DNA of 64,000 nucleotides from a virus. Shown here piece by piece: positions 1 through 64,000 of this stretch. Under the pieces are notes generated by a model that was not told the origin of the DNA, ran no database searches, and worked only from the letters and a program-made list of their open reading frames with translations. A program made the position numbers and the translations under genes. Each line of letters opens with the position of its first letter. Position 1 is the stretch's first letter. The stretch lies in the IMG/VR virus record IMGVR_UViG_3300009129_001283, positions 1 through 64,000 of that record. One strand, given 5' to 3'.

Positions 1-1
1 T

Positions 2-184
2 CCAGTTGCTCCTGGCAGCTCCGGAAGTCCAGTTTTTAATTTAAAGGGCGAGCTTGTGGGTTTAGTTTTTGCTGTTGATGCTAGATATCACCATATTACT
101 TTGGCAGTAACTAGAGAGCAAATAATAATGTTCCTAGAGAGTGTTCTAGACCTGAACTATATCATAGAAAGACCAAGGATATAA
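2..184 (+). CDS. Trypsin-like serine protease, C-terminal fragment
   Basis: The reading frame is open from the window edge and ends at TAA (182-184), so the N-terminus lies outside. The fragment contains APGSSGSPVFN, the GxSGSP signature around the catalytic serine of chymotrypsin/HtrA-fold proteases, followed by a GELVGLVFA strand as in that fold. The catalytic His and Asp would lie upstream and cannot be checked. It is one of only two rightward genes here and is followed by a J-domain-like gene. A role in virion maturation or protein quality control is inference. Confidence 0.75.
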   Translation, partial: PVAPGSSGSPVFNLKGELVGLVFAVDARYHHITLAVTREQIIMFLESVLDLNYIIERPRI

Positions 185-216
185 CTAATTAGTGTATACT
201 AACTCTGGTTAATCTC

Positions 217-861
217 TTGAAAGAAAAAAGCAAAAAACGAAAAATACGAAAGTTTGAATTGTTATCGTTGGACTATCAAGATATCTGCGAAGTCTATGAA
301 GACTGTGAAACTGCATTTAAGACCTCATTCTTTGATCCGAAAATAGAAGAACAAATAAAGCAACAAGAAAAGGGTAGAAAAGAAAAACAAGAGGAGATCC
401 CTGAAGAGAAGGTGCAAGAAACCTCTGACGAAACCGGCATGCAAGAATCTGATACGGTGGTGGTGGAGGAAGAGATTGTAGATGAAAGCAAAATAACAAA
501 AAAAGTTGTTAGAAAATTGTTCAAAGCTATTGCTCTCGAAACACATCCGGATAAGTTATATGGAAAAGACCCAAAAGAAATAAGCGATAAAGAAGAACTT
601 TATAAAAAAGCAGCTCGTGCTGTCAGAAGAAATGACGAACACGAGCTGCTTGAAATTGCCGTAGCGTTAAGCATCACTGATATCTTAGATGATACTGAAA
701 TATTTTTACTGCTCGATAAGTCAATGATGAACATAAAAAATAAAGTTTCTCAAATGAAAAACTCTATATTTTGGATATGGTACCACTCTGTTGGAAAGGC
801 GAGAGAAAAACTCGAAAAACAAATAGAGTATCAGTTTGGTTTAAAGAGGAGAGAAGAATAA
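217..861 (+). CDS. J-domain-like protein
   Basis: 214 residues read from a TTG start; no in-frame ATG comes before about residue 75, so TTG is the best choice although no clear Shine-Dalgarno is visible. The first 95 residues are charged and Glu/Lys-rich. Residues about 95-150 resemble a J domain, with the diagnostic HPDK tetrapeptide at 110-113 in the context KLFKAIALETHPDKLYG. J domains stimulate Hsp70 (DnaK) ATPase, so recruitment of host DnaK is a reasonable inference. No G/F-rich or zinc region follows. The stop lies in a perfect 14-bp palindrome (854-867) shared with the stop of the convergent lipoprotein gene. Confidence 0.7.
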   Translation: MKEKSKKRKIRKFELLSLDYQDICEVYEDCETAFKTSFFDPKIEEQIKQQEKGRKEKQEEIPEEKVQETSDETGMQESDTVVVEEEIVDESKITKKVVRKLFKAIALETHPDKLYGKDPKEISDKEELYKKAARAVRRNDEHELLEIAVALSITDILDDTEIFLLLDKSMMNIKNKVSQMKNSIFWIWYHSVGKAREKLEKQIEYQFGLKRREE

Positions 862-1041
862 TTATTCTGCTGGTGCTGCGGCAATCGTGATGTTTGTAGG
901 CTCGAAAACATAACTGGTTTGTTTTTCAGTTTTTATTCCCGCATCATCAACACCTGCATCATTCTTGTCAACGACCAATGGGTTGCACGATAGGCAAGTT
1001 AAAGTTGTTAAAAAGGTAAGGGTACTTGCTTTTTTCTTCAT
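862..1041 (-). CDS. Small lipoprotein
   Basis: 59-residue protein too short for usual ORF cut-offs. It starts MKKKASTLTF, a basic n-region plus hydrophobic stretch, and has cysteines at 16 and 19 (TCLSCNP) suggesting a lipoprotein signal, although the lipobox is not canonical. The mature part is short and polar (DKNDAGVDDAG). A good Shine-Dalgarno (AAAGGAC) precedes the ATG, and a perfect consensus sigma70-like promoter lies about 105 bp upstream with a hairpin-bearing leader. Having its own strong promoter suggests early or lysogeny-type expression separate from the neighbouring virion genes. Function unknown. Confidence 0.75.
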   Translation of the reverse strand: MKKKASTLTFLTTLTCLSCNPLVVDKNDAGVDDAGIKTEKQTSYVFEPTNITIAAAPAE

Positions 1042-1145
1042 TTTTATGTCCTTTGTTTTGAAATGTTAATATAAAAAATAGGGTGTATTAGCTGTATAAG
1101 TAGTTTTGAGCCTTCTCAAAATCCATTATTGGGTGTTGAAAATGT

Positions 1146-1174
1146 ATTATACTACACTATTTCTTATTTGTCAA
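1146..1174 (-). promoter_or_regulatory. Consensus sigma70-like promoter
   Basis: On the minus strand TTGACA (1169-1174) is separated by exactly 17 bp from TATAAT (1146-1151), a perfect match to the bacterial sigma70 consensus. It reads into the small lipoprotein gene ending at 862. The leader of about 100 nt contains a 7-bp hairpin (TTTTGAG AAGG CTCAAAA) near 1110-1130. Confidence 0.85.
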
Positions 1175-1180
1175 GTATGT

Positions 1181-1936
1181 TTATTCTGCGTCGGTGAATG
1201 TAACGATTGTTCCGTCATCAAGCTGCAGACTAGCTAACCAGTCTATTTCGCCATTCTGATCTCTCACAATTGGGGAGTTTTTCATGAAAAGATCTTTCAT
1301 ACTTTTTGTACCCTTTTCAATTGTAGCTTTAGCATCAGTGCCATAGGATTTCTCAACATAAGATTCTGCAGCCTCTACACTAGGAAATGTGGTTGGTGTA
1401 TCTGCTTGTGCACCTGTGCCGAATAGGGATGCAGCCATTATACCGCCTATCACCAGAGGAACTCCAAGCTTTCTCTTTAGAGAGCTAACAAATTGCTTTG
1501 CTCCCTCATTTAAATGTAAGCCATATTCTTCAAGGAGAGTGTCTATTTCTTCTTCAAATAGTTGTTCATCTAAGTTCTTTGAGAAGTGTTCGATAATGTC
1601 TTCTTCGTGGTCTTCCTGCAGTTCGCTATTAAAAGTCTCGATGGCTTTTGGTGCCAGGTCACGGACGAGGTGATTAAACTCATCCGAGTTAAAAATGGCC
1701 TGTATGGTGGCTCTCACCAATTTGTCTCCTACTGGGACTGGTACTGCTTGTGTTGTCGAGGCGGAATCTTTTTGTGTATCTGAAGCGGCGCGGCCTGATG
1801 GCACAGTATCCGTTGGTTCTTTATACTTTTTAACCCAGTTTCCTTTTCGATGCTTGTCTGTGCGGGGGGCAGTGGTATCGGGAAAATCCCATTCTTGTTC
1901 TGACACGGCTTTTTTTCTAATGATAACCTTCTTCAT
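1181..1936 (-). CDS. Protein with C-terminal hydrophobic segment, probable virion protein
   Basis: 251 residues, ATG with GAGGTG upstream. The first 70 residues are basic and low-complexity, the middle is acidic and helical, and near residue 160 there is a hydrophobic stretch (VPLVIGGIMAASLFGTGAQA) that looks like a signal sequence with an AxA cleavage site, but placed internally. The remaining 75 residues are soluble. An internal hydrophobic segment could be a membrane anchor, or a cleavable segment exposed after proteolysis of the N-terminal half. The family is not recognised; assignment as a virion protein rests only on the neighbourhood. Confidence 0.6.
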   Translation of the reverse strand: MKKVIIRKKAVSEQEWDFPDTTAPRTDKHRKGNWVKKYKEPTDTVPSGRAASDTQKDSASTTQAVPVPVGDKLVRATIQAIFNSDEFNHLVRDLAPKAIETFNSELQEDHEEDIIEHFSKNLDEQLFEEEIDTLLEEYGLHLNEGAKQFVSSLKRKLGVPLVIGGIMAASLFGTGAQADTPTTFPSVEAAESYVEKSYGTDAKATIEKGTKSMKDLFMKNSPIVRDQNGEIDWLASLQLDDGTIVTFTDAE

Positions 1937-1965
1937 ATTTCACCTCGATATTATATATAGAAGCT

Positions 1966-3369
1966 TTATTCTGAAAAATACTTTATCTGCGGCGTGTCCT
2001 TGCTCCTACAGGCATCTTCCAGTGCATTTTTCACCATTTGTTCCCTCTTCTTTGGATCTTTCCAATCCTCTTGGGCTGCTGGGGGCAATGTTCTTAAGGG
2101 ATCGACGTACATAAATAGTTTCCCTTTCTTTACGGCAGGTGCCTCGAACACAGAGATACCACTTCTGCGGTCATAGTGCTCGTGACTATGAACATCTCTT
2201 TTTCCTCCTCCGCCCATTGTGTCAACAATAAACAGAGGGATATTAAAGCCTGCAGTGGAACCCCTAACTTCTTTTTCCAAATTAATGGCTGTCTGCACTG
2301 GGGTTCTGAGATCTTCTGTTCCTCTAACCAAGTCGTGTACATAAACATAATAAGGGTGAACATTGATATAACTTAATTTTTTAATTAAGTCTCCCATAAG
2401 TTCTGGTGTATCGTTTACTCCTGCTTGCAAGACCGTTTGGTTGCGAACAGTTATTCCTCTCTCAAAAAGTAGATTCATAGCATCTTGGGAAATGCCCGTT
2501 ACTTCGTTTGGAGTATTGAAGTGCGTATGTATAACAACTTCCTTATGAAGCTTCCTACCTCGTTCCACGATCTCTGTTACTGCGTCCGTCCATTTTGTGT
2601 CTGTCAGGATCTTCATGGGCTGAATGGCCAAGCCTTTGGTGGCAAAACGAAAGCGGCGAATATGGGGGATATCTAAAAGGGCATGACCAAGCTCAAGAAC
2701 CTGATTTGGCTTTAGGCGATACATATCTCCGCCACTAATAACAATGTCCTCCAACTCCTTGCGCTCTTTAATATACTGAAATGCTTTGCCCCACCTTTCT
2801 TGGCTTGCTTTGAGTTGTACTTTTTCAACTGTGTCCGTATCTAAGCCAACAGCATATGAGCGAGTACAGAAGCGACAATATACTGGGCATGTGTCTAGTG
2901 CCAGAAATAAAGCTTTGTCTGGGTATCTGTGGGTAAGTCCCTCGACAGGAGCATCGGCTTGTTCGTGCAGCGAGTCGAGAGTAAGAAGCGGGTGGTCTTC
3001 TTCCAATTGGGAACCTACTGGAAGGAATTGTCTTCTTATGGGATCTGTATATGGGTTTTCCCAATCAATGAGAGATAACAAATAGGGCGATATTCTAACT
3101 GCCATAGGTGCTGCAGCAAAGCCACTCTTGACATCCTCAAGAAATTCCCCTGATACGATGTCTTGAACTGCTGCAACGAGCTTCTCTGGTTTTGTGATCG
3201 CATTCTTCTCTTGCCACTTATGACTCAAGAAGGTTTTTTCATCAACTTCTCTCCAGGCTGGTATCTTTTGCCAAAAAGCATCTCTCCTCAAGTTTCTCCA
3301 CGAAAGACTCTCTTCCGTAACCTTTGGCTTTAGGTGTTCTATCTTGTTGTCTATTACTTTTAAACTCAT
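1966..3369 (-). CDS. kamA: Lysine 2,3-aminomutase family radical SAM protein
   Basis: 467 residues from the ATG at 3369, chosen over the ATG at 3384 because GGAGG sits 5 bp upstream of it. Radical-SAM cluster motif C161-x3-C165-x2-C168. The PLP lysine motif GGGGK is at 386-390. The two aspartates that bind the epsilon-amino group of lysine in characterised 2,3-aminomutases have counterparts at D346 (VHDLVRGTEDLR) and D383, seven residues before the PLP lysine, favouring lysine over glutamate as substrate. The expected reaction is L-lysine to L-beta-lysine, used as an osmolyte or (via the EpmB relatives) for EF-P modification. The gene stands alone, isolated by a terminator upstream. A metabolic gene of this kind is unusual for a phage; the role is inference. 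Confidence 0.9.
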   Translation of the reverse strand: MSLKVIDNKIEHLKPKVTEESLSWRNLRRDAFWQKIPAWREVDEKTFLSHKWQEKNAITKPEKLVAAVQDIVSGEFLEDVKSGFAAAPMAVRISPYLLSLIDWENPYTDPIRRQFLPVGSQLEEDHPLLTLDSLHEQADAPVEGLTHRYPDKALFLALDTCPVYCRFCTRSYAVGLDTDTVEKVQLKASQERWGKAFQYIKERKELEDIVISGGDMYRLKPNQVLELGHALLDIPHIRRFRFATKGLAIQPMKILTDTKWTDAVTEIVERGRKLHKEVVIHTHFNTPNEVTGISQDAMNLLFERGITVRNQTVLQAGVNDTPELMGDLIKKLSYINVHPYYVYVHDLVRGTEDLRTPVQTAINLEKEVRGSTAGFNIPLFIVDTMGGGGKRDVHSHEHYDRRSGISVFEAPAVKKGKLFMYVDPLRTLPPAAQEDWKDPKKREQMVKNALEDACRSKDTPQIKYFSE

Positions 3370-3413
3370 AAATACCTCCAGCAATGCATATCATATCATA
3401 TATGTGTTTTTTT

Positions 3414-3446
3414 GTAAAAAAAAGAGCCCCGAATTGGGGCTCTTGG
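3414..3446 (-). terminator. Rho-independent terminator after the outer-membrane protein gene
   Basis: On the minus strand the stem AAGAGCCCC/GGGGCTCTT (3422-3430 with 3436-3444, 5-nt loop) is followed by a run of eight T. It separates the outer-membrane protein transcript from kamA. A second 9-bp hairpin (TCTAAATAA/TTATTTAGA, 3452-3477) overlaps the stop codon of the preceding gene. Confidence 0.9.
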
Positions 3447-3471
3447 TACCTCTAAATAAGTATTGTGTTAT

Positions 3472-4110
3472 TTAGAAGTTAATTGCTGCTGACAGCGTAA
3501 CAACATTTGCGTCGTCACCATCAGTGTTTTGTTGGCGAAAGTAATCTGCTCTAGCAGTAATACCAGCACAAACTTCAGTCGATAGGCCAGCGGCAATACG
3601 GTTTTCCGATACGCCGTCCTGTGTGACATGAATTTCGTCGCCCACAGAAACATCGACAGTGGCAACTTTTAAGTCCAAAGACTTGGTGAGCGTAATTTGT
3701 TCACGCACACGAAGCTGCTCTGCGCCTACCTGAGTGACATCTGCATGTTCATCTAATTGTAAGCGAACGCGATTGTCTAGCTTGATGCCAAACGGCAACG
3801 CTATACCATTGTTTACATCTAAAGAAACTCGGTTCTCCGATGTTCCGCCAGTGTTAGTGTTTCGGATACGCAACTGTAAATCCATATTTTCAGTTAAGTC
3901 ACGAGACACTGCGAACACGGTATGTTCATAACCAGCGGCTTTCGTAACCATGTCCTCACTAATGCTTAAATCATGACGAGTTTGTTCCTCTGCGGAGAGG
4001 GTAAAGTCGCCAAGCTGTGCTGTTGCGCTTGCTTCCAGACGAAGTTCGTCTGCATAACCAACGCTACTTACCAAAAACGCCATAACGGTCGCTAATAGTG
4101 CTTTTTTCAT
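3472..4110 (-). CDS. Outer-membrane beta-barrel protein
   Basis: 212 residues from ATG 4110 (AAAAGGAG upstream); an ATG 21 bp further up is less likely. Residues 1-21 form a signal peptide (MKKALLATVMAFL...VGYA) and the mature chain alternates polar and hydrophobic residues in paired strands (NMDLQLRIRN, KLDNRVRLQLD, SVGDEIHV) and ends in phenylalanine, the outer-membrane barrel recognition signal. It was compared by eye with DUF2490-like barrels but no family is certain. It has its own sigma70 promoter and terminator, so it is an autonomous cargo gene. An envelope-modifying role such as superinfection exclusion is inference. Confidence 0.8.
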   Translation of the reverse strand: MKKALLATVMAFLVSSVGYADELRLEASATAQLGDFTLSAEEQTRHDLSISEDMVTKAAGYEHTVFAVSRDLTENMDLQLRIRNTNTGGTSENRVSLDVNNGIALPFGIKLDNRVRLQLDEHADVTQVGAEQLRVREQITLTKSLDLKVATVDVSVGDEIHVTQDGVSENRIAAGLSTEVCAGITARADYFRQQNTDGDDANVVTLSAAINF

Positions 4111-4165
4111 AGTTTTCTCCTTTTCATTCACCCGCTTAATTGCGGAGTGATGTTAAGTTATTATA

Positions 4166-4194
4166 ATTCTATCACAGGATTGATATTATGTCAA
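4166..4194 (-). promoter_or_regulatory. Sigma70-like promoter for outer-membrane protein gene
   Basis: Minus strand TTGACA (4189-4194), 17-bp spacer, TAGAAT (4166-4171). The leader of about 50 nt contains the small inverted repeat CCGC AATTAA GCGG before the ribosome-binding site. Confidence 0.8.
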
Positions 4195-4235
4195 GGTTTG
4201 TATTTAAAGTAAAACTTTAAGTTTGACACGGTGCG

Positions 4236-4613
4236 TTAATGCTCATGATCGCATGCATGCCATAAGTGCTTGTTTTTGTTCACTTTTTCTAAGTCCTTGT
4301 TTTTATTAGGTTTTTCTAAGTCCTTGTTTTTATTGGATATTTTAACATATGCCCACAATAGCACTGGTACAGCAACGGGATGTAAGCACAAAAGCCAACT
4401 AACAGGGATGAGAGCATAAAAGGCTGGTATATGTTCTCCTAAGTAATAAAACAATACTGGAAATAAAATGTCTTCTATTATTTCCCAACCAATAAAAATA
4501 ACCAGAAATGCTGGGCCGAATTCTCTTATAACTTTTTTGAGGTTCTCTATATTCCAAAAAGATATTTTATTCTTTATCTTCTCTTTTAGTCTTTTAAACA
4601 TTCTTGAACTCAT
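4236..4613 (-). CDS. Small two-helix membrane protein with C-terminal repeat
   Basis: 125 residues (or 121 from the second ATG). Two long hydrophobic segments at about 32-58 and 65-92 with a basic N-terminus predict an inner-membrane protein with both ends in the cytoplasm. The C-terminus has two copies of NKNKDLEK and a third degenerate copy (NKNKHL), visible as a direct DNA repeat near 4270-4335, then a His/Cys tail (HACDHEH) that could bind metal. It overlaps the ParB-like gene upstream by 20 bp with no clear ribosome-binding site, suggesting coupled translation. Function unknown. Confidence 0.65.
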   Translation of the reverse strand: MSSRMFKRLKEKIKNKISFWNIENLKKVIREFGPAFLVIFIGWEIIEDILFPVLFYYLGEHIPAFYALIPVSWLLCLHPVAVPVLLWAYVKISNKNKDLEKPNKNKDLEKVNKNKHLWHACDHEH

Positions 4614-5046
4614 TGAGGGAGGGGCTGTCTAGATCTATCAACCACACGACTGGCAGAATTCCCTGTGCCATCAAGCCAGTATACCGAGTATTGCCTCCCA
4701 ACAAATCATATTTGCCATCCATTTTAATAACAATGGGCATTTCTATTTTTCTATCTTTGAAAGCAGCAACAAAGCGGGCCCGTTTTGACTTCTCCAGATT
4801 AGAAAAATTATCTTTTGCGTCTTCGAAGCTGCTAGCTGTTGTGTTCCCAATTTTTGGAAGCATCTTTTGGGTTATCTTCCGTTTTTCGCCTGTCATTGCT
4901 TTTTTTAGCCAATTTTCTTTTCCGGCAGTAGCTAAGGCAGGATATCGCTTTGCTTCGCTCCACTCAGCTTCAAAGTCAGGCAAACGATATGCAATCGAAG
5001 AGTTCTCTTTTAAGTAGTGTTGCCAGCTTTCCATTAGGGACTTCAT
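4594..5046 (-). CDS. ParB/sulfiredoxin-fold protein with N-terminal ESW tag
   Basis: 150 residues. The C-terminal third has the pattern PIVIKMDGKYDLLGGNTRYTG, with GGNTR at 117-121 corresponding to the GxxR nucleotide-binding box of ParB-N/sulfiredoxin-like domains. The N-terminus, MKSLMESWQHYLKE, is one of at least four copies in the window of a short tag. It starts inside the stop of the upstream coiled-coil gene (ATGA overlap). ParB-N-like domains can bind CTP or act as nucleases, kinases or ADP-ribosyltransferases; which applies here cannot be told. Confidence 0.7.
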   Translation of the reverse strand: MKSLMESWQHYLKENSSIAYRLPDFEAEWSEAKRYPALATAGKENWLKKAMTGEKRKITQKMLPKIGNTTASSFEDAKDNFSNLEKSKRARFVAAFKDRKIEMPIVIKMDGKYDLLGGNTRYTGLMAQGILPVVWLIDLDSPSLNEFKNV

Positions 5047-5213
5047 TTTTTCTTTCCTTGTTTCTTCAACTTCTTCTCGACCTGCTCTAAGCGAACCTTA
5101 ATAAGCTCGTTGTCGATCTCAAGTTGATGAATCGTTGTCAGTTGATAAGTCACTAGCCCAATAACTAGCGATGTAATGAGCGCAGTAGCTATTTTTGTTA
5201 AATCAATTTTCAT
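5043..5213 (-). CDS. Membrane-anchored coiled-coil peptide
   Basis: 56-residue ORF, missed by length cut-offs. Residues 7-24 are a transmembrane helix (IATALITSLVIGLVTYQL) followed by a heptad-like segment (LEIDNELIKVRLEQVEKKL) and a lysine-rich tail. ATGA overlaps on both sides place it firmly in the operon between two ParB-like genes. The architecture resembles small spanin-like or holin-associated anchors, but nothing identifies it as such. Confidence 0.7.
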   Translation of the reverse strand: MKIDLTKIATALITSLVIGLVTYQLTTIHQLEIDNELIKVRLEQVEKKLKKQGKKK

Positions 5214-5581
5214 TTATCTTTACCATCAACAATACATGGAACTTTATTTAAACCAAGTCTTTGTGCGGCAAGTAAACGGTGGTGGCCATTTAAAATATAA
5301 TAAAAAGGTTCGGGTGATGGACTCTTCTCTACAGGAGTGTGTTTCTCGTCTCCTTGCAACTTTGCAGTTACAACAGGTTTGTGCCGTGTCACAAGTATAG
5401 GTTCAAAAATTCCGTTTTTAATTTGAGTTATTTTTTGTTCTACTGCCTTATAGCATTCTTCGCTTGGACACTCATGAGACTTTCCTCGACCAAGCTCTTC
5501 TGTTGGCAATATTTTGCTTATGGAAATATATTCAACATTTTCATGTAAGTGCCTTTTCCATCTCTCTAATAAAATTCTCAT
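5210..5581 (-). CDS. ParB-like nuclease-domain protein with N-terminal ERW tag
   Basis: 123 residues. The core YYILNGHHRLLAAQRLGL matches the GHHR box of ParB-N-type domains. The N-terminus MRILLERWKRHLHEN repeats the short tag of the neighbouring ParB-like protein, although the bodies differ. The ATG follows an AT-rich CTATTTATTTT box directly, with no Shine-Dalgarno. Role unknown; two ParB-fold genes flanking a membrane peptide suggest a shared complex. Confidence 0.7.
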   Translation of the reverse strand: MRILLERWKRHLHENVEYISISKILPTEELGRGKSHECPSEECYKAVEQKITQIKNGIFEPILVTRHKPVVTAKLQGDEKHTPVEKSPSPEPFYYILNGHHRLLAAQRLGLNKVPCIVDGKDK

Positions 5582-5583
5582 AA

Positions 5584-5592
5584 AATAAATAG
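5584..5592 (-). promoter_or_regulatory. CTATTTATT box upstream of ParB-like gene
   Basis: In the sense direction CTATTTATT lies a few bases before the ATG and can pair into a weak hairpin (AATAA/TTATT). It is a variant of the recurrent ACTATTTATA box seen before several virion genes in this window. Confidence 0.4.
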
Positions 5593-5596
5593 AAAC

Positions 5597-5941
5597 TTAT
5601 TCAAAGTATTTACCTGGGCTATATTTTTTTAATAGCCTAGACCATGCTTCTTCTTTAAGACCGAGAAAGTCTCTGGCATCATTAAGGGAATTACATTTGC
5701 TGAGGGCATATAAAATAATTGACTCATTAACAATATCTCTGAGTGCATTCCAAATGTTAAAACCGAAGTATTTACCATGACACTTCTTAGTAGTCAATTC
5801 TAATTTGAGGGAGATCAGTTCTTCTAAACTTAATGAGTTGATTGCAATTTCTACTTTTTCATCAATTGCATTTTCAGCATAGAGTTTATTTCTAACTGAA
5901 TAACTTTTATTTAATCCTTGTGTATGTTTAGATCTAATCAT
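5597..5941 (-). CDS. Putative Fis-like helix-turn-helix protein
   Basis: 114 residues, basic N-terminus, then SLEELISLKLEL and a C-terminal segment NSLNDARDFLGLKEEAWSRLLKKY that has the spacing of a Fis/NtrC-type helix-turn-helix. Similar small proteins occur in T4-like marine phages (recalled, not searched). Function unknown; DNA binding is inferred from the C-terminal helices only. Confidence 0.5.
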   Translation of the reverse strand: MIRSKHTQGLNKSYSVRNKLYAENAIDEKVEIAINSLSLEELISLKLELTTKKCHGKYFGFNIWNALRDIVNESIILYALSKCNSLNDARDFLGLKEEAWSRLLKKYSPGKYFE

Positions 5942-6008
5942 AACTGCTTAATGCATTGCCTTGCCCACCCACACCCTAAGCTTAATATAGAATTAAAAAT
6001 TAGTTAAA

Positions 6009-6863
6009 TTATAAATTATCTATGTCTAGTTCTGGTTCTTCTTCTGCTGCTGGCTCTGCAGAGAGATCATCTAAGTCTAGATCCCCAAGTTCAGCATCTT
6101 CTTCGCCAGCAGATCCTAAGCCGATGTCACTACTAGAAACTTCTTTTTCTGCTTCGTCGTATTCCGGATTTGTTGGTTCTTCTACAGTAGTTGAGAGCTC
6201 GTCTTCAAATCTATTAAAATATAATTTTAAGTTTGCGGTCAAATAGTCGTAAAATAGATTACTATCAGAGGGATCAGCTAAGAGCTTGTAGGAGTCTAAG
6301 ATGTTTTTTTCAATTTTTTGGAATGTAACCATTGCAAAGTTACGTCCAGTTTCATCTTCACCAGAAATACCAAAGCTATCAGCGTCTTGTTTTTTGCCGC
6401 CGCTGGTTGTAATGTCTGGCTTGGTTTTTCCGTATATGTCAATAAACTTATTTAAGATCTCTTCATCTTCAGTATCGTCATCGCCAACAACAACTTCTGT
6501 CTCTTCACGAAGTTCTCCCTTTTCCATGCCTATTTCTGGCAGCAATAAGTTTTGCACCGCTTTCACGATATGCGCCCTAAAGGAACTTCTCTGCTCTTGG
6601 CTCGAAGTCAGTGTCTTGAAGTCCTGCTCAAGAACAGGAATAATCTTCTTTAACAATTTTTCTAACTCATTAATACCAGTGTTTTTGTGTGGAGAGTTTT
6701 CTACATCTTCAGCAACCATCTTCTTGACTGCTTTTCTAATTTCCATTTCATTAATAAGTTTCTGCAAAACCTCTTTATCTTTTCTAGCAAACTTCTTTGC
6801 CACAGATTCTCTAATAGCTTTGCGAAGATATATCTCTTCTTGCATGTCTTTTCTACTAAGCAT
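6009..6863 (-). CDS. Helical, acidic-tailed protein, probable virion or scaffold component
   Basis: 284 residues from ATG 6863, chosen because GAAGGAGACGATAAA is the ribosome-binding context; a longer frame upstream overlaps the preceding gene. The first 80 residues are charged helix, the middle has a beta/alpha section around FAMVTFQKIEKNILDSY, and the last 60 residues are extremely acidic (DLDLDDLSAEPAAEEEPELD). Acidic tails of this type are common in phage scaffold and internal proteins. No family recognised. Confidence 0.7.
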   Translation of the reverse strand: MLSRKDMQEEIYLRKAIRESVAKKFARKDKEVLQKLINEMEIRKAVKKMVAEDVENSPHKNTGINELEKLLKKIIPVLEQDFKTLTSSQEQRSSFRAHIVKAVQNLLLPEIGMEKGELREETEVVVGDDDTEDEEILNKFIDIYGKTKPDITTSGGKKQDADSFGISGEDETGRNFAMVTFQKIEKNILDSYKLLADPSDSNLFYDYLTANLKLYFNRFEDELSTTVEEPTNPEYDEAEKEVSSSDIGLGSAGEEDAELGDLDLDDLSAEPAAEEEPELDIDNL

Positions 6864-6864
6864 T

Positions 6865-7395
6865 TTATCGTCTCCTTCGAACCTTTTTGGGAGCTTTCCC
6901 GCTGTGCCCTTCAGCACCGCCAATACTCATCCCAGAAATTTCTTTAATTTTTCTTTTTGGAATTCTGACTTTTATCTTCGCAGGTTCCTTTTGCCTTTCC
7001 AATGAGGAACAACCCTCTAATTCTACATCAGGGAAGGCTTCATCTTCATCGTGCCCAGAAGCACTCATATCGAGGCCCATTTCCAATGCTCTTTTGTGAG
7101 CATATGTTTCCACCTCTTTGTTCCCAAATTTGTCTGACAGGGTATTCCTTGCGGCCAGTGCTTTGCGAATATCTGGTAAGATCTGTAGTTTGTCCCACTC
7201 ATAACCATCCACCGTACCGTCGAATTCAACATTGCCAGCATCAACGAGCTCCGTGGCATATGCAATTCCAGCCATTATCTTCGCATAGGAACGAATAAGC
7301 CTGTCGAGCTCCTGCAATTCGGGATCATCGGCCCCATCGCCATGCTCGGTTTTTAGGTGCTTATTCCAGTTTTCATATAGTTTGTGATATTTCAC
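6865..7395 (-). CDS. Nested in-frame gene: tag-bearing protein from internal GTG start
   Basis: Inside the 814-residue frame a GTG at 7393-7395 is preceded by AAGGAG (7404-7409) with an 8-nt spacer, a context nearly identical to that of the next gene (GAAGGAGATAATAAAGTG versus GAAGGAGACGATAAAATG). The 176-residue product would start MKYHKLYENWNKHL, putting the ENW tag at the N-terminus as in three other proteins here. The body is helical with a basic tail rich in Lys/Arg. It is either an independent product or a gene whose upstream stop was lost by fusion. Confidence 0.6.
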   Translation of the reverse strand: MKYHKLYENWNKHLKTEHGDGADDPELQELDRLIRSYAKIMAGIAYATELVDAGNVEFDGTVDGYEWDKLQILPDIRKALAARNTLSDKFGNKEVETYAHKRALEMGLDMSASGHDEDEAFPDVELEGCSSLERQKEPAKIKVRIPKRKIKEISGMSIGGAEGHSGKAPKKVRRRR

Positions 7396-9309
7396 TTTAT
7401 TATCTCCTTCAAAGATATTCCACTTCCTTTGCGCGGAGGAATAACCTTCATTGACACATTGTAATATAAGTTCTTGTATTTCTTTACCTTCAATAGTCAG
7501 AGCTTCGTTTAGACCAATGTTAGATCTAAGCAAGGAGAATATCTCCATTGCGTCGTCTTGCTTATTTTTCTTTTGATATAAGTTGGGCATCATTTCTAAA
7601 AATGTTTCAAAGTCATTCTCCCTAACAGAGTTGCGAACATCAGTGGCTCGTGCAAAACGGGGCGCTACAACTTGGTCGATAACAATATCGTCTCTCTCTT
7701 TCCCTGCATTATTATATCTTCCGTCCTTAACGTCATCTTCACCGATAACAAGAACAATACGCGAGTTAGCAGGTGCATTATTAATATATTCGTAAACTGC
7801 TTGTATTGGAGATGGAACATCTGTCGTCAACAACTCATTGTGAAAAAGAGGGATAATATCGCCCTGCAAGTCATGGTGCTCAACAAACAGTTCCCAAACC
7901 TGCCTTGAGAGCTCTGGAGTGAAGTTCTCATGCGTTTTCTCGGATATCACCACTGATACCTCGTCTGCACTTTCCAAAGCCTTTAGAGCGGCGTCAAAGT
8001 GGCCCTTGTGAGGTGGCTTAAACTTACCTGGGAAAAGAGCGACGTTCAATGGTCGTTCTGAGCCGTCTTCCTCAATACTTTTCGGATCTACTTTCTTAGT
8101 TCGGCCAAATTTTAGAATACCAAGTATTTGGTTTACGGGAGCAAAGTTGCCGGTAAACTTATAAACATTGCCCTCATAATTAAAAACAAAACCTTCCGAC
8201 GCGGTGGTGATGTTATCAAAGTCTTTTATTTTTGAAAGTTGTTTTCTTAATATGTCAAGCTCTGCTTCATCATTAGCGGAGGTAATCGCCTTTATCGCCT
8301 GTCTTAATTTCTTCTTTAGCCTTTTTACTTCGGCCCGATTATCAAGGACGTATATGCTGTCGAGGTTCTTTAGCATCTCTACAGCAAAGTCGTGAACGGC
8401 ATCTTCTAATGGATAAACAATATTCCCCAACATTGCTGGAGAATTCTTTATAAAAGTTTTTACAGCCTCTCTAGTGCTGGCATTTTCTTTTGGGATCATT
8501 TTCATTATCTGCGGGATGCCTGCTCCTTTGACTTTAAAGACTCTCTTTATAACTTCCACCCGAACATTCTCTTCTATATCGGGAATGGCATCCTTGAGTT
8601 TCTCGTCCACGTTTTTCACCATAAAGTCGCCAACAGTATCTTGGTCGCTAAGTCCGTTTCTATCTAAAAGGCTATCTACCCTACCAATAGCTCTCTCCAA
8701 ATGAGTGCCGTCGGTCAAAGCTTTTAATCGCATAAGCGCACTTACATGTACTGTGTGCTCGCCTTGTTGTCCAAGTTCCTCTACCTTATAAAGAATCTTC
8801 TCTATTGTCCTTATGTTTTCTTCGCTATCGAGCGGAGACATTTCTTTTGTCTTTGGGTCCACACTAACATGGCCGCTTCTATGAAGAGTAATATACTTGC
8901 CACCCAAGTTTACAACATTTGCTGCTCTTGGGTCCATTATCTCCACGCTGTAGAAATTGTCTGCATCTTTACCAAAAACCTTTTTCTGTATAGTCAAGGG
9001 TAAGCTTCTGCAGAAGTTTTCAAAAGCAGCTAGAGCTTCCGAAAAGGTAAACTCTAAATCTCCTCTTCCCTTAAACTTATCCACCAGTTCATCCACATCA
9101 AGACCGCCGGTTTTAATATTTGTTTTATTTCTGGCAGATACAGCCTTCTCTCTTACAGTTGAGTAAGATACAAAAAGGTTTTGTCCGTCTGTTTTCTCTG
9201 TGCCAACAAGTTCACCCTGACTTGCTTTGTCGAAGATCTTTTTAATCTCAGCAAATGTCAAATCAGGGTTATCATGCATATGCATCAAGTGACCGTAAAG
9301 TCCACCCAT
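6865..9309 (-). CDS. Fused ligase-like nucleotidyltransferase and HxGH cytidylyltransferase-like protein
   Basis: 814 residues. Part 1 (1-400) has the covalent-nucleotidyltransferase signature: motif I EKTDGQN (Lys39 as the likely AMP/GMP acceptor), motif IV EGFVF (372-376) and a motif-V-like YKFTG (383-387), with a long helical insertion between. Part 2 (420-570) begins LNVALFPGKFKPPHKGH, the HxGH box (434-437) of NMNAT/PPAT-type nucleotidyltransferases, and ends with RATDVRNSV, resembling the ISSTxxR site. Part 3 (639-814) begins with an ENW tag and ends in a basic tail. Starts at a TAATG overlap. Such a bifunctional enzyme could act in nucleic-acid end repair or cofactor metabolism; that is inference. 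See the nested gene. Confidence 0.8.
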   Translation of the reverse strand: MGGLYGHLMHMHDNPDLTFAEIKKIFDKASQGELVGTEKTDGQNLFVSYSTVREKAVSARNKTNIKTGGLDVDELVDKFKGRGDLEFTFSEALAAFENFCRSLPLTIQKKVFGKDADNFYSVEIMDPRAANVVNLGGKYITLHRSGHVSVDPKTKEMSPLDSEENIRTIEKILYKVEELGQQGEHTVHVSALMRLKALTDGTHLERAIGRVDSLLDRNGLSDQDTVGDFMVKNVDEKLKDAIPDIEENVRVEVIKRVFKVKGAGIPQIMKMIPKENASTREAVKTFIKNSPAMLGNIVYPLEDAVHDFAVEMLKNLDSIYVLDNRAEVKRLKKKLRQAIKAITSANDEAELDILRKQLSKIKDFDNITTASEGFVFNYEGNVYKFTGNFAPVNQILGILKFGRTKKVDPKSIEEDGSERPLNVALFPGKFKPPHKGHFDAALKALESADEVSVVISEKTHENFTPELSRQVWELFVEHHDLQGDIIPLFHNELLTTDVPSPIQAVYEYINNAPANSRIVLVIGEDDVKDGRYNNAGKERDDIVIDQVVAPRFARATDVRNSVRENDFETFLEMMPNLYQKKNKQDDAMEIFSLLRSNIGLNEALTIEGKEIQELILQCVNEGYSSAQRKWNIFEGDNKVKYHKLYENWNKHLKTEHGDGADDPELQELDRLIRSYAKIMAGIAYATELVDAGNVEFDGTVDGYEWDKLQILPDIRKALAARNTLSDKFGNKEVETYAHKRALEMGLDMSASGHDEDEAFPDVELEGCSSLERQKEPAKIKVRIPKRKIKEISGMSIGGAEGHSGKAPKKVRRRR

Positions 9310-9557
9310 TACTTTTTCTCCTGCAAGGGTTTTAGTTCTTCTTCTAAAACCCTAACTCTCTCCTGAAGTCTTCTTGCATGGCGACGGCACTGCTTGATAC
9401 CCTCTTTTGCAATTGCTAGCCTTCTGGCTTCTTGCTTTGACGCAGGTTTAATACTAGAAAGGATTTCTCCCACATGCTGAATATACTCCAGCAAGCCGGG
9501 ATTGTCAACCGACTCACCAATAAGAAACCTTCTAGTTATCTTGTCGTAATCAACCAT
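9309..9557 (-). CDS. Small coiled-coil protein
   Basis: 82 residues, mostly helical with a C-terminal heptad region (RRLQERVRVLEEELKPLQEKK). It ends at a TAATG overlap with the fused nucleotidyltransferase gene, so it is co-translated with it. No domain recognised; a chaperone or structural accessory is possible. Confidence 0.65.
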   Translation of the reverse strand: MVDYDKITRRFLIGESVDNPGLLEYIQHVGEILSSIKPASKQEARRLAIAKEGIKQCRRHARRLQERVRVLEEELKPLQEKK

Positions 9558-9573
9558 TTATAATACTCCGTGT

Positions 9574-9789
9574 TTAAGCCTGCTTGTTGCTAACGGTGCC
9601 TTCCCATTTATTACTGCTCGAAAAGTCTAGAATTTCTTCTTCCTCTTCTTCTTCAATAATATCTTCTTCCATAACAGGCTCCTCAATAACAACAACCTTC
9701 TTGGTAATAACTTCTGTTACTGTTTCTCTTTCCTGCTCTCGCAAGAGTACATTTCTTTTTCTATTTTTTCTTTGTTTTGCGCTTGGCAT
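9574..9789 (-). CDS. Small protein with basic N-terminus and acidic stretch
   Basis: 71 residues; starts MPSAKQRKNRKRN and contains a run of glutamates (IIEEEEEEEILDF). Overlaps the end of the preceding gene by 29 bp, with AAAGGTGG as ribosome-binding site. Low-complexity, function unknown. Confidence 0.6.
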   Translation of the reverse strand: MPSAKQRKNRKRNVLLREQERETVTEVITKKVVVIEEPVMEEDIIEEEEEEEILDFSSSNKWEGTVSNKQA

Positions 9790-10936
9790 ATCTAATCACC
9801 ACCTTTCGTTTTTTATTTTCTCGTAATAACCCTTCCTTAAAAGGGATATTATTAATTTTAAATTCTCCCGCTAGTGCGACGAGAACTTGCTTGATAGCAT
9901 CTGCGGGAATGTTACGACTCTTCATAATATCTTTGAGGGAACCTCCGCCCTTCATTTTCGTGTTCCCCACCGCAGCCGGACCTCTTGTCAAAGGTGCAGT
10001 TTTTGCATCGAGCTTCTCGTCGCCACCCTTTAGCTGCGGTGCGACTTTTGCATATTTGGAAAGAACGTTTTTTAAGCCCGTTGCTATGTCTGATGGGTTT
10101 GGTATTTTATCGTTTACCAGATCTGTAATTGCTATAATTACCTCTTCATATTCAGCTCTGTTGTTGATGAGAGCCATTTGCCTTAGCAGAGTGGGGTTCT
10201 TTCCAATGAAAGCTTGCAATCTCTTTGCATCAGAAGTTTTGTATCCACCGAGAGCCTGTTCAATGTCATTTTTAACTGCCTCTTCATTCATGCTTATTAA
10301 TTTGTTTGTGAAGTTTGTCGCCGCAGGGAAGGTCCATTTAGCGTTGGTTTTCCAGTTGTTAAACTTTTTCCCACTGGGTGCGAAATATTTATCCATAGCT
10401 ACAGCCAACTTCTTCAAATTAGCTGGCTCTACGCCGGGATAATCTTTAAGCCACTTGATAATACCCAAGGTATCAATCTTTCCTTTTTCTCCTGCTAGTT
10501 TTAGAGGAGGGTATTTATCGCCAGCTTCTTCTCCGCCTTCTTCATCTGGCTTTGCATCTGGGCCTGCTGTGGGCCCTCCAGTTTGTTCTCCAGACTCATC
10601 ATCACCCGAAGTAGCGTCTTGGATCGCTTTCATTATAACAGCTACTTTTTCTCTTGAGTCGCGGGTTTTACTTAGTGCTGCGGTTGTGTTTGCAATAGCA
10701 TCGGCATCTAAATCTTTACCCAGCGCCCTTGCAGCGGCCACGGCAATGTTGGCGGCCTTATCTGGGTCTTCTTCTTTTGCGGCGGCCTTTACAGCATCTT
10801 CCGCCCTTTCAACATCTGGGCTTGCTGTTGGAGCTTCCTCGTTCTTTGGTGCACTTTTAAAAGTAACACCAACTCCCTCAAGAAGCAAATCAAAAAGCTT
10901 TTCGTTTCTTTTATTTAATAGCTTGTGTTTTTTCAT
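9761..10936 (-). CDS. Probable virion protein with KHKLLN N-terminal tag
   Basis: 391 residues. N-terminus MKKHKLLNKRNEKLFDLLLE is shared with the next two genes, whose bodies are unrelated. Residues 25-160 are Ala/Asp/Gly-rich and probably unstructured; 160-360 look folded (KLAVAMDKYFAPSGKKFNNWK...), and the tail is basic (KRKVVIRYAKRKTKKK). The shared tag suggests a common targeting or cleavage signal, for instance packaging into the prohead; this is inference. Confidence 0.7.
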   Translation of the reverse strand: MKKHKLLNKRNEKLFDLLLEGVGVTFKSAPKNEEAPTASPDVERAEDAVKAAAKEEDPDKAANIAVAAARALGKDLDADAIANTTAALSKTRDSREKVAVIMKAIQDATSGDDESGEQTGGPTAGPDAKPDEEGGEEAGDKYPPLKLAGEKGKIDTLGIIKWLKDYPGVEPANLKKLAVAMDKYFAPSGKKFNNWKTNAKWTFPAATNFTNKLISMNEEAVKNDIEQALGGYKTSDAKRLQAFIGKNPTLLRQMALINNRAEYEEVIIAITDLVNDKIPNPSDIATGLKNVLSKYAKVAPQLKGGDEKLDAKTAPLTRGPAAVGNTKMKGGGSLKDIMKSRNIPADAIKQVLVALAGEFKINNIPFKEGLLRENKKRKVVIRYAKRKTKKK

Positions 10937-10940
10937 CTTC

Positions 10941-11561
10941 TTACAAACCTGTTAGCTTTGCGTTCATCTTCGCGTTTTTCTCCGCTCTCTTGTTGTGGCC
11001 CACCAGAGCTTGTCCAATGCGCTGAAGTTGATCCACAGAGAAATTTTGCAAAGTTTTAAGGGAAATCGCCGATGGTTCTGTCTCTGTTTGCTCGCCTTTT
11101 CTTTGCTTAATAATCAGACCTACATCATTGAGTACCCAAGCGTTTATGTCACCTTTTTCCGACGCATTTTTCCAAGCATTTATAATTCTATTGGCCATAG
11201 CATCTGCCTCTGCATTCATTGCTTCAGCATCTTCTTCCAACTTTCCTTCAATAAACTCTCTAATTTCTTTTTTTAGTTTAACTGGTTCTGCCTGAGCTCC
11301 TCTACCGAAAAATCTCTGCCGCATGCCCACCGACAAAGTGTCTTCGCCAGAAAGCACAGAAGCCAAATAATCAATGCTAGTATCAAGGTCTTCGAGAGTA
11401 TCTAGTTTATTGCTGATTTGCTTCAAGAGATTGAGTTCTTCCGAACTTTCTTCTTCTTTTTCTTCTTCGGGCAGTGCATGCCTGAGTGTCAAGCCTTGGT
11501 TTTCAAAAAGCTTGTTGAGCAGTTTTTCGTTTCTGCCGTTCCATAGTTTATGTCGTTTCAT
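10941..11561 (-). CDS. Probable virion protein with KRHKLWN N-terminal tag
   Basis: 206 residues. Begins MKRHKLWNGRNEKLLNKLFE, second copy of the tag. After an acidic linker it is predicted helical, ending NAKMNAKLTGL. ATGA overlap with the upstream gene and GGGAGAGGAA ribosome-binding site. No recognised family. Confidence 0.7.
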   Translation of the reverse strand: MKRHKLWNGRNEKLLNKLFENQGLTLRHALPEEEKEEESSEELNLLKQISNKLDTLEDLDTSIDYLASVLSGEDTLSVGMRQRFFGRGAQAEPVKLKKEIREFIEGKLEEDAEAMNAEADAMANRIINAWKNASEKGDINAWVLNDVGLIIKQRKGEQTETEPSAISLKTLQNFSVDQLQRIGQALVGHNKRAEKNAKMNAKLTGL

Positions 11562-12142
11562 TGTTCCTCTCCCGTTGGTAGTTTGACCTCTAGTGAGGGT
11601 GCAATCTTTTGAACCTTCGACGGCATATCCGTCTGAATTTTATAAAACTTATCATCAAGAGTCTTAACCCAAATTGTTTTTACCTCATCGAAGTTGAAAG
11701 TATCTAACGGGATAATAATATTTTCAGGTTTTATTCCGTGATCCTTATTGAATACATATTTGTAATGAAGCTCTTCGGTATCTGCGATAATAATACCTTG
11801 TTTCATTTGAGCAATAGCAGTCCTTTTTTCGGGACCATCTGGCATTGCCATTATCTTTTCCATTTCTGCTTTCTCGTATTCCTTCTTGTTGCTCCCAAGA
11901 ACACTTTTAATTATTGGCTTATCAGTGGCAGAATCATATATGCCCCTGCCATAATCATTATCCTCTTTATTTCGCCCACTTTTCGCTCTATTTTGATCCG
12001 TCTTCCAGTCCTCTCTGGTAACTGTCTGATCGAGCGCAGTTCTTTCACTTAGAACCTTGCTCTCATATTTCAGCCCTTGGTTTTCAAAAAGCTTGTTAAG
12101 CAATCTTTCGTTTCTAGTGTTTAATAGCTTATGTCGTTTCAT
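11558..12142 (-). CDS. Probable virion protein with KRHKLLN N-terminal tag
   Basis: 194 residues from ATG 12142 (ATGA overlap with the metallopeptidase gene, GGGAG upstream). Begins MKRHKLLNTRNERLLNKLFE, third copy of the tag. The body has a basic linker and a C-terminal beta-rich part (NIIIPLDTFNFDEVKTIWVKTLDDKFYKIQT). Function unknown. Confidence 0.7.
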   Translation of the reverse strand: MKRHKLLNTRNERLLNKLFENQGLKYESKVLSERTALDQTVTREDWKTDQNRAKSGRNKEDNDYGRGIYDSATDKPIIKSVLGSNKKEYEKAEMEKIMAMPDGPEKRTAIAQMKQGIIIADTEELHYKYVFNKDHGIKPENIIIPLDTFNFDEVKTIWVKTLDDKFYKIQTDMPSKVQKIAPSLEVKLPTGEEQ

Positions 12143-12531
12143 CGTTGACTCCCGTATTTTATTCCATCTTCCCAATCTCTGAGGAGACAGCTACCTTCTA
12201 AGTAGGCTTCTTTTTCCATTAATCTCAAATGTTCGTTGTTCTGCATATACCCCTCTGTTGCAGGACCAGCGTTATCAAACTCGCCTCGACAGTTTTGTGC
12301 ATGATGTACCAGCTCGTGTGCGAGAGAACGCATACAGTCTTTCGGCTGTCTGTTTGTTGTGTATATCACAATCTTGTTTTCGGCAGGAGAGTAATGAGCA
12401 GTCATTCCCAATAATAGTTTGGCATTTTCAGGGTCATGACGCAATATAACTCTCACAGGCTTGTTGTAGCCAAGAGCTTCTTGTGCATACGGAACGAATT
12501 CTTTTATCATATCTTTTAAATCTTTCATCAA
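12139..12531 (-). CDS. Zinc metallopeptidase-like protein (HExxH)
   Basis: 130 residues. The zincin motif AHELVHHAQ gives ligands H72 and H76 with catalytic E73; a glutamate in EKEAYLEGSCLLRDW about 30 residues later could be the third ligand. No signal peptide, so it acts in the cytoplasm or the virion. It heads the run of three tagged virion genes and is preceded directly by the TATTTATA box. A maturation protease is a reasonable guess; the substrate is unknown. Confidence 0.75.
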   Translation of the reverse strand: MMKDLKDMIKEFVPYAQEALGYNKPVRVILRHDPENAKLLLGMTAHYSPAENKIVIYTTNRQPKDCMRSLAHELVHHAQNCRGEFDNAGPATEGYMQNNEHLRLMEKEAYLEGSCLLRDWEDGIKYGSQR

Positions 12532-12540
12532 TATAAATAG
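12532..12540 (-). promoter_or_regulatory. CTATTTATA box before metallopeptidase gene
   Basis: In sense orientation TATAAA-ATACTA-TTTATA forms a short hairpin whose 3' part overlaps CTATTTATA, ending a few bases before the ATG at 12531. It is the reverse complement of TATAAATAG. One of a recurrent set. Confidence 0.45.
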
Positions 12541-12544
12541 TATT

Positions 12545-12880
12545 TTATAGTGCTACTTGCACCAAAATAATGATTATACACAACACAAGGCATATTCCGG
12601 TCTTAATTGTTATGGCTTCCCCAAGAAAAAAATAGGTCATAAAGGTGAAGACAATTGTCCCAATAGTAAAGCCCATGATGCGACAGGGCCAAAGATTCTC
12701 TTCGAAAACTTCATAGCCCATTTTTGTTGCCTGAATAAAGATATAAGAAAATGGGATGCCAAAAAGACTTAATAGTAGGGTGTTGTCTCTAAAGCTTTTC
12801 CATATGAGTTGGCCACTGCTTTGTAGCCAAACAAGGATATGACCCAAGAATACCAGCCCAACAAATGTAAGAAGTTTCAT
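12545..12880 (-). CDS. Four-helix membrane protein, SMR/DMT-like
   Basis: 111 residues with four hydrophobic segments (about 3-20, 35-52, 68-85, 92-110) and few charges. The last two helices (GTIVFTFMTYFFLGEAITIK...) resemble the terminal pair of small multidrug-resistance/EamA-type transporters. TAATG overlap with the giant protein gene upstream. Could be a transporter-like or holin-like protein; not decidable from sequence. Confidence 0.6.
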   Translation of the reverse strand: MKLLTFVGLVFLGHILVWLQSSGQLIWKSFRDNTLLLSLFGIPFSYIFIQATKMGYEVFEENLWPCRIMGFTIGTIVFTFMTYFFLGEAITIKTGICLVLCIIIILVQVAL

Positions 12881-15291
12881 TACGCACCCATTCCAGGCGG
12901 TGCGCTTTTACTCCTTTTAGTTGGTGGTTTCTTTATGCCATCTTCTTTGTGTTTGTTGCCGCCCTTTGTAAGAAGCCTTACTTTCATTGTTCTATGCTTC
13001 TCCTTCTTGGCTGGGCTTTTCTGATAGTCTTGTGCTTCCTGTGCGGGAACTGGTTGTCCCAACGTTGCACCCACTGGCGCTCCTGTTTGAACACCGGGAG
13101 ATACCTTGTCAGGATCGTGTTTCATAGTCCTTCTAATCTGAGATGGGTTTTTGCTTATCCATCTTTCAACAGTAGCTTGCAAAGCAGCTTTAAAGAGAGG
13201 AAAGTTTTTATCTACAATTCTCAAGCCAGACATAATGTCGTCCACTTCTTCCTCTGCTAGTTTAGATAAATGCAGCCTAATATCTATCATACCTTTTGTG
13301 TGGAAAACTATCATATAAGTTACCAAGTCAGTTGATCTGGCTATATATTCAAAACGCTCAAGCCTGTCGTCTGCAGACCTTCCAGCCGTATCTTCTTTAT
13401 CTTGCCAAGGATCTCCCTCTTCAAAACCAGGAAGCGAAGGCTGCCTAGCGATCAACTCTCGAAGTACTTTCAAGCTCCTGCGTAAAATTTGCTGCATGCC
13501 GGAATGGTTGGGCCTATCTCCAATAAGTTGTGTCTTGCCCATCTGGACATCTTTGGGTGGCGGGAAATCTATACTAAAGGTGATTTCTGCGTCGTCGGGA
13601 TCAAAATTTATAATGTGAAGACTTTTAAAATGAGACTCAAACTCTTCTTGCATTTCTTCTGCGGTCTTATCTTCTTCGTCTTCCTCACTGTCAGGATCAT
13701 AGAGTCCAGTCACTACCGCACTGTCGCCAGAGCCATACAATAATTTATCGTATTTTGTCAAGGGCAAGATGCCATACTCTACAAGGCCAGTTCTTACTTT
13801 TCCCTTAATTTTATCATAGTTATTGTCAACTCCATAGATGACATTATCCCAAAAATTATCAACATCGTCGAGTCCACCTTCGTCATAAAATGTTGCATAG
13901 CCGGAGATGCGAACTTTTACAGTAGACTGCCCAGTACTTATATCAATATTTTCATAGTTTTCATGGCTGTTATCTCCACCATAGTCACTGCCGCCAACAC
14001 TGACATTGCCATTGGCATCGTTAAATAACTCTCCTATTAGGTCATACCCATCTCTGGACATGTCTTCTTCTCCTCTGAAGGCCCCACGTTCGTAAATAAA
14101 CGAAACAGTGTATTGCGTATTGAGGGTCGTTGTGTCGTAGTCGTCATACACATCCCATACAAGATCTATATGTTGAGCATAATCAAGCCTTGCCGCAGCT
14201 CCCTCGTGTATCTCTTTCATTCTAGCTTCAAGATCTACATGCTCATATTCGAATACAACATCAAATCTGTCGTCCAGCCCCTTGGCGCTCAAAACCTCTT
14301 TTAACTTGTCGTGCAGCTTCTCGAATTCTTCACCACGCAATGGCGTGTCTGTGACATCCATAAATGCTGGGCAGCCTGAGTCGCAACCATAGGCAAATTG
14401 GAATCTGTCGCCGCTGTCTTCAGGATCATCTGCGGTTTTGCCGGGTGTATGAATAAAAAATAGAGGATCATCTCTCCCGTTATAATACGTCTTGAAATAA
14501 TCTAATCCTGGAGATGCGGTGCACCAGTTTGTTTCTTTGCCAAGAATACAAGCAGCACCCTTATTATGAGCAGCGGCTAAAACCCATCCCTCACTATCAG
14601 GTACAAACAAGGGAATGCCCCTTTCATTTCGAAGGATTATAGGATCACCATTGCGATCTAAAATTTTCTTGCCGCCCTCGTCAGTTTCGTATTGATAGTC
14701 TCCTGTAAAGAACTCAGTTCCTTTGACCGCACTGGCTCCCATCTTCCTATCATTCTCTGCATCAATAGCAGCCTTGCCTTTTAAAACAATGTCACTTAAC
14801 ATCTCTGGCGTAGTGATCTTTCCTATATCGGTTACTTTCATGTGCCTTGGGTGTTGAAAGAAAGTCTCGAAGTTTTGTCGAACGCCCATGAGATCTCGGT
14901 TAGATAAAATATATTCACTACCAATAACTCTATCTCTTGCACTGGTGGCTGTCTTTAAATATCTTAACCACCAATATATTACTTGTGCTCGGTTTGAATC
15001 CCGAATAGACCGGTATTTTTCCGGCTCATGAGTTCTAGAAATATTACCAGGAACAACATCAGATGGAGTAAGTGTTTTTTCTATTTTGCTCGCCATGCTG
15101 CCTTGTAACTTTTTTAAGTTGTCACCCGGCTCATTGCCTTGGTCAAAGTTATAACTCTTAACCAGTTTCTTTCCGGCCTTTCCGTAAAGGGAGTTCATTG
15201 CGTCGTCAAGACTGACTTCTTGCAATAAATTAGTTTCTTGCAATATCTCCGTCCCTGTTAGTTTGGCTAAGATTCTTCCTTCACGGCTCAT
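12880..15291 (-). CDS. Nested in-frame gene: second WCTA-module protein
   Basis: ATG at 15289-15291 in the frame of the giant protein, preceded by AGAGGAGAAAAACAAT, a strong Shine-Dalgarno with about 9-nt spacing. The 803-residue product would start MSREGRILAKLTG and contain one complete WCTA module (W at residue 256 of this form). Because the giant ORF splits here into two comparable halves each with one module, this looks like two tandem paralogues that lost the stop between them. Whether the short form is made is unknown; the GAGGAG also encodes Glu-Glu, so chance is possible. Confidence 0.5.
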   Translation of the reverse strand: MSREGRILAKLTGTEILQETNLLQEVSLDDAMNSLYGKAGKKLVKSYNFDQGNEPGDNLKKLQGSMASKIEKTLTPSDVVPGNISRTHEPEKYRSIRDSNRAQVIYWWLRYLKTATSARDRVIGSEYILSNRDLMGVRQNFETFFQHPRHMKVTDIGKITTPEMLSDIVLKGKAAIDAENDRKMGASAVKGTEFFTGDYQYETDEGGKKILDRNGDPIILRNERGIPLFVPDSEGWVLAAAHNKGAACILGKETNWCTASPGLDYFKTYYNGRDDPLFFIHTPGKTADDPEDSGDRFQFAYGCDSGCPAFMDVTDTPLRGEEFEKLHDKLKEVLSAKGLDDRFDVVFEYEHVDLEARMKEIHEGAAARLDYAQHIDLVWDVYDDYDTTTLNTQYTVSFIYERGAFRGEEDMSRDGYDLIGELFNDANGNVSVGGSDYGGDNSHENYENIDISTGQSTVKVRISGYATFYDEGGLDDVDNFWDNVIYGVDNNYDKIKGKVRTGLVEYGILPLTKYDKLLYGSGDSAVVTGLYDPDSEEDEEDKTAEEMQEEFESHFKSLHIINFDPDDAEITFSIDFPPPKDVQMGKTQLIGDRPNHSGMQQILRRSLKVLRELIARQPSLPGFEEGDPWQDKEDTAGRSADDRLERFEYIARSTDLVTYMIVFHTKGMIDIRLHLSKLAEEEVDDIMSGLRIVDKNFPLFKAALQATVERWISKNPSQIRRTMKHDPDKVSPGVQTGAPVGATLGQPVPAQEAQDYQKSPAKKEKHRTMKVRLLTKGGNKHKEDGIKKPPTKRSKSAPPGMGA

Positions 15292-17820
15292 ATTGTTTTT
15301 CTCCTCTTGCAGCATGCTCATAATATCAGCAACTGCTTTTTCATCTTCTTCTTTCTCGACTTCCGGTGGGCGGCGAGGGTTATCGCGGAGCCACATATAA
15401 GCAAGGCTGTCTATCTCTTCTTTAGCCCACTTGTCCGTTTTGTCCGGGAACGGATCAGCAGAAGGTCCAGTAACATTCGGTGCATTGGAATCAAGAGAGT
15501 TCGCATAATTCTTTATGTCATTTATAACTCCCTGATATATTTTTCCAAGACTAAGACCTATATCCGCGAAGTCTCCACCTTGGTCAGATATTTTCATAGA
15601 CCAAGGCATAAAGATATCAAGGTATGATGTCATTATACCTTTTTCGTTCGGCGGGAACTGCCTTAGCTCCACTCTCGGTGTTGGAATTCTAAAACTAAAA
15701 GCTCTGGTGATGTTCACGCTATCTGGTGCCTTGTTGTCTGCCACCGTCTTTGCTTCGTGATAAGTGTGGCCACCAATTACCTCTGCTCTAAGTGCCAGTT
15801 GTTGCAGTTCCATTTCTCTATTCACAAAAGTTACAAAGTCTTGTTGCCTTCTTTTATCTTGCGTGTGGAATTCCTTATCACCCGTCTTCTCTACATAATC
15901 ACCAATGCCGCTTGGCATTGGAACAAATATCCAAGACTTAACAGGAATATAAAGTCTTCCAACCTCTACTTCGGGAGTACCCAAATAAGCATAGCCAACG
16001 GGCTTATCATATCCCGACCTAAACTTATCCATAATCTCGCCGTGATATTTATCCTCAAGTTCCCTACCAAGTTTGCCAAACGCATCATCCATATCCCTTT
16101 TCACAGAGGCCGACGGGTTTGGGTTTTCCTCGTTATCATCGTCTATTGTATCGAGCAGTGCATCCACTGTCATTTTAACTTTATCTTCTTCGACGCCCCA
16201 AACTTTAAGAGCATCCTCAAGGAACGCGATGTCGTGTTCTTTGTCTTCTGCATCAAATATTTGCATTGGCTTGTTCGAATGAACCACGATAGCAACTTTG
16301 TCAAAGCGAGTTCTTTTTGGAGCAGGAGCTTTCTTCTTTCCTTTCTCTGGTTTTTCTTCTCGCCCAATATACGGAAGTAACTTATGATACGACTTGACAA
16401 GGTTTATGACCCTGTTACGAGCAAATATTTCTCTTCTTCCGCTAATCTTACCTTCATCGTCCAGTACAACTATATCATTTGCATTCTTAACCATCCAGGC
16501 TAAATACTTGTTTTTTCCGGAAGGATCTTCTTGTGACATCTTGTCGATGCCCCTTGGACCACTATATGTCGTGTTCCAGTCTGCATAATCTGATAGAACC
16601 CATTGAGGGTATTTCTTTTTTAAGTCTTCGAGCTTGCCTTCGAATAAGTCGTCGAACTGAGCATGGAAATCCTCCTTCTCCTTATCGGACATATTACCTG
16701 CTCTGCTAGCATCAACGCTTTTCGGGAGAAGATAATATAGTGTCACCCCCCATCGGTGATAGTATCTGTTAAACTGATTTCCTTGGGCGTCTGTTGCCGC
16801 AGTACACCACCTGGTGCCAGCCCCATAAGAACAAGAAGCTCTCCTCGTTTTGGGTACAACAATTTGAATTTTATCTTCCAGCCAGTCAACACTAGGAACT
16901 TTTCTATATTGGTCAGCAGGAATCTTCCTGGCCAGCTTTTTGTCATCAGATGCCTTCTTCATGGCTTGTGCATCCCGAACAAGATCTTCCATCTCTTTGG
17001 GGGTGAGAGTGGTGTGGTCTTTTGGGTTTGGCTTCTTTGCCTCGTTCGTAGCCACATTCCTACCAACAATTCTTCTGGTTACGCTTGCTAGGACCTCGGC
17101 AGCATACTGAACACTGCCGACAAGTGGTCCAATAAAACCAAGCCAGGTTTTTACATCGAAAAGGCTATCCTGCACCACTTTACTTATGTCCGAGTTCAAG
17201 ACAAGATCTATTAATTTGTCTTTTAACGCACCACCGCTCTTTATGCTATCTACCACTTCTTTTATTTTGTCCGAAATATATTTGCATATGATGAGCACAG
17301 TACTGCCAGCCATCATCTTCACCCAGCTCATGTCTAAGCCGTTATAAAATTTTACAAGAACATCAATTTTTTTAGATAAACCGTCTGCAATAGGTGTATC
17401 GGGCACAAGCTTCTCAAGAGTGCTTTTCATTGCGCCAACTAATCTTGTCATTTCACGATGGAGATATTTGGAGAATATATCAATAGCTTTTCCTGTTTTA
17501 TCTGTCATCATGTCGTAAAATGCTTGAAGCAAATTTTTAACTTCGCCTGCGCTTTTCTTGATGCTGGTAGCCAAGTTTGAAATAAAGTTTTCTAGAATTA
17601 AATGTTCGGAAAGAATTATCTCTCTCAGAGTGTCGTCGATAACAACCTCGCCAGACTCATTCACTGGTAATGCAATGCCAAGAACATTTTGTATGTATTG
17701 ATGGTTTTCAAGAACCTTTTTGTTGTCTGGCTTTTTATAAAGCTTTTTCCCGTTTATTCTGCGCCAGTCAGTCTCTGTTTTTTTGATAAGTTTGTTAAAT
17801 ATTTCTTCTTCGATGCTCAT
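12880..17820 (-). CDS. Giant two-module protein with duplicated WCTA domain
   Basis: 1646 residues, start at a TAATG overlap. Two halves each carry a similar module with a cysteine, a WCTA core and a following Tyr-rich strand: C330...TRWCTA (338-341) then YYHRWGVTLYYLLPK, and C...TNWCTA (1099-1102) then YYNGRDDPLFFIHTPGK. Residues 60-250 include amphipathic and hydrophobic helices. The C-terminus is Pro/Lys-rich. A strong internal start divides the two halves. The family is not named to my knowledge; the size and position suggest a virion or injected protein (inference). Confidence 0.75.
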   Translation of the reverse strand: MSIEEEIFNKLIKKTETDWRRINGKKLYKKPDNKKVLENHQYIQNVLGIALPVNESGEVVIDDTLREIILSEHLILENFISNLATSIKKSAGEVKNLLQAFYDMMTDKTGKAIDIFSKYLHREMTRLVGAMKSTLEKLVPDTPIADGLSKKIDVLVKFYNGLDMSWVKMMAGSTVLIICKYISDKIKEVVDSIKSGGALKDKLIDLVLNSDISKVVQDSLFDVKTWLGFIGPLVGSVQYAAEVLASVTRRIVGRNVATNEAKKPNPKDHTTLTPKEMEDLVRDAQAMKKASDDKKLARKIPADQYRKVPSVDWLEDKIQIVVPKTRRASCSYGAGTRWCTAATDAQGNQFNRYYHRWGVTLYYLLPKSVDASRAGNMSDKEKEDFHAQFDDLFEGKLEDLKKKYPQWVLSDYADWNTTYSGPRGIDKMSQEDPSGKNKYLAWMVKNANDIVVLDDEGKISGRREIFARNRVINLVKSYHKLLPYIGREEKPEKGKKKAPAPKRTRFDKVAIVVHSNKPMQIFDAEDKEHDIAFLEDALKVWGVEEDKVKMTVDALLDTIDDDNEENPNPSASVKRDMDDAFGKLGRELEDKYHGEIMDKFRSGYDKPVGYAYLGTPEVEVGRLYIPVKSWIFVPMPSGIGDYVEKTGDKEFHTQDKRRQQDFVTFVNREMELQQLALRAEVIGGHTYHEAKTVADNKAPDSVNITRAFSFRIPTPRVELRQFPPNEKGIMTSYLDIFMPWSMKISDQGGDFADIGLSLGKIYQGVINDIKNYANSLDSNAPNVTGPSADPFPDKTDKWAKEEIDSLAYMWLRDNPRRPPEVEKEEDEKAVADIMSMLQEEKNNMSREGRILAKLTGTEILQETNLLQEVSLDDAMNSLYGKAGKKLVKSYNFDQGNEPGDNLKKLQGSMASKIEKTLTPSDVVPGNISRTHEPEKYRSIRDSNRAQVIYWWLRYLKTATSARDRVIGSEYILSNRDLMGVRQNFETFFQHPRHMKVTDIGKITTPEMLSDIVLKGKAAIDAENDRKMGASAVKGTEFFTGDYQYETDEGGKKILDRNGDPIILRNERGIPLFVPDSEGWVLAAAHNKGAACILGKETNWCTASPGLDYFKTYYNGRDDPLFFIHTPGKTADDPEDSGDRFQFAYGCDSGCPAFMDVTDTPLRGEEFEKLHDKLKEVLSAKGLDDRFDVVFEYEHVDLEARMKEIHEGAAARLDYAQHIDLVWDVYDDYDTTTLNTQYTVSFIYERGAFRGEEDMSRDGYDLIGELFNDANGNVSVGGSDYGGDNSHENYENIDISTGQSTVKVRISGYATFYDEGGLDDVDNFWDNVIYGVDNNYDKIKGKVRTGLVEYGILPLTKYDKLLYGSGDSAVVTGLYDPDSEEDEEDKTAEEMQEEFESHFKSLHIINFDPDDAEITFSIDFPPPKDVQMGKTQLIGDRPNHSGMQQILRRSLKVLRELIARQPSLPGFEEGDPWQDKEDTAGRSADDRLERFEYIARSTDLVTYMIVFHTKGMIDIRLHLSKLAEEEVDDIMSGLRIVDKNFPLFKAALQATVERWISKNPSQIRRTMKHDPDKVSPGVQTGAPVGATLGQPVPAQEAQDYQKSPAKKEKHRTMKVRLLTKGGNKHKEDGIKKPPTKRSKSAPPGMGA

Positions 17821-18404
17821 TATACTTCCTTATTATAAAATAGTTCGTGCTTGCCAAACTTCGGCGTATCGAACATATCTACTTTTTCTATTTCAATTTT
17901 TGCTGCGGCAACATATTCACAATGGTATATATCTGCTGAGTCTATCATCCATTCATTCTTCTTGGTTTTGTTTGGCAGCCGATAGTCACACCAATATTCT
18001 TGCCCGTCTTTCTCATATATGCACAGTGCGTGAGCAGACATTAGGCCGTTGCCTTTCTTGAGCATGGAATAATAACCAAACCAAACACGGTCAACGAGGT
18101 TGGACTTCTTCAATACAGTGGCCCAATAGATGGCATGATCATCGCAGTCACCAAAAGGTTTCTCACTGTCAATGTTATCTTGCAGCCTCGTGGGATGAGT
18201 TAAATAATCAAACACCCCATTCAGCGGATCTTTTTTATATTTCGTTCCCCAATCAAAAAACTCCGGAATATCGTATATGTTTTCCGCCTTTCTCAGCATC
18301 ACATTCTTTCTGGTTAAGCACATGGTAAGGGTATACCATGCCTTAGAAGCAAATACATTTAGGAAGAATAATTTCTTTGCGATATATATTTTTATTTTCT
18401 TCAT
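17820..18404 (-). CDS. Transglutaminase-like cysteine protease
   Basis: 194 residues. Motifs FGDCDDHAIYWATVL (Cys87), LMSAHALCIY (His125) and YWCDYRLP (Asp140) form the Cys-His-Asp triad order of the transglutaminase-like/BTLCP fold. The N-terminal 35 residues are hydrophobic-basic and could be a membrane anchor. The gene lies directly upstream of the giant protein (TAATG). Probable peptidase or amidase acting on a virion or host protein; substrate unknown. Confidence 0.75.
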   Translation of the reverse strand: MKKIKIYIAKKLFFLNVFASKAWYTLTMCLTRKNVMLRKAENIYDIPEFFDWGTKYKKDPLNGVFDYLTHPTRLQDNIDSEKPFGDCDDHAIYWATVLKKSNLVDRVWFGYYSMLKKGNGLMSAHALCIYEKDGQEYWCDYRLPNKTKKNEWMIDSADIYHCEYVAAAKIEIEKVDMFDTPKFGKHELFYNKEV

Positions 18405-18408
18405 GATA

Positions 18409-18417
18409 TATAAATAG
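18409..18417 (-). promoter_or_regulatory. CTATTTATA box before transglutaminase-like gene
   Basis: In sense direction AACTATTTATATATC immediately precedes the ATG at 18404, and TATAT/ATATA can pair around it. No Shine-Dalgarno is visible. One of the recurrent boxes. Confidence 0.45.
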
Positions 18418-18421
18418 TTTT

Positions 18422-18643
18422 TTAATATACAACTTCTAAAAAGTTTTTGTACATGAAGCAGGAATAGGGCTTTTGATCAAAACTATATGGTGTGTCTGGC
18501 CGCCAAAGCCAACTCACTTTAATCATTCTTGGATCTGTTGTTCGTACTGGGTTTGCTACTACGATGCCATATCTCTTTGGAGAGTTTTTGCTACTCACGA
18601 GAGTTCCGACTCGAAACATATCAGCATCTTGGACTAAATTCAT
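18422..18643 (-). CDS. Small SH3-like-barrel protein
   Basis: 73 residues with the pattern FRVGTLVSSKNSPKRYGIVV...IKVSWLWR, i.e. an opening GTLV strand, a GIVV strand and a VSW strand spaced as in KOW/Tudor-like SH3 barrels. Good GGGAG ribosome-binding site. Member of the roughly 20-member family described in the findings. Function unknown; nucleic-acid or protein binding is possible. Confidence 0.65.
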   Translation of the reverse strand: MNLVQDADMFRVGTLVSSKNSPKRYGIVVANPVRTTDPRMIKVSWLWRPDTPYSFDQKPYSCFMYKNFLEVVY

Positions 18644-18905
18644 TTATCTCAACTCCCATTGCCCACAAGTTAAATAAAAGTTCTTCATATTCTTTTTCGG
18701 TCAAAACGAACATCAAGTAGCACATAAATTCTTTGGCATCAGTTTTACAAAGCGTCTCTATATGAAAGCATACAAAAGTTATAATTTCGAGATCAAAGGT
18801 TTCCGGAATATCAGGAAAACTATCAACCGGAATGTTAAACCTATATTTGGATATTTCCCTCTTTACTCTGGCTATTTTTTCTTTTCTAGTTTCCGTCATC
18901 GTCAT
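18621..18905 (-). CDS. Small helical protein
   Basis: 94 residues, basic N-terminal helix then DLEIITFVCFHIETLCKTDAKEFMCYLMFVLTEKEYEELLF. Overlaps both neighbours in the operon. No domain recognised. Confidence 0.55.
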   Translation of the reverse strand: MTMTETRKEKIARVKREISKYRFNIPVDSFPDIPETFDLEIITFVCFHIETLCKTDAKEFMCYLMFVLTEKEYEELLFNLWAMGVEINEFSPRC

Positions 18906-19422
18906 TTACTAGGGTTCCATAATAATCATCTAATTCTTCATCGGTCATCCATTCTGTTGGGATGAAGTGGGACGTGTCGAGAGTTTGTTTTCCAGGAAGA
19001 GGAATCATTTCTTTGGTTACTACATCTTCCCAATCTGAATACAGTTCGTCATCGTCATCATCAATACATATCTCCTCGCAAACTTTTTCGGGCTCAGAAA
19101 AGACATCTCTCAAAATATCGTCTCTAAGTTTTTTACAAAGCTTTTCATTTTTCTGCAACTGGTCGCATGCCCTTTTAATACTCTCGTCGTATATTATATC
19201 ATATTTCTTTACCTTAATACAATATCTATCAAGTGCCCATGCTTCTCTACTATTATATTTGATTCTCAAAAATACAACACCCTTATGAGTTTTGCTTTCC
19301 TTTGTTTCCATGATCTCGCAAGCCTTGCCGATCATGCTGTTGTTCCCCTGACGCCAATGCTTCCACCACATTATTTGCTTCGAGAGTTCAACCCAGTCAC
19401 CTTTATAAAAAGTTGCCATCAT
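18886..19422 (-). CDS. SH3-like protein with acidic tail
   Basis: 178 residues. The N-terminal 75 residues match the SH3-like pattern (YKGDWVELSK...GKACEIMET...VFLRIKYNSREAWALDRYCIKV). The rest is helical then acidic (ICIDDDDDELYSDWEDV). Overlaps the HNH gene by 20 bp; GGGGATT upstream of the ATGATG start. A larger member of the SH3-like family, with an extra acidic module. Confidence 0.6.
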   Translation of the reverse strand: MMATFYKGDWVELSKQIMWWKHWRQGNNSMIGKACEIMETKESKTHKGVVFLRIKYNSREAWALDRYCIKVKKYDIIYDESIKRACDQLQKNEKLCKKLRDDILRDVFSEPEKVCEEICIDDDDDELYSDWEDVVTKEMIPLPGKQTLDTSHFIPTEWMTDEELDDYYGTLVNDDDGN

Positions 19423-20011
19423 TAATCCCCAGGAACATATACCACTCTGCCTTTCTAAACCGCTTTGCGTAATATCTAAAAAATTTAATATCGAAGCTTA
19501 AGGGCCTTGGCCTTTTAAGCAATTTCATGTTACATTGTAACAGAGTTTTACTTCCTTTTAAGTTATTGCAGTCCCTGCAGCTTGTAGCTGCGTTCTCCCA
19601 AGTTAAGGCTCCTCCCTTTGACCTTGGAATAATGTGGTCAACTGTGGCGTGGCCTTGTGGTAATTTGACGCCGCAGTACTGACACTCATACATATCTCGA
19701 ATAAAAACATTCATCTTTGTGCATGCCGGAGTTCTTACTTTTCTTTGAATATAATTTTTAAGTATTATGGTGCTTGGTATTCCAAAAACATTATTAACCG
19801 AGCGCAAGACCCGAAAGTCGATATCTCTCATTTCCGTCCTGTGTCTTGAATGTCTTAACCATTCGTTTAAAGTAAATATATTGTAGTCACTGTCTATAAC
19901 GTTTGCGGCTTCTCTAAACACAAGATAAATGGCCCCGCGCACGTTTGTTATTCTTATGGGGCGGAAATTCTTATCTAATACTAATACCTTCTCATTGAGA
20001 ATTAAAGGCAT
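19403..20011 (-). CDS. HNH endonuclease
   Basis: 202 residues from ATG 20011 (GAGGAT upstream). Zinc-stabilised HNH motif: C110-x2-C113, VDHIIPRSKGG with D125-H126, N140, then C145-x2-C148-NN. The N-terminal 90 residues (VLVLDKNFRPIRITNVRGAIYLVF) are typical of stand-alone bacterial/phage HNH proteins of the McrA-like type rather than homing enzymes. Could act in packaging-related cleavage or host DNA degradation; it sits next to the tail fibre rather than terminase. Confidence 0.85.
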   Translation of the reverse strand: MPLILNEKVLVLDKNFRPIRITNVRGAIYLVFREAANVIDSDYNIFTLNEWLRHSRHRTEMRDIDFRVLRSVNNVFGIPSTIILKNYIQRKVRTPACTKMNVFIRDMYECQYCGVKLPQGHATVDHIIPRSKGGALTWENAATSCRDCNNLKGSKTLLQCNMKLLKRPRPLSFDIKFFRYYAKRFRKAEWYMFLGINDGNFL

Positions 20012-20099
20012 GGTAGCATCCTCAGCAAACTCCCTCCTACGGGCGTAGTGCCGTCGCGAGGACACCACCACATTAATAAATATATCTTAAGTTATCTTT

Positions 20100-23000
20100 T
20101 TATCCGCAATGATAGGTGCAAGTTATCAGCTTTGTCGAAGAGTCTTCATTTTCCCATATAACTGCTTCTGATGCTTTTGCAACAGTATGGCCGTGAAGTA
20201 AGTCGTCGTCCTGCTTCATGCCGTGACCTTCCGTGTTAGATGAGCAGATATAATCTCCTATTTCGATATCTCCGCCTTCGGAACAAACCAGGATGTGCCC
20301 ATCGCCCAAACAGAAAATGCTATGCATGTCTCTCTCTTCTTCTTCTGGTACATCTCTCATATGAGTGTTATATACACCGAGAACTGCTTTTTCTTGAGAG
20401 ATGGTGGAAGTGGAAACCCAATATTGTACCGATTTCATTTTAGGTGAAGAAGTTCTATCTATCTTTATAATTGTGCCATACTCCATATCCAAGATTGAGT
20501 TGTCGGTAAACCTAACGTAGTGATCTCCCGTGAAAGCTCCATATGAAACTGTTCCGCCGCTGAACGAGATGTGCCCTACATTCCCGCCATCGCCATCTTT
20601 GAATTGTATGGCAGTATTGGTGCCATCACCATCATCGGAACCATTCTGAATTGCGATACCATGTCTATTAGAGCTATTTCCGTCATTTTGGAAAAACGCA
20701 CAGAAGTTGCTGGCTCGATTATCATAAACCCTGAGTCTCCAACTGGCGTCGGAATGCCCTATGCCAACTCCGGTGTCGTTTATCGTCAATCCATTTGCCA
20801 TTGCGTCCCTGTTGATTCGAAGAACATTGGTGTCATCCAAGCTATCGTTTCTCATCCCAAGGTCTACAGCCCCATTGCCTCTGCTACTTGCTGCATCCCC
20901 ATCATAGTTGATAAAGAAACCATACTTCATTCTCTTATCAGAATCTCCGTCCTCAAACATCTCGATTCTAGAAGAATGATTAGACGCGTCCTCGTCTGCG
21001 CCACCGAGACGTAAAGTAACTCCGTCCGGGTCGTCTACTGAGATGTCTCCGTCATGTTTTATTGTCAGCATTGCGGCGGGACTTACTTCGTTAATTCCCA
21101 CTCGACCACCCTTAATATTTAAGGTGTCATCATTACCAGCAGTAGCAATTGATAGATTCTCAGTGCCACCATCCCAGCCTATCCAGCCTCTTTTACTATT
21201 GTCTTCCCCGAATCCGAGATATGCACTGTTTCCTGAACCGGCGTCTATGGTGACTCGCTTAATCGTGGAAGAGTCTGATAAGCCAAGGTTGCCTCCCACG
21301 GCGAGAGTGGTTGTGCTAGTTGTAGTGGCAGACAAACTCATGTTTCTCGTAGCAAGAATATCTGTACTGGGATTATATTGAAGATTTGCGTCGGTATGCA
21401 ATGCTTGGTTTCCATTAGTGTTACTGTCAACATAGGTTATGTAATGAGTAGTATTGCCTGTGTCGGTTGTTGTTGCAACGTTCGTGGTATTTGTTGCTGT
21501 GGTCGCACTTGTTGCATTGGTGGCGTTCGTTACAGTAACTCCCGCGATGTGAGTGTCGAGAGCAGTACCGTTCACAGTAATGGCATCTGCCTCCAGTGTT
21601 CCGTCAATATCTACATCTCCGGAAATATCTAAATTAGCAGCAGCAACATCCTTGAATGTTTTGTCTGCCCATGCAGCTGCAATATCTGTCCCGTTGGAAC
21701 TCACAGAACTGGACCATGACTGCCCACTATTGATAACCCAGCTGGCATCAACAACTCCTGTTGACCACGCTCCCGGATCATTGTTGTCTACACCACCAAG
21801 TATTGATACAAAACAATCTTTATAATTGATTTTGCTTTTGATCCATAAATCAGCTGCGTCCTGGCCAACTGTCAAAATAAGATCGGTGCTCGGATCAAAC
21901 CCTCCCAAAGTAGTGCCGTTGATCGGTTCGACCGAAACCCTCGTTCCGAGGGAATAATAATATGGACTGGAATTAAAGTATGTGTATTTAACACTTATAA
22001 TAAAAGTAGCATCCTGATCATAGTTCCCGTGGTATTCAAACCCAGTAATGGTTAATAAGAATGTGGTTTCAGCCGTGTTATATCTATCCATCCCAGTTGG
22101 GGCAGAGGCAAATTTAATAAATTGATTTGTAGAGGTGGTATAACTTGAGTTCACCTTCACAGTCGGAGAGTATTTATTTCCTTTATGAAATTTTATATAC
22201 CCGTCATCCTCAATGGTGATTGCGTCATCACCATCGGTATATGCTATCTTGGCAGTCTGAACTTCTCCACCAACATTCAAATTATCTGAACTAATAGTTA
22301 CATTTGCTTCTGCGGTTAATGTCCCATCTCCGTCCGAAGTTAGAACCCTGTTTGCTCCATCGTTGCTTATAACCTCCGTAAGATCTAATGACAAGCTAGT
22401 TGCAGTAGAATCAAGTCCTGAGTTGAGAGTAACTTCAGTTAAGTCTAGGGAAATGGCGGGGGTTGTTGTTCCGTTGGATACATCCAGCCCAGTACCAACC
22501 GTAACATTCGTTACTGTTCCTGCAGTTGTCGTAAAGCCGGAGTCATTATTAAAACCAGATATGTTAATATTTCCGGGAGTAATTCTTTTAAAAGCACCAC
22601 CGTCATTAATTAAAATATGATCCACGTCGGAGTTGCTAGTAGTGAGACTAGCGCCATCAGCATCAACAGCAACATCATCTGCGTTGACAGTAATGCCCGT
22701 TCCAGCACCAACTGCTAAAGTCTTGGTGGATGATATGTCACCACCGCCAGTCAAGCCACTCCCCGCAGTTACGCTAACGGTACTGTGGTCTATATGCTCA
22801 TTCGCAACAAAACCAGAAAGGTTATCGTGGACAATTTGGGAATCATTAGTTTGAACATCATCCGCATTAACAGTAATGCCCGTACCAGCGATAACATTTA
22901 GGGTTGCTGCACCCTCAGTTGCACCTCCAGTTAGACCACTACCCGCAACAACAGAAGTTATGTCAGCGTCGATGGTGCTTGTAAGGTTTGAAACGGTTAC

Positions 23001-23342
23001 TTTTTTTGTAGAGTTATCGGTGATGTCCTGCACCACGATGAAATCACCGCTAGCAGGCGCTGTGCCCAACGCTGTTAGCTCGCTGGCGTCAAGGGCTAGC
23101 GATATATCACCCGACACCCCGCCACCGGAGAGGCCCACACCGGCGCTCACAGAGGCAATATCACCTTCCTCGCCAGTGGTGTGAAAGTCAAAAAGCTCAG
23201 ACTCTTCGCCGGATGAGTTTTGAAAAACTTTTAATTTGTCATCATCATCGACACGAATGTCAAAATATGTTTTTTTGCTTCGGGCCTTATTGAGAATTTT
23301 GAGGGTTTCAGACCAAAGGTTGCTTAGTTTGTTTGCAGGCAT
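20100..23342 (-). CDS. Tail fibre protein with repeats and self-cleaving-type C-terminal domain
   Basis: 1080 residues from ATG 23342. After a charged N-terminal section come repeats of the type GSGLTGG and GTGITVNADDV (about residues 80-320), typical of trimeric beta-structured phage fibres, then Ser/Thr/Asn-rich beta segments. The C-terminus (GDIEIGDYICSSNTEGHGMK...KASEAV...ITCTYHCG) resembles the peptidase-G2/intramolecular-chaperone domain of marine phage fibres, which drives trimerisation and may be autocleaved. It recognises the host receptor. The start is buried in a hairpin (next entry). It is transcribed towards the HNH gene. Confidence 0.85.
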   Translation of the reverse strand: MPANKLSNLWSETLKILNKARSKKTYFDIRVDDDDKLKVFQNSSGEESELFDFHTTGEEGDIASVSAGVGLSGGGVSGDISLALDASELTALGTAPASGDFIVVQDITDNSTKKVTVSNLTSTIDADITSVVAGSGLTGGATEGAATLNVIAGTGITVNADDVQTNDSQIVHDNLSGFVANEHIDHSTVSVTAGSGLTGGGDISSTKTLAVGAGTGITVNADDVAVDADGASLTTSNSDVDHILINDGGAFKRITPGNINISGFNNDSGFTTTAGTVTNVTVGTGLDVSNGTTTPAISLDLTEVTLNSGLDSTATSLSLDLTEVISNDGANRVLTSDGDGTLTAEANVTISSDNLNVGGEVQTAKIAYTDGDDAITIEDDGYIKFHKGNKYSPTVKVNSSYTTSTNQFIKFASAPTGMDRYNTAETTFLLTITGFEYHGNYDQDATFIISVKYTYFNSSPYYYSLGTRVSVEPINGTTLGGFDPSTDLILTVGQDAADLWIKSKINYKDCFVSILGGVDNNDPGAWSTGVVDASWVINSGQSWSSSVSSNGTDIAAAWADKTFKDVAAANLDISGDVDIDGTLEADAITVNGTALDTHIAGVTVTNATNATSATTATNTTNVATTTDTGNTTHYITYVDSNTNGNQALHTDANLQYNPSTDILATRNMSLSATTTSTTTLAVGGNLGLSDSSTIKRVTIDAGSGNSAYLGFGEDNSKRGWIGWDGGTENLSIATAGNDDTLNIKGGRVGINEVSPAAMLTIKHDGDISVDDPDGVTLRLGGADEDASNHSSRIEMFEDGDSDKRMKYGFFINYDGDAASSRGNGAVDLGMRNDSLDDTNVLRINRDAMANGLTINDTGVGIGHSDASWRLRVYDNRASNFCAFFQNDGNSSNRHGIAIQNGSDDGDGTNTAIQFKDGDGGNVGHISFSGGTVSYGAFTGDHYVRFTDNSILDMEYGTIIKIDRTSSPKMKSVQYWVSTSTISQEKAVLGVYNTHMRDVPEEEERDMHSIFCLGDGHILVCSEGGDIEIGDYICSSNTEGHGMKQDDDLLHGHTVAKASEAVIWENEDSSTKLITCTYHCG

Positions 23343-23348
23343 AAAAAA

Positions 23349-23378
23349 CTCCGTCCCAGTAAATAGTGAGGAACGGAG
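23349..23378 (-). promoter_or_regulatory. Hairpin enclosing the fibre ribosome-binding site
   Basis: In the sense strand CTCCGTTCC pairs with GGGACGGAG (9 bp, one G-U) around loop TCACTATTTACT, followed by TTTTTT and then the fibre ATG. The only Shine-Dalgarno (GGAG) is in the 3' arm. It therefore reads either as an intrinsic terminator or as a translation-blocking hairpin. The loop carries the ACTATTTA box. Confidence 0.6.
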
Positions 23379-23472
23379 CATTTAATGTTATAACGACCGC
23401 GAAGCGCCGATTTTTTTGCGAATTTTTTTGCGGTAAATTTTTTACACTCTATTGCATAGGGCATAGAAAAGC

Positions 23473-23688
23473 TTAAACTACGCCTTTTCCATACTTCTTT
23501 CGCAAGTAAGCCTTAATTTCTTCCGGACTAGAGGCTGTCATAATGGGCCTTTCCTCGTTGTGGAGCAAATAAAGCTCCTTGCCGTCCTTTTTCCCCATAG
23601 TAACATGCAAATTTAGGCCATTTCTCTTAATAGAAAACACTTCTCTTACTTCATCCCACATATCTAACTCCAAAATAAACTCAATCAT
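23473..23688 (-). CDS. Small hypothetical protein
   Basis: 71 residues from ATG 23688 (an AAGAAGAG stretch upstream, ATGATTGA overlap with the upstream stop); the longer frame from 23784 overlaps the neighbour too much. Sequence MIEFILELDMWDEVREVFSI... looks alpha/beta; ends with EEIKAYLRKKYGKGVV. Not recognised. Confidence 0.55.
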   Translation of the reverse strand: MIEFILELDMWDEVREVFSIKRNGLNLHVTMGKKDGKELYLLHNEERPIMTASSPEEIKAYLRKKYGKGVV

Positions 23689-23881
23689 TCTCTTCTTGTT
23701 CCGGAATTTCCAGAGTACCAGCGAATTGCGCCCTTTCAGAAACTTTTGCGGTGCCATCAATAAGACTTTCGAGATCATATCCAAGATTTTCCAAAGTCTC
23801 TTGAAGGACTTCCGCCTTTTTCTTTGCTTTGCGTTTAATACGCTCTTCTCTTTTAGTAAACTTCTTCATCATCTTTCCCAT
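23681..23881 (-). CDS. Small basic helical protein
   Basis: 66 residues; Lys/Arg-rich first half (MGKMMKKFTKREERIKRKAKKK) then acidic helix. Could bind nucleic acid or the ribosome by charge; no domain recognised. Overlaps the next gene by 8 bp. Confidence 0.55.
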   Translation of the reverse strand: MGKMMKKFTKREERIKRKAKKKAEVLQETLENLGYDLESLIDGTAKVSERAQFAGTLEIPEQEEND

Positions 23882-23889
23882 GTTTTCTC

Positions 23890-24171
23890 CTATGGTTGTA
23901 AATATGGGGAAACGAGTTCTATTTCCTCATCAAAAAATTCTTCTTTATGCCCATTGTGCAAAAGCACGAGATATAATGGAACATACTCGAACGGTTCATG
24001 GGGTTTCTTATACATTTCGGGATGCTCCTTGTATAATTCGGTATCATAATACTTTTCATTATAAAAGGGCGACTCTATCTCAGATCCCACATGCACCACT
24101 ATCCCAACGCGATAGTAAATGTCCTTGTCAACAAATACAGGTTCCTTTACTTTTACCAGATCCCCTCTCAT
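23890..24171 (-). CDS. Small SH3-like-barrel protein
   Basis: 93 residues from ATG 24171, preceded by AGAGGAAG; the ATG at 24201 would lie only about 2 nt from the predicted transcript start. Pattern MRGDLVKVKEPV...YRVGIVVHVGSEI...YLVLLHNG fits the SH3-like family. A sigma70-like promoter lies just upstream, making it the first gene of a transcript. Confidence 0.65.
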   Translation of the reverse strand: MRGDLVKVKEPVFVDKDIYYRVGIVVHVGSEIESPFYNEKYYDTELYKEHPEMYKKPHEPFEYVPLYLVLLHNGHKEEFFDEEIELVSPYLQP

Positions 24172-24209
24172 ATATAAAGGCTTCCTCTTAGCTTTTTCCA
24201 TGACCTATT

Positions 24210-24238
24210 AATATAACACAGCGTTATACAAAAGTCAA
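24210..24238 (-). promoter_or_regulatory. Sigma70-like promoter
   Basis: Minus strand TTGACT (24233-24238), 17-bp spacer, TATATT (24210-24215). The -35 overlaps the stop of the upstream SH3-like gene. Confidence 0.7.
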
Positions 24239-24420
24239 GTACTTTGTAACAATGAAACCTTATTTTCAGAATACCAAGAAGTACCCCCTGCTGTTTTTAT
24301 GTACCCAATGCCTGGTTCTATGTAATACCATGTATCCTCGTATGCTGAGACTCTCATTATCTCTCCCTCGAATATCACCTTGTTGTCCCTTACAAGTACC
24401 TTGTCACCAACCCTAAGCAT
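24235..24420 (-). CDS. Small SH3-like-barrel protein
   Basis: 61 residues: LRVGDKVLVRDNKVIFEGEIMRVSAYEDTW... with GDKVLV opening and two following strands. GGAGGG ribosome-binding site. Compact single-domain member of the SH3-like family. Confidence 0.65.
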   Translation of the reverse strand: MLRVGDKVLVRDNKVIFEGEIMRVSAYEDTWYYIEPGIGYIKTAGGTSWYSENKVSLLQST

Positions 24421-24561
24421 ATACCTAGCCCTCCAATGAAAACCTCTCTACGAGGCTCCTGTTAGCTCACACAAGTATGCAAAGCACTAGTACATAGTCA
24501 TAGCTATATGCTATTTAAAAAACTCAAATAATTACTAGCGAAATTTTAGCAACTACCTGTG
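24421..24561. other. Short noncoding interval
   Basis: About 140 bp with no supported ORF. In sense orientation CCTC GTAGA GAGG TTTTC near 24440-24455 is a weak terminator-like hairpin and TTTGAGTTTTTT with TATAGC/TATGAC elements is a poor promoter candidate. Nothing firm. Confidence 0.4.
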
Positions 24562-24906
24562 CTATGAGTCTGACTCGTCATCGTTGTAAGCCATTTCATA
24601 GACACCTTCTTCTTCATTATATCTCAAGGGTGATAGGTTGTCGTGCCCCATCCACAAATTTTGTGCACTAAGTTTCTTCATTGCACCCAAAAGACTGTCT
24701 TTTTCAAGCTGTTCTGATATATCGAACACCAAACCCTCATCAATCCAAGGTTTTATTTTGTAATATACCTGATCTAAGCTATGGCTAGTCCAAAACAGCG
24801 ATGGTTCTTCTTTTATTTCTAGTATTTCTGCAGCATAACAGTAGTCTTTAACGATCTGACTTGTTGGCCAACGGTTTACCAACACAAGATCACCAACTCT
24901 ATACAT
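24562..24906 (-). CDS. SH3-like protein with acidic C-terminus
   Basis: 114 residues from ATG 24906, which overlaps the upstream stop (ATGTATAG); longer starts at 24924/24936 are possible. YRVGDLVLVNRWP...CYAAEILEI...VYYKIKPW fits the SH3-like family, followed by a helical acidic tail ending NDDESDS. Confidence 0.6.
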   Translation of the reverse strand: MYRVGDLVLVNRWPTSQIVKDYCYAAEILEIKEEPSLFWTSHSLDQVYYKIKPWIDEGLVFDISEQLEKDSLLGAMKKLSAQNLWMGHDNLSPLRYNEEEGVYEMAYNDDESDS

Positions 24907-25138
24907 CCCTTTTATCCTTCTCATTGGTTTCCCCATCCCAATTATCCATGTATTGGTAAATAGGGGCCAACTTTAGTCTGTGCTCTGGTATCCAAAGGGT
25001 TTTTTCTGCGGTCAACTCTGGGTATATTTGGTAAAATGCCTCGCCATCACGCTCAATTACGTCAAGAATGACGCCTTTGTAGCTCATGTTCGGTGCTTTA
25101 CGGTACACAACCACTTCTGTACCTATGTTAAAGCTCAT
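24899..25138 (-). CDS. Small SH3-like-barrel protein
   Basis: 79 residues: NIGTEVVVYRKAPNMSYKGVILDVIERDGEAFYQIYP followed by a WIPEHRLKLAP strand, a full SH3-like pattern with the C-terminal W-x-x-x-x-L element shared by several members. Starts inside the upstream gene's last codons. Confidence 0.65.
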   Translation of the reverse strand: MSFNIGTEVVVYRKAPNMSYKGVILDVIERDGEAFYQIYPELTAEKTLWIPEHRLKLAPIYQYMDNWDGETNEKDKRDV

Positions 25139-25295
25139 ACTGGCTCCACTCTTCTTTGAATACCCATCGTCTTACACCCGTCTCGTTGTTCATCATAAGT
25201 GCACAGCTTCGTTTCCAAGCATCGTCAAAGTACAAGTCCAATACGAGCCACGATGTCTCATCCATTCTTCTTGTTAGTAAGTCACCTTTTTTCAT
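25128..25295 (-). CDS. Very small SH3-like-barrel protein
   Basis: 55-residue ORF below usual cut-offs. MKKGDLLTRRMDETSWLVLDLYFDD...RRWVFKEEW gives the three core strands. GGAGAC precedes the ATG and it overlaps the next family member, forming a run of four SH3-like genes. Confidence 0.65.
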   Translation of the reverse strand: MKKGDLLTRRMDETSWLVLDLYFDDAWKRSCALMMNNETGVRRWVFKEEWSQYEL

Positions 25296-25393
25296 GCTGT
25301 CTCCTTAATTCTCAAAAATTGGGCCGTGTGTTACGAACGGCCTTAGCTTGCTCTGCACCCCCCTAGTATCTACTAGTACCTACTCTCCGGGTA

Positions 25394-25425
25394 CCCACCC
25401 CCCACGGGGGGGTAGGGGTAGGGGG
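25394..25425. other. G/C-tract hairpin with G-quadruplex potential
   Basis: Plus strand has CCC-A-CCCCCC, then G7-TA-G4-TA-G5 (25406-25425). The C6 and G7 tracts can form a hairpin around CACG, and the TAGGGG-like repeats can form a G-quadruplex. Such tracts are out of keeping with the AT-leaning surroundings. It lies between the terminus of the 25434 gene and the SH3-like run, so it could stop or pause transcription. Confidence 0.6.
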
Positions 25426-25433
25426 TAGCATGC

Positions 25434-25712
25434 TTAGAACACCTCGTCACGCTTGCCCATTTGATATGTTAATGGCCTAAACCAATGCCTACCTTTGCAT
25501 AGGTTAGGGTGCTGCCTCTTGCATGCCTCGTAAGGATCTTCTTTGGTGTTGTCGAGGTGGCATACAACGTGCACAGCGTTGCATAGGTCGGGATACACGC
25601 TACCACGCTTGGTGTCGAACTTGTATGGCGCAAGGATGGCAGTGAACTCGCATAGCATTGCTTTGATGGCACCGCGCTTTAACTTCTTGCTCTTGTTACT
25701 TTTTCTAGCCAT
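25434..25712 (-). CDS. Small basic cysteine-containing protein
   Basis: 92 residues. Basic start (MARKSNKSKKLKRG), cysteines in EACKRQHPNLCKGRHW that with histidines could bind zinc. AGGAGAT ribosome-binding site and a perfect promoter 30 bp upstream. Not recognised. Confidence 0.6.
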   Translation of the reverse strand: MARKSNKSKKLKRGAIKAMLCEFTAILAPYKFDTKRGSVYPDLCNAVHVVCHLDNTKEDPYEACKRQHPNLCKGRHWFRPLTYQMGKRDEVF

Positions 25713-25721
25713 TGTGATCTC

Positions 25722-25829
25722 CTAAATGAAATACTTGCCTACCATTATACCAAGAATGAACCAGCATGTCAAGTCTGCTAAGTGTGCTGCTAATAGTTTT
25801 CTGTTATGTGTCTTAAATATGTTTATCAT
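25722..25829 (-). CDS. Tiny membrane peptide
   Basis: 35 residues, MINIFKTHNRKL then a transmembrane segment (LTCWFILGIMVGKYFI). GAGAGGCAATATA ribosome-binding context and direct overlap with the stop of the metallopeptidase gene. Its coding sequence contains the promoter of the next gene. Below gene-caller cut-offs; plausible but unproven. Confidence 0.5.
   Translation of the reverse strand: MINIFKTHNRKLLAAHLADLTCWFILGIMVGKYFI
25744..25772 (-). promoter_or_regulatory. Perfect sigma70-like promoter
   Basis: Minus strand TTGACA (25767-25772), 17 bp, TATAAT (25744-25749). Reads into the basic protein gene at 25712 and probably the SH3-like run if the G/C-tract hairpin is passed. Confidence 0.85.
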
Positions 25830-26257
25830 TATATTGCCTCTCTTACATATGTCATCACCCATCTGGATGCATAGTTGTTATAGTCTTCTTCGTTTATATT
25901 TATTTTTAATCTACCCGCCAACTTTAGCCCGCGCTTCCATGCGTCTAACTCCTCTGCAATAACTTCGCACTTGACGGCGTTCCTTCGCTTGTTGACCTTA
26001 GCCTTTTTAAAACGCATGGCGGCAAGGTTCGGGAACTTGTCTTTGTAACCCTTGCTATTGTATGCAAGCGCATGTCCACATTCGTGAAGCAGGGAATAGA
26101 TCTGGTTCTTCTTGCTCTTGATCTTTGTGTTATAGACAATATGCTTCTCCTCGTGAATGTAAGCATCCATGCCGTAACCACGACATATCTCGTAGCCACC
26201 TCTGAATGCCCATGCTTCTAGCTTACATAAAGCTGTGGTGTATTCTTTGTTATTCAT
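25829..26257 (-). CDS. Zinc metallopeptidase-like protein (ImmA/IrrE-type motif)
   Basis: 142 residues from ATG 26257; 26266 is an alternative. LLHECGHALAY gives H58-E59-x2-H62, and a glutamate in EVIAEELDAW (about residue 102) is placed like the third ligand of ImmA/IrrE/M78-like peptidases. No DNA-binding domain. In phages such proteins may cleave repressors or be inactive scaffolds; the target is unknown. Confidence 0.7.
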   Translation of the reverse strand: MNNKEYTTALCKLEAWAFRGGYEICRGYGMDAYIHEEKHIVYNTKIKSKKNQIYSLLHECGHALAYNSKGYKDKFPNLAAMRFKKAKVNKRRNAVKCEVIAEELDAWKRGLKLAGRLKININEEDYNNYASRWVMTYVREAI

Positions 26258-26290
26258 ACTTAACAAATGCCTTCTTTTGTGTTATAATTA

Positions 26291-26512
26291 TTATAGTTTT
26301 GTACCCGGCAAAACTGGTTGTTCAGTCTCGGCATCGTATATGATCACAGGCAAGTCTTGTGACCTTAACTTTAATTCTAATGCTTTACGCGCATCGTCTA
26401 GATCGTCAAAGATGGCTACCGTGGTTTGCCCAAAGTGTGGGCTGATGGTTCTTAACTCGTATCGAGAGAAGGTTACGTTTGGGTATTTTTGTGAATATAG
26501 TTTGTCAGTCAT
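26291..26512 (-). CDS. Small early-type protein
   Basis: 73 residues, alpha/beta in appearance: FSRYELRTISPHFGQTTV, DDLDDARKALEL, LPVIIYDAETEQPV. The DARKALE helix flanked by strands recalls small phage proteins that display host-derived parameters, but no family is certain. AAGGAGC ribosome-binding site. Confidence 0.55.
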   Translation of the reverse strand: MTDKLYSQKYPNVTFSRYELRTISPHFGQTTVAIFDDLDDARKALELKLRSQDLPVIIYDAETEQPVLPGTKL

Positions 26513-26523
26513 GTTAGCTCCTT

Positions 26524-26877
26524 TTAGCCCATGTCAAATACGGCAGATACCGCACTGTTAATTGGTTCGATGTAGCAGTTGTATTCTTCCATAAGGCGAT
26601 TGGATACCTCTGTCCATGCGTTGATGTTGCTTACACCACCGTAGTTTGGCATTTCGCCTTCATGATAGATGATGCTCACGCCATCTGGAGCCCATTGACC
26701 AGGATCTTCTTCGGCCAAAACGACACTCTCTGCAATAACTGTATCTGCTTTGGTTGCGTAGATATGGTTTCTTGAAGGTGTTGCCAGCATATCTTTAAAG
26801 TAGTCTGCAAACACAGACACAATAGCGTATTGTACTTCTTCTGTAACTTCCATTTTTTGTTCAAGGGTCATAGTCAT
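26524..26877 (-). CDS. Early-type hypothetical protein
   Basis: 117 residues, acidic. N-terminal helix (EEVQYAIVSVFADYFKDML) and a strand-rich middle. AGGAGAACGATAAA upstream. No recognised domain. Confidence 0.55.
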   Translation of the reverse strand: MTMTLEQKMEVTEEVQYAIVSVFADYFKDMLATPSRNHIYATKADTVIAESVVLAEEDPGQWAPDGVSIIYHEGEMPNYGGVSNINAWTEVSNRLMEEYNCYIEPINSAVSAVFDMG

Positions 26878-26878
26878 T

Positions 26879-27196
26879 TTATCGTTCTCCTGCTACGGTG
26901 TTCATACGGTGTTCATTTGCTTGAAAAGTTACCCATTCGCGGCCTTCTGGAAACTCAACAGGGCCGCCGCGATCATCATAACGGTTACACATACGCTTGA
27001 ACTGGTTCAAGTGTTTGGTGGTGGTTTTGGAATACCTCTCAATGCTTTCGTGAATGGTTGCGTTTCGATAGTTTACGATAAGCACAGGCTTGCCATAAGA
27101 GAAGTAAATGTCTTTATCCCAAGTGAAGTTACATTCTTCGTCTGGAATTTGTACGATAACACGGGTTTGGTTCTTGCCAATTGGTTCTAGTTTCAT
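26879..27196 (-). CDS. Early-type hypothetical protein
   Basis: 105 residues, strand-rich first half (TRVIVQIPDEECNFTWDKDIYFSYGKPVLI is not written out further) and a helical KTTTKHLNQFKRM segment. In the operon served by the promoter at 27832. No recognised domain. Confidence 0.55.
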   Translation of the reverse strand: MKLEPIGKNQTRVIVQIPDEECNFTWDKDIYFSYGKPVLIVNYRNATIHESIERYSKTTTKHLNQFKRMCNRYDDRGGPVEFPEGREWVTFQANEHRMNTVAGER

Positions 27197-27199
27197 AAT

Positions 27200-27343
27200 T
27201 TACTCGCTTTCATATCCGTCAAACCAGCCATCGCCGGAGGTTGCAGGGTCATTACAGTGGGCTTGTGCTTGTTCGAGGGTTAGACCGCGCTTAATAACAC
27301 GGTTGTTGCCTTTAAAACGAAAGCGGATGATCTTGTACGTCAT
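27200..27343 (-). CDS. Small conserved phage protein
   Basis: 47 residues from ATG 27343 (AGAGGTGC upstream); the long frame from 27526 is not the gene. YKIIRFRFKGNNRVIKRGLT and LEQAQAHCNDPATSG form a pattern I recall in many unrelated phages, where a short beta hairpin is followed by a helix and a Cys-x-Asp-Pro box. Function unknown. Confidence 0.65.
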   Translation of the reverse strand: MTYKIIRFRFKGNNRVIKRGLTLEQAQAHCNDPATSGDGWFDGYESE

Positions 27344-27344
27344 A

Positions 27345-27689
27345 TTATCGCACCTCTTCTTTAACTTCAAGTGAATTGTATGAGGGATCTTCCGCACGAG
27401 TAAAGAAATAATAGCCATCCAAGCCTTGGGTGTCATAGTGACCAAAGTAAAGGGCTTCAGAGGGTTGTGGAATACGGCAACCAGCATCGGCAGGGGTATC
27501 TTTGACCATTCGTGCAAGGTCGCCAATGGTATGCTTTGCCTCGCGGTAGGTTTCTTCGAGGTATTGAATGGCTAGTTGTTTGATCTCATCTTGATCAAGG
27601 CATTTTTTGACCATATGGGTTGCTACGGTGTTTGCAACCTTGTCATAGTTGGTCTTGGTATTGGGGATCGTAAGGTATTTTGTTTTCAT
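27345..27689 (-). CDS. Early-type hypothetical protein
   Basis: 114 residues from ATG 27689, which has AAAGGAAA at good spacing; upstream in-frame starts at 27740 and 27770 are possible (27770 has GGGAG about 11 nt away). Helical, with KCLDQDEIKQLAIQYLEET. First gene after the promoter cassette at 27832. Further upstream a tiny MNK-stop frame has its own strong ribosome-binding site, perhaps a leader. Confidence 0.55.
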   Translation of the reverse strand: MKTKYLTIPNTKTNYDKVANTVATHMVKKCLDQDEIKQLAIQYLEETYREAKHTIGDLARMVKDTPADAGCRIPQPSEALYFGHYDTQGLDGYYFFTRAEDPSYNSLEVKEEVR

Positions 27690-27831
27690 TGCGTATTTCC
27701 TTTGCGGTTTTGCTGCTTGTAAGTGTTTATTTTTATTCATTATTTCCGAGGCCCACGACGACTTGCCCATTTGGTTTTCTCTCCCGCGCCTTACTTGTTC
27801 ATTTCCCTGTCCCTCCGTTGAATATGGCTTA

Positions 27832-27859
27832 ATTATACACTTCTGAGCAGGGATTGCAA
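27832..27859 (-). promoter_or_regulatory. Early promoter, cassette copy 1
   Basis: Minus strand TTGCAA (27854-27859), 16-bp spacer, TATAAT (27832-27837), inside a block TTTTTCCTTGn5-6CYGYTCAG conserved with the copy at 39233. Drives the leftward early operon 27770 to about 25830. Confidence 0.75.
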
Positions 27860-27991
27860 GGAAAAAGAATCGTTTATTTCCGGATACTTACGCAAAAAGC
27901 GACAATTGAGTGTTTTCGGGGGGTTAGGCGGCATTACGGGTACTTACGTGGATCTCCTAATCGAAGAGATCCCATCGTCATGTCGCATATG
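27860..27991 (-). repeat. Duplicated regulatory cassette, copy 1
   Basis: Noncoding. Contains GTAAGTACC/GTAAGTATC motifs and, in sense, a stem GGATCTC/GAGATCC (27950-27956 with 27966-27972) next to a conserved CATCGTCATGTCGCA block. A second copy with the same order of parts is at 39261-39400. About 50 bp directly upstream of the promoter are highly similar between copies. Confidence 0.8.
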
Positions 27992-27995
27992 GCAT

Positions 27996-28039
27996 AAAAA
28001 CAGGCACCCGCAACCGTAATTTAGTGGCCTTGGGTGCCT
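27996..28039 (-). terminator. Rho-independent terminator at cassette 1
   Basis: Sense AGGCACCC pairs with GGGTGCCT across a 22-nt loop, followed by GTTTTTATG. Ends the transcript of the gene group 28313-39187 before the next promoter. Confidence 0.7.
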
Positions 28040-28141
28040 ATCAAGATAAGGGGGTTTGATCCTAGCCCCTATCATAGCTTGAAAGGCTCGCCGAGCGTAG
28101 GAGGGGAACAGCGACATGCCTAACATAACCATTATATCATG

Positions 28142-28312
28142 ACGACGAGGACATGTTAAGGGGTGACGAGGTTATTTGTCACTTTTTTAACGCAGTGCGT
28201 ATATACTATGTAACGTGCGTGTGCTAGATACATGGCATAGTTCACCACCATTTACCACTTTATTCCACAGAATACCACTAAAGTAGCTACCCTTACCACA
28301 GAGCATACAAAG
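28142..28312. other. Noncoding interval with GTGGTA repeats
   Basis: About 170 bp with no convincing gene; a 39-codon frame lacks a ribosome-binding site. In sense orientation GTGGTA-like hexamers recur four times within 60 bp (TGTGGTAAGG, AGTGGTATTC, AGTGGTAAAT, TGGTGGTGAA). Could be protein-binding repeats or an origin-like element; unproven. Confidence 0.4.
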
Positions 28313-28498
28313 CTATGACCCATCTTCTCTAGCTTCCATAAGCTCCCTAGCAAGCATTGCTTTGAAGTGTTTGAGCATTGTCTCTGTACCAACAATGGGC
28401 ATACCCTTAATAAACTCAGTCTTTATTTTGTCTTCAAAGTCCTTAACCTTATCTTGAAGATATTCTATCTTCTCTTGTCTTTCTTCTTTAGTTGTCAT
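28313..28498 (-). CDS. Small coiled-coil protein
   Basis: 61 residues, charged helix (ERQEKIEYLQDKVKDFEDKIKTEF) and helical tail. ATG overlaps the preceding gene's end. Last gene of the early operon before terminator 1. Unknown function. Confidence 0.55.
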   Translation of the reverse strand: MTTKEERQEKIEYLQDKVKDFEDKIKTEFIKGMPIVGTETMLKHFKAMLARELMEAREDGS

Positions 28499-28745
28499 CT
28501 TCTTCTACTTTCTTAATTTTAAACTCTTGTAAGCCATAGTGTTCGGGGTTATTCAGTATGTCCCTACACTTGTCTCTCCATAATAGTTTTTGTATGTATA
28601 CCTGTACCCATTGTCTATTCTCGTATGAACCTTTTTGGTCTGGCTCTAAGCCTAGCTTTCTTCTTTGGTCCTCTGGTACTGAGTGATACCTTGTGCTGTA
28701 TTCGGCTTCTACTTCTTTTATTACTTCTTCCCACTTTTTCTTCAT
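28488..28745 (-). CDS. Small helical protein
   Basis: 85 residues, charged: MKKKWEEVIKEVEAEYSTRY, then WVQVYIQKLLWRDKCRDIL. No domain recognised; overlaps next gene by 11 bp. Confidence 0.55.
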   Translation of the reverse strand: MKKKWEEVIKEVEAEYSTRYHSVPEDQRRKLGLEPDQKGSYENRQWVQVYIQKLLWRDKCRDILNNPEHYGLQEFKIKKVEEDDN

Positions 28746-28757
28746 TTCGTGTGTCCC

Positions 28758-29021
28758 TTAGCCCAATATGATGTTGTCTACATTTGTCATGTACTTTATG
28801 TGCACTGTTTCTACTTTGTTCTTTACATACACCTTGTAGCAATGCTGGTATGTTCCTCTGTTATCATTTCCTTCTTCTCCCGCCCAGTGCAGCACAATGC
28901 CCACTGAACCATGAAGTCGTATTCTATTGAACATTCCCAACTCTTCGTACATGCTGTCTCTTGGCTTTGTATCTCTAATGGATACCAAGTCTCCTCTTTT
29001 GAATTCTTTTCCTTGTTCCAT
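28758..29021 (-). CDS. Small SH3-like-barrel protein
   Basis: 87 residues: FKRGDLVSIRDTKP, then GSVGIVLHWAGEEG and YKVYVKNKVETVHIKYM, a clear three-strand SH3-like pattern with a long first loop. Family member; function unknown. Confidence 0.7.
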   Translation of the reverse strand: MEQGKEFKRGDLVSIRDTKPRDSMYEELGMFNRIRLHGSVGIVLHWAGEEGNDNRGTYQHCYKVYVKNKVETVHIKYMTNVDNIILG

Positions 29022-29030
29022 GTTTCCTTA

Positions 29031-29693
29031 TTATAGGTCAATAAGCTTGAAGTGCAGGTTCATTTTTCTGATGAAGTTGCTATGTTTTCTTTGCCACCCG
29101 CCAAACTTTACGCCAACGTGGTCAGGGTCGCAATGCAGATAGGCATTCTCTGTGCATATGGCAACGTGAACGAGCTCGTGGACAAAGCTGGTGTTGTGTA
29201 TCTTAACATTCTTTGCTCCTCTAGTGGAAACCCATATCCTCGCGCCGTTGCCCAAGGTCAAACCATGCAGTGGAGTCTCCGCGATGTACTTGCCACTCTC
29301 GGAGTAGACATTCCTTGCCACTAGTTTCCGAGAACTAAACTCTATCTCAAGCGAACGCAAGTCTTCTAATAGCTTTCTTTGAGTCTCCTCGGAGTGGCAG
29401 AAGCCCTCATCAACCCAAAAGGCATAAAAGAGCGACATGGCTGTGGCCAAGTCAAACTTATCAACGGGAAAGAAGCACGAGTCTTGCTCTAGTGTTGCGT
29501 TGCCAAAGCCAACGATAGATGTTTTTGTGGTAGAGAAGCACTTCTTCTCATCTTCGAAAGTGTGGATAGCTTGTGTCTTAACGTAGTCTGTCCACTGGCT
29601 ATGATAGAAGCCATACTGGTCTGTCTCTGGCGTATAACTAGACACAAAAAGCAGGATGATAGATGCTACATACGACCTCAAGATGTTCCTCAC
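29031..29693 (-). CDS. Exported zinc metallopeptidase-like protein
   Basis: 220 residues from a GTG start overlapping the upstream stop (GTGA). N-terminal hydrophobic segment (YVASIILLFVSSY) is a signal peptide or anchor. SFVHELVHVAICTENAYLHCDPDH has H172-E173-x2-H176 and further His/Asp as potential ligands. Cysteines (52, 73, 99, 180, 188) are consistent with disulfides outside the cytoplasm. Would act in the periplasm; an exported peptidase among early genes is notable. Substrate unknown. Confidence 0.65.
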   Translation of the reverse strand: MRNILRSYVASIILLFVSSYTPETDQYGFYHSQWTDYVKTQAIHTFEDEKKCFSTTKTSIVGFGNATLEQDSCFFPVDKFDLATAMSLFYAFWVDEGFCHSEETQRKLLEDLRSLEIEFSSRKLVARNVYSESGKYIAETPLHGLTLGNGARIWVSTRGAKNVKIHNTSFVHELVHVAICTENAYLHCDPDHVGVKFGGWQRKHSNFIRKMNLHFKLIDL

Positions 29694-29908
29694 CTTTCCA
29701 TAATAATGAATGCCAACATAACCAAGTAAATGATTGTGAAAACAGCATCCGTGGCTCTCTTAAACAAATAATATGTATAAAGTTTCAAGCCCGACAAAGT
29801 TAGCATTGCAAACACAAACAACTTTGTGTGGCCGGTAAATAGCGTTAGCAGCATGGCAATGATAGCCATTAGCTGCAAGCGGTTTAATAGTGTCTCATTC
29901 ATCTTCAT
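29690..29908 (-). CDS. Small membrane protein
   Basis: 72 residues, two to three hydrophobic segments (LMAIIAMLLTLFTG, LFVFAMLTLSGLKLYTYYLF, VFTIIYLVMLAFII). Directly upstream of the exported peptidase with a GTGA overlap. Holin-like in size, but no evidence ties it to lysis. Confidence 0.6.
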   Translation of the reverse strand: MKMNETLLNRLQLMAIIAMLLTLFTGHTKLFVFAMLTLSGLKLYTYYLFKRATDAVFTIIYLVMLAFIIMER

Positions 29909-30137
29909 TGTTTTGCTCCTTTTTCTTTGCTAGTCTGTGTGCTGCTTGGCAGATCTGCAGTGCCTCATCTAGCTTTTTGGATATTCTCTCTGGGTCGTCA
30001 AGCAAACCAAGAGGGGCATTGTGCAATGCCCAACTAAGTTGGTGTATCTTGCTGTATGCTTCACACCTAGCTTTGATCGTCTTTGTATGCGTGGCTTTCA
30101 CTGTGGTCTTATTCTTTCTACTTAACTGCCCGAACAA
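29895..30137 (-). CDS. Small helical protein
   Basis: 80 residues, basic N-terminus and helical C-terminus (ISKKLDEALQICQAAHRLAKKK). Start overlaps the preceding gene by 20 bp. Not recognised. Confidence 0.5.
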   Translation of the reverse strand: MFGQLSRKNKTTVKATHTKTIKARCEAYSKIHQLSWALHNAPLGLLDDPERISKKLDEALQICQAAHRLAKKKEQNNEDE

Positions 30138-30390
30138 CGTAGTCTGCTATCCACTTCGAGCATGTTGGGCCTTCCTTGATAGCTATCTTCAAAAGACTTC
30201 GATAGTAGTTCTCAAGGCTTTCGTGGTGCCAAATGGACTTCCCCGTTCTGCTCTTCTCTCTTGAGCGGGAGCGATGAAACTCTACCTTTTCCTGCAAAAA
30301 GGAGATATGCTCATCGAATCCCTTTCGTAACAAGGCCATCTTATCATCGTATGACAAGGTTTCTTTCATATTATCATCACTATCTGCCAT
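30118..30390 (-). CDS. Small helical protein
   Basis: 90 residues; acidic N-terminus, then KVEFHRSRSREKSR and NYYRSLLKIAIKEGPTCSKW. No domain recognised. Confidence 0.5.
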   Translation of the reverse strand: MADSDDNMKETLSYDDKMALLRKGFDEHISFLQEKVEFHRSRSREKSRTGKSIWHHESLENYYRSLLKIAIKEGPTCSKWIADYVVRAVK

Positions 30391-30432
30391 TAACTTTGCC
30401 TTTGTTTGGAAAAAATTTGGGGCGAAAAGCTT

Positions 30433-30537
30433 TTAGTCTGAGGACAAAAGCTCCCTTGCCTCCAACACGACCTTCTCTGCCGCGAGAAGCCCAAGAAGCC
30501 CCACTGCCACCACAACATCCATGACTGCCGCTAACAT
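30433..30537 (-). CDS. Tiny membrane peptide
   Basis: 34 residues: MLAAVMDVVVAVGLLGLLAAEKV, one transmembrane helix, then a short acidic tail. The ATG overlaps the upstream stop (ATGTTAG), implying coupled translation. Its Ala/Leu/Gly-rich helix resembles that of the peptide at 30840. Confidence 0.5.
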   Translation of the reverse strand: MLAAVMDVVVAVGLLGLLAAEKVVLEARELLSSD

Positions 30538-30824
30538 ACCATTTCCCGCATCTTGCTCTGTCGCTTGGCAGCGGCCTCAATAACGTTAAGACCTGCTGCC
30601 GTGGCAAGATCTTCGCCCATTGGGTCGCGCAACTGAGCTTCGAGTCGAGCTTCGATGTAGTCCGACAGAGTGAAGCCAAGGTTCGTAAACAAATAGCTTT
30701 CTTGCTTAAGACCTGAGTAAAACTTATCATGGTATGTGAAATACTCCATGATGTTGCTTTGTATTTTTTCGGGCCCAGTTGGGGCCTCTTCTTGTTTTTT
30801 CTTTTTATTCTTATTGAAGGTCAT
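30531..30824 (-). CDS. Early-type hypothetical protein
   Basis: 97 residues with a lysine-rich start and helical body (LGFTLSDYIEARLEAQLRDPM). Strong GGAGAGGAG ribosome-binding site. Not recognised. Confidence 0.55.
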   Translation of the reverse strand: MTFNKNKKKKQEEAPTGPEKIQSNIMEYFTYHDKFYSGLKQESYLFTNLGFTLSDYIEARLEAQLRDPMGEDLATAAGLNVIEAAAKRQSKMREMVC

Positions 30825-30839
30825 TTTCAGTCTCCTCTC

Positions 30840-30986
30840 CTAATAAAGAACAATCATCCCGCTAAGTTGCATGGCTGAAATAATGCCAAGTGCTGCAACT
30901 GCTCCCCTCAAATACCATCGGCTCAAGTCTGCTACAGCAGCCAACAAGCCTAGACCAAGTTTTTTAGTATCAATGTTTACTTTCAT
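30840..30986 (-). CDS. Tiny membrane peptide
   Basis: 48 residues: MKVNIDTKKLGLGLLAAVAD, polar WYLRG, then VAALGIISAMQLSGMIVLY; one or two membrane helices. ATGA overlap with the upstream gene supports it. Unknown function. Confidence 0.55.
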   Translation of the reverse strand: MKVNIDTKKLGLGLLAAVADLSRWYLRGAVAALGIISAMQLSGMIVLY

Positions 30987-31210
30987 AGTTTCGTACCGTT
31001 CCTTTCGTACACCGCTTCTTTGTCGTATTTTCTTTCAACGACTTTCGATGACATGTAATTAACTATGCCCTGCAGTGCATTTATTGCCGTTTGCATCTTC
31101 TTTTTGTGGTTGTCGTCTGCCGTTGAAAATTCTTCCGAGCCTACCTCTTTGTTCATCTCTTTCAACACTTCTTTTACTTTCTTCTGATACTGGTTCATGT
31201 CTCTAAACAT
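30983..31210 (-). CDS. Small helical protein
   Basis: 75 residues from ATG 31210 (AAGGACAAG upstream; overlaps the upstream TAG). Charged helices: MNQYQKKVKEVLKEMNKE and KKKMQTAINALQGIVNYM. Not recognised. Confidence 0.55.
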   Translation of the reverse strand: MFRDMNQYQKKVKEVLKEMNKEVGSEEFSTADDNHKKKMQTAINALQGIVNYMSSKVVERKYDKEAVYERNGTKL

Positions 31211-31808
31211 TCTTCTTGTCCTTCTTGCTATTTTTAAATTGTTCTGCTGTTTTCTTAACAGACCACTTAGAGTTTCGTGAAAGTTTGGCATAAGTCTCCA
31301 ACTCCTCTTTGAAGGTAAAGGGTCGCCTCTTAACTTTCGTCATAAATTCAGACTCTTTCCCCATTTTCAAGTCACCAACGGACTGCTTCTCCCCATAAGG
31401 AGGAAAGGTATTAGTTTCGTTTGTGCCAAAAAGGTAAGCCCCAACTGCCCCTTTCGGAATAAAGAGAAAAGAATCCTGCCCATACTCCTCTGAGAGAACA
31501 AATAACATTGTCTCAAACGCTGTGTCATCTAAGAGGTTTACGACGAAAAAGCTTTCCTCGGCAACCTCCATTGCGGCTGGTTGTTCAAAGTTCTCTATGT
31601 AAGATCCCTTCACCTTGGTGACACCATATCCCCTTTCCAAAAGTCGAGCCTTCAAGATCCGGTTGTTTTCGTAGTTTTCTTTTTTCTTCCTGTCACCCCG
31701 AAAGCTTGTCACAATAGCGGTGTCGTGCTCTAGCATGTGCGAATACACTCTCGAAAGAGAGGACTCCCCCAAAAATTGTCTCCAGTTTTCATGTATTTTG
31801 TTCGCCAT
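31203..31808 (-). CDS. Protein with N-terminal HENWRQFL tag
   Basis: 201 residues. Starts MANKIHENWRQFLGESSLSR, fourth example of the ENW-type tag, here in the early block. Core HDTAIVTSFRGDRKKKENYENN and LKARLLERGYGVTKVKG with VVNLLDDTAFETMLFVLSEEYGQDSF looks like the DUF3293-type alpha/beta domain known from marine phages (from memory). The tail is basic (KNSKKDKKNV). Confidence 0.6.
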   Translation of the reverse strand: MANKIHENWRQFLGESSLSRVYSHMLEHDTAIVTSFRGDRKKKENYENNRILKARLLERGYGVTKVKGSYIENFEQPAAMEVAEESFFVVNLLDDTAFETMLFVLSEEYGQDSFLFIPKGAVGAYLFGTNETNTFPPYGEKQSVGDLKMGKESEFMTKVKRRPFTFKEELETYAKLSRNSKWSVKKTAEQFKNSKKDKKNV

Positions 31809-31862
31809 GTTTTGTTCTCTCCTTGCCTCTCCATTCTATCACACAAGGGTGATGTTTTTAAC

Positions 31863-32024
31863 TTAAAAGTCCAATAGTTTCTTCACTCTTTTGGTGATGG
31901 GTCGGTTTTCTCTGCTTTTGTACGCCACCTCTTGACCACCGAAGATCTCCTGAAATAGTTTGTTCGCTATTTCCATATCAAACTCGGCTGGCAGCACTAT
32001 TCGTCCTTTATCTTTTCCCGACAT
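31863..32024 (-). CDS. Small hypothetical protein
   Basis: 53 residues: GRIVLPAEFDMEIANKLFQEIFGG and a basic tail. The AGAGAAG stretch upstream is a weak ribosome-binding site; it overlaps the 45-residue ORF upstream. Not recognised. Confidence 0.45.
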   Translation of the reverse strand: MSGKDKGRIVLPAEFDMEIANKLFQEIFGGQEVAYKSRENRPITKRVKKLLDF

Positions 32025-32134
32025 ATATTTTTGTTCTTCTCTTTCTTCTTGTCTTTGAAGACTTGGTTCTTGTGGTCGTTAAGTTTTGGGACCAAAGGGT
32101 TTCTCGGTAGTCTTTGTTCTTTTTTCTTTGCCAT
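31997..32134 (-). CDS. Tiny basic protein
   Basis: 45 residues, very lysine-rich (MAKKKEQRLPRNPLVPKLND, then KDKKKEKNKN). Starts 4 bp after the Fe-S carrier gene's stop with GGGGTATGAGAT upstream. Coding potential uncertain. Confidence 0.4.
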   Translation of the reverse strand: MAKKKEQRLPRNPLVPKLNDHKNQVFKDKKKEKNKNICREKIKDE

Positions 32135-32137
32135 ATC

Positions 32138-32473
32138 TCATACCCCAAAGGAGCTTCCGCAGCCACACTTCTTCTTCGCGTTTGGGTTTACAAACTTAAA
32201 ACCTGCAGCCATCAAGTTTTCCCCGTAGTCAAGTGTGGTGCCTTGTAACACCACCGCGCTGTACCCATCAACAGCAACCTTCAAGCCACCTACCTCTGTC
32301 ACATGATCGTGCTCATAGCTCTCTGTGTCTATCTCTAGCTTGTATTGAAGACCTGAGCATCCTCCGCCCTGTATCGCAGCGCGTAGAAATGCACCTTGCT
32401 TGCCCTCACCATCGAGAGCCTCTTTCGCCTTCTCTATTGCTGCTTCTGTTAGTGTCAATGGAAACTCACTCAC
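32138..32473 (-). CDS. A-type iron-sulfur cluster carrier (IscA/ErpA/HesB family)
   Basis: 111 residues from a GTG start (GTGAGTGA overlap). Conserved cysteines C39 (GGGCSGLQY) and C103-G-C105 (KKCGCGSSF) are the full cluster-binding set of the family. Expected to bind and transfer Fe-S clusters to client proteins in the cytoplasm. In this window a possible client is the radical-SAM KamA, but the two genes are 29 kb apart. HesB-like genes are known from marine phages. Confidence 0.9.
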   Translation of the reverse strand: MSEFPLTLTEAAIEKAKEALDGEGKQGAFLRAAIQGGGCSGLQYKLEIDTESYEHDHVTEVGGLKVAVDGYSAVVLQGTTLDYGENLMAAGFKFVNPNAKKKCGCGSSFGV

Positions 32474-32684
32474 GTTCTTTCTGCCTCAGTGCCCTTAAAA
32501 ATATCTCTGCATGTGTTCGGTACTTAAAGTCTGCAATACTTGAATTGTATATGTCGCCTGCTGAGTCTGTCAATACCCGATACACTGTGTAGCCACCTGG
32601 ACCAAATGTGGTATTGTACCCAAAAGTTATCGGCTTTCCGCCGAAGTCATATCTTGGCGGGTATTTAGCTTTTGCTTTGCTCAT
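32466..32684 (-). CDS. Early-type hypothetical protein
   Basis: 72 residues: YPPRYDFGGKPITFGYN, GPGGYTVYRVLTDSAGD, then an acidic-basic helix (AEIFLRALRQKERE). Good GAGGAAGC ribosome-binding site. Overlaps the Fe-S carrier start. Not recognised. Confidence 0.55.
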   Translation of the reverse strand: MSKAKAKYPPRYDFGGKPITFGYNTTFGPGGYTVYRVLTDSAGDIYNSSIADFKYRTHAEIFLRALRQKERE

Positions 32685-32690
32685 GCTTCC

Positions 32691-32780
32691 TCACGGTGTG
32701 TGTGTTAGTATATAAATAATAAGATTGCAGCCAACTATCAGTGTCATCATGTATAGAAAAATTCCAGCGTATCCGTCCAT
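32691..32780 (-). CDS. Tiny membrane peptide
   Basis: 29 residues: MDGYAGIFLYMMTLIVGCNL plus IIYILTHTP, essentially one transmembrane helix. Fits exactly between the neighbouring genes and follows a CTATTTATA box at 32784-32792. Ribosome-binding site weak. Confidence 0.4.
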   Translation of the reverse strand: MDGYAGIFLYMMTLIVGCNLIIYILTHTP

Positions 32781-32794
32781 ACATATAAATAGCC

Positions 32795-33127
32795 CTAAGA
32801 GGAAATAACAAAGCAGTTATACTCGATATAGTCCCTATCAAACCAGTGTGCGCCACTTGGTGTTCGAGCTAGATAAGTGTCCTTTGTCTTTCTCCTGTCT
32901 TTCACCCCAAGAACAATTGCGATGCCATCTTCGGGATAGTCAGCATCAGTGATCAGGTCGCCCACCTTGGGAAGACTCCTGTTCTCTTCTTTTTGCTTCA
33001 ATAGCTTTTCCAGTTCCAGTCTATTTTTTGTCCAAGGTTCGGAATACTCATCGTAAAGCCTCATGCTGCGACGGGCTTGCGTGATAGCAAACGTCAACTG
33101 ATGCCACTCTTCTTGCCCTAATGCCAT
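32795..33127 (-). CDS. SH3-like protein with helical N-terminus
   Basis: 110 residues. Residues 1-50 are a charged helix (LTFAITQARRSMRLYDEY); residues 52-105 carry the SH3-like pattern PKVGDLITDADYPEDGIAIVLGV and TYLARTPSGAHWFDRDYIEY. Family member. Confidence 0.65.
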   Translation of the reverse strand: MALGQEEWHQLTFAITQARRSMRLYDEYSEPWTKNRLELEKLLKQKEENRSLPKVGDLITDADYPEDGIAIVLGVKDRRKTKDTYLARTPSGAHWFDRDYIEYNCFVISS

Positions 33128-33441
33128 TATAGCACCTCCCCGTAGATCTCTCCTTCATACTCAAGGGTTTCGTCCGTTGCTGCCAAGTCTTCGGGCCTGC
33201 TGATGGTTGCGTCTGCAGACAGGACTCCAGCCCCGAACCGCTTTGCTGCTCCCACCTTTGCGGCGCGAACAATATCACTGATAGGAGAGTTTCTGTCTGC
33301 CTCCACAACAACATTGCAGTGCTTAGGAAACCACTCATCGCCCATGTCGCCCTGTATTCCAGGTGCCCAAACGATATTCTCTAAAAAAACATGAAACGCC
33401 TTCTTCAAGGGCATATCAAATGCGTCAACTTTATTTGTCAC
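33127..33441 (-). CDS. Early-type hypothetical protein
   Basis: 104 residues from a GTG start with GAGGAGTACAACC upstream. Sequence KCNVVVEADRN-like strand (HCNVVVEADRNSPISDIV) and helix AAKVGAAKRFGAG suggest an alpha/beta fold. First full-size gene after the perfect promoter at 33621. Not recognised. Confidence 0.6.
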   Translation of the reverse strand: MTNKVDAFDMPLKKAFHVFLENIVWAPGIQGDMGDEWFPKHCNVVVEADRNSPISDIVRAAKVGAAKRFGAGVLSADATISRPEDLAATDETLEYEGEIYGEVL

Positions 33442-33505
33442 GGTTGTACTCCTCTGTCTGACATAAGCAAATATAAAATAACATTCCTACAATTAACCAT
33501 TCCAT
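33431..33505 (-). CDS. Tiny membrane peptide in leader position
   Basis: 24 residues, MEWLIVGMLFYICLCQTEEY then NRDK. Strong AGAGAGGAGACAAA before the ATG, and its end overlaps the GTG start of the next gene. It is the first coding unit after the structured leader RNA, so it may be a coupled leader peptide. Confidence 0.5.
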   Translation of the reverse strand: MEWLIVGMLFYICLCQTEEYNRDK

Positions 33506-33537
33506 TTTGTCTCCTCTCTAAAAAAGTTGAGCAGTTA

Positions 33538-33603
33538 CCCCTGCCGACTTGCTGCCCGTCAAGTGCATGAGGATTCCGTACATGCGCCCGATTGAGGCAG
33601 GGG
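33538..33603 (-). ncRNA. Structured leader RNA, candidate three-way junction
   Basis: An 8-bp closing stem CCCCTGCC/GGCAGGGG (33538-33545 with 33596-33603) encloses two 5-bp hairpins, ACTTG/CAAGT (33547-33551, 33560-33564) and GCATG/CATGC (33565-33569, 33581-33585). It begins about 10 nt after the predicted start of the transcript from the promoter at 33621 and ends about 30 nt before the first ORF. It could be a riboswitch-like or protein-binding leader. It does not match a tRNA (no T-loop). Confidence 0.55.
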
Positions 33604-33620
33604 AAGATGTGATCCCTATA

Positions 33621-33649
33621 ATTATACCATAAGGAATAAGTCATGTCAA
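33621..33649 (-). promoter_or_regulatory. Perfect sigma70-like promoter
   Basis: Minus strand TTGACA (33644-33649), 17 bp, TATAAT (33621-33626). The -35 overlaps the stop codon of the SH3-like gene at 33646. Predicted transcript start about 33614. Confidence 0.85.
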
Positions 33650-33954
33650 GTGTTTTCTTCTGGTATCAACTCAACCTCCGTTATATATGAAGTTAAATAC
33701 TCCGATATTACTGGCCCATGATCTCCTGCATGCCAGCAGATCCGAACGCCTTCTGGTATGTCCTTTGTCTCCCAAGAGCCCATATCTATTCCAGTTTGAA
33801 TGACAACACCGATCCACTTATCCGTGTGAGGCCCATACCAATACTCCATGTCACTCATGTTCGCTGGACCTGGTGCGCTCTGCCTCTCGGACAAGCTCAT
33901 CTCGTAAAAGCGGCGCTTAAACTGCACCAAGTCTCCCACTTTAGGTTTATACGG
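33646..33954 (-). CDS. SH3-like protein
   Basis: 102 residues from ATG 33954 (overlaps the methyltransferase stop; an upstream ATG at 34008 is possible). MPYKPKVGDLVQFKRRFYEM, then WIGVVIQTGIDMGSW, VRICWHAGD and a C-terminal strand: all core strands of the family with a longer insert. Confidence 0.65.
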   Translation of the reverse strand, partial: PYKPKVGDLVQFKRRFYEMSLSERQSAPGPANMSDMEYWYGPHTDKWIGVVIQTGIDMGSWETKDIPEGVRICWHAGDHGPVISEYLTSYITEVELIPEENT

Positions 33955-34693
33955 CATTCTTTTCTGCCTCTGCGATATTTTCGCATGCAAGTTTGAAATA
34001 CTCTTCATCTTTCTCTATCCCAATAAAACGACGGTTATGCTTTGTGGCTACGACTGCAGTGGTGCCAGCGCCCAAGAAGGGATCGATAATTGTGTCACCC
34101 TCTTCTGTGGTGGGCAGGATGCAGTTCTCAACCAACTTCTCTGGAAAGGTGCAGACGTGTCCTTCATTCCTTGACGGAGGGAACCTCCATACATTTGTTA
34201 AGCCCAAGCTGTTGTTCCATTTGCGAGGCTTCTGAATTTGGTAAACTCTCTCCTCTTGGATGTGGTATCTCCTTGACGGGTTTCCAATGCCGCATCGATC
34301 CCATATGATCTCACACCAAATGGGAAACTTCGATAACCATTGCATAGGGTGGTGAAGGTTGCTCTCAGAGCGATAGATGTTTCTATTGTGCCAAGCAAAC
34401 CTCACCTTGTGGTTGTAGAAGATGCTGCTTGCACAGACTCTCATCAGGGAGTGAATGACTGATTGCTGCCAGCCTTGGTATTCCCATTCTGGCATATCAT
34501 CATCGTACCACTTGTCGTACTTCTCCGTCATAGACTTGCTAGTCTTTGAGTTTTCGTAGTTAGAATATCTCTTGTTGAGGTTGTAAGGTGGTGATGTAAC
34601 GCACACCTCAACTGAGTTCCTGTCCAGCGATGCCATCACCTCTTGGCAATCTCCAAGGTAAACAACTCCGTTTTTAAATTCTCGTTTAAACAT
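33947..34693 (-). CDS. DNA methyltransferase, N6/N4-type, beta class
   Basis: 248 residues. Catalytic motif IV is CVTSPPYNLN (SPPY 34-37), motif I is the C-terminal DPFLGAGTTAVVA, so the order IV then I defines the beta class (N6_N4_Mtase). The SPPY form favours N4-cytosine methylation over N6-adenine. No adjacent restriction enzyme. Probably protects phage DNA from host restriction. Confidence 0.9.
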   Translation of the reverse strand: MFKREFKNGVVYLGDCQEVMASLDRNSVEVCVTSPPYNLNKRYSNYENSKTSKSMTEKYDKWYDDDMPEWEYQGWQQSVIHSLMRVCASSIFYNHKVRFAWHNRNIYRSESNLHHPMQWLSKFPIWCEIIWDRCGIGNPSRRYHIQEERVYQIQKPRKWNNSLGLTNVWRFPPSRNEGHVCTFPEKLVENCILPTTEEGDTIIDPFLGAGTTAVVATKHNRRFIGIEKDEEYFKLACENIAEAEKNAV

Positions 34694-34901
34694 ATTTCTC
34701 CAAACTCTCTACACAATGAAAGGTCTTACACCGAGGCTTGCGGTCCAATGGTAGCCACAAGACCTCAACATACATGGTAGTATCCTTGTCGTATTTGACC
34801 ACAAGGCCCACTTCATCTCTGTAGTGTGGTACGGGACTGTGTTGCCAGTCGGCATGCTTAACCAAGTCTCCAATGGTAACATTGTTTTTATTCGTCAGCA
34901 T
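34686..34901 (-). CDS. Small SH3-like-barrel protein
   Basis: 71 residues: TIGDLVKHADWQHSPVPHY, EVGLVVKYDKDTTMYVEVLW, then a C-terminal CVESLEKYV helix. Head of a run of four consecutive SH3-like genes with overlapping ends. Confidence 0.7.
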   Translation of the reverse strand: MLTNKNNVTIGDLVKHADWQHSPVPHYRDEVGLVVKYDKDTTMYVEVLWLPLDRKPRCKTFHCVESLEKYV

Positions 34902-35121
34902 CGATCTTTTTCAACCTTCTGGCTGGATGCCACATTGCCGCGCCATTGTCACACCACCGCACACAAACGTGTTGCTTGCCCGTTGCGGGGAACTCAAGTG
35001 TGCTTAGGACCAGCCCCAAGGCATACTTCGATCCCTCTGGCAATGCCCTGATAGAAACTTCTCTTACCAAGTCTCCTCTTTCTATTGTGAAATTACTTTT
35101 AGCCATGTTTTGTGATGCCAT
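34888..35121 (-). CDS. Small SH3-like-barrel protein
   Basis: 77 residues from ATG 35121; 35157 and 35106 are alternatives. IERGDLVREVSIRALPEG, YALGLVLSTLEFPATGKQ, VCVRWCDNGAAMWHPARRL matches the family including the VRW strand and the W-x-P-x-x-L tail shared with the 24899 gene. Confidence 0.65.
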   Translation of the reverse strand: MASQNMAKSNFTIERGDLVREVSIRALPEGSKYALGLVLSTLEFPATGKQHVCVRWCDNGAAMWHPARRLKKIDADE

Positions 35122-35291
35122 TGTGTCACCGACCTTCCTATGATGTGTGTGTCCCATCTAACCAAAACCCCGCAGCCCCAAAGAGCATGCTCTTCACCAA
35201 CCTTTACAACAACTCCCACATGATCCTTGCTAGAGTGTGGGTGTGACACCGGAAAAGTCTCTTTAACTATGCTTCCCGCCCTGCAGTCCAT
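35082..35291 (-). CDS. Small SH3-like-barrel protein
   Basis: 69 residues from ATG 35291 in a TAATG overlap. RAGSIVKETFPVSHPHSSKD, HVGVVVKVGEEHALW, GVLVRWDTH: canonical GIVV and VRW strands. Overlaps the next gene by about 40 bp. Confidence 0.7.
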   Translation of the reverse strand: MDCRAGSIVKETFPVSHPHSSKDHVGVVVKVGEEHALWGCGVLVRWDTHIIGRSVTQWHHKTWLKVISQ

Positions 35292-35662
35292 TATGACCCC
35301 CATCGGTTTTCATCGCTAATGAGCTTCCACCAGTCTGACCTCTTGGTCACACCTTTTATATGCTTTACCCGCACGAAAAAGCGGCGATACATGCCTTCCC
35401 TGCCCTCTGTTGGGACAAAGATACAATGGTTTTCGGGAACCAGCACCAAGGAGCCCCTTGTGTACTCTGCGAAGCTGTTGTCGTTAGTGACCTCCGCTAA
35501 GATATGGGGATCAATCTCCCTCTCACCTGCCCTGCGGATGGCTTTAGGCTTGGTGCCATGCACGTCAACGAGTTTAATACACTCGATAGACGAACTATCA
35601 GGGCGCATATCGCCCATGATCTCTTCTACTATGCTCTTCGCGAGGAAGTCTGCTGCTCTCAT
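35291..35662 (-). CDS. SH3-like protein with N-terminal extension
   Basis: 123 residues. First 65 residues are helical/mixed (MRAADFLAKSIVEEIMGDM); residues 66-118 carry YTRGSLVLVPENHCIFVPTE and RRFFVRVKHI...WWKLI, the SH3-like module. Confidence 0.6.
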   Translation of the reverse strand: MRAADFLAKSIVEEIMGDMRPDSSSIECIKLVDVHGTKPKAIRRAGEREIDPHILAEVTNDNSFAEYTRGSLVLVPENHCIFVPTEGREGMYRRFFVRVKHIKGVTKRSDWWKLISDENRWGS

Positions 35663-35670
35663 GGTATCTC

Positions 35671-35853
35671 CTACTCGATGTAACCTTGTTCAACAAGTGC
35701 TGCTGCGTGTCTTTGGTAGCTTCCCTGCAAATGGTTAAGCAGGTTGCGGTCTAGTAACTCCTGAAAGAAGTCGATAACCTCTCCCTCGTCCATTTCGCCA
35801 TTCTCATACGCCATGATCATGCTAACAATATTGTTCGTTTCTTCAAACTTCAT
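35671..35853 (-). CDS. Small conserved phage protein (DUF7417-like)
   Basis: 60 residues: NIVSMIMAYENGEMDEGEVI and LLNHLQGSYQRHAAALVEQG. The AYENGE...LQGSYQR..AAL.E pattern is one I recall from many unrelated phages. Function unknown. Confidence 0.7.
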   Translation of the reverse strand: MKFEETNNIVSMIMAYENGEMDEGEVIDFFQELLDRNLLNHLQGSYQRHAAALVEQGYIE

Positions 35854-36146
35854 TATAGTTTACCTTCCTTTATAAGTTTCCCAACCGTGGGCATTGGCTT
35901 ATCGTGCTTCAACATAGGACTAGACAACTTGGCAAGGTCTTGGAAGTCATCAAAGCTAAAGTCCTCACCCTTCAATGGGCTGTTGACACGAAGAATGAAC
36001 TTAATAATGTCATACTTGAGATCAACGTATTCTGCTCTCAGTTTGAACCTTTCTGCCATGCTAAGTCTATCATACATGCTAAGTAAAACTTCCTCAAAGT
36101 GGTTAAGGGTGTTGTTCAATTCTACTTCTATTCTTTCTTTTTTCAT
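35853..36146 (-). CDS. Early-type helical protein
   Basis: 97 residues, mostly helix (NNTLNHFEEVLLSMYDRL, RAEYVDLKYDIIKFIL) with a C-terminal TVGKLIKEGKL. Adjacent stop/start with the DUF7417-like gene. Not recognised. Confidence 0.55.
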   Translation of the reverse strand: MKKERIEVELNNTLNHFEEVLLSMYDRLSMAERFKLRAEYVDLKYDIIKFILRVNSPLKGEDFSFDDFQDLAKLSSPMLKHDKPMPTVGKLIKEGKL

Positions 36147-36155
36147 ACTTATTCC

Positions 36156-36368
36156 TTATTGAATTTTCGTTAGTGTTTTGATGTCAAACCATTTTTTCAT
36201 CTGGTCGCCATAAGCTCCGCTGTCATTAAGCCAGAAAACTTGTGCGACATTCTCTTCAAATATCATTTCTTTTATTTCCCGCACGATGCCCATCAAAGGT
36301 GGGTATCCGTACTTCTCTTGCTTTGCTGATAAACCCTCATGGGTCACTGTATCGCCTACTTTAAGCAT
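36156..36368 (-). CDS. Small SH3-like-barrel protein
   Basis: 70 residues from ATG 36368 with GGAGCGAG upstream. LKVGDTVTHEGLSAKQEKYG, MGIVREIKEMIFEENVAQVF WLN..., ending FDIKTLTKIQ. Family member. Confidence 0.65.
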   Translation of the reverse strand: MLKVGDTVTHEGLSAKQEKYGYPPLMGIVREIKEMIFEENVAQVFWLNDSGAYGDQMKKWFDIKTLTKIQ

Positions 36369-36372
36369 CGTT

Positions 36373-36573
36373 TTACTCGCTCCAATCATATCGCTCTTGT
36401 GCTTCGTCCGGTCGCTCGATCTCTACCACCGCGACAAGCAAACTTGAGTCGTTTACATACTCAACACCATCAACAAAGGCATTGGCACACTCTCTCGTAA
36501 CAAAGGATGCGATAACCCTGCCTTCGTTCTCTGATGCGTCACCATCTCTTTTTATCACTACTTGATATGTCAT
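36373..36573 (-). CDS. Early-type hypothetical protein
   Basis: 66 residues from ATG 36573 with AAAGGAGAATAAG; the long frame from 36720 is not supported. TYQVVIKRDGDASENEGRVI, FVDGVEYVNDSSLLVAVVEI suggests a small beta-alpha-beta protein. Not recognised. Confidence 0.55.
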   Translation of the reverse strand: MTYQVVIKRDGDASENEGRVIASFVTRECANAFVDGVEYVNDSSLLVAVVEIERPDEAQERYDWSE

Positions 36574-36574
36574 C

Positions 36575-36802
36575 TTATTCTCCTTTTCCCGCCAAGAAGT
36601 CGCTATAGCGGATGTGGCTTCGGTGGTGATAGCCATTGGCGAAGCCATAGTCCAGTGCTTCTCTGACGGTATCAAACATTTTCTTTTCAATGACTCCACT
36701 GTTGGTGCGGTACAAGCCAACTTCTTTGTATGTGCCGTCCAAGTCAGTGGTTGTCCATGTTGAAAAAGTGCCTGTCTTTGGGTTCTCTGTCTTTGGGTTC
36801 AT
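36575..36802 (-). CDS. Early-type protein, paralogue of the 38996 gene
   Basis: 75 residues. KKMFDTVREALDYGFANGYH and SDFLAGKGE line up with FKTNLSAVRYGHENGYK and YAQFKGQ of the gene at 38996, indicating duplication within the operon. Function unknown. Confidence 0.6.
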   Translation of the reverse strand: MNPKTENPKTGTFSTWTTTDLDGTYKEVGLYRTNSGVIEKKMFDTVREALDYGFANGYHHRSHIRYSDFLAGKGE

Positions 36803-36811
36803 CTTTGTCTC

Positions 36812-37003
36812 CTATGACTCAATAGTGGTTTCATAATAAGCATCATCATCATCTGTGATGCGAATGGTACATTGGGAATGCTCTGATGCCACCTCTTTGG
36901 CGAATGACAGCGCATCCTCTTCTGAGGCGATATCCTCTTTCAAGACTTCCCACGATGGTGCATTCTCTCCCCACGGGCAATACTTAATATCTACTTTAAA
37001 CAT
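36812..37003 (-). CDS. Early-type hypothetical protein
   Basis: 63 residues: MFKVDIKYCPWGENAPSWEV, EEDALSFAKEVASEHSQCTI, acidic. TAATG overlap upstream. The DALxFAKE helix between strands resembles other small proteins of this block. Not recognised. Confidence 0.55.
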   Translation of the reverse strand: MFKVDIKYCPWGENAPSWEVLKEDIASEEDALSFAKEVASEHSQCTIRITDDDDAYYETTIES

Positions 37004-37206
37004 TATAACACCCTTTCTTTGGTTCTCTGAGCAAGCCTTAGTGCTTCTGCTGCTGACTCCGTGTCAGGAAATTTGTCTTGCAACAAAAGCTGAAGGTTTT
37101 CAACAATGAATAGCTGTGAGGCATTTGTTGGTTCTGTGTAGTATCCGTTGCCAAACTCATATTTGGAAAGGATGTTGATGGTTTTGGTATACTCGTAAAT
37201 GTCCAT
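37003..37206 (-). CDS. Early-type hypothetical protein
   Basis: 67 residues: GNGYYTEPTNASQLFIVENL then helix ESAAEALRLAQRTKERVL. Not recognised; coding supported by operon overlap. Confidence 0.5.
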   Translation of the reverse strand: MDIYEYTKTINILSKYEFGNGYYTEPTNASQLFIVENLQLLLQDKFPDTESAAEALRLAQRTKERVL

Positions 37207-37207
37207 A

Positions 37208-37354
37208 TTATAATTTCCGAAGGGGTGGTGGGTTGTCTTGTTTTACTCTCTTTTTGATAACCTTTTTGTAAGCCGCTTCGCAAATTTGATGAAACTGCTC
37301 TTCGGTTACATTAAGATACTCTAATACTGCTTCTAATTCTTGCTTGTCAGTCAT
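37208..37354 (-). CDS. Tiny early-type protein
   Basis: 48 residues from ATG 37354 with AAAAGGAGAATAAA; helical (KQELEAVLEYLNVTEEQFHQ) with a basic Pro-containing tail. Not recognised. Confidence 0.5.
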   Translation of the reverse strand: MTDKQELEAVLEYLNVTEEQFHQICEAAYKKVIKKRVKQDNPPPLRKL

Positions 37355-37370
37355 TTTATTCTCCTTTTCC

Positions 37371-37748
37371 CTAGTCAAACTCGTTAGGATCTGAAACGTG
37401 AACAGTGACACTTACTTCTTTGTGTGCTTCCCACGGGTTATCGTGCCATTCGCCAATGTTGTTTTCATCATATTCAGGGTATTCCCCGCATGCCTCAATA
37501 ATAATGTAGTCCTCTTCATAAAAGCCGTTCTCTGGTGATGAAGTAAGGTACTTTAAAGCATCATAAAGCTCAACAATTTCTGGATAGTCGTCCCTGTACC
37601 ATTTCACGGACTCAAAGATGAACGCTCGTCCTTCTGGCTTTTTGCTGCTCTGATCAGACATTTCTTCTAAAAACTTCTGTGTCTCAGGCTTCAAGTTGAG
37701 AAAGATATGCTCTTTTGTTGCTACAAATACGTCACTTCTAATACCCAT
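37371..37748 (-). CDS. Early-type acidic protein
   Basis: 125 residues. GIRSDVFVATKEHIFLNLKP and FIFESVKWYRDDYPEIVELY, EEDYIIIEACGEYPEYDEN. Similar acidic alpha/beta proteins with a RSDV start occur in phages (recalled). No function known. Confidence 0.6.
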   Translation of the reverse strand: MGIRSDVFVATKEHIFLNLKPETQKFLEEMSDQSSKKPEGRAFIFESVKWYRDDYPEIVELYDALKYLTSSPENGFYEEDYIIIEACGEYPEYDENNIGEWHDNPWEAHKEVSVTVHVSDPNEFD

Positions 37749-37969
37749 TATTCTTCTCCTTCAAAAATGTCATCTTGGCAGGTCTGGCAAAGGCCAGAAA
37801 TTTCAAACTCTCTAGCACTCTCTTGGGTGTGGAATTTGACTACAGGCTTGCCACAGCCGATAGGTGCGGGTACGCAAACCTCATCAAGAATGGCTTGCTC
37901 GCGGTCAACACCGAATTCGGCCTTGAGGTGGTTGTCAATATGGGGGCTTTTAATAGTTGGAATAAGCAT
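37748..37969 (-). CDS. Small putative zinc-ribbon protein
   Basis: 73 residues with cysteines C32, C39 and C61-x2-C64 (VCVPAPIGCGK, GLCQTCQDD), a plausible four-cysteine zinc site. ATG overlaps the upstream gene (TAATG with next). Unknown role. Confidence 0.5.
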   Translation of the reverse strand: MLIPTIKSPHIDNHLKAEFGVDREQAILDEVCVPAPIGCGKPVVKFHTQESAREFEISGLCQTCQDDIFEGEE

Positions 37970-37980
37970 AGTGTCTCCTT

Positions 37981-38208
37981 TTAGTCTCGATAGCAGCCGT
38001 TAGTCCTCAATAAGTTTTGATAGCCAACCTTGGCTAGTGATAAGATCTCTTCCCTACCATCATCAGGTAGTTCGCCAAGCTCACTAAGAAAGCTCAACAG
38101 TTCAGCGTTTGGATCATACTTGTTGGTCGCCTTGATAACAAGGTGCATCAAGTGTGATGCTGTTTTGCGCTGTGTCTCTTCAAATAAAATTTCATGTGCT
38201 GCTTTCAT
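37981..38208 (-). CDS. Early-type helical protein
   Basis: 75 residues, helical: AAHEILFEETQRKTASHLMH, ELLSFLSELGELPDDGREEI. Not recognised. Confidence 0.5.
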   Translation of the reverse strand: MKAAHEILFEETQRKTASHLMHLVIKATNKYDPNAELLSFLSELGELPDDGREEILSLAKVGYQNLLRTNGCYRD

Positions 38209-38209
38209 A

Positions 38210-38461
38210 TTATTCTCCTTCTATTTCTTCAATTTCATCTACTGGCAACCAACCAAACCATCGTGGGAAGCGCGGGTCTTTGCTATCTCGCTCAACACTG
38301 CAGAATGACTGACAGGTGCGGCCCACAAAACCATGAACATTGTCGGCAAACTCTCTAAAGTGCTTCGACATTGGACCCTGCTCTTCCTTGAGGGGGATCA
38401 CGGTGTGTTCTCTAAAGCGGTTTTTAGTGCGTTTTGTTGCGTTAGCATTAGGCTTAAACAT
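38210..38461 (-). CDS. Early-type hypothetical protein
   Basis: 83 residues from ATG 38461 (GGAGCTAATA upstream). Basic N-terminus (MFKPNANATKRTKNRFREH) and a C-terminal RFPRWFGWLPVDEIEEIEG. The last part resembles short SH3-fold ends but is not assigned to the family. Confidence 0.5.
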   Translation of the reverse strand: MFKPNANATKRTKNRFREHTVIPLKEEQGPMSKHFREFADNVHGFVGRTCQSFCSVERDSKDPRFPRWFGWLPVDEIEEIEGE

Positions 38462-38463
38462 TA

Positions 38464-38655
38464 TTAGCTCCATTCTTTCAAGTCAATTTCACAAACATTG
38501 TTCCCAATTGTACCATCGTTCCATAGCACCTTGAAGAAATTCCTATCACCAAAGAATTTCCTGTTAAGTGAATTGTGTTCTAGCTTTTCCAAGACGATAC
38601 CAATTTTTCTAATGTTTGTACCAGTGTGTTTTACTAAAGTTCCCGCTGCTTTCAT
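38464..38655 (-). CDS. Small SH3-like-barrel protein
   Basis: 63 residues: AAGTLVKHTGTNIRKIGIVL, FFKVLWNDGTIGNNVCEIDL: GTLV, GIVL and VLW strands and a final IDLKEW. Family member. Confidence 0.65.
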   Translation of the reverse strand: MKAAGTLVKHTGTNIRKIGIVLEKLEHNSLNRKFFGDRNFFKVLWNDGTIGNNVCEIDLKEWS

Positions 38656-38985
38656 TTATTGTTGCTCCTGTTCTACAGCCATTCGTGCTGCTTGCTTTGC
38701 GATACAGACCAAGCCCGCTTGTGTTGGGAAGTCTTCTACCATTTTCCATTCAATTTCATTGGGCATGTGTCGGCTGTAAAAGGCCAACGAGTCCCAGCGG
38801 TCAAGTGAGATATGATTGAAATGACCATCATTTTTCGAACTCGTAAGCGTCTTAATACCAAAGGCATCCTTAACTTGCTGTACCAGTGCGGGACGCACCA
38901 GTTGAGAATAGTATTGCTGGTGCGTACATGCACCGTTTAAATAGTCTTTGCGGGTATAAACAAAAGGTACTGTTGGGCTTGCCAT
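38656..38985 (-). CDS. Conserved phage protein, CTHxQYY type
   Basis: 109 residues: YTRKDYLNGACTHQQYYSQ is a pattern I recall from many phages infecting different hosts, followed by KDAFGIKTL and a helical tail. Function unknown. Confidence 0.65.
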   Translation of the reverse strand: MASPTVPFVYTRKDYLNGACTHQQYYSQLVRPALVQQVKDAFGIKTLTSSKNDGHFNHISLDRWDSLAFYSRHMPNEIEWKMVEDFPTQAGLVCIAKQAARMAVEQEQQ

Positions 38986-38995
38986 GATAAAACTC

Positions 38996-39187
38996 CTATT
39001 GGCCTTTAAATTGTGCGTAAGATGCAGACTTTTCTGCTAATTTATAACCATTTTCATGCCCGTAACGGACAGCAGACAAATTAGTCTTGAAGATCTGCTC
39101 TTCGATGTTCCCACGCTCATCACGGAATACACCCAAAATAACACACTGGTCGAAAATTGTTGTAACGTATGTTTTATATTCTTTCAC
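38996..39187 (-). CDS. Early-type protein, first gene of operon
   Basis: 63 residues; paralogue of the 36575 gene (shared ...YGxxNGYK/H and final aromatic F-x-G). It is the first gene after promoter cassette 2. AAAAAGGAGTAAGCAA upstream: the start codon is GTG or the preceding TTG-like codon is not used. Function unknown. Confidence 0.6.
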   Translation of the reverse strand: MKEYKTYVTTIFDQCVILGVFRDERGNIEEQIFKTNLSAVRYGHENGYKLAEKSASYAQFKGQ

Positions 39188-39232
39188 TTGCTTACTCCTT
39201 TTTAGTTTCGTTCTTGTCTTTAAGATGTACCC

Positions 39233-39260
39233 ATTATACCAAACTGAACGGGGAACACAA
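39233..39260 (-). promoter_or_regulatory. Early promoter, cassette copy 2
   Basis: Minus strand TTGTGT (39255-39260), 16 bp, TATAAT (39233-39238), in the same TTTTTCCTTG...GTTCAG block as copy 1. Drives the long early operon 39187 to 28313 (with internal promoters at 33621). Confidence 0.75.
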
Positions 39261-39400
39261 GGAAAAAGATCTGTTTACTTTCGGGTACTTAGGGATAAAA
39301 CGACATTCAGGTACTTATGCGTTTTTGCCCGACTTATGGCCATTTTCAGGCACTTACGTGGATCTGTTTTTTGGGGTAGATCCATCGGCATGTCGCACAT
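39261..39400 (-). repeat. Duplicated regulatory cassette, copy 2
   Basis: Noncoding. Sense CTAAGTACCCGAAAGTAAACAG upstream of the promoter (core CTAAGTACC), CATAAGTACC and ACGTAAGTGCC repeats, then stem GGATCT/AGATCC (39360-39365 with 39378-39383) and ATCGGCATGTCGCA. Same order as copy 1; stem length and loop differ but pairing is kept. Confidence 0.8.
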
Positions 39401-39401
39401 A

Positions 39402-39431
39402 CAAAAAAACCCCCTAAAAACAGGGGGTTAC
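39402..39431 (-). terminator. Rho-independent terminator at cassette 2
   Basis: Sense AACCCCCTGTTTTTAGGGGGTT hairpin (7 bp) followed by a run of T. Ends the transcript of 39446 and upstream genes before cassette 2. Confidence 0.85.
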
Positions 39432-39445
39432 GTAAGTGCTTGTAT

Positions 39446-39829
39446 TTAAAGGACATTTAGAGATCTCTTCTTTTTCTTGAATTCTCTAATTTTGATGGAG
39501 TCGCTTTCACGGGCATGGGGCAGGATGGAATCCACCATTGGCTCATAAAGGCTTGTAATCATCGCCCGAATGTACTCAAGGCTTACAGGCTTAGTGACAT
39601 ACTCTCCGCCGCAAGGGAACAGCACCGCTTGTGCCTCTCGGATATGGCGTGAGATATTGCGGGTACGAGCAGGGTGACGCTTCTTGAGATACACCGCCTC
39701 TTTTCTGAGATAGTCTGCTATAATTACAGGCACCCCAAATGAAAACAGGATAGCCTTGGATGGCTTGCGGATGCCAGCCACATCATAAACAATGAGGGTC
39801 TGGTTTCTCTCTCTATTTATTACTTTCAT
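39446..39829 (-). CDS. Early-type hypothetical protein
   Basis: 127 residues from ATG 39829 (AAAAGGAGAGAAG). Strand TLIVYDVAGIRKPSKAILF, basic middle (KKRHPARTRNISRHIREAQ), basic tail (KIREFKKKKRSLNVL). Possibly nucleic-acid binding by charge. Not recognised. Confidence 0.55.
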   Translation of the reverse strand: MKVINRERNQTLIVYDVAGIRKPSKAILFSFGVPVIIADYLRKEAVYLKKRHPARTRNISRHIREAQAVLFPCGGEYVTKPVSLEYIRAMITSLYEPMVDSILPHARESDSIKIREFKKKKRSLNVL

Positions 39830-40139
39830 TCTTCTCTCCTTTTGGGGGAAGTGTTTGATCAAGCGTCGTTGGTTTCTTCCCCACAGGGCAAACCTCGTAT
39901 GTTCCCCCACTATACGCAGTCATAACAAACCTCATCCCTTTGACATTTACAAGAACTTTTCGCTCCCATATATTAACATCTTCCACTTTCGCTATCCGGC
40001 AATGAAAGGCATGAACAAATGCGTCAATGTACTTCTCTACTTGGGGTAGTGTTGGAACTTGTGCAACTATCGGAAGAGATATGGCTGCAAAAGAAAAAAC
40101 ACACCCAAGGAAGAAGCCCACTAAGGAACTGCGACTCAC
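39813..40139 (-). CDS. Exported small protein
   Basis: 108 residues from GTG (GTGTGA overlap). N-terminal signal-like segment (LVGFFLGCVFSFAAISLPIVAQ) and a soluble beta-containing rest (KVLVNVKGMRFVMTAYSGG). Probably periplasmic or membrane-anchored. Not recognised. Confidence 0.6.
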   Translation of the reverse strand: MSRSSLVGFFLGCVFSFAAISLPIVAQVPTLPQVEKYIDAFVHAFHCRIAKVEDVNIWERKVLVNVKGMRFVMTAYSGGTYEVCPVGKKPTTLDQTLPPKGEKNESNK

Positions 40140-40423
40140 ACATCCTCCCCCTCTTGAGATGATGCATACTCGTTGAACCTCTCAATAATTTGCTCAAAGG
40201 TCGCCTTATCCTTGAGAGAGAAGCTGGTTGTCACAAAGCGGATGTCAACGCTCTCAGTGTCAATAGCCGCATTGCCATCTTCATCTTCTATCAATACCTG
40301 CTTTGGCAAATAAAAGTCATTTATGCCATCCGGCTTCAGAACGATAACATAGTCCTCTGCTTCGTCAATATCATATTTGTTCTCTAGCCGAATATTGTTT
40401 TCTTCTTCTTTTTCTGTTGTCAT
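40136..40423 (-). CDS. Early-type acidic protein
   Basis: 95 residues from ATG 40423 with AAGGAGTGAGT. Acidic, strands (DYVIVLKPDGINDFYLPKQV, VDIRFVTTSF) and helix. Not recognised. Confidence 0.55.
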   Translation of the reverse strand: MTTEKEEENNIRLENKYDIDEAEDYVIVLKPDGINDFYLPKQVLIEDEDGNAAIDTESVDIRFVTTSFSLKDKATFEQIIERFNEYASSQEGEDV

Positions 40424-40435
40424 ACTCACTCCTTC

Positions 40436-40663
40436 TTAGTTTGTGTATGCGAAAGAGTCTGAGCTCTTTCTTCTTCTTAGTTTATGAACCTTGTCTATTC
40501 TCTCGATAGCTGCTCTGACCTCTGTCAAAGAAGCTATCGGCATTTTTTGGTGGAGAAGCATATCATTTACTTCTTCTTTTATTTCCCTTGCTGTCTTGAA
40601 GTGGATATAGGAAATAACACTGTCAACACAGAGATCTATTTCTTTTTTGAGGATTTTTTTCAT
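40436..40663 (-). CDS. Small helical protein
   Basis: 75 residues, helices with a basic patch near the end (KVHKLRRRKSSDS). The second half (LTEVRAAIERIDKVHKLRRR) could be a helix-turn-helix, not certain. Confidence 0.5.
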   Translation of the reverse strand: MKKILKKEIDLCVDSVISYIHFKTAREIKEEVNDMLLHQKMPIASLTEVRAAIERIDKVHKLRRRKSSDSFAYTN

Positions 40664-40674
40664 GATAAGCCTTT

Positions 40675-40869
40675 CTATTCTTGCAGTATCTTCATCAGGA
40701 AAGTAACGTCAATATGGTTGCTATTTAATATTTTACCATACAACGAGGAAACTTTAACATATCTTCTTTTTTCTGAGCCGTAATTTATGGTCTTTATCTT
40801 TTCATCCAAAATTATCACAACGGAGCCATCCACTAGCGACCAAAGCTCTCCTCTCTTAAAAGATGTCAC
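40675..40869 (-). CDS. Small SH3-like-barrel protein
   Basis: 64 residues from GTG. SFKRGELWSLVDGSVVIILD, then KRRYVKVSSLYG and HIDVTFLMKI: GELW, VVIIL and VKV strands. Directly downstream of another member. Confidence 0.6.
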   Translation of the reverse strand: MTSFKRGELWSLVDGSVVIILDEKIKTINYGSEKRRYVKVSSLYGKILNSNHIDVTFLMKILQE

Positions 40870-40871
40870 CT

Positions 40872-41084
40872 TTAAAAATGCTCCTCTAATTCCCCGACAC
40901 TAAAACAAAATGCCCTCACGTCCTTATAGGCGGAGTTGGTACCGGAGTTGGGGTCGAGCAGGACAGTCACATACTCCCCTTCGCATCGAGGTTCTATTTT
41001 TATTACGCGACCTCTCTGCCCAATGAACTCGCCGCTACTTCCAATAATATCTGACTTTATCCTCACAATAGAACCAATTTTCAA
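40872..41084 (-). CDS. Small SH3-like (KOW-like) protein
   Basis: 70 residues: KIGSIVRIKSDIIGSSGEFI then GQRGRVIKIEPRCEGEYVTV. The GxxGRVIKI stretch is the closest of all members to a true KOW motif, suggesting RNA-polymerase or ribosome contacts (inference). Confidence 0.7.
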   Translation of the reverse strand: MKIGSIVRIKSDIIGSSGEFIGQRGRVIKIEPRCEGEYVTVLLDPNSGTNSAYKDVRAFCFSVGELEEHF

Positions 41085-41374
41085 AACTCATCCAATCCTT
41101 TCATCATCTCATGGTACTTAACTATCCACTTTAGCGTCCTCATAAAGCCAGATCTCTTCTTTTTCAGGCTCTTATTTTCCTCGCCATCAGTACAGGCGTA
41201 TAGCATAACAGTCGCCTGAATTGTTGCAAAGAGGCTATAGACATAGCAGTTTACCAGCAACTCGTGCTTGTCTGGCTCATTCAGCCATTCTTCTCCTCGC
41301 TCACCATCGTCTGGTGCCAAAAGCTTCCAGAGGTTTACCCCATCCTCATCAAGCGGCTTTAGGTGTTTCGCCAT
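41081..41374 (-). CDS. Early-type helical protein
   Basis: 97 residues from ATG 41374 with GGAGGGCAAGAAG. Helical, with a hydrophobic NCYVYSLFATIQATVMLYAC segment that might touch a membrane, and a basic tail. Not recognised. Confidence 0.55.
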   Translation of the reverse strand: MAKHLKPLDEDGVNLWKLLAPDDGERGEEWLNEPDKHELLVNCYVYSLFATIQATVMLYACTDGEENKSLKKKRSGFMRTLKWIVKYHEMMKGLDEF

Positions 41375-41552
41375 CTTCTTGCCCTCCAGAAATTTCTGCA
41401 AAACACTCTCGATGCTCAACACATTTCAAGATATTTCCCTCTGTTACCCAGACTACCTTGTATGTGTTATTCTTCACTCCATCCCCAACAACAATGCCCA
41501 CACTGTAGGTAATGTTCCAGGGTTTTGTTCCAAGCACAAGAGCTCCGTCCAT
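41349..41552 (-). CDS. Small SH3-like protein
   Basis: 67 residues: MDGALVLGTKPWNITYSVGI and YKVVWVTEGNILKC: strands in family order but with a weaker first motif. Overlaps the next gene by 26 bp. Confidence 0.55.
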   Translation of the reverse strand: MDGALVLGTKPWNITYSVGIVVGDGVKNNTYKVVWVTEGNILKCVEHRECFAEISGGQEDGETPKAA

Positions 41553-41555
41553 ATA

Positions 41556-42722
41556 CTAAATACCTAGAACTTTCTCATTCCCGCACTTAAAACTTGTATA
41601 TGACATAACTCTTTTTGGTGCTATCCAAAGTCTCTTACACACGCTTCGAGCAGGAGTAGGGGCTCCAAGGTCTGTGACGATGATGTGGGCGTCATAATTG
41701 TGTTCGTTGACATATCTTGTCGGTGCATCAAAATCTGTCCCGCCAGTAAGAACTCGCTCTCTCTTGACGGTTTGGCCTTTCTTTACACGAACAATCTTCT
41801 CTTCGTAAACTCTGGTGTCGAACGGTATCAGGTCAAAGTCAACAATGCTGCTCAGTACACCAATCTCTGAAAAGAATTCTGCCAGCATTTTATCGTCAAC
41901 GGAACCAGACTGATCTAGGCTCACCGCAATTTTCGCCACTCGCCTAACCTTCTTTGCTGGAAAGACATATGGAAACCTTTTGTTTATCTTTCTCACCGTA
42001 CTATTCTTGTCCATCCTCTGTGATGTTTTGCAAAAATACCTAAGAACCTTTTGCCAGCTTACCTTTGAGCCGATATACTTATCTATAAGTTTATTACGCA
42101 ACTCGCCAGAAACATTTCCCCATCGGTTAGTTTTTGAACATTCCGAAACCGCTTTCGACACTGCATCGTCAAGCTTGCTGGTGGCGATCTCAGAGGATAC
42201 CGAGGCTTTGCCCTCCCCTTCTCCGCCACTACCCTCAGCGCCCCACTCGTCATGACTGTCGAACTCAGAAGTACCCTCCAATTCCTCTTCTGACATTTGA
42301 GAAAGTATCGCCTGATAATACCACTCTGAGGTTTTGCCCGATGGTAGCTTTTCAAATATGCCTTCGCCTGGAAAAACAGCAATATCTGGAAGCTCTCCCA
42401 CTAAGTGACTGTTGATAGCCAAGTCTGCAGCAATATTCCATATCTTGTGGTTCTCCCTTTGTTGTCCGGACACATGATTAAATATCAGGTGATAGAACTC
42501 ATGCTTGAGGACTCCCAAAATTTCTTTAGTTGGCAAGGTGTTGATAAACTCCTCGTTATATAACAGTTGAAACCTTCCGGTGTCCTCATTGAAGCGAACC
42601 CCGCAGGTCGGAATACTATCGTCCCTTATCTTGTCGATCTGCAATGAGATGTATGAAAAGAACGGCTCGTCCCTGAGAAGGGCAGATAGGTGCCTTCTCA
42701 TATCAAATTTCTTTTTAGTCAT
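41556..42722 (-). CDS. VWA-domain protein with metallopeptidase-like N-terminus (DUF2201 type)
   Basis: 388 residues from ATG 42722 (overlaps the ATPase stop). N-terminal part has LKHEFYHLIFNH with H74-E75-x2-H78. After an acidic linker (150-180) comes a VWA domain with MIDAS D270-x-S272-x-S274 (SLDQSGS) and later TGGTDFDAP and TDLGAP. This is the architecture that pairs with MoxR AAA+ ATPases in bacteria, where the VWA partner selects the substrate. Forms a two-gene module with the gene upstream. Confidence 0.85.
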   Translation of the reverse strand: MTKKKFDMRRHLSALLRDEPFFSYISLQIDKIRDDSIPTCGVRFNEDTGRFQLLYNEEFINTLPTKEILGVLKHEFYHLIFNHVSGQQRENHKIWNIAADLAINSHLVGELPDIAVFPGEGIFEKLPSGKTSEWYYQAILSQMSEEELEGTSEFDSHDEWGAEGSGGEGEGKASVSSEIATSKLDDAVSKAVSECSKTNRWGNVSGELRNKLIDKYIGSKVSWQKVLRYFCKTSQRMDKNSTVRKINKRFPYVFPAKKVRRVAKIAVSLDQSGSVDDKMLAEFFSEIGVLSSIVDFDLIPFDTRVYEEKIVRVKKGQTVKRERVLTGGTDFDAPTRYVNEHNYDAHIIVTDLGAPTPARSVCKRLWIAPKRVMSYTSFKCGNEKVLGI

Positions 42723-43836
42723 CTTTTTGGTCCTCAACGAAACTCAAAATGTCAACAATATACTCACGGATAACAGTGCCATCCGATGCCTTAGACTTGT
42801 GAAAGGCTACGATGTTCTTGAGTTCTCCGGAACCAATAATAGACCATAACTTTGCTGCAGCCTCAGACGGAACTTTAACAAAGTAGTCACAGACGTTCTT
42901 TAATATATCCTCACTCAACTCATCAGGCGAGGCGAACAAGCCATGACCGTCCTCATCCAGCTTCTCAATAAGATCGCAGTGCTCTGACAATGTAAAGTCC
43001 TCAACCAGCTCAAGCTTGCCGTCGTGGAACACATCCTCAACGGATACTTTTCTCTCGCAGTTTTTGAGATAGTCTGCGAACGATACAGCGGCTTGCATAC
43101 CGACGAAAGAGCAGGAGATATTGTAAATGGACTCCAACGACTTCTCGTCTTTGCTATACATATATTGGTTGATGAGATCGCCAACAGTGATGCTCAGTCT
43201 GTCCCACGATCTTCGGCTTGGGTAAACTGTACCTGGGGAGTGCTCTTCTTCAAATTCCAAAAACTTAGTTTCCCTATTCAAAAATGCAATGATCTCGCCA
43301 CTGACTTTTCCTTTTGCCCAAGCCTTCCAGTCCTCATAGGAGGGATCTACGTCGAACACAGACCAGCGATCCAATTCTGCAGGGTCCATTTCGCCTACCT
43401 GATATGATGAGCTTTCCTGTGCGCCACCATTAATAGCCGCGAAGATAACCGTATCGGGATGAAGTGTCCATCCCGCCAACTTCCTACTATCCGTCAATTC
43501 AAAAATACCCTGACGGACTTCGAGAACTGCGCGATCAATTTCATCAAAAAACAGAACAACAGGCTCAGTGCAAGCCCTCACCAGCCAAGCAAACGGTCGA
43601 AACTTTGAAGCCTGACGACCGTTTACTTCGTAGGACTCCTGACTTGGAATACCAAGTAGATCCCCCTCTGTCATCTGAGATGCTCTACGCTCCACGACCG
43701 GAAGCTCGATGCTCTCTGCAAACTGGTAAATAAGTTGACTCTTTCCGATGCCATGCTTTCCTCGAAGAAGCACTGGAATTCTGGCACTGGTTATTAACGG
43801 AAGGCACCTGTTCAGCGAAGAGAAAGAAATGCTCAT
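42715..43836 (-). CDS. MoxR-family AAA+ ATPase
   Basis: 373 residues. Walker A GKHGIGKS (26-33), Walker B VVLFFDEIDRA (93-103), sensor-1-like asparagine in IFAAING (about 136), and DPAELDRW before the small domain. MoxR enzymes remodel protein complexes, usually with a VWA partner encoded next door, as here. Third gene of a four-gene unit starting at the 45230 promoter. Confidence 0.88.
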   Translation of the reverse strand: MSISFSSLNRCLPLITSARIPVLLRGKHGIGKSQLIYQFAESIELPVVERRASQMTEGDLLGIPSQESYEVNGRQASKFRPFAWLVRACTEPVVLFFDEIDRAVLEVRQGIFELTDSRKLAGWTLHPDTVIFAAINGGAQESSSYQVGEMDPAELDRWSVFDVDPSYEDWKAWAKGKVSGEIIAFLNRETKFLEFEEEHSPGTVYPSRRSWDRLSITVGDLINQYMYSKDEKSLESIYNISCSFVGMQAAVSFADYLKNCERKVSVEDVFHDGKLELVEDFTLSEHCDLIEKLDEDGHGLFASPDELSEDILKNVCDYFVKVPSEAAAKLWSIIGSGELKNIVAFHKSKASDGTVIREYIVDILSFVEDQKDD

Positions 43837-43859
43837 TTATTATATCCTACTGTTTTGAG

Positions 43860-44858
43860 TTAATAAAAGTTTCTGCGGCTGGCGGAGATCATTTCATCAA
43901 CCCTCTTGATGAGTGATCTCACTATATCATACCATTGTTGTTCCGTAATGTCAATAGCTAAATCAATGTTTTTTTGCTTTTTCTGCAAAGAAGCGCCCGA
44001 TGGAGAAATTACTTGAACATTTTCAGATAGTTGCAAGAAATTATTTTTTCCAGAAAGTTCGCTGTGCATGGTATTTAGAAGCATTTCAAGCAGATCCATC
44101 ACACTTTTCTCACCTTTGACTACATCTGTCACGCTCTCCACATCCGCAGTCTCAAAATGCCTAATTAAAGATGTAGCTTGCTTTTGCGAATACATGCTTG
44201 CTGCATTCAAGAAGTCTCCTTTTATGAGAAATAGTTCCCTCTCCCTGAGATCTGCCTTGTGATAAGTGGCCGAGTATGCTGGGTGTGTCTTTATCTCCCT
44301 CTTCGGGGGAGGAAAAGGCAAGGACGATATTTCAATGAATTTGTCTCTCGAATATACTCTCTTCAGCATCGCCCTGAAAGATGCGTCTGTCATTTCTTTC
44401 GGCTTTTGCCTCTTCATGTCAGCACTTAATTCTTCTTTATAATTGTGTATTGCCCACAAGTTGTAATACATCTTCTCTGCCATCCTGCGAAGAATGGGGA
44501 ATGCACCACCGAAAGCTGGTCCAAATAAGCCAGAGTTTGCTAATGGCGTTGCAGTCACAGCAAAAAAGTTGGTGCTGCCACCATCGGAGTCCACAGTATA
44601 TAGGCTGCCGACAGTGCTTGCCCCGAAGGTTCTGTTTGGTTCATAAACAAACTCACCCTTCTCCCTAGAGAAGAAATAATGAGGTTTGTTGCTTATCTTC
44701 AAGATAGCCATGTGCCCTATGCCATTCTTTTCGAGTTCTCTATAGAATTCCGTAAAGAAGATTCTGGCACATTCCCTGACTAAAGGGGCGTGAACCCTCT
44801 TGTGTGGGCATTTGCGAATATCATGAGATGGCTCCTTGCAGTATGAGCATTTTCTCAT
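43860..44858 (-). CDS. Zinc-knuckle protein
   Basis: 332 residues. The N-terminus has a CCHC zinc knuckle C4-x2-C7-x4-H12-x4-C17 (CSYCKEPSHDIRKC), a motif usual for RNA/single-strand DNA binding. The rest includes a Gly/Ser/Phe-rich region (FFAVTATPLANSGLFGPAFG) and a helical C-terminal third. Lies between the coiled-coil gene and the MoxR gene, so it may be a client or adaptor of the ATPase module (inference). Confidence 0.7.
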   Translation of the reverse strand: MRKCSYCKEPSHDIRKCPHKRVHAPLVRECARIFFTEFYRELEKNGIGHMAILKISNKPHYFFSREKGEFVYEPNRTFGASTVGSLYTVDSDGGSTNFFAVTATPLANSGLFGPAFGGAFPILRRMAEKMYYNLWAIHNYKEELSADMKRQKPKEMTDASFRAMLKRVYSRDKFIEISSLPFPPPKREIKTHPAYSATYHKADLRERELFLIKGDFLNAASMYSQKQATSLIRHFETADVESVTDVVKGEKSVMDLLEMLLNTMHSELSGKNNFLQLSENVQVISPSGASLQKKQKNIDLAIDITEQQWYDIVRSLIKRVDEMISASRRNFY

Positions 44859-44866
44859 ATTCTAGC

Positions 44867-45196
44867 CTATTTCTTTTTCTTGGGGGCTTTTTTAGTTGAT
44901 GCTTTCGGCTTCGCCTTTGACTTTGCTCTCTTTGGGGGAGGCGCAACTGCCCCTGCTACTCTTTCTTGCATCAGTTCCACCTTGGCAGTGGCCTCGGATA
45001 ACTTGCTTTTTAGATATAGAACTTCGTTCTCAAGGGACACCTTATCAAACAGTGCCTTTCTGAGTTTTTCCTGTACTTCTCCATATTTCGCCTCCATCTC
45101 GCTCAAAGCTTTGACGACCCTATCCCGCAAGTCTGGGGATAGCATCTTTGAAGTGTTCTGTGCCACGGTTTTCATGGCGTCCCTTAAACTACTCAT
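44867..45196 (-). CDS. Coiled-coil protein with Lys/Ala/Pro tail
   Basis: 109 residues. Heptad region (SEMEAKYGEVQEKLRKALFD, LENEVLYLKSKLSEA) followed by a histone-H1-like basic tail (KRAKSKAKPKASTKKAPKKK). The basic tail suggests DNA binding. First gene after the promoter at 45230. Confidence 0.65.
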   Translation of the reverse strand: MSSLRDAMKTVAQNTSKMLSPDLRDRVVKALSEMEAKYGEVQEKLRKALFDKVSLENEVLYLKSKLSEATAKVELMQERVAGAVAPPPKRAKSKAKPKASTKKAPKKKK

Positions 45197-45229
45197 CTTT
45201 TCTCTCCTTCGTGAGAACTTGTTTTACAT

Positions 45230-45258
45230 ATTATAACAAATTTGCTTTATAATGTAAA
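45230..45258 (-). promoter_or_regulatory. Sigma70-like promoter for MoxR operon
   Basis: Minus strand TTTACA (45253-45258), 17 bp, TATAAT (45230-45235), reading into the coiled-coil gene. GAAGGAGAG precedes its ATG. Confidence 0.7.
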
Positions 45259-45268
45259 GTTATTTTTA

Positions 45269-47209
45269 TCAGAAACACACGTCCTGAAAAATATCCCTTA
45301 AAATTTCAGTATATCGAGACGGGCTCGGTGGGTGAATATCAATCGTTCTGTCTGGATCTCCGAAAGCTGCGGCAAGCCACGAGTTAAGAGAGCTCATCTG
45401 ATCTATGAAATAGATCTCCAATTCATCTCCAGTTTCACACGAACCTATTTGGCAAGCTGTTACCTGAACTCCGATGTCTGATGGTTGCTGGCTGTAGCTC
45501 GTCTGTGGCCCTTCGTCACTAATGCTAATGACATACGGATACGCATCGCTTCTCCACGGAATACCCAGAGGATTGAGCGGGTCTGTCACAGCCATCACAA
45601 CGTCCGTTGTTCTTTCCCATCCGCCACCACTGCAACCAAGGCCAGACAGCAAGCTAGAAAGACCTGCAGCATCAACCATGCCGCTCTGTGTCATAACAAC
45701 AGAGTTGCCATATGAATTCGTGTGCCACCTGCTTGGATGAATAACCAAGCCAAAGCGGTGCTCAGTCTCATCGAAGTCGGCAACATATGCTGCTATCCCC
45801 TGCTGCAGTGCCTCGATGTACGGACACATAGAGCCAGAAATATCTACAACAAAAACCATATCCACCTTTTCGTGAGCGTTTAAGTCCTCATCAACCTCTC
45901 CATCACAATCATTATCAAGTTCATCGCAGACCTCTTCTTCGGGCCCGACCTCCCCAATGCATTCTCCCCACTCGCCAACTTCGCAAGTTGAAGTTCCCAT
46001 TTGACATTGGCCTATTCCATGTAGGTTTGGGTTATTCCCGCACATGGACACAATGCCGTCAATCTCTCCGTCACAATCATTATCCCAGTTATCGCAGATC
46101 TCTGGCTCGATGCCTTGGTAGATACATGGACCCCATATTCCCCACTCGTCACAAGTCTGTATTCCCCACCCACAGTTCACAATATTGCCTTCTGTGTCGT
46201 AAATATCTTGTCGGCACACCTGAACATCGTCCTTTATACAAAGGCATCCTTCGTCTATCTCGCCATCACAATCGTTGTCAATGTAGTCGCAAAGCTCTAC
46301 TGATGGTTGTGGTGCGTTGCAGTTTTCCCAGTTGCCCATTCGACATTTTTCCATGCCTTCTCCACAAATAGTCTCACATGGCTGGTAAAGGTTTTCATCT
46401 ATTGTACCGTCACAGTCATCATCAAGGTTGTTGCACTGTTCGTTCTCTGGCATGACTGCATCAAAACACTTTACATCTCCCTCGACACAATACTCCACCC
46501 CATAAGAGCAGATTCCAATATCATTGTATCCGCACATTCTTTGGGCCAACGTCATAAGCTCCATAGGATCATCGTCAATGACACCATCGCAGTCATTATC
46601 GATTCCATCACACCTTTCCTGCTCATCTAGCACTTGCCCCTCACAGTTCGTCATTTGCCCGTCAATGCATTTCATGATGCCAGTGGCACACGGAGTGGCC
46701 TCGGAGAAGATAACGTCGTCAGAGCCCGTCCAGCACGTCACAGGGGGTATCTCATCTACCTCCCCATTGCAATTGTCATCATAACCATTGCAAACCTCAG
46801 TTCTCATGGGCCTAACTTCTGGGTTTGTGTCGTCACAGTCTTGTGCGTTTAAGCAAGAGTCCATCGAATTGAACCCGTCGCCGTCTTTGTCTTCGGATAG
46901 ACCATCGTCTATCAAGCCATTGCAATCATCATCCTTCTCATTGCACTCTTCGTCTTGCGATCCGACATAGCCTTCGCATGTAACAGAATAATCATCATTG
47001 TCACAGACTGTGGTGCCGAAAGAGCACTCTCCCTGATCAGTGAAGCCTTCAAGATCCTTGCCAACGAGCACACCTTCATCGGTACCGACGGCGCAAGGTT
47101 CAGGAGGTGGACAAAAACGTGTTAGTGGCTCATCGCACTGAGGGCATGCGGCAAGTGCCACCAACATAACTGCGCTTACTATAAAAAGCCTAGACAATTT
47201 TTTCCTCAT
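45269..47209 (-). CDS. Lipoprotein with MopE repeats and VWA domain
   Basis: 646 residues. Signal sequence ending LAAC (Cys22 as lipidation site). Seven MopE-type repeats with the core D-N-D-C-D-G-x-I/V-D (e.g. CDGIDNDCDGVIDD, CDYIDNDCDGEIDE) spread over residues about 75-445 and separated by Cys-rich spacers; the Asp pattern suggests calcium or other metal binding. A VWA-like domain follows with MIDAS DISGS (456-460). Has its own promoter. A large surface lipoprotein is highly unusual in a phage and typical of Myxococcota-like bacteria; likely acquired from the host lineage. Could alter the envelope of infected cells. Confidence 0.85.
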   Translation of the reverse strand: MRKKLSRLFIVSAVMLVALAACPQCDEPLTRFCPPPEPCAVGTDEGVLVGKDLEGFTDQGECSFGTTVCDNDDYSVTCEGYVGSQDEECNEKDDDCNGLIDDGLSEDKDGDGFNSMDSCLNAQDCDDTNPEVRPMRTEVCNGYDDNCNGEVDEIPPVTCWTGSDDVIFSEATPCATGIMKCIDGQMTNCEGQVLDEQERCDGIDNDCDGVIDDDPMELMTLAQRMCGYNDIGICSYGVEYCVEGDVKCFDAVMPENEQCNNLDDDCDGTIDENLYQPCETICGEGMEKCRMGNWENCNAPQPSVELCDYIDNDCDGEIDEGCLCIKDDVQVCRQDIYDTEGNIVNCGWGIQTCDEWGIWGPCIYQGIEPEICDNWDNDCDGEIDGIVSMCGNNPNLHGIGQCQMGTSTCEVGEWGECIGEVGPEEEVCDELDNDCDGEVDEDLNAHEKVDMVFVVDISGSMCPYIEALQQGIAAYVADFDETEHRFGLVIHPSRWHTNSYGNSVVMTQSGMVDAAGLSSLLSGLGCSGGGWERTTDVVMAVTDPLNPLGIPWRSDAYPYVISISDEGPQTSYSQQPSDIGVQVTACQIGSCETGDELEIYFIDQMSSLNSWLAAAFGDPDRTIDIHPPSPSRYTEILRDIFQDVCF

Positions 47210-47231
47210 AAAGTAAATATGATCAAAAACC

Positions 47232-47261
47232 AGTATAAATCACTTTCCTGAGCCTTGTCAA
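47232..47261 (-). promoter_or_regulatory. Sigma70-like promoter for MopE-VWA lipoprotein
   Basis: Minus strand TTGACA (47256-47261), 18 bp, TATACT (47232-47237), about 25 bp before the ATG at 47209. Confidence 0.75.
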
Positions 47262-47273
47262 GCAGTTTTTTTA

Positions 47274-47468
47274 TTATTCTTCTTCAATATTGTCAAGAAT
47301 TTCCACCCTAAGATCTTGTTTTTCCATGTCATTCAGATATCTTACCACAGTTTTGTGGGAAGCTTCAACAAAAACCTTTCCGTCAATATCACAATAATAG
47401 CAATACAGGCCGCCTTTACCTCGGCAAGTCATGCAATTGGTTCGGACGTAAAGTTTAGTCTTCGCCAA
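47274..47468 (-). CDS. Small DnaJ-type zinc-finger protein
   Basis: 64 residues from a TTG start with GGAAGGGAAC. CMTCRGKGGLYCYYC contains CxxCxGxG and CxxC, half of a DnaJ-type zinc finger, with a helical C-terminus. May bind unfolded protein or nucleic acid; unknown. Confidence 0.6.
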   Translation of the reverse strand: MAKTKLYVRTNCMTCRGKGGLYCYYCDIDGKVFVEASHKTVVRYLNDMEKQDLRVEILDNIEEE

Positions 47469-47619
47469 GTTCCCTTCCTCTTCGTGCTTGAAGCTTCTTA
47501 TTGAGACACTCTATCTCATCTGAAGCGGTTGTTTCAAACATGAAGGGCAAAACTCCGTGTATGAAACAGCAAACTGAAAGAGAAAGCAACTTACAAGAAA
47601 ATAAGGTTGCTTTCTTCAT
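47455..47619 (-). CDS. Small exported or membrane protein
   Basis: 54 residues from ATG 47619 (47676 possible). N-terminus MKKATLFSCKLLSLSVCCF is a signal sequence or anchor; the rest is short and charged (LNKKLQARRGRELGED). No clear ribosome-binding site. Weakly supported. Confidence 0.4.
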   Translation of the reverse strand: MKKATLFSCKLLSLSVCCFIHGVLPFMFETTASDEIECLNKKLQARRGRELGED

Positions 47620-47725
47620 GTGTTGTAAATAAGTCTCTCCAACGGAGCTCGGATGTTTTGTAAAGCTTGGTGCCATACAGTAAATATGGTTGCAAAAGTC
47701 TTTATTCAGAAAACTTCAAAGTTTC

Positions 47726-48352
47726 TCACAGTTCCCTTTTTATGTGCCGCTCTTCGCACTCGATGGTGGGGTATCTTTCTTTGCCGACAATGACGAGTCT
47801 ATATTTCTTTGAACCCCTTGCGAAAGAACAGATGTGGTCGTAGTCGTTCTTTATCACTACTGCCATCTTACCTCGGCGGTCTTGGTGGACAGTCCGGGCA
47901 TCACGCAAAATGACCAAAGATCCCACAGAAAATTCTGGCTCTCTTGTGATTTCGTGATATGCTTTGTTTGCGTATTTGTTGCTGCACATCTTTTCATATG
48001 CGGCGCGAGAAGGAACAAACTCTTCATCACTTAGGATGCGAGTTGAGAGAGACTCGTAGTACCCACCTGGGCCGTTGCGATATTGTTTGGCGATCACAAT
48101 GGCCCTATCTCTGTGGCCTTTTTTATATTCCTCTTTCCATCTGCTATGTGCTTCTATCACTTCTGGCTTCGTAAAACTTTCTATTCTCTCGAAAGCTCGA
48201 TGCTGGCGCTCAGTGAGTCTCCCGAATGTATGGTAACTATTAGCGAGGGACTGTAAAAAGTCTATAATACTTTGGTCTTTGGGATCATTCTCCCTCTTAA
48301 AGCGGATGGCGTTTTCAATTCTGTCTCCCAATTCAACTTCAACTGCTTCCAT
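47726..48352 (-). CDS. Protein with C-terminal SH3-like domain
   Basis: 208 residues. The first 130 are helical (EAVEVELGDRIENAIRFKRE, RLTERQHRAFERIESFTKPE). Residues 140-205 have FSVGSLVILRDARTVHQDRR, GKMAVVIKNDYDHIC, YRLVIVGKERYPTI, the SH3-like pattern of the small-protein family. Follows tRNA-Arg in the same transcript. Confidence 0.6.
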   Translation of the reverse strand: MEAVEVELGDRIENAIRFKRENDPKDQSIIDFLQSLANSYHTFGRLTERQHRAFERIESFTKPEVIEAHSRWKEEYKKGHRDRAIVIAKQYRNGPGGYYESLSTRILSDEEFVPSRAAYEKMCSNKYANKAYHEITREPEFSVGSLVILRDARTVHQDRRGKMAVVIKNDYDHICSFARGSKKYRLVIVGKERYPTIECEERHIKREL

Positions 48353-48369
48353 ATTTTCCCCTATTAAAA

Positions 48370-48446
48370 TGGCACACCCGGCAGGACTCGAACCTGCAAC
48401 CCTCGGCTTAGAAGGCCGATGCTCTATCCAGTTGAGCTACGGATGC
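48370..48446 (-). tRNA. tRNA-Arg(UCU)
   Basis: 77-nt cloverleaf on the minus strand: acceptor GCATCCG/CGGGTGT (with G-U pairs), D-arm GCTC...GAGC, anticodon loop CTTCTAA (anticodon TCT), T-arm GCAGG-TTCGAGT-CCTGC, encoded 3' CCA. Reads AGA codons, which are common in these genes. Confidence 0.95.
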
Positions 48447-48529
48447 ACATAACTACTCAAAGAAAGAAGAAACAACCCCGTAACAAAGAGGGTTGAAACC
48501 AACATTATCACAATATCTACAACCTTCAT
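48437..48529 (-). CDS. Tiny membrane peptide overlapping the tRNA 5' end
   Basis: 30 residues: MKVVDIVIMLVSTLFVTGLF then LLSLSSYVHP, one transmembrane helix. ATGA overlap with the lipoprotein gene upstream. Its stop TAG lies inside the tRNA-Arg D-arm region, so the message and tRNA cannot both come intact from one transcript copy. Confidence 0.5.
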   Translation of the reverse strand: MKVVDIVIMLVSTLFVTGLFLLSLSSYVHP

Positions 48530-48795
48530 GTGCCGCACTCTTTATATTGAAGCTCCCACTGGCAGTCTTGTGAGCCATAGGCACAATAGTCATATCTGCA
48601 AGTGCCACCGTCGCTGGTGTCCAGTGTCCACGAGCAACAAACGCCATAAGAACTTGTCTCACACTCGTCGGGGCTCTCCTCGAAAGGGTATTCATGAGAA
48701 CACTGAGGTGGTTCGGGGTCTGGTGCCGTAATGTATTCGGGCAGTGGCTCTAGGCATGCGGTGGTAGCAAACGCTAACATTAAAATGGTTTTCAT
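48526..48795 (-). CDS. Cys-rich small lipoprotein
   Basis: 89 residues. Signal-like N-terminus MKTILMLAFATTAC with a possible lipidated Cys14; nine further cysteines (QCSHEY, DECETSSYGVCCSW, TCRYDYCAYGSQDCQW, KECG) suggest disulfide bonding outside the cytoplasm. Own promoter at 48834; TTTTGGAGAC ribosome-binding site. Third lipoprotein-type gene in the window. Function unknown. Confidence 0.65.
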   Translation of the reverse strand: MKTILMLAFATTACLEPLPEYITAPDPEPPQCSHEYPFEESPDECETSSYGVCCSWTLDTSDGGTCRYDYCAYGSQDCQWELQYKECGT

Positions 48796-48818
48796 ATTGT
48801 TGTCTCCAAAAGTGATCT

Positions 48819-49277
48819 CTATTTTCTCTTTATAGTATAGTACACATTCATCACTCTGTCAACATAATTCCGGCGCAGCTTCTTAAAGCAAGTGTTTCCG
48901 GCGTTGTACGCGCACAAAGCCAGTTCAACATCCCCCTTGGCTCTGCCCATCCAGTAGTTTAATGCTCGGCATCCAGCAACAATCCCTACCTTGGGATCTT
49001 TTAATTCCTCGCAAGTGTAGAGACTCCCGTCTGGCTTGGGGTGCCACTTCGGGATGACCTGCATCAGCCCACAGGCACCAGCTTCGCTTTCTGCTCTGGG
49101 GTACCAGCTACTTTCAATTTGTATTACTGCAGCAACAAGCTCCGGCTCCAAGTTATTCTGGGAGGCGTTGTGTATAATGATTGGGGTTAGTTCTTTTATT
49201 TTCTTTTCTGCAGTGGAGGTGTGCGATGCCATGAATGCTAAGACAATCGCACTAGACAAATTCGACACCAAACTCAC
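48819..49277 (-). CDS. Lytic transglycosylase (SLT type)
   Basis: 152 residues from GTG (GTGA overlap). IQIESSWYPRAESEAGACGL has the catalytic E55 and the ES..G.GLMQ motif of goose-type/Slt70 domain, LMQVIPKW and CAYNAGNTC complete it. The N-terminal hydrophobic stretch (SSAIVLAFMASHTS) indicates export. Cleaves the peptidoglycan glycan strand; lysis or entry. Confidence 0.9.
   Translation of the reverse strand: MSLVSNLSSAIVLAFMASHTSTAEKKIKELTPIIIHNASQNNLEPELVAAVIQIESSWYPRAESEAGACGLMQVIPKWHPKPDGSLYTCEELKDPKVGIVAGCRALNYWMGRAKGDVELALCAYNAGNTCFKKLRRNYVDRVMNVYYTIKRK
48834..48862 (-). promoter_or_regulatory. Sigma70-like promoter inside transglycosylase gene end
   Basis: Minus strand TTGACA (48857-48862), 17 bp, TATACT (48834-48839), within the last codons of the transglycosylase gene, reading into the Cys-rich lipoprotein and tRNA-Arg. 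Confidence 0.75.
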
Positions 49278-49561
49278 GCTTCACCGTCTTTCTCCGTAAT
49301 GTACAGGCCAGAAGCTTTTGCGATCATGTCCATCCCTGCCTTTTCTGCTGTTTCCTTTAGACCGCGAATTTGGTCATGAGATACGCCAGAGTCCAACAAC
49401 TTCCGATGCATGAGTTCGCCGATCATTTGGTTTGCAGCGAAGATATAAACAAAGCCAGCCAACGAGTCGGTGTGGCCCTCTGCCATGAGGATCGAGAGGA
49501 TCTTTGTGTATACCTCCTCTACCTTATGTATATCAAACTCGTTTTCTGGTTTTTTCCACAT
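49274..49561 (-). CDS. Hypothetical protein
   Basis: 95 residues from ATG 49561, immediately after the upstream stop; helical (VEEVYTKILSILMAEGHTDS, QMIGELMHRKLLDSGVSHDQ). Not recognised. Precedes the transglycosylase. Confidence 0.55.
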   Translation of the reverse strand: MWKKPENEFDIHKVEEVYTKILSILMAEGHTDSLAGFVYIFAANQMIGELMHRKLLDSGVSHDQIRGLKETAEKAGMDMIAKASGLYITEKDGEA

Positions 49562-49562
49562 A

Positions 49563-50042
49563 TTATTGGCTATTGCTCTTCTTTTTTCGCGTGGTCTTTT
49601 TCTTAGTGGCTGGCTGCTGGGTCTTCTCAATCTCGCTCTTCAGCCTCTCAATAATCTCTTCTCGCCCCTTTATGAGTTCATTGAACTCCTCGGTGCGGTC
49701 ATTTAGCGCATCCAGATATTCTTTCTTCAGTTGCTCGGAACGCTCTTCCAGCAGTTCTTCGACCCTTTGTGAAAGTTCCTCCTCTTGGAGCTTCGCCGTT
49801 ATTTGCTCATAGCTGTCCACATACCGAGAAAGCGTCACCAGCTTATCGGAAGCTTGCACCAAAGACTCTAAACACTTATCCAGTCTCTCCTTGCAGAGTT
49901 CTGTCTTTTTTTCATCCGCAACTTCAAGAGTAGCTATCTCGACAACAAGGTCGGACAACAAAGAGCCGGCCTCCTCTTTTAGCTTGTTCATTTCATACGG
50001 TATCTTTTCGATGTCTATTTCATAACTCATTCTTACCTTCAT
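49563..50042 (-). CDS. Coiled-coil protein with basic tail
   Basis: 159 residues (or 155 from ATG 50030). Long heptad helices (LVVEIATLEVADEKKTELCK, QLKKEYLDALNDRTEEFNEL) and a basic end (KKKTTRKKKSNSQ). Unknown function. Confidence 0.6.
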   Translation of the reverse strand: MKVRMSYEIDIEKIPYEMNKLKEEAGSLLSDLVVEIATLEVADEKKTELCKERLDKCLESLVQASDKLVTLSRYVDSYEQITAKLQEEELSQRVEELLEERSEQLKKEYLDALNDRTEEFNELIKGREEIIERLKSEIEKTQQPATKKKTTRKKKSNSQ

Positions 50043-50063
50043 GTTATCTCTCCATTGTGTGTA

Positions 50064-50372
50064 TTATTGCATTATCCCAAAAAAGTCTTTTACGAAGAAT
50101 GTCACGAGGCTTACCATGCCAGTAATAAGCATGTAGGTCATCTTGGTTGAAGTGGCTTTCCATTGCTCCAAGTCTCTTATTCGAGCATATATTCCTTGAT
50201 CTGGGCCATAGATAGACTCTCTTACTTTTTGAAGTGCCTGATTGCTTTCTTCTTGTTTTTCTTTTAACTCGTCTATTTTCATGTTCAGAACATCAAGTTT
50301 TCCGCCAAACTCCGCTAAAACAGTTCTTATGTCCTTATATTCATCACCTTGCATGGTATCATCCTCCGACAC
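50064..50372 (-). CDS. XhlA-like coiled-coil membrane protein
   Basis: 102 residues; ATG 50354 (GGAGGATGATACC) is also good, giving 96. Coiled coil (AEFGGKLDVLNMKIDELKEK) followed by a C-terminal transmembrane helix (MLITGMVSLVTFFVKDFF). Matches the layout of XhlA-type holin accessory proteins and lies near the transglycosylase. Lysis role is inference. Confidence 0.6.
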   Translation of the reverse strand: MSEDDTMQGDEYKDIRTVLAEFGGKLDVLNMKIDELKEKQEESNQALQKVRESIYGPDQGIYARIRDLEQWKATSTKMTYMLITGMVSLVTFFVKDFFGIMQ

Positions 50373-50389
50373 CTATAAATAGTTTGTCG
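50367..50389 (-). promoter_or_regulatory. Hairpin with ACTATTTATA loop
   Basis: Sense CGACA/TGTCG (5 bp) encloses AACTATTTATAGG. It lies between the groEL stop and the XhlA-like gene and just before its GGAGG. Best example of the recurrent box presented in a loop. Confidence 0.5.
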
Positions 50390-50391
50390 CA

Positions 50392-51969
50392 CTAGGACTT
50401 ATCATCAACAATAGCATATTTTGTGTTTAACAAAGTCGATGCCGCAGACGATGCATTGAGCAAGGCATTTTTTGTAACCTTCACCGGATCTAGCACTCCG
50501 CTCTCCACGAGATCTTCGTATTTTTGTGTTGAAAAATTATAACCATAGCTCGAATCTTTGTTCTTGTTGATGTTCTCAATAATAACATCTGCACTAACTC
50601 CGGAGTTCTTTGCCATCTGTTGTATGGGATGAGAACACGCTCTGGCGACAATATCCAAGCCGCACCTTTGCTCGGCGTTATCGAATGTCACGCTCTTTAA
50701 CAAAGAACTACTTCTTAGCAGAGCAATACCTCCACCTGGAATGACACCTTCTTCCTGAGCCGACTTAACTGCCTCAAGGGAGTCTTCTATTCTGTGCTTC
50801 TTTTCTACCATTTCGATCTCAGTTGGTGCACCCACATTGATGATGGCAACACCAGCAGCAAGGCGACTTAATCTCTCCTGCAACGTGTGGCACGAGCTGA
50901 TATCGTCCAGAGCATCTATCTCCGTCTTTATTTCCGAGATCTTTTTCTCTACCTCTTCCGGATCACCACTGCCTCCAATAAACGTAGTTTCAAACTTGCT
51001 GGACTCGACGTGCTTTACTGCGCCAAAGTGCTCCAACTTAACCTCTCGCAAAGAAACCCCAGACTCTCTGGAGATAAGCGTAGCTCCGACAGAGGCACAC
51101 AAGTCTTTCATTATGTTTCTCCGCTCCTCACCGTATCTTGGTGCCTTCACTGCAGCAACCTTCATCGTGCCGCGAATAGAATTCATGATAAGCGCCGCGA
51201 GTGCCTGTCCTTCGATATTATCAGCGACCACAATGAACGGGCGTTTATCTCTGGCGGCTATTTCCAATGACGGGAGGATGTCTTCAACTGCCTCTACCTG
51301 CTCATCTGTCACCAGCACCAGTGCGTTGTCGTATTTGAGAAGACCTCGACGTTCGTCAGTGGCAAAGGAAGCAGCAACGATGCCACTATCAAAACGAAAT
51401 CCCTCGACAACCTCAAGGTGCGTGTCGTTTGTTCGCCCTTCTCGGATTGAAATAGAGCCATCAACGCCGATAAGCTCAATGGCTTTACCAATAAGCTCTC
51501 CGATAGTTTTGTCGCCGTTGGCCGAGATGGTTGCGATATTGATAATATCTTCCAAACTCTCAACAGGCTTGGCCTCTTGAGACAAGCCCTCGCATACAAT
51601 CTCAACCGCCTTATCAATGCCGCGCTTGATTTCCGTGGGCGAATAGCCAGAGGCAATATACTTCTGGGCCTCGATCATAATGGCCCTAGTGAGAATGGTG
51701 GCTGTCGTTGTGCCGTCTCCTGCAACTGCATTGGTCTGGCGAGATGACTGCTTGACAATTTGAGCACCAAGGTTCTCGAAGGGATCTTCCAGATCCACAA
51801 ACTCGGCCACAGTAACGCCATCCTTGGTGATGATAGGTTGGCCACCCTTGCCCTGTAAAATGACGTTCTGTCCTCGTGGGCCCAAGGTGCTGGCTACATT
51901 GTCAGCCAGCTTGTTGATCCCCTCTAGTATTTTATTTCGTAAGCTCTGGTTATCGTCATATACTTTCAT
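50392..51969 (-). CDS. groEL: GroEL-type chaperonin
   Basis: 525 residues from ATG 51969; the longer frame runs into the tRNA. Typical elements: TLGPRGQNVIL (28-38), GDGTTTATIL (84-93), ISANGDKTIGELI, and EGVIPGGGIALL near the ATP-site aspartate. The C-terminal GGM tail is absent (ends YAIVDDKS). No groES is seen in the window. Phage chaperonins assist folding of virion proteins, using the host GroES or working alone. Confidence 0.95.
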   Translation of the reverse strand: MKVYDDNQSLRNKILEGINKLADNVASTLGPRGQNVILQGKGGQPIITKDGVTVAEFVDLEDPFENLGAQIVKQSSRQTNAVAGDGTTTATILTRAIMIEAQKYIASGYSPTEIKRGIDKAVEIVCEGLSQEAKPVESLEDIINIATISANGDKTIGELIGKAIELIGVDGSISIREGRTNDTHLEVVEGFRFDSGIVAASFATDERRGLLKYDNALVLVTDEQVEAVEDILPSLEIAARDKRPFIVVADNIEGQALAALIMNSIRGTMKVAAVKAPRYGEERRNIMKDLCASVGATLISRESGVSLREVKLEHFGAVKHVESSKFETTFIGGSGDPEEVEKKISEIKTEIDALDDISSCHTLQERLSRLAAGVAIINVGAPTEIEMVEKKHRIEDSLEAVKSAQEEGVIPGGGIALLRSSSLLKSVTFDNAEQRCGLDIVARACSHPIQQMAKNSGVSADVIIENINKNKDSSYGYNFSTQKYEDLVESGVLDPVKVTKNALLNASSAASTLLNTKYAIVDDKS

Positions 51970-51991
51970 CCTGTGGCCTTTCGTTAGGAGG

Positions 51992-52067
51992 TGGAGCGAG
52001 AGACGAGCTTCGAACTCGCAACATTCTGCTTGGAAGGCAGACACTCTACCAATTGAGTTACTCTCGC
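51992..52067 (-). tRNA. tRNA-Gly(UCC)
   Basis: 76-nt cloverleaf: acceptor GCGAGAG/CTCTCGC, D-arm ACTC...GAGT, anticodon loop CTTCCAA (anticodon TCC), T-arm GCGAG-TTCGAAG-CTCGT, encoded CCA. Directly upstream of groEL, with a terminator-like hairpin on its 5' side. Confidence 0.95.
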
Positions 52068-52096
52068 AAAAAAAGCAGGACAAAATGCCCTGCTTC
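52068..52096 (-). terminator. Rho-independent terminator before tRNA-Gly
   Basis: Sense AGCAGG-GCATTTTGT-CCTGCT then seven T. A TATAAT (52098-52103) with a TTTACT 16 bp upstream lies just before, so a transcript could start and meet the hairpin at once (attenuator-like). Confidence 0.75.
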
Positions 52097-52134
52097 TATT
52101 ATAAACACATTTTTTGGAAAGTAAAGTCTTATTT

Positions 52135-53982
52135 CTAATTTTCTTCCGAGCCGTAGCCGCGCTCTTTTCCAGACTCGTAAGATTCTACTTCCGTCTTAAT
52201 CTTCTCCGCTACATTGCTAGCATTTTTTCTAGCTTCCTGCCCTTTGGCAATAGCCTTGTTTCTGGACGCCTCCCCTTCAGGGGCAAAGAAATATCCATTA
52301 ACATTCTCGGACAAAGCCTGAACTTCTTCAAAAATTCCAGCGAGGCTTTTCTCTAAGATATCAATATATCTTGATGCCATGCGCTTGAGTGCCTCGCCTG
52401 AATAGGGGAGTGTCCCAATTGTTTCATGGTCGATGCCCGGTATTGTTGGAAGCTGTGCGGTTGTAATGTTCCACTGTGTTCCGCCTGCGCCTTCAGTGAG
52501 GAGTTCTGCTTGCTCTTGTTGGTGTTCCCAAAGAGCTCTGTTTTCCTCTACGGTAAAAAAGGTCTTATCTTCTTGAACGGTGTGACCAATCTTACCAAGC
52601 AAAGCTCTAAAAAAATCTGAAAATGTTTTTACTTGCCCACTGTCATACTCGCTCTTGACGAGCCTCAAGTAATTCTTTTCGAATTTTCTTGTCAGCTTGC
52701 CCACTTTCTTTTCCAATGACTGCCTCCATGCGGAGACTCCCTCTTCCGGATAGAATTGTTTAAAATATTCGTCCATGTCTCGAACAAGCTTCAATATACG
52801 AGAGTCTAGCATCTCCTCTGGGCCGCTCAGAGACTTCCATTGTGCCATAAGAGCTTTTTCAACTTTTAAAACTCTTCTAAAATATAGCTCGAACTTCTCA
52901 GTTCTCTCTGGTGCGCCCCAGCGAGTTGGGTCGTTAAACGCTAGATCGGGGTTTCCGAAGTCGCGACCAGTTCCGTCATCAGCAACATCGTCCTTTGTTT
53001 TTGTTTCTGCGCTCCTGGTGTATCCCTTTGTCATCTTCAGGAGGTTATAAGCGCCCTCCTCATCGTTCGCCTCGATTGCAGACTGGATCTTCCTTATCAT
53101 GCCATCGGCAGACCTTGCGATCCTACCAGATTTGGGAGCAAATAATTTAGCACCCGATGCAGAAAGCTTGCCTTGCTCGACATAGGCGATTGCATTGATG
53201 AAGTTGTTTTTCCTAAGTTCAAAAGATTCCAAAGACATCTCTTTTCCGTCCTTGCGAGCGATCACATACAACATTCCATTTGGCCAGTCTGTCCACAGTG
53301 CATCTACTAGGTTTGTATAACTCCCCTCGATGTCCGTCCCTTGGCCAAGAAGCTTGAGGCTGACTGGCTTCGAGCCGCCTGAAGTCTTAATGGTCGTGAA
53401 AGCAACCAAATCCTCAATAGGTAGGTTTCCTTTTTCCGATCTTTCAGATCTCTGCTCGCCCTGAAAAAGTGCTGCTAAGAAGCCCTCGAAAACAAAACCC
53501 GCAGAAGCCTCGTTGAAGCTCCTGATAACTGCAGTAAGTGACTCAAGGGCAATAAGACCTGCTAAAATTTCCCTAACGCCTCCGCGAGAGCCGATGGTAC
53601 CCTTGGGGTTATAAATAACTGTATTGAAGTTTTGAAGGCGTTGGGCCACTGTTGCACCGCCACGAGATAGGGCTTTGAAGATACTATTAATCTGCTTTCT
53701 TTCCATAGACCTTGGGTCGCCCCAAGCCTCGGTGGGGGTATACTTCGGGAGCGATAGAATAAACTGCTTTACCCTCGCAGCCTTAGTCTTGGCTTTGGCC
53801 TCTGTCTTGGGCTCTTCCTTTTTAAACTTTTGCTCCTTAGCCGAGTTCCACGACTCATTCACAAGAGTGGGCATGTCATCCATTATGCTCTCGATGAGTT
53901 CTTGCAATCCTGGCGCATCCTCATAGGTCTTGGCCTTGCTCTTTTCTTCATAATATTTTTTAATGTTTTTATCCCAACTCAT
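52135..53982 (-). CDS. Large protein with PD-(D/E)XK-like motif pattern
   Basis: 615 residues. Around 166-210 the order E166 (FVFEGFLAALFQ), D191 (LPIEDLVAF) and S208-x-K210 (VSLKLLGQ) resembles the acidic-acidic-Lys set of PD-(D/E)XK nucleases, though the middle motif is weak. The N-terminus is charged helix, the C-terminal 300 residues are helical. Position between groEL and amidase suggests a virion or packaging-related protein. Assignment is tentative. Confidence 0.6.
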   Translation of the reverse strand: MSWDKNIKKYYEEKSKAKTYEDAPGLQELIESIMDDMPTLVNESWNSAKEQKFKKEEPKTEAKAKTKAARVKQFILSLPKYTPTEAWGDPRSMERKQINSIFKALSRGGATVAQRLQNFNTVIYNPKGTIGSRGGVREILAGLIALESLTAVIRSFNEASAGFVFEGFLAALFQGEQRSERSEKGNLPIEDLVAFTTIKTSGGSKPVSLKLLGQGTDIEGSYTNLVDALWTDWPNGMLYVIARKDGKEMSLESFELRKNNFINAIAYVEQGKLSASGAKLFAPKSGRIARSADGMIRKIQSAIEANDEEGAYNLLKMTKGYTRSAETKTKDDVADDGTGRDFGNPDLAFNDPTRWGAPERTEKFELYFRRVLKVEKALMAQWKSLSGPEEMLDSRILKLVRDMDEYFKQFYPEEGVSAWRQSLEKKVGKLTRKFEKNYLRLVKSEYDSGQVKTFSDFFRALLGKIGHTVQEDKTFFTVEENRALWEHQQEQAELLTEGAGGTQWNITTAQLPTIPGIDHETIGTLPYSGEALKRMASRYIDILEKSLAGIFEEVQALSENVNGYFFAPEGEASRNKAIAKGQEARKNASNVAEKIKTEVESYESGKERGYGSEEN

Positions 53983-53991
53983 AGTTGTTCC

Positions 53992-54609
53992 TCACTTTTT
54001 GAATAGCTTTGAAAAGTCGAACCCCAAAGGGTCTGTTTTGTTTGATGAAATATGATAATGCCCAAGCACTCCCTTAAACTTCTGAGGGTCTTTGATGACA
54101 CCCTTCCACGAGGGCGTAACAATGGGGAGGCTATAATGAGCGCACAGTGTGCCGACGAGGGCCCTTAGTGCGGCTTCTTGCTCTGGATAGAAACCAAGAC
54201 GCTCTGACCTCTCAACACCATGAACCTTCTCTGCTCTCCACAGTGGCCTTGGCTTGTCCTTGTCTTGGTATTTTAGATAGACTGGGTTTGCTACCTCAAT
54301 GCCGACGCTTTGTGTGTTCACGCCACGGGCATGCCAAGCAATATCGTTGGCATCCATTAGTTGTATTATCGTTCCGTCAGTGTCGATACAGAAGTGGACT
54401 GACAGGCCACGGTTCTTAATTACGCGATGACACATCTCTGAGTCTAGGCAACCATCCCAATGAACCACCACACTTCTCACTCGGCGTCGGGACGTTCTCA
54501 TTCTCATGTTGTCCTCCGGCAGACTCCACTTTGGCTCCTCTTTGAAGGTTACAACCTTATCCCACTCTACTGGAATTTCTTTATCGTCAATAATAATTGA
54601 AGATTTCAT
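53992..54609 (-). CDS. N-acetylmuramoyl-L-alanine amidase (Amidase_2 type)
   Basis: 205 residues from ATG 54609 (GGAGAGCAAGAA). An ATG at 54744 with AAGGTGG would add 45 residues and overlap the upstream gene. VRSVVVHWDG (H50), AWHARG (H93), VGIEVANP (E105), GHYHISSNKTDPLGFDF (H184, K191, D193) follow the PGRP/T7-lysozyme fold, a zinc amidase that cuts the bond between MurNAc and L-Ala. Endolysin candidate. Confidence 0.9.
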   Translation of the reverse strand: MKSSIIIDDKEIPVEWDKVVTFKEEPKWSLPEDNMRMRTSRRRVRSVVVHWDGCLDSEMCHRVIKNRGLSVHFCIDTDGTIIQLMDANDIAWHARGVNTQSVGIEVANPVYLKYQDKDKPRPLWRAEKVHGVERSERLGFYPEQEAALRALVGTLCAHYSLPIVTPSWKGVIKDPQKFKGVLGHYHISSNKTDPLGFDFSKLFKK

Positions 54610-54664
54610 TTCTTGCTCTCCGAACCCACCCTCTTCTGGTGTAGTATATAGTGCCTCGGAGCTC

Positions 54665-54994
54665 CTAATCGTTATTTTTGGTCTTTTTCTTGCGGGACTT
54701 ATAATGCTTAGGAGGGTCTGTAGGAATGTAAACAATGTTTCCATCTTGCCACCTTATTTCTACTTTATCATCAAGAAACTTGTTTAAGTTCTTGAAGTGT
54801 CGGAGTATTTCACTCTCGGACATCTTTTTATTCACTCTGTTGGAGAGACAGTGACGAAGCACTGAATTTACAAGAAAAGCTTTTTCTGCGTGGTAGACGC
54901 CCATCTTAACATAACAGAACCTTTTATCTTCCATGAGCTTGTCAAGGAAGTTGTCCACCAGTTCTGTTTCGTAGTTCTCAGTTTTCATCTCCAT
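54665..54994 (-). CDS. Hypothetical protein
   Basis: 109 residues. KMGVYHAEKAFLVNSVLRHC and ILRHFKNLNKFLDDKVEIRW with a basic tail (HYKSRKKKTKNND). Possible winged-helix like order of helices and strand, not confirmed. Upstream of the amidase. Confidence 0.5.
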   Translation of the reverse strand: MEMKTENYETELVDNFLDKLMEDKRFCYVKMGVYHAEKAFLVNSVLRHCLSNRVNKKMSESEILRHFKNLNKFLDDKVEIRWQDGNIVYIPTDPPKHYKSRKKKTKNND

Positions 54995-55412
54995 CTTGTT
55001 TCCTGCTATCTTCCTTTTCCTGAAGCTTACGAGCTTCTATAAGTAAATAGTAGGCATTGACGTTATTCATGGCTTCTTCCCATGTTCGGTGTTCGAATTC
55101 ACGACGAACATGCTCCGGAAAGTTTTCAGAGATGATCTCCAATACTTTTTTTCTCCATGATTTCAGGTCATCACTGTCCTCATTTTCATAGAGTTTTAAG
55201 ACCTCTCCGCTGTCTCCACGGGACAGGCATCGTTCGCGCAGATCTTCCAGCCTTTCCTCAACTCTCATATCCATCTCCTTTGCAAGATTAAGAAACTCCA
55301 TCTCAATCATGATGCCGATCTTAGTGAAAAAGAAGCCTACCTGAGAAAGTCCCAGCAGCCACCGTATTGAGTACCCTATAAAAAAGCACAGAAAACATAA
55401 TATAAAAGTCAT
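54978..55412 (-). CDS. Membrane-anchored helical protein
   Basis: 144 residues from ATG 55412 (TGGAG upstream); 55466 lies inside the terminator. Two hydrophobic helices in the first 40 residues (MTFILCFLCFFIGYSIRWLL), then soluble charged helices (EMDMRVEERLEDLRERCLSR). Spanin- or anchor-like; unknown. Confidence 0.55.
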   Translation of the reverse strand: MTFILCFLCFFIGYSIRWLLGLSQVGFFFTKIGIMIEMEFLNLAKEMDMRVEERLEDLRERCLSRGDSGEVLKLYENEDSDDLKSWRKKVLEIISENFPEHVRREFEHRTWEEAMNNVNAYYLLIEARKLQEKEDSRKQDGDEN

Positions 55413-55423
55413 ATAAACTCCAT

Positions 55424-55463
55424 AAAAAAAGCTCGCAATACTAACATTGTAGCACTGCGAGCT
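55424..55463 (-). terminator. Rho-independent terminator after acidic protein gene
   Basis: Sense 14-bp stem, 5' AGCTCGCAGTGCTA and 3' TAGTATTGCGAGCT, loop CAATGT, then seven T. Two pairs are G-U in this strand and would be A-C mismatches on the other, so the hairpin belongs to the minus-strand RNA. Confidence 0.9.
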
Positions 55464-55484
55464 CAAAAAATTAAGGGAGCTTTT

Positions 55485-56129
55485 TTATTTTTTAGAAGCT
55501 TTTGCCTCTTCCTTGAGGGCGGCAATAACTTTGGCAACGATGTTCTCCATCATTGTGTCTTGCTCACTAACTTCTTTGGCGTCCTCTTCTTCGACCTTCT
55601 CTTCCTCTAGGGGAAGTTCGTCGTCTTCGGGTTCGCCTTCGGGTCCGGGAAGTTCAGGGGCATCCATGTCCATATCGTCTGGTGCCGTTTCTCCTCCGCC
55701 AAGTAACTTTTGCAATACTGCAGAAGCTTGCGAAAGAGCTGCCAAGTCCTCGTCGGAAAGCTCAACGGTTTCCCCACCTTCGTCGCCAAGGCCGTCATCA
55801 GCAGCCAACTCTTCGTCGCCGTCAGTTGGCTCCGGCAGAGGTGGCTCTTCAGCCATTTCGTCTACTTTCTCTTCGGCTTCTTCGACTTTTTCTTCGGCTT
55901 CGGAAACTTCTTCTTCCTTGAGCTCTACTTCTTCGTCGATAGCTTCGTCTTTGGCTTCAGAAGTGGTTTCTTCTTCTTCCTCTTTAATTTCTTCCTCTTC
56001 CTTAATCTCTTCTTCTTCCTTGACAAACTTGTCGTCGATGAAGTTTTCAGAAAGAGCATCAATGTTGGCAAGCGTCATAAAGCGACGAATAGTGCCTTCA
56101 TTTAAAAGTTTTTCTTTTTTTGTAGTCAT
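55485..56129 (-). CDS. Highly acidic protein, scaffold-like
   Basis: 214 residues from ATG 56129 (GGGAG upstream). Begins MTTKKEKLLNEGTIRRFMTL, ANIDALSENFID, an N-terminal helix of a kind I recall in T4-like marine phage head proteins, then a Glu/Asp-rich low-complexity stretch (over half of the residues are acidic or alanine) and a short helical end (MMENIVAKVIAALKEEAKAS). Suggests a prohead core or internal protein; inference. Confidence 0.6.
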   Translation of the reverse strand: MTTKKEKLLNEGTIRRFMTLANIDALSENFIDDKFVKEEEEIKEEEEIKEEEEETTSEAKDEAIDEEVELKEEEVSEAEEKVEEAEEKVDEMAEEPPLPEPTDGDEELAADDGLGDEGGETVELSDEDLAALSQASAVLQKLLGGGETAPDDMDMDAPELPGPEGEPEDDELPLEEEKVEEEDAKEVSEQDTMMENIVAKVIAALKEEAKASKK

Positions 56130-56177
56130 TTCAAAGATCTCCCTTTTTTGGTTTGTGTGGCCCACAGAGGGCAAAAT

Positions 56178-56194
56178 ACACCTATAAATAGTGT
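56178..56194 (-). promoter_or_regulatory. CTATTTATAG box upstream of acidic protein gene
   Basis: Sense ACAC-TATTTATAG-GTGT gives a 4-bp stem with the box in the loop, about 50 nt before the ATG. One of the recurrent boxes. Confidence 0.45.
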
Positions 56195-56226
56195 GCAAAG
56201 TTGCAAAAAGTACTAAAACCGATAAT

Positions 56227-56532
56227 TTATTCTTCCGAAAATGCCTTATACATCTTTTCTATCGCGGCATTTTGTATTTGTAGTATCCTGACATTGCTCA
56301 AACCCCCTAAGCGAGAAGCTGTTTCGCTGAGTGTGAGTTTGTCGCTATTTTGAACAGTTGCATACACGCAGTTATATTCTTTTCTATAGTTAATCCAGCC
56401 TCTGCATTCCTTGTTCGGGCAAGCAGTTTCGTACCTGTAGCACATGCGAGTACACTCTGGCACCTCAAAGTTGTCTATTAATTTGTTGTCGTTCACTACC
56501 AGTTCTTCGACGATATTAAATTTATATTTCAT
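56227..56532 (-). CDS. Sigma-region-4-like protein with zinc site
   Basis: 101 residues. LTLSETASRLGGLSNVRILQ and IQNAAIEKM match the helix-turn-helix of sigma-70 region 4 (cf. S.x.E.A..LG...xRI.QI...A). Cysteines in PECTRMCYRYETACPNKECRGW and NC may bind zinc. A region-4-only protein could act as a phage late sigma-like or clamp-type factor. RNA-polymerase partner unknown. Confidence 0.6.
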   Translation of the reverse strand: MKYKFNIVEELVVNDNKLIDNFEVPECTRMCYRYETACPNKECRGWINYRKEYNCVYATVQNSDKLTLSETASRLGGLSNVRILQIQNAAIEKMYKAFSEE

Positions 56533-56887
56533 CTATGTCTTCCTCCTCGTTACTAATAAAGTCATATACTTTGTCCAATTCCTCTTCTGTTAAGCCATGC
56601 ATAAATTTTCTATGGATTTCTTTCCCCGCTTCGCGTTCCTCAATAGAGATCTTGCGATACTTCGGATAGCTTTGAATATTCTTCTTCTCTTTCATCTCTG
56701 CAACTATCTCTATCACCCTTGGGTCGTCATCAATATAACTCTGCACCAAGGTTCTCATAAAGGTGCTGAAACCTACTCCATCGAAAACCAACTTATTCTT
56801 GAGCTTCACATACATGTCATCGAGTGACTGGAAGTAAAGCTTCTTTGGCATGGTGATGCGGCCATATTGTGGCTTCTTGTCTGTCAC
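56522..56887 (-). CDS. Putative ribbon-helix-helix protein
   Basis: 121 residues. YGRITMPKKLYFQSLDDMYV, FSTFMRTLVQSYIDDDPRVI has a strand and two helices in ribbon-helix-helix order, as in phage Arc-like regulators. Overlaps the sigma-4-like gene by 11 bp, suggesting a joint regulatory unit. Confidence 0.55.
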   Translation of the reverse strand: MTDKKPQYGRITMPKKLYFQSLDDMYVKLKNKLVFDGVGFSTFMRTLVQSYIDDDPRVIEIVAEMKEKKNIQSYPKYRKISIEEREAGKEIHRKFMHGLTEEELDKVYDFISNEEEDIDEI

Positions 56888-57909
56888 TGTTTCAGTCCGT
56901 TGTCCAAGATATGTGGGCGGCTCTCTATTGTCCCTGCCCCTGTCTGTCGAATAAACTCAGCAGTCGCATGCAACTCCTTGATGCTCTTCACCCCAGAATA
57001 GGACAGGCCACTTGAAATACCAGAAACAAAATCTTTTATAATTTTTTCCACGGGGCCCTTATATGGTACGCGATGGGACACGCCCTCGACAACAGAGGCT
57101 TTGCCTCGCCAGTCTTTTTGTGCACCTTCCGATGCCATGCCGCGAAGCATCTTATATGGCTTGCCCTTCTTATCCTTCTTGAGCTCCCCAGGAGCCTCGT
57201 CAGTACCCGCTAGCATCGAGCCCACCATCACAATGTCAGCACCTGCTGCAAGGGCTTTAACGGCGTCTCCGGAGCTCCTAATGCCACCGTCAGCAACGAT
57301 GGTGAGTCCAGTGTCGGCTAGCGCACATTCTTGCACCGCTGTGAAGTTTGGAACGCCATGTCCAGTCACTATTCTGGTGCTGCAGCAACTTCCACCGCCG
57401 AGGCCAACCCGAACAGAGTCTGCTCCCCATTCTTGCAAGTCTTCACATGCCTTGGCAGTGGCGACGTTTCCCGCCATGATGTGTATATTGTTGGTAAAAA
57501 TACCCCTCAGTTCAGAGATGGCTTTCCTAACATGCTCATGGTGGCCATGAGCAGTATCAACACAAAAGAACTCGCAACCAAGAGTGAAAAGGGCCTCTGC
57601 CCTCTCCATAAAGTCTCCGGTAGCAGGTATTGCTGCGCCGCACTCTGCCTTATCCGCACGAACACGGTCAAACATGTCCACTTGTTCTTCGATGGTGTTG
57701 TAGCGATGTAGGATACCAATAGCCCCGTTGAGGTAAAGCGCCTTTGCCATATCGACTCCACACACTGTATCCATCGGTGCGGCTATCAGCGGCACGTCTA
57801 GTTTCGTGTAGTTATCCATAACCGTTGTGGTGTCAACCTTGGTGCGGCTCTTAACTTTGCTATATTTTGGTACGATCAGCACATCATCGTATGATAAACC
57901 CAACTTCAT
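56884..57909 (-). CDS. IMP dehydrogenase/GMP reductase family enzyme
   Basis: 341 residues, barrel fold without CBS domains. APMDTV, GAIGILHRY, AGNVATAKA, GLGGGSCCSTRIVTGHGVP with C176 at the catalytic cysteine position, ADGGIRSSGD and VGSMLAGTDE. The VTGHGVP loop and HRVPYKGP resemble IMPDH, but the IMPDH Arg-Tyr dyad region reads SEGAQKDWRGK instead of GSxxRYF, so GMPR activity or another is possible. Interconverts IMP, XMP or GMP in guanine nucleotide supply. Confidence 0.88.
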   Translation of the reverse strand: MKLGLSYDDVLIVPKYSKVKSRTKVDTTTVMDNYTKLDVPLIAAPMDTVCGVDMAKALYLNGAIGILHRYNTIEEQVDMFDRVRADKAECGAAIPATGDFMERAEALFTLGCEFFCVDTAHGHHEHVRKAISELRGIFTNNIHIMAGNVATAKACEDLQEWGADSVRVGLGGGSCCSTRIVTGHGVPNFTAVQECALADTGLTIVADGGIRSSGDAVKALAAGADIVMVGSMLAGTDEAPGELKKDKKGKPYKMLRGMASEGAQKDWRGKASVVEGVSHRVPYKGPVEKIIKDFVSGISSGLSYSGVKSIKELHATAEFIRQTGAGTIESRPHILDNGLKQ

Positions 57910-57957
57910 TTGCTGTCCTTTAGAAAAATTTTGGGGCGATTTCGGCGGCGCAAGCGC

Positions 57958-58266
57958 CTAAGCCTCTAATAAAAGCCACCGCTCGGAAAACCCGCCTCGG
58001 TCGCGGCGTTTCTTGAGGCGTTCTTCGTCGAGGGCGGCCTGAGTATACCCAAGTTCCGTGGCCAGCGCAAGGATAACCTCATGAATGTCTGCAAGCTCCT
58101 CTACATTTGGATCTGTCAGGAACTCCGCGACCTCCTCAACGAGCTTGTTTCTTAGGTGGTAAAAATATTCCCCGTCGGTATCTACCCTTCGAAGGTAATA
58201 CTCACCACCGCGCTCTTCTAGTATGTCAGGTATACCATCCCTTACGAGTTTATTATACTTCTTCAT
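57958..58266 (-). CDS. MazG-like nucleotide pyrophosphohydrolase
   Basis: 102 residues. Starts YNKLVRDGIPDILEERG, the signature of the phosphoribosyl-ATP/MazG-like family (YNKLVRDxIP), with EEVAEFL and ELADIHEVILAL supplying the acidic metal ligands. Hydrolyses nucleoside triphosphates to monophosphates; ATGA overlap with dUTPase. Confidence 0.88.
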   Translation of the reverse strand: MKKYNKLVRDGIPDILEERGGEYYLRRVDTDGEYFYHLRNKLVEEVAEFLTDPNVEELADIHEVILALATELGYTQAALDEERLKKRRDRGGFSERWLLLEA

Positions 58267-58751
58267 TTTGCACCGCCATCTGTGCTGCCAAGTGCACCGT
58301 CGCCTCTCTCTGAGATGGTGATGGGGTACCAGTCATATGGCTCGGCACTTGTTTCTAGGGCCCGAAAATGTACAACAGGAATCATAACTGCCTGAGCAAT
58401 TTTTGTACCTGGGGTTATGACCTGTGTTTCCTTGCCAATGTTGTGGATGTTCACAAACACCTCTCCGTCGTAGCCGCTATCAACAACGCATGCGCCGACC
58501 ACAAGGCTTCTCTTTGATGCCACACTACTGCGGTTTTTAATCTCTAGCATGTAGCCATGCGGGACGCCGAAGCGATAACCAGTCTGGAGCAATACACTTT
58601 CTCCTGGCTCGATGGGCTTGGCATCCTTCTCTGGATGAGGTAGTATACCTTCATGCTCTGGGTTGTAATACAGATCCAAGCCTGCATCGCTTGGGTTTGA
58701 GCGAGTAGGTGGCTTGACGTTCTCTCGCACTCTTTTCATTTCAATAATCAT
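58263..58751 (-). CDS. dut: dUTP diphosphatase
   Basis: 162 residues. The five dUTPase motifs are present: PSDAGLDLYY, IKNRSSVASK, VVDSGYDGEVFVNIHN, GTKIAQAVMIPV and the C-terminal ERGDGALGSTD. Hydrolyses dUTP to dUMP. Operon with MazG and the methyltransferase (ATGA overlaps). Confidence 0.95.
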   Translation of the reverse strand: MIIEMKRVRENVKPPTRSNPSDAGLDLYYNPEHEGILPHPEKDAKPIEPGESVLLQTGYRFGVPHGYMLEIKNRSSVASKRSLVVGACVVDSGYDGEVFVNIHNIGKETQVITPGTKIAQAVMIPVVHFRALETSAEPYDWYPITISERGDGALGSTDGGAK

Positions 58752-59818
58752 TTTAACTCCTTTTCAATAACAATAACAAATTCTACGTTCTTCTTTTTCT
58801 TGGCTTTCTCGGCCTTGTCTCCGCCAGCGCCGATCCTAGACATGACATGTCGGTCATGAATCTTAGAATGAACCTTGTAACTCTTATACTGCTCACAGAG
58901 GCTAATCATCTCATCATATGAGATAAGACCCTCGTCACTATAGGAAAACACGCAATACTGAACTGGGAGCCTGTCCACCAACTTCTTTGTTGCGTCCAGT
59001 GCGCCCTTCGATGAATACCAAGGACTAGCCATGTTCATATCTCGCTTGTCAGAAGACTTGACCCTATCGGCTCGTCTGTTGGTTTTTAAGCCAACCTCTG
59101 GCTTGTCCCACTTAGTGATGCTGTCCCAAATATGATAATATGTGGAATAGTCTGCAGCGGTATAAGGTGGGTCGATGTAGGCAACGGATGCTTCGGGATA
59201 TTCTAACAACAGGGCATCGCCAGTAAGGTGTTCCCCTGTTGGGCCTGGAACTGATGCCAACATCTTGAACTTCATGTCTTCGCTAGAGCGTGTGCTCTTC
59301 CACTCTTTCAAATATGCTTGCTGCAGGCCAACAGTGTTGTCCACTTTGTCCAAGGCAAAGATGATACAGGCAATGAGATAGTGCTTATCCACATCTGAAA
59401 CCTCTAGGGATTCCACGTAGTCTCTCGCTGCATCTGCTCTCTTGCCGTTTTTTGGTTTCCAAACTCGGACAACATTGTCATTGCCGTCCTTCGACAGTAC
59501 ATCACAATAATTTTCTGTAAGCCATCCCGCCTTGGGCTCAAGCTTATTCATGTTGTCGATGTGCTCCTTTAGGTGACTCATGTCTCCATTGTTGCAGATG
59601 AAAGCCTTGCTATAGGCTTCGGTGGCCCAAGCCATGTCGCTAGTTGTAACTTTGTATCCGAGCTTCTTAAAAGACTGTGCAACTCTAGTTGTTCCTGCGA
59701 ACACATCAATAAGTGTCTTATCTTTTACCTCTAGTCCCTCAATAACTTCGCAAATGAGGGGCATAATTTTATTCTTAGAGCCGAGGTATCGAACTCCGTA
59801 TGTTGTGTAATCAGTCAT
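58748..59818 (-). CDS. DNA N6-adenine methyltransferase, class D12 (Dam-like)
   Basis: 356 residues. RYLGSKNKI (11-19), DVFAGTTRVA (38-48), and DPPY at 216-219 (AYIDPPYT) in the alpha-class order of D12/Dam enzymes. Long C-terminal half with specificity region. Adjacent to a PD-(D/E)XK gene upstream, which makes a restriction-modification pair possible. Confidence 0.9.
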   Translation of the reverse strand: MTDYTTYGVRYLGSKNKIMPLICEVIEGLEVKDKTLIDVFAGTTRVAQSFKKLGYKVTTSDMAWATEAYSKAFICNNGDMSHLKEHIDNMNKLEPKAGWLTENYCDVLSKDGNDNVVRVWKPKNGKRADAARDYVESLEVSDVDKHYLIACIIFALDKVDNTVGLQQAYLKEWKSTRSSEDMKFKMLASVPGPTGEHLTGDALLLEYPEASVAYIDPPYTAADYSTYYHIWDSITKWDKPEVGLKTNRRADRVKSSDKRDMNMASPWYSSKGALDATKKLVDRLPVQYCVFSYSDEGLISYDEMISLCEQYKSYKVHSKIHDRHVMSRIGAGGDKAEKAKKKKNVEFVIVIEKELK

Positions 59819-59829
59819 TGTTTCTCCTA

Positions 59830-60789
59830 TTATATTTTTAATACTGCGTCAGAATACCCGTCACCGACCGCCTGATTGCCTCGTCTTCCTGGCGAGGTGG
59901 TTCGCTTCATTTGCGGCTTGAAGCTTAAAAGCTCGCAAATTGTCTCCTTTGTCTCTTCTGTAATGTCATTAATGATACAAAAGGAGACACTCTCCGGAGA
60001 CTTCTTTACATCGTTCTTTAGAAATATATGTGATTTGGCCTTCTCTTTTGCCTTGTAAAACCTAAGCACCTCGAAAGCAACTCGGTTTTTGCGGATAGAG
60101 ACTTTCTTCTCTTCTGGTACGTCTTTGGTTCTCTCGTAACACTTAATAATTCTATCTCTCTGCGGCTTGATGAAATCGCAATACACAACATCGAGCATTT
60201 CCGTGACAATGTTGATATCGTCTGTCGAAAACTGGCCTGGGTGTGTGTTATATTTTGTTTCATCAAAGTTCTTTCCAAGAAACGAGTCCAAAGTTCGAGA
60301 TGAGTTGTTCGCCACTCCCTTGATGCTGGCATTGTCTGCCTTTACCTCAACGTGGGGAATGTTGAAAAATGCACAGTCAATTTCTTTTGCCGATGGAGGT
60401 AGTGCTCCTCGCCAAATAGACGAACAGAGCAACTCCGCCTTTCCCGTTCCCTTGTTGTTGAGCTGGTACAGGGTTATTGCAAATCTTTTAAAGGTATTGT
60501 TGGTTCCAAGAACACTCCCTTCGCTCTCCAGATACTTAAAAAGGCAACGGCTGGAAAGAACAGATTCATCCTTTGGGTAGAGGGGGAGCCTCTCTTCGTC
60601 AGTAAGTGCCTGTAGCATCTCAACACCATCCCCTGTTTGACAATGAATGAGAAAGGCACTGTTTAAGGCGTCGTCTACCTTAGAGTGCAAAGATTCTCCG
60701 CAAAGCTTTTTCAACTTATCCCTATATGGCTCAGAAGCTTTGACCCACTTTTCGCTCTCAACTTTTAAAATTTCACTCCGGCTATTCAC
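59830..60789 (-). CDS. PD-(D/E)XK nuclease-like protein
   Basis: 319 residues from a GTG start (GGAGGAAGTT). Core TGKAELL (E119), AKEIDCAFF (D138) and HVEVKADN (E148, K150) match the PD-(D/E)XK set. Upstream of the D12 methyltransferase with 11 bp between, so it may be its cognate restriction enzyme or an unrelated phage nuclease. The rest is not recognised. Confidence 0.7.
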   Translation of the reverse strand: MNSRSEILKVESEKWVKASEPYRDKLKKLCGESLHSKVDDALNSAFLIHCQTGDGVEMLQALTDEERLPLYPKDESVLSSRCLFKYLESEGSVLGTNNTFKRFAITLYQLNNKGTGKAELLCSSIWRGALPPSAKEIDCAFFNIPHVEVKADNASIKGVANNSSRTLDSFLGKNFDETKYNTHPGQFSTDDINIVTEMLDVVYCDFIKPQRDRIIKCYERTKDVPEEKKVSIRKNRVAFEVLRFYKAKEKAKSHIFLKNDVKKSPESVSFCIINDITEETKETICELLSFKPQMKRTTSPGRRGNQAVGDGYSDAVLKI

Positions 60790-60798
60790 AACTTCCTC

Positions 60799-60924
60799 CT
60801 ACTCTTTATCTTTCTTACTTTTAATCTTATCAATTGTATACAGGATGCCAATTGTTATGCTGGAAACCACTACAAAGTTTATTGCCGTGACTATCATAAG
60901 GTCGCCCAAAAATGCAAAACTCAT
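60799..60924 (-). CDS. Tiny membrane peptide
   Basis: 41 residues: MSFAFLGDLMIVTAINFVVV, SSITIGILYTIDKIKSKKDK: one or two membrane helices and a basic tail. AGGAGAGAAT ribosome-binding site. Between DnaE and the nuclease gene; below gene-caller cut-offs. Confidence 0.6.
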   Translation of the reverse strand: MSFAFLGDLMIVTAINFVVVSSITIGILYTIDKIKSKKDKE

Positions 60925-60932
60925 ATTCTCTC

Positions 60933-63900
60933 CTATCCCAACATCTTAAACTGATGTCGGATGCTTCTGCAGGAAAAGCCCCATTGCTCATCATACTGCA
61001 GCCTAGCCATGTAAGGGTGATTAATGGTAATCGAATCCTTACCCTCTTTTATACCCCAACATTTAATACTTGTCAAGACATTATTTTCATCTATTACTTC
61101 TACGATCCAATAAGTCTTGTCATTCTTGGTCTTTCTCGACGTGACTTTGCGCGGAATGAACCACACAGCACCTAGCTCTGGATCGTATTCTGAGATAGGT
61201 GGCACATATCTTTCTCTCAATCTGCGGATAACCGAGTCGTTTACAACCAAGTGCATTGGAAAGATCCCTGTTAAGTTGACCAAGTTCTCAATTCTCTCCT
61301 CATTGGAGAAGTCTAAGCCCTCGCCCTCGGACAACAAAAACTCCTCAGCCTTGAACAAATTGTCGGCAAGATTTTTCTCCTTACGGGGTCGCTCAAAGGC
61401 AACGCAGAACCAAAAATGGCGATCTCCCTTGAAGCGGTCGTCCATCAGTGACCTCAAGGCACCTGAGCGGCACAATACGTCCAAGGCTTTCTTGTTCAGT
61501 TTGCTGTAGGTAATGTTGTCATTAAATAGGAAGTCCTCCACGTCTGTGAATGGACGGGCTCTCTCTATTTGCTCAATGGCGGCCAGTCCAAGGCCCTTGA
61601 TGGAGGTGAGGGGCTGAATAAGGGTTGAGCCGTCTTCTGATATTTCCCACACTCGGCCAGAAGTGTTGATATCCAAGTTGCGGATAGCAAAGCCCTGACT
61701 CTTTGCGATGTTAATAGCTGCCTCTTTCCTGTTCTCTGGCTCCTTATCCAAGAACGCAGCAGTCCATTCGGCTGGATAATAGTTCAACAGCCAAGCACAC
61801 TGAAAAGACAGTGTTGCATATGACACTGCGTGGCTAGCGTTAAAGCCGTACCCTGAGAAGAATTCCATCTTCTTCCAGATCACTTCTGCGTCTGCAAGCT
61901 GCATGCCTTTTTCGGTGCAACCCGCAAGGAACTTCTTCTCAATCTTGTCAAGCTCTCTCTTTCCCTTGCCAGTACCCTTCTTGGTCAGCAACTTTCTGAG
62001 CAAGTTGCCCTCGTCAAGAGAAACATCCTTGCCCATTTTGTGGGCGATCAAGGCCAACTGCTCTTGGAAAATAATGAAGCCATATGTCTCTTGGAGAATT
62101 TCCTTGAGTAAAGGATGGCCATACTCAACCTCGTCAGGGTTCAGTTTCGCGGCAACATAGAGTTTATCCACATTGGCAGACAACGGGCCGGGTCGAAAGA
62201 TGGAGGTAATAGCAGAGAGGTCCATTAAAGACTCTGGCCTTGCCGTCTTGCAAAACTTCTGTGCGCCATCGTTGGTGAACTGAAACACCCCTGTCCACCT
62301 TCCTTCGTGAAAGATGTTCTTCCACACCTCCTGATTGTTAAAGTCTATTGTACTGGGGTGTAGCCTTTCATTGTAAAAGTTTTGGACATCCTCGAAAGTT
62401 GGTTCGGGAATTTTCATGTGCCTCTTTAGGATATGGCGGATGGCACCCTCGACCATCCGGAGGCTAGCCAGTCCGAGAATATCAAACTTAATAAAGCCCA
62501 TTGGCTCCAAGTGACGGACGTTCTGCCCCTCTGACCAAGGTGTCTGCCGTACACCACCAGAAGCGATGATGGGCATGTACTTCGTAAGCTGCTCACCAAC
62601 GAGACAACCACCAGCATGGCGAGAAGCAGAGCGAACCTGTCCATATAAGTTTAAGACGTGGGTCTTTACATTTGGATACTTCTCCAAAAATTCTCTCAAA
62701 CTATCACTATAGACCATAACCTCTTCGAACGTCGGAGTATAAACACCTGCCGTCTGACCTCTTGCAGCTTTTGCCTTTGGGGTCGCCTCTCGCATCATCT
62801 TGCTTGTCACGTTATTGACCTCGATGAAAGGAATGCCATAGAGCTTGGAAATGTCCTTGATAAGAGAACGAAGCTGCAGCGTGTTCCAGTTGGTGATAGG
62901 CACAACTGTATCCTCGCCCCACTCTTCAATGAGCATCTCTTTGGCCTCCATAGGCTCGGAGCAGTCATAATCAATATCAGGGTAGTCTGTAGCATCTTTA
63001 CGCAAAAACCTCTCGAACTGAAGCTTGTACTTAATGGGGTCAATTTGTGTAATGTTTAAAACATACGATACAAGCGACCCTGCTGCAGAGCCCCGCCCTG
63101 CGCCAACAAGCTGTTTAGATGACACTCTATCAGAAATAGCTTTCATTGTCAAGAAGTATTTACTAAAACCACGGTCAGAGATCACCTCCAACTCCATCTT
63201 AAGTCGGTTAACATACTCCATGTTCTTAGACAAGCCCATCTTTTTGAGGGCCTCGATGCACTGAGCGACAAGGGCTCGGTCTGCAGTTTGTCCCTCTGGA
63301 ACTACAAAGTCGGGTAGGCGAACAGTATTATCTGGAAAGAAGTCCTCAATCTTATCGTTGGCAATGGAGTGGGTTCTCTCGATGCTCTGTAGCACCAAGT
63401 CATCATCATATTCTACTTCGCACTTCTCTGAGTATCTCTTGTACGACTCCCACATTTGGTCGCCGTTCTTTGGGTATAATTCATAACCAACATCGTCAAC
63501 GGTTTCCGGCAGCTCACGCTCCATACCTTTTCCCTTGGAGATCCAGCCTAGCTTCTTATAGAGCTCCCTGTCTTTCCAGAGGTCTGGAGATGGGTAGTGA
63601 CTGTCTGCCGTTGAGATAAGGGGTACATTCATCTCTCCGCAAACCTTTATGACATATTTGTTTATCTCATGCTGCTCCGGAATGGCATTCCACTGCAGCT
63701 CACCATACCAGTTGTCGCCGAAGATCTCAACCATGCGCTTGGTTGTTTCTCTCATGGCGGTCAAGACTGCCTCTTCGCTCTCTTCGCGGTTCTCCCAATA
63801 GTCGCCAGCGTAAATGCCGCCCATACAGGCGGATGCGGCGATGATACCTTCGGAGTTCTCAGAAAGAAGCTTATAATCTAGGCGAGGGTACCTAAAAAAA

Positions 63901-64000
63901 TTTTCAGGGGAGTAAGACTTTGAGATCATTTTGAATAGGTTGGTTAAGCCAGTTTGGTTTTGGGCCAAAAGCACCAAGTGGCGGCGCTTGTTAATGTGAC
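60933..64000 (-). CDS. dnaE: DNA polymerase III alpha subunit (DnaE type), N-terminus outside window
   Basis: Frame is open to the window edge (HINKRRHLVLLAQNQTG at its visible start), so about 1022 residues are seen and the PHP N-terminus is cut. Catalytic aspartates are in DYPDIDYDCSE (PDxDxD pattern) and FIKFDILGLASLRMV. GAGRGSAAGSLVSY and the later fingers, tau-like and OB-type regions (MHLVVNDSVIRR, WGIKEGKDSI) follow DnaE order. Replicates phage DNA; the family C polymerase is bacterial-type, unlike T4-type family B. Ends 9 bp before the TM peptide. Confidence 0.95.
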   Translation of the reverse strand, partial: HINKRRHLVLLAQNQTGLTNLFKMISKSYSPENFFRYPRLDYKLLSENSEGIIAASACMGGIYAGDYWENREESEEAVLTAMRETTKRMVEIFGDNWYGELQWNAIPEQHEINKYVIKVCGEMNVPLISTADSHYPSPDLWKDRELYKKLGWISKGKGMERELPETVDDVGYELYPKNGDQMWESYKRYSEKCEVEYDDDLVLQSIERTHSIANDKIEDFFPDNTVRLPDFVVPEGQTADRALVAQCIEALKKMGLSKNMEYVNRLKMELEVISDRGFSKYFLTMKAISDRVSSKQLVGAGRGSAAGSLVSYVLNITQIDPIKYKLQFERFLRKDATDYPDIDYDCSEPMEAKEMLIEEWGEDTVVPITNWNTLQLRSLIKDISKLYGIPFIEVNNVTSKMMREATPKAKAARGQTAGVYTPTFEEVMVYSDSLREFLEKYPNVKTHVLNLYGQVRSASRHAGGCLVGEQLTKYMPIIASGGVRQTPWSEGQNVRHLEPMGFIKFDILGLASLRMVEGAIRHILKRHMKIPEPTFEDVQNFYNERLHPSTIDFNNQEVWKNIFHEGRWTGVFQFTNDGAQKFCKTARPESLMDLSAITSIFRPGPLSANVDKLYVAAKLNPDEVEYGHPLLKEILQETYGFIIFQEQLALIAHKMGKDVSLDEGNLLRKLLTKKGTGKGKRELDKIEKKFLAGCTEKGMQLADAEVIWKKMEFFSGYGFNASHAVSYATLSFQCAWLLNYYPAEWTAAFLDKEPENRKEAAINIAKSQGFAIRNLDINTSGRVWEISEDGSTLIQPLTSIKGLGLAAIEQIERARPFTDVEDFLFNDNITYSKLNKKALDVLCRSGALRSLMDDRFKGDRHFWFCVAFERPRKEKNLADNLFKAEEFLLSEGEGLDFSNEERIENLVNLTGIFPMHLVVNDSVIRRLRERYVPPISEYDPELGAVWFIPRKVTSRKTKNDKTYWIVEVIDENNVLTSIKCWGIKEGKDSITINHPYMARLQYDEQWGFSCRSIRHQFKMLG

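Follow-up and report, generated by a model that had tools for sequence, protein, structure and literature searches.

What do two similar intergenic regions do in the genome of an uncultured phage: form a structured RNA, bind a regulator of the operons that follow them, or start replication? The stretch of DNA analysed here (the window) covers 64,000 bases of an IMG/VR virus record that is 64,356 bases long. It encodes a DnaE-type DNA polymerase, GroEL, a MoxR-type ATPase with its partner and an Fe-S carrier protein, a gene content that points to a large tailed phage, and its large genes all lie on the minus strand. No close cultured phage was found: the DNA polymerase is ~31% identical to its best matches, and the cassette DNA gave no match to cultured phages in a phage collection. 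Two repetitive elements were also seen elsewhere in the window, namely three tandem 27-bp repeats (TAAGTsCTTGTTTTT...) at 4263-4343 and a gene at 45269-47209 (minus strand) for a 646-aa protein, which has a lipoprotein-like start, a VWA-like C-terminal part and repeated DxDxDG-type motifs that derive from a six-copy 45-bp DNA repeat.

The two cassettes and their relatives

Alignment of the shared blocks confirmed the first-pass annotation's description of two intergenic regions that contain the same parts in the same order. When copy 2 was used as a BLAST query against its own genome, copy 1 was returned at E = 8e-8 with 68% identity, far beyond chance, and exact matches to ATCGkCATGTCGCA occurred in the two cassettes only. 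Since all genes here are on the minus strand, the cassette has to be read on that strand, with TATAAT as its downstream end. The order then becomes terminator, TGCGACATGnCGATG, GGATCT-spacer-AGATCC, direct repeats of the TAAGTnCC type, the TGTCG block, an A-rich or T-rich stretch, CTTGnnn, 16 bp and TATAAT. This overturns the promoter-leader order proposed at first, as the stem and the repeats are located upstream of the -35 and there is no leader; the inverted repeat that had been taken for a hairpin lies ~120-145 bp upstream of the -10. The parts of copy 1 and its following gene are:

27832-27859, minus strand: core promoter, with -35 TTGCAA (27859-27854), a 16-bp spacer and -10 TATAAT (27837-27832)
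27879-27904, minus strand: proximal module, with the TGTCG block (27904-27900) and a TAAGT repeat from 27890 (-53 from the -10)
27915-27948, minus strand: two distal repeats at a distance of 19 bp, CGTAAGTACCCG (TAAGT starting at 27946) and a weaker one, CTAACCCCCCG (starting at 27927)
27950-27972, no strand assigned: inverted repeat GGATCTC/GAGATCC, the supposed stem, without covariation
27973-27987, minus strand: TGCGACATGACGATG block
27345-27770, minus strand: first conserved gene to follow copy 1; its 141-aa product matches no family

The corresponding parts of copy 2 are:

39233-39260, minus strand: core promoter, with -35 TTGTGT (39260-39255), a 16-bp spacer and -10 TATAAT (39238-39233)
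39280-39305, minus strand: proximal module, with the TGTCG block (39305-39301) and TAAGTACCCGAA (TAAGT from 39291, -53)
39306-39358, minus strand: distal direct repeats, TAAGT from 39317, 39336 and 39356 (-79, -98 and -118)
39360-39383, no strand assigned: inverted repeat GGATCT/AGATCC
39384-39397, minus strand: TGCGACATGCCGAT block
39408-39429, minus strand: intrinsic terminator of the operon upstream of copy 2, whose last gene is 39446-39910
38656-38985, minus strand: first gene after copy 2 that the five relatives carrying copy 2 all share; phrog_25437 (109 aa), modelled as all-helical

AlphaFold models the phrog_25437 protein with confidence, yet the model has no match in the PDB; distant relatives of this protein occur in four phage records of 58-85 kb. 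Two details of the initial description were revised. The -35 is weak as described, but the TTTTTCCTTG block is not separate from it: the block overlaps the -35 (TTGnnn, 16-bp spacer), and in the relatives its CTTG alone is kept while TTTTTC is not. Likewise, the terminator assigned to the upstream operon was upheld for copy 2 only, that of copy 1 ending a distinct, predicted small-RNA gene that has a promoter of its own. At copy 1 of G011 and G012 (see below), no terminator with a clear T run was found.

Protein and DNA scans recovered five further distinct genomes with the cassette, represented by contigs 3300032011_000001 (G009), 3300032820_000001 (G002), 3300008954_000089 (G001), 3300030329_006012 (G011) and 3300025141_000088 (G012), and contig 3300032073_000004 (G010), whose copy-1 sequence is the same as that of G009 and was not counted as a distinct copy. 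This gave 11 distinct copies from six related uncultured phage genomes, six of copy 2 and five of copy 1, with the G001 contig stopping short of the place expected for copy 1. Further copies in front of other operons had been named as possible support for the initial proposal, and profile scans found none: the three large relatives (158, 190 and 191 kb) each carry exactly two cassettes, ~9-11 kb apart, with weak partial matches elsewhere. A pattern match in contig 3300037565 (L065) was rejected as an extra copy, as it sits in unrelated DNA. The pair flanks the same small-gene block, and the genes at its sides are homologous between genomes, with local reshuffling. A DNA methyltransferase gene at 33947-34693 (minus strand) is >90% identical in G011 and G012, with most of the neighbouring genes far more divergent, and was not found in the G009 region searched; its sequence suggests that it is possibly a recent transfer.

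In the distal part of the cassette, most copies are nearest to their orthologs (0.80 between the copy 1s and 0.73 between the copy 2s of the window and G009, versus 0.64 between the two window copies), so the cassette does not behave as a mobile element. The promoter core of G011 copy 1 resembles that of copy 2 in the same genome (0.81) more than it does those of the other copy 1s; a core nearest to its paralog combined with distal parts nearest to their orthologs is expected for an old duplication with occasional exchange. The same core similarity could also be explained if the cassette were mobile, similar to the promoter-terminator PeSLs of T4-type phages, and persisted mainly as a patch of homology at which genes are shuffled. 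A duplicated promoter and terminator in an intergenic gap, among genes that are shuffled between relatives, would fit this as well. However, only two copies exist, in fixed syntenic places, the distal parts mostly resemble their orthologs more than their paralogs, and the strict internal spacing calls for another reason; we thus regard a mobile cassette as quite unlikely.

The inverted repeat and a predicted small-RNA gene

The inverted repeat had been presented as a co-varying stem, its kept pairing being taken as the sign of a functional RNA. If the stem and the repeats formed a leader, a riboswitch-like RNA or an antisense RNA, one could explain why both window copies and every copy-2 ortholog have perfect arms but variable loops. 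However, in the eight copies that have both arms it is the spacer alone that changes; the arms are invariant, none of the six pairs shows a compensatory change, and the outer pair is broken in one of the eight. Moreover, the left arm is missing in three of the five copy-1 orthologs (G002, G011 and G012), and the folding energy of the stem segment is, on either strand, only slightly below that of shuffled sequences (z -1.0 to -1.75). The segment is located upstream of the promoter and just downstream of the terminator, and transcripts from its own promoter would not be expected to cover it. An Rfam search returned two tRNAs only, its other matches being chance, and nothing for the cassettes. 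Because the arms never covary and the left arm is lost in three copy 1s, the RNA reading fails, and we consider it highly improbable; a lack of covariance support for the stem is also what the first-pass annotation had named as grounds for refuting its proposal. As far as the sequences of these copies tell, the supposed RNA hairpin is a DNA motif, not a folded RNA.

A different RNA is predicted beside copy 1, where the following features were located:

28131-28159, minus strand: promoter of the predicted small-RNA gene, TTAACA-17-TATAAT, conserved in G009
27996-28124, minus strand: body of the predicted small-RNA gene, ~125 nt
27996-28039, minus strand: its intrinsic terminator, AGGCACCC/GGGTGCCT and a T run

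Before the terminator, this gene is 94% identical to its counterpart in G009, compared to 69-84% for four neighbouring genes. The predicted fold of the RNA is more stable than those of shuffled sequences (z -2.5), and its loop UUCCCCUCCUACGCU is largely unpaired in the predicted folds of the window and G009. In these models the exposed C-rich CCCCUCCU loop could pair with Shine-Dalgarno sequences, and the small RNA is a candidate for a regulatory RNA of the phage. It has no match in Rfam, was found among viral contigs in G009 and G010 only, and was absent from bacterial genomes in an exact 19-mer scan. RNAalifold detected no covarying pair in the two sequences, and hand reading of the terminator gave one C-G to U-A change, which is a weak sign.

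Two other stretches that are nearly unchanged in G009 were observed on the minus strand. The ~100 bp of noncoding DNA upstream of the small RNA (28180-28290) are nearly identical in the window and G009; they contain repeats of the AGTGGTA type and a CTATG...CATAG inverted repeat, and comparable GGTGGTA motifs lie ahead of copy 1 in G011 and G012. The stretch at 25226-25350 is 98% identical to G009, partly noncoding, and contains a G/C-rich stretch that resembles a hairpin, as well as GGCCGTT...ACGGCC followed by a T run, which resembles a terminator; it may possibly encode another structured RNA.

Spacing of the upstream repeats

To describe the layout of the cassettes, positions were counted from the first T of the -10. 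A TTGnnn -35 with a 16-bp spacer and CTTG is present in 11/11 copies, the -10 is near-consensus (TATAAT, TATGAT or TATAGT), and co-oriented genes follow the promoters. In copy 2 of G009, G011 and G012, the repeats start at -128, -108, -89 and -63; G001 and G002 keep the first three, with the fourth (-63) degraded. In copy 2 of the window, all four repeats are exactly 10 bp closer (-118, -98, -79 and -53). The copy 1s have repeats at -108 or -109 and at -53, and a weaker repeat of the TAACC type follows the first at a distance of 19 bp, except in G012, where the repeats are at -136, -117 and -98. Furthermore, TGTCG is found at -67 or -77, which are exactly 10 bp apart, in 10/11 copies; in the remaining one, G012 copy 1, the block is kept but inverted and at a different position, which would be tolerable for a DNA site. 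The right GATC half-site precedes the first repeat by 9 bp in all eight copies with both arms, while the left half-site and the TGCG block shift together, the distance between the half-sites being 9 bp (copy 2 of G001, G002 and G011) or 17-19 bp.

The direct repeats are mostly 19-20 bp apart, the fourth being 26 bp away (2.5 turns), and their consensus is loose, with CAACT and TAACC variants. Fixed insides together with links that change by ~10 bp indicate three modules whose links differ by about one helical turn. The case for phasing rests on few independent indels, namely one of exactly 10 bp, one of 9 bp within the array and one of 8-10 bp at the half-sites, the last being not exactly one turn. 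This kept spacing with one-turn changes is the requirement of a protein complex on DNA, not of a hairpin. In the three large relatives, a scan for repeat sites outside the cassettes showed no excess over reversed sequence used as the control (91 vs 96, 61 vs 62 and 85 vs 92); in the window it gave 30 vs 19, part of which is supplied by the cassettes themselves. Repeat matches beyond the cassettes are not clearly enriched.

Direct repeats spaced by 19-20 bp beside an inverted repeat and a promoter would also fit an iteron-type origin, in which an initiator binds the repeats, with the GATC inverted repeat as an accessory site and the promoter serving to prime or activate initiation. Copy 1, in addition, lies in a long intergenic region (~540 bp noncoding) that is among the longest gaps in these genomes, although other noncoding gaps are longer. 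The suggestion that the cassettes are an origin nevertheless gained no specific support: they have no DnaA boxes, are not AT-rich and show no GC-skew switch, and each genome has two of them, each heading an operon. The genes that follow match no replication family, and no initiator gene could be recognised next to the cassettes, the neighbouring proteins matching no family and the fold of one of them having no PDB match. An origin would not be expected to keep an exact 10-bp phase with the -10 either, and we consider this reading unlikely.

Proposed regulated promoters and known systems

Of the initial suggestions, the one in which a regulator of the early operons binds the repeats is supported best, given the strict spacing of the repeats just upstream of a sigma70-type promoter in six phages. 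The comparison of these genomes suggests that the two cassettes are paralogous promoters under regulation of either sign, to which we assign a probability of roughly 0.7. The core would be a host-type sigma70 promoter (TTGnnn-16-TATAAT) whose -35 is poor in its second half, the use of sigma70 being an assumption based on the hexamers. The ~130 bp of upstream DNA would form a helically phased array of putative binding sites, made up of the TGCGnCATGnCGAT block with the GGATCT half-site, the AGATCC half-site and three to four direct repeats of the TAAGTnCC type, and ending in a TGTCG/TAAGT module centred near -60 or -70 from the predicted start. A DNA-binding regulator encoded by the phage or the host would occupy this array and act through RNA polymerase, by class-I-like activation or possibly by repression, and the two following small-gene operons would thereby be switched together. 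Protein binding, the sign of the regulation, the identity of the regulator and the timing are what we infer here; as to the sign, our guess is that activation is favoured over repression. Pfam and PHROGs searches with the small neighbouring proteins returned nothing DNA-binding. The same block of genes also contains two promoters that match TTGACA-17-TATAAT perfectly, at 33621-33649 and 25744-25772 (minus strand); they have no upstream array and offer natural comparisons for the cassette promoters.

A bolder version, which we hold only tentatively and think rather doubtful, is that a phage regulator of a new family builds a phased nucleoprotein complex on exactly two promoters and so switches the host-takeover block and the neighbouring small RNA. 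There is almost no knowledge of how small-gene operons of the host-takeover type are regulated in uncultured large phages. Here, sequence comparison alone defined a putative regulon of two promoters, gave the exact positions of its sites and suggested a rule for their phasing; the model is therefore directly testable and provides bait for finding the regulator.

Three known systems resemble the cassettes in part. Iteron-type origins with GATC repeats, such as P1 oriR, have direct repeats about two turns apart, an AGATCC motif and an adjacent promoter. The cassettes share all three, but they lack DnaA boxes, are not AT-rich and occur as two copies that each head an operon. The PeSL promoter-stem-loop cassettes of T4-type phages (Arbiol 2010; Comeau 2014), as described at second hand in PMC4503421, likewise place an early-type promoter and a terminator in short intergenic gaps of a large phage in more than one copy. 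An early-type promoter and a stem-loop terminator between genes are present here as well; by that same account, however, PeSLs have many copies in regions of intense gene shuffling, whereas the phages analysed here carry two per genome at fixed places, with a long conserved upstream array and no sign of a dense shuffled set. The third system is that of the class I activator-dependent sigma70 promoters, in which CRP sites follow a one-turn rule (-61.5, -71.5 and so on; PMC10882989). Compared to these, the cassettes have three to four direct repeats and half-sites over ~130 bp. As at malT or lac, however, the sites lie upstream of the -35 with positions one turn apart allowed and a proximal site centred near -60 or -70, and this combination of a weak core with phased upstream sites resembles class I activation.
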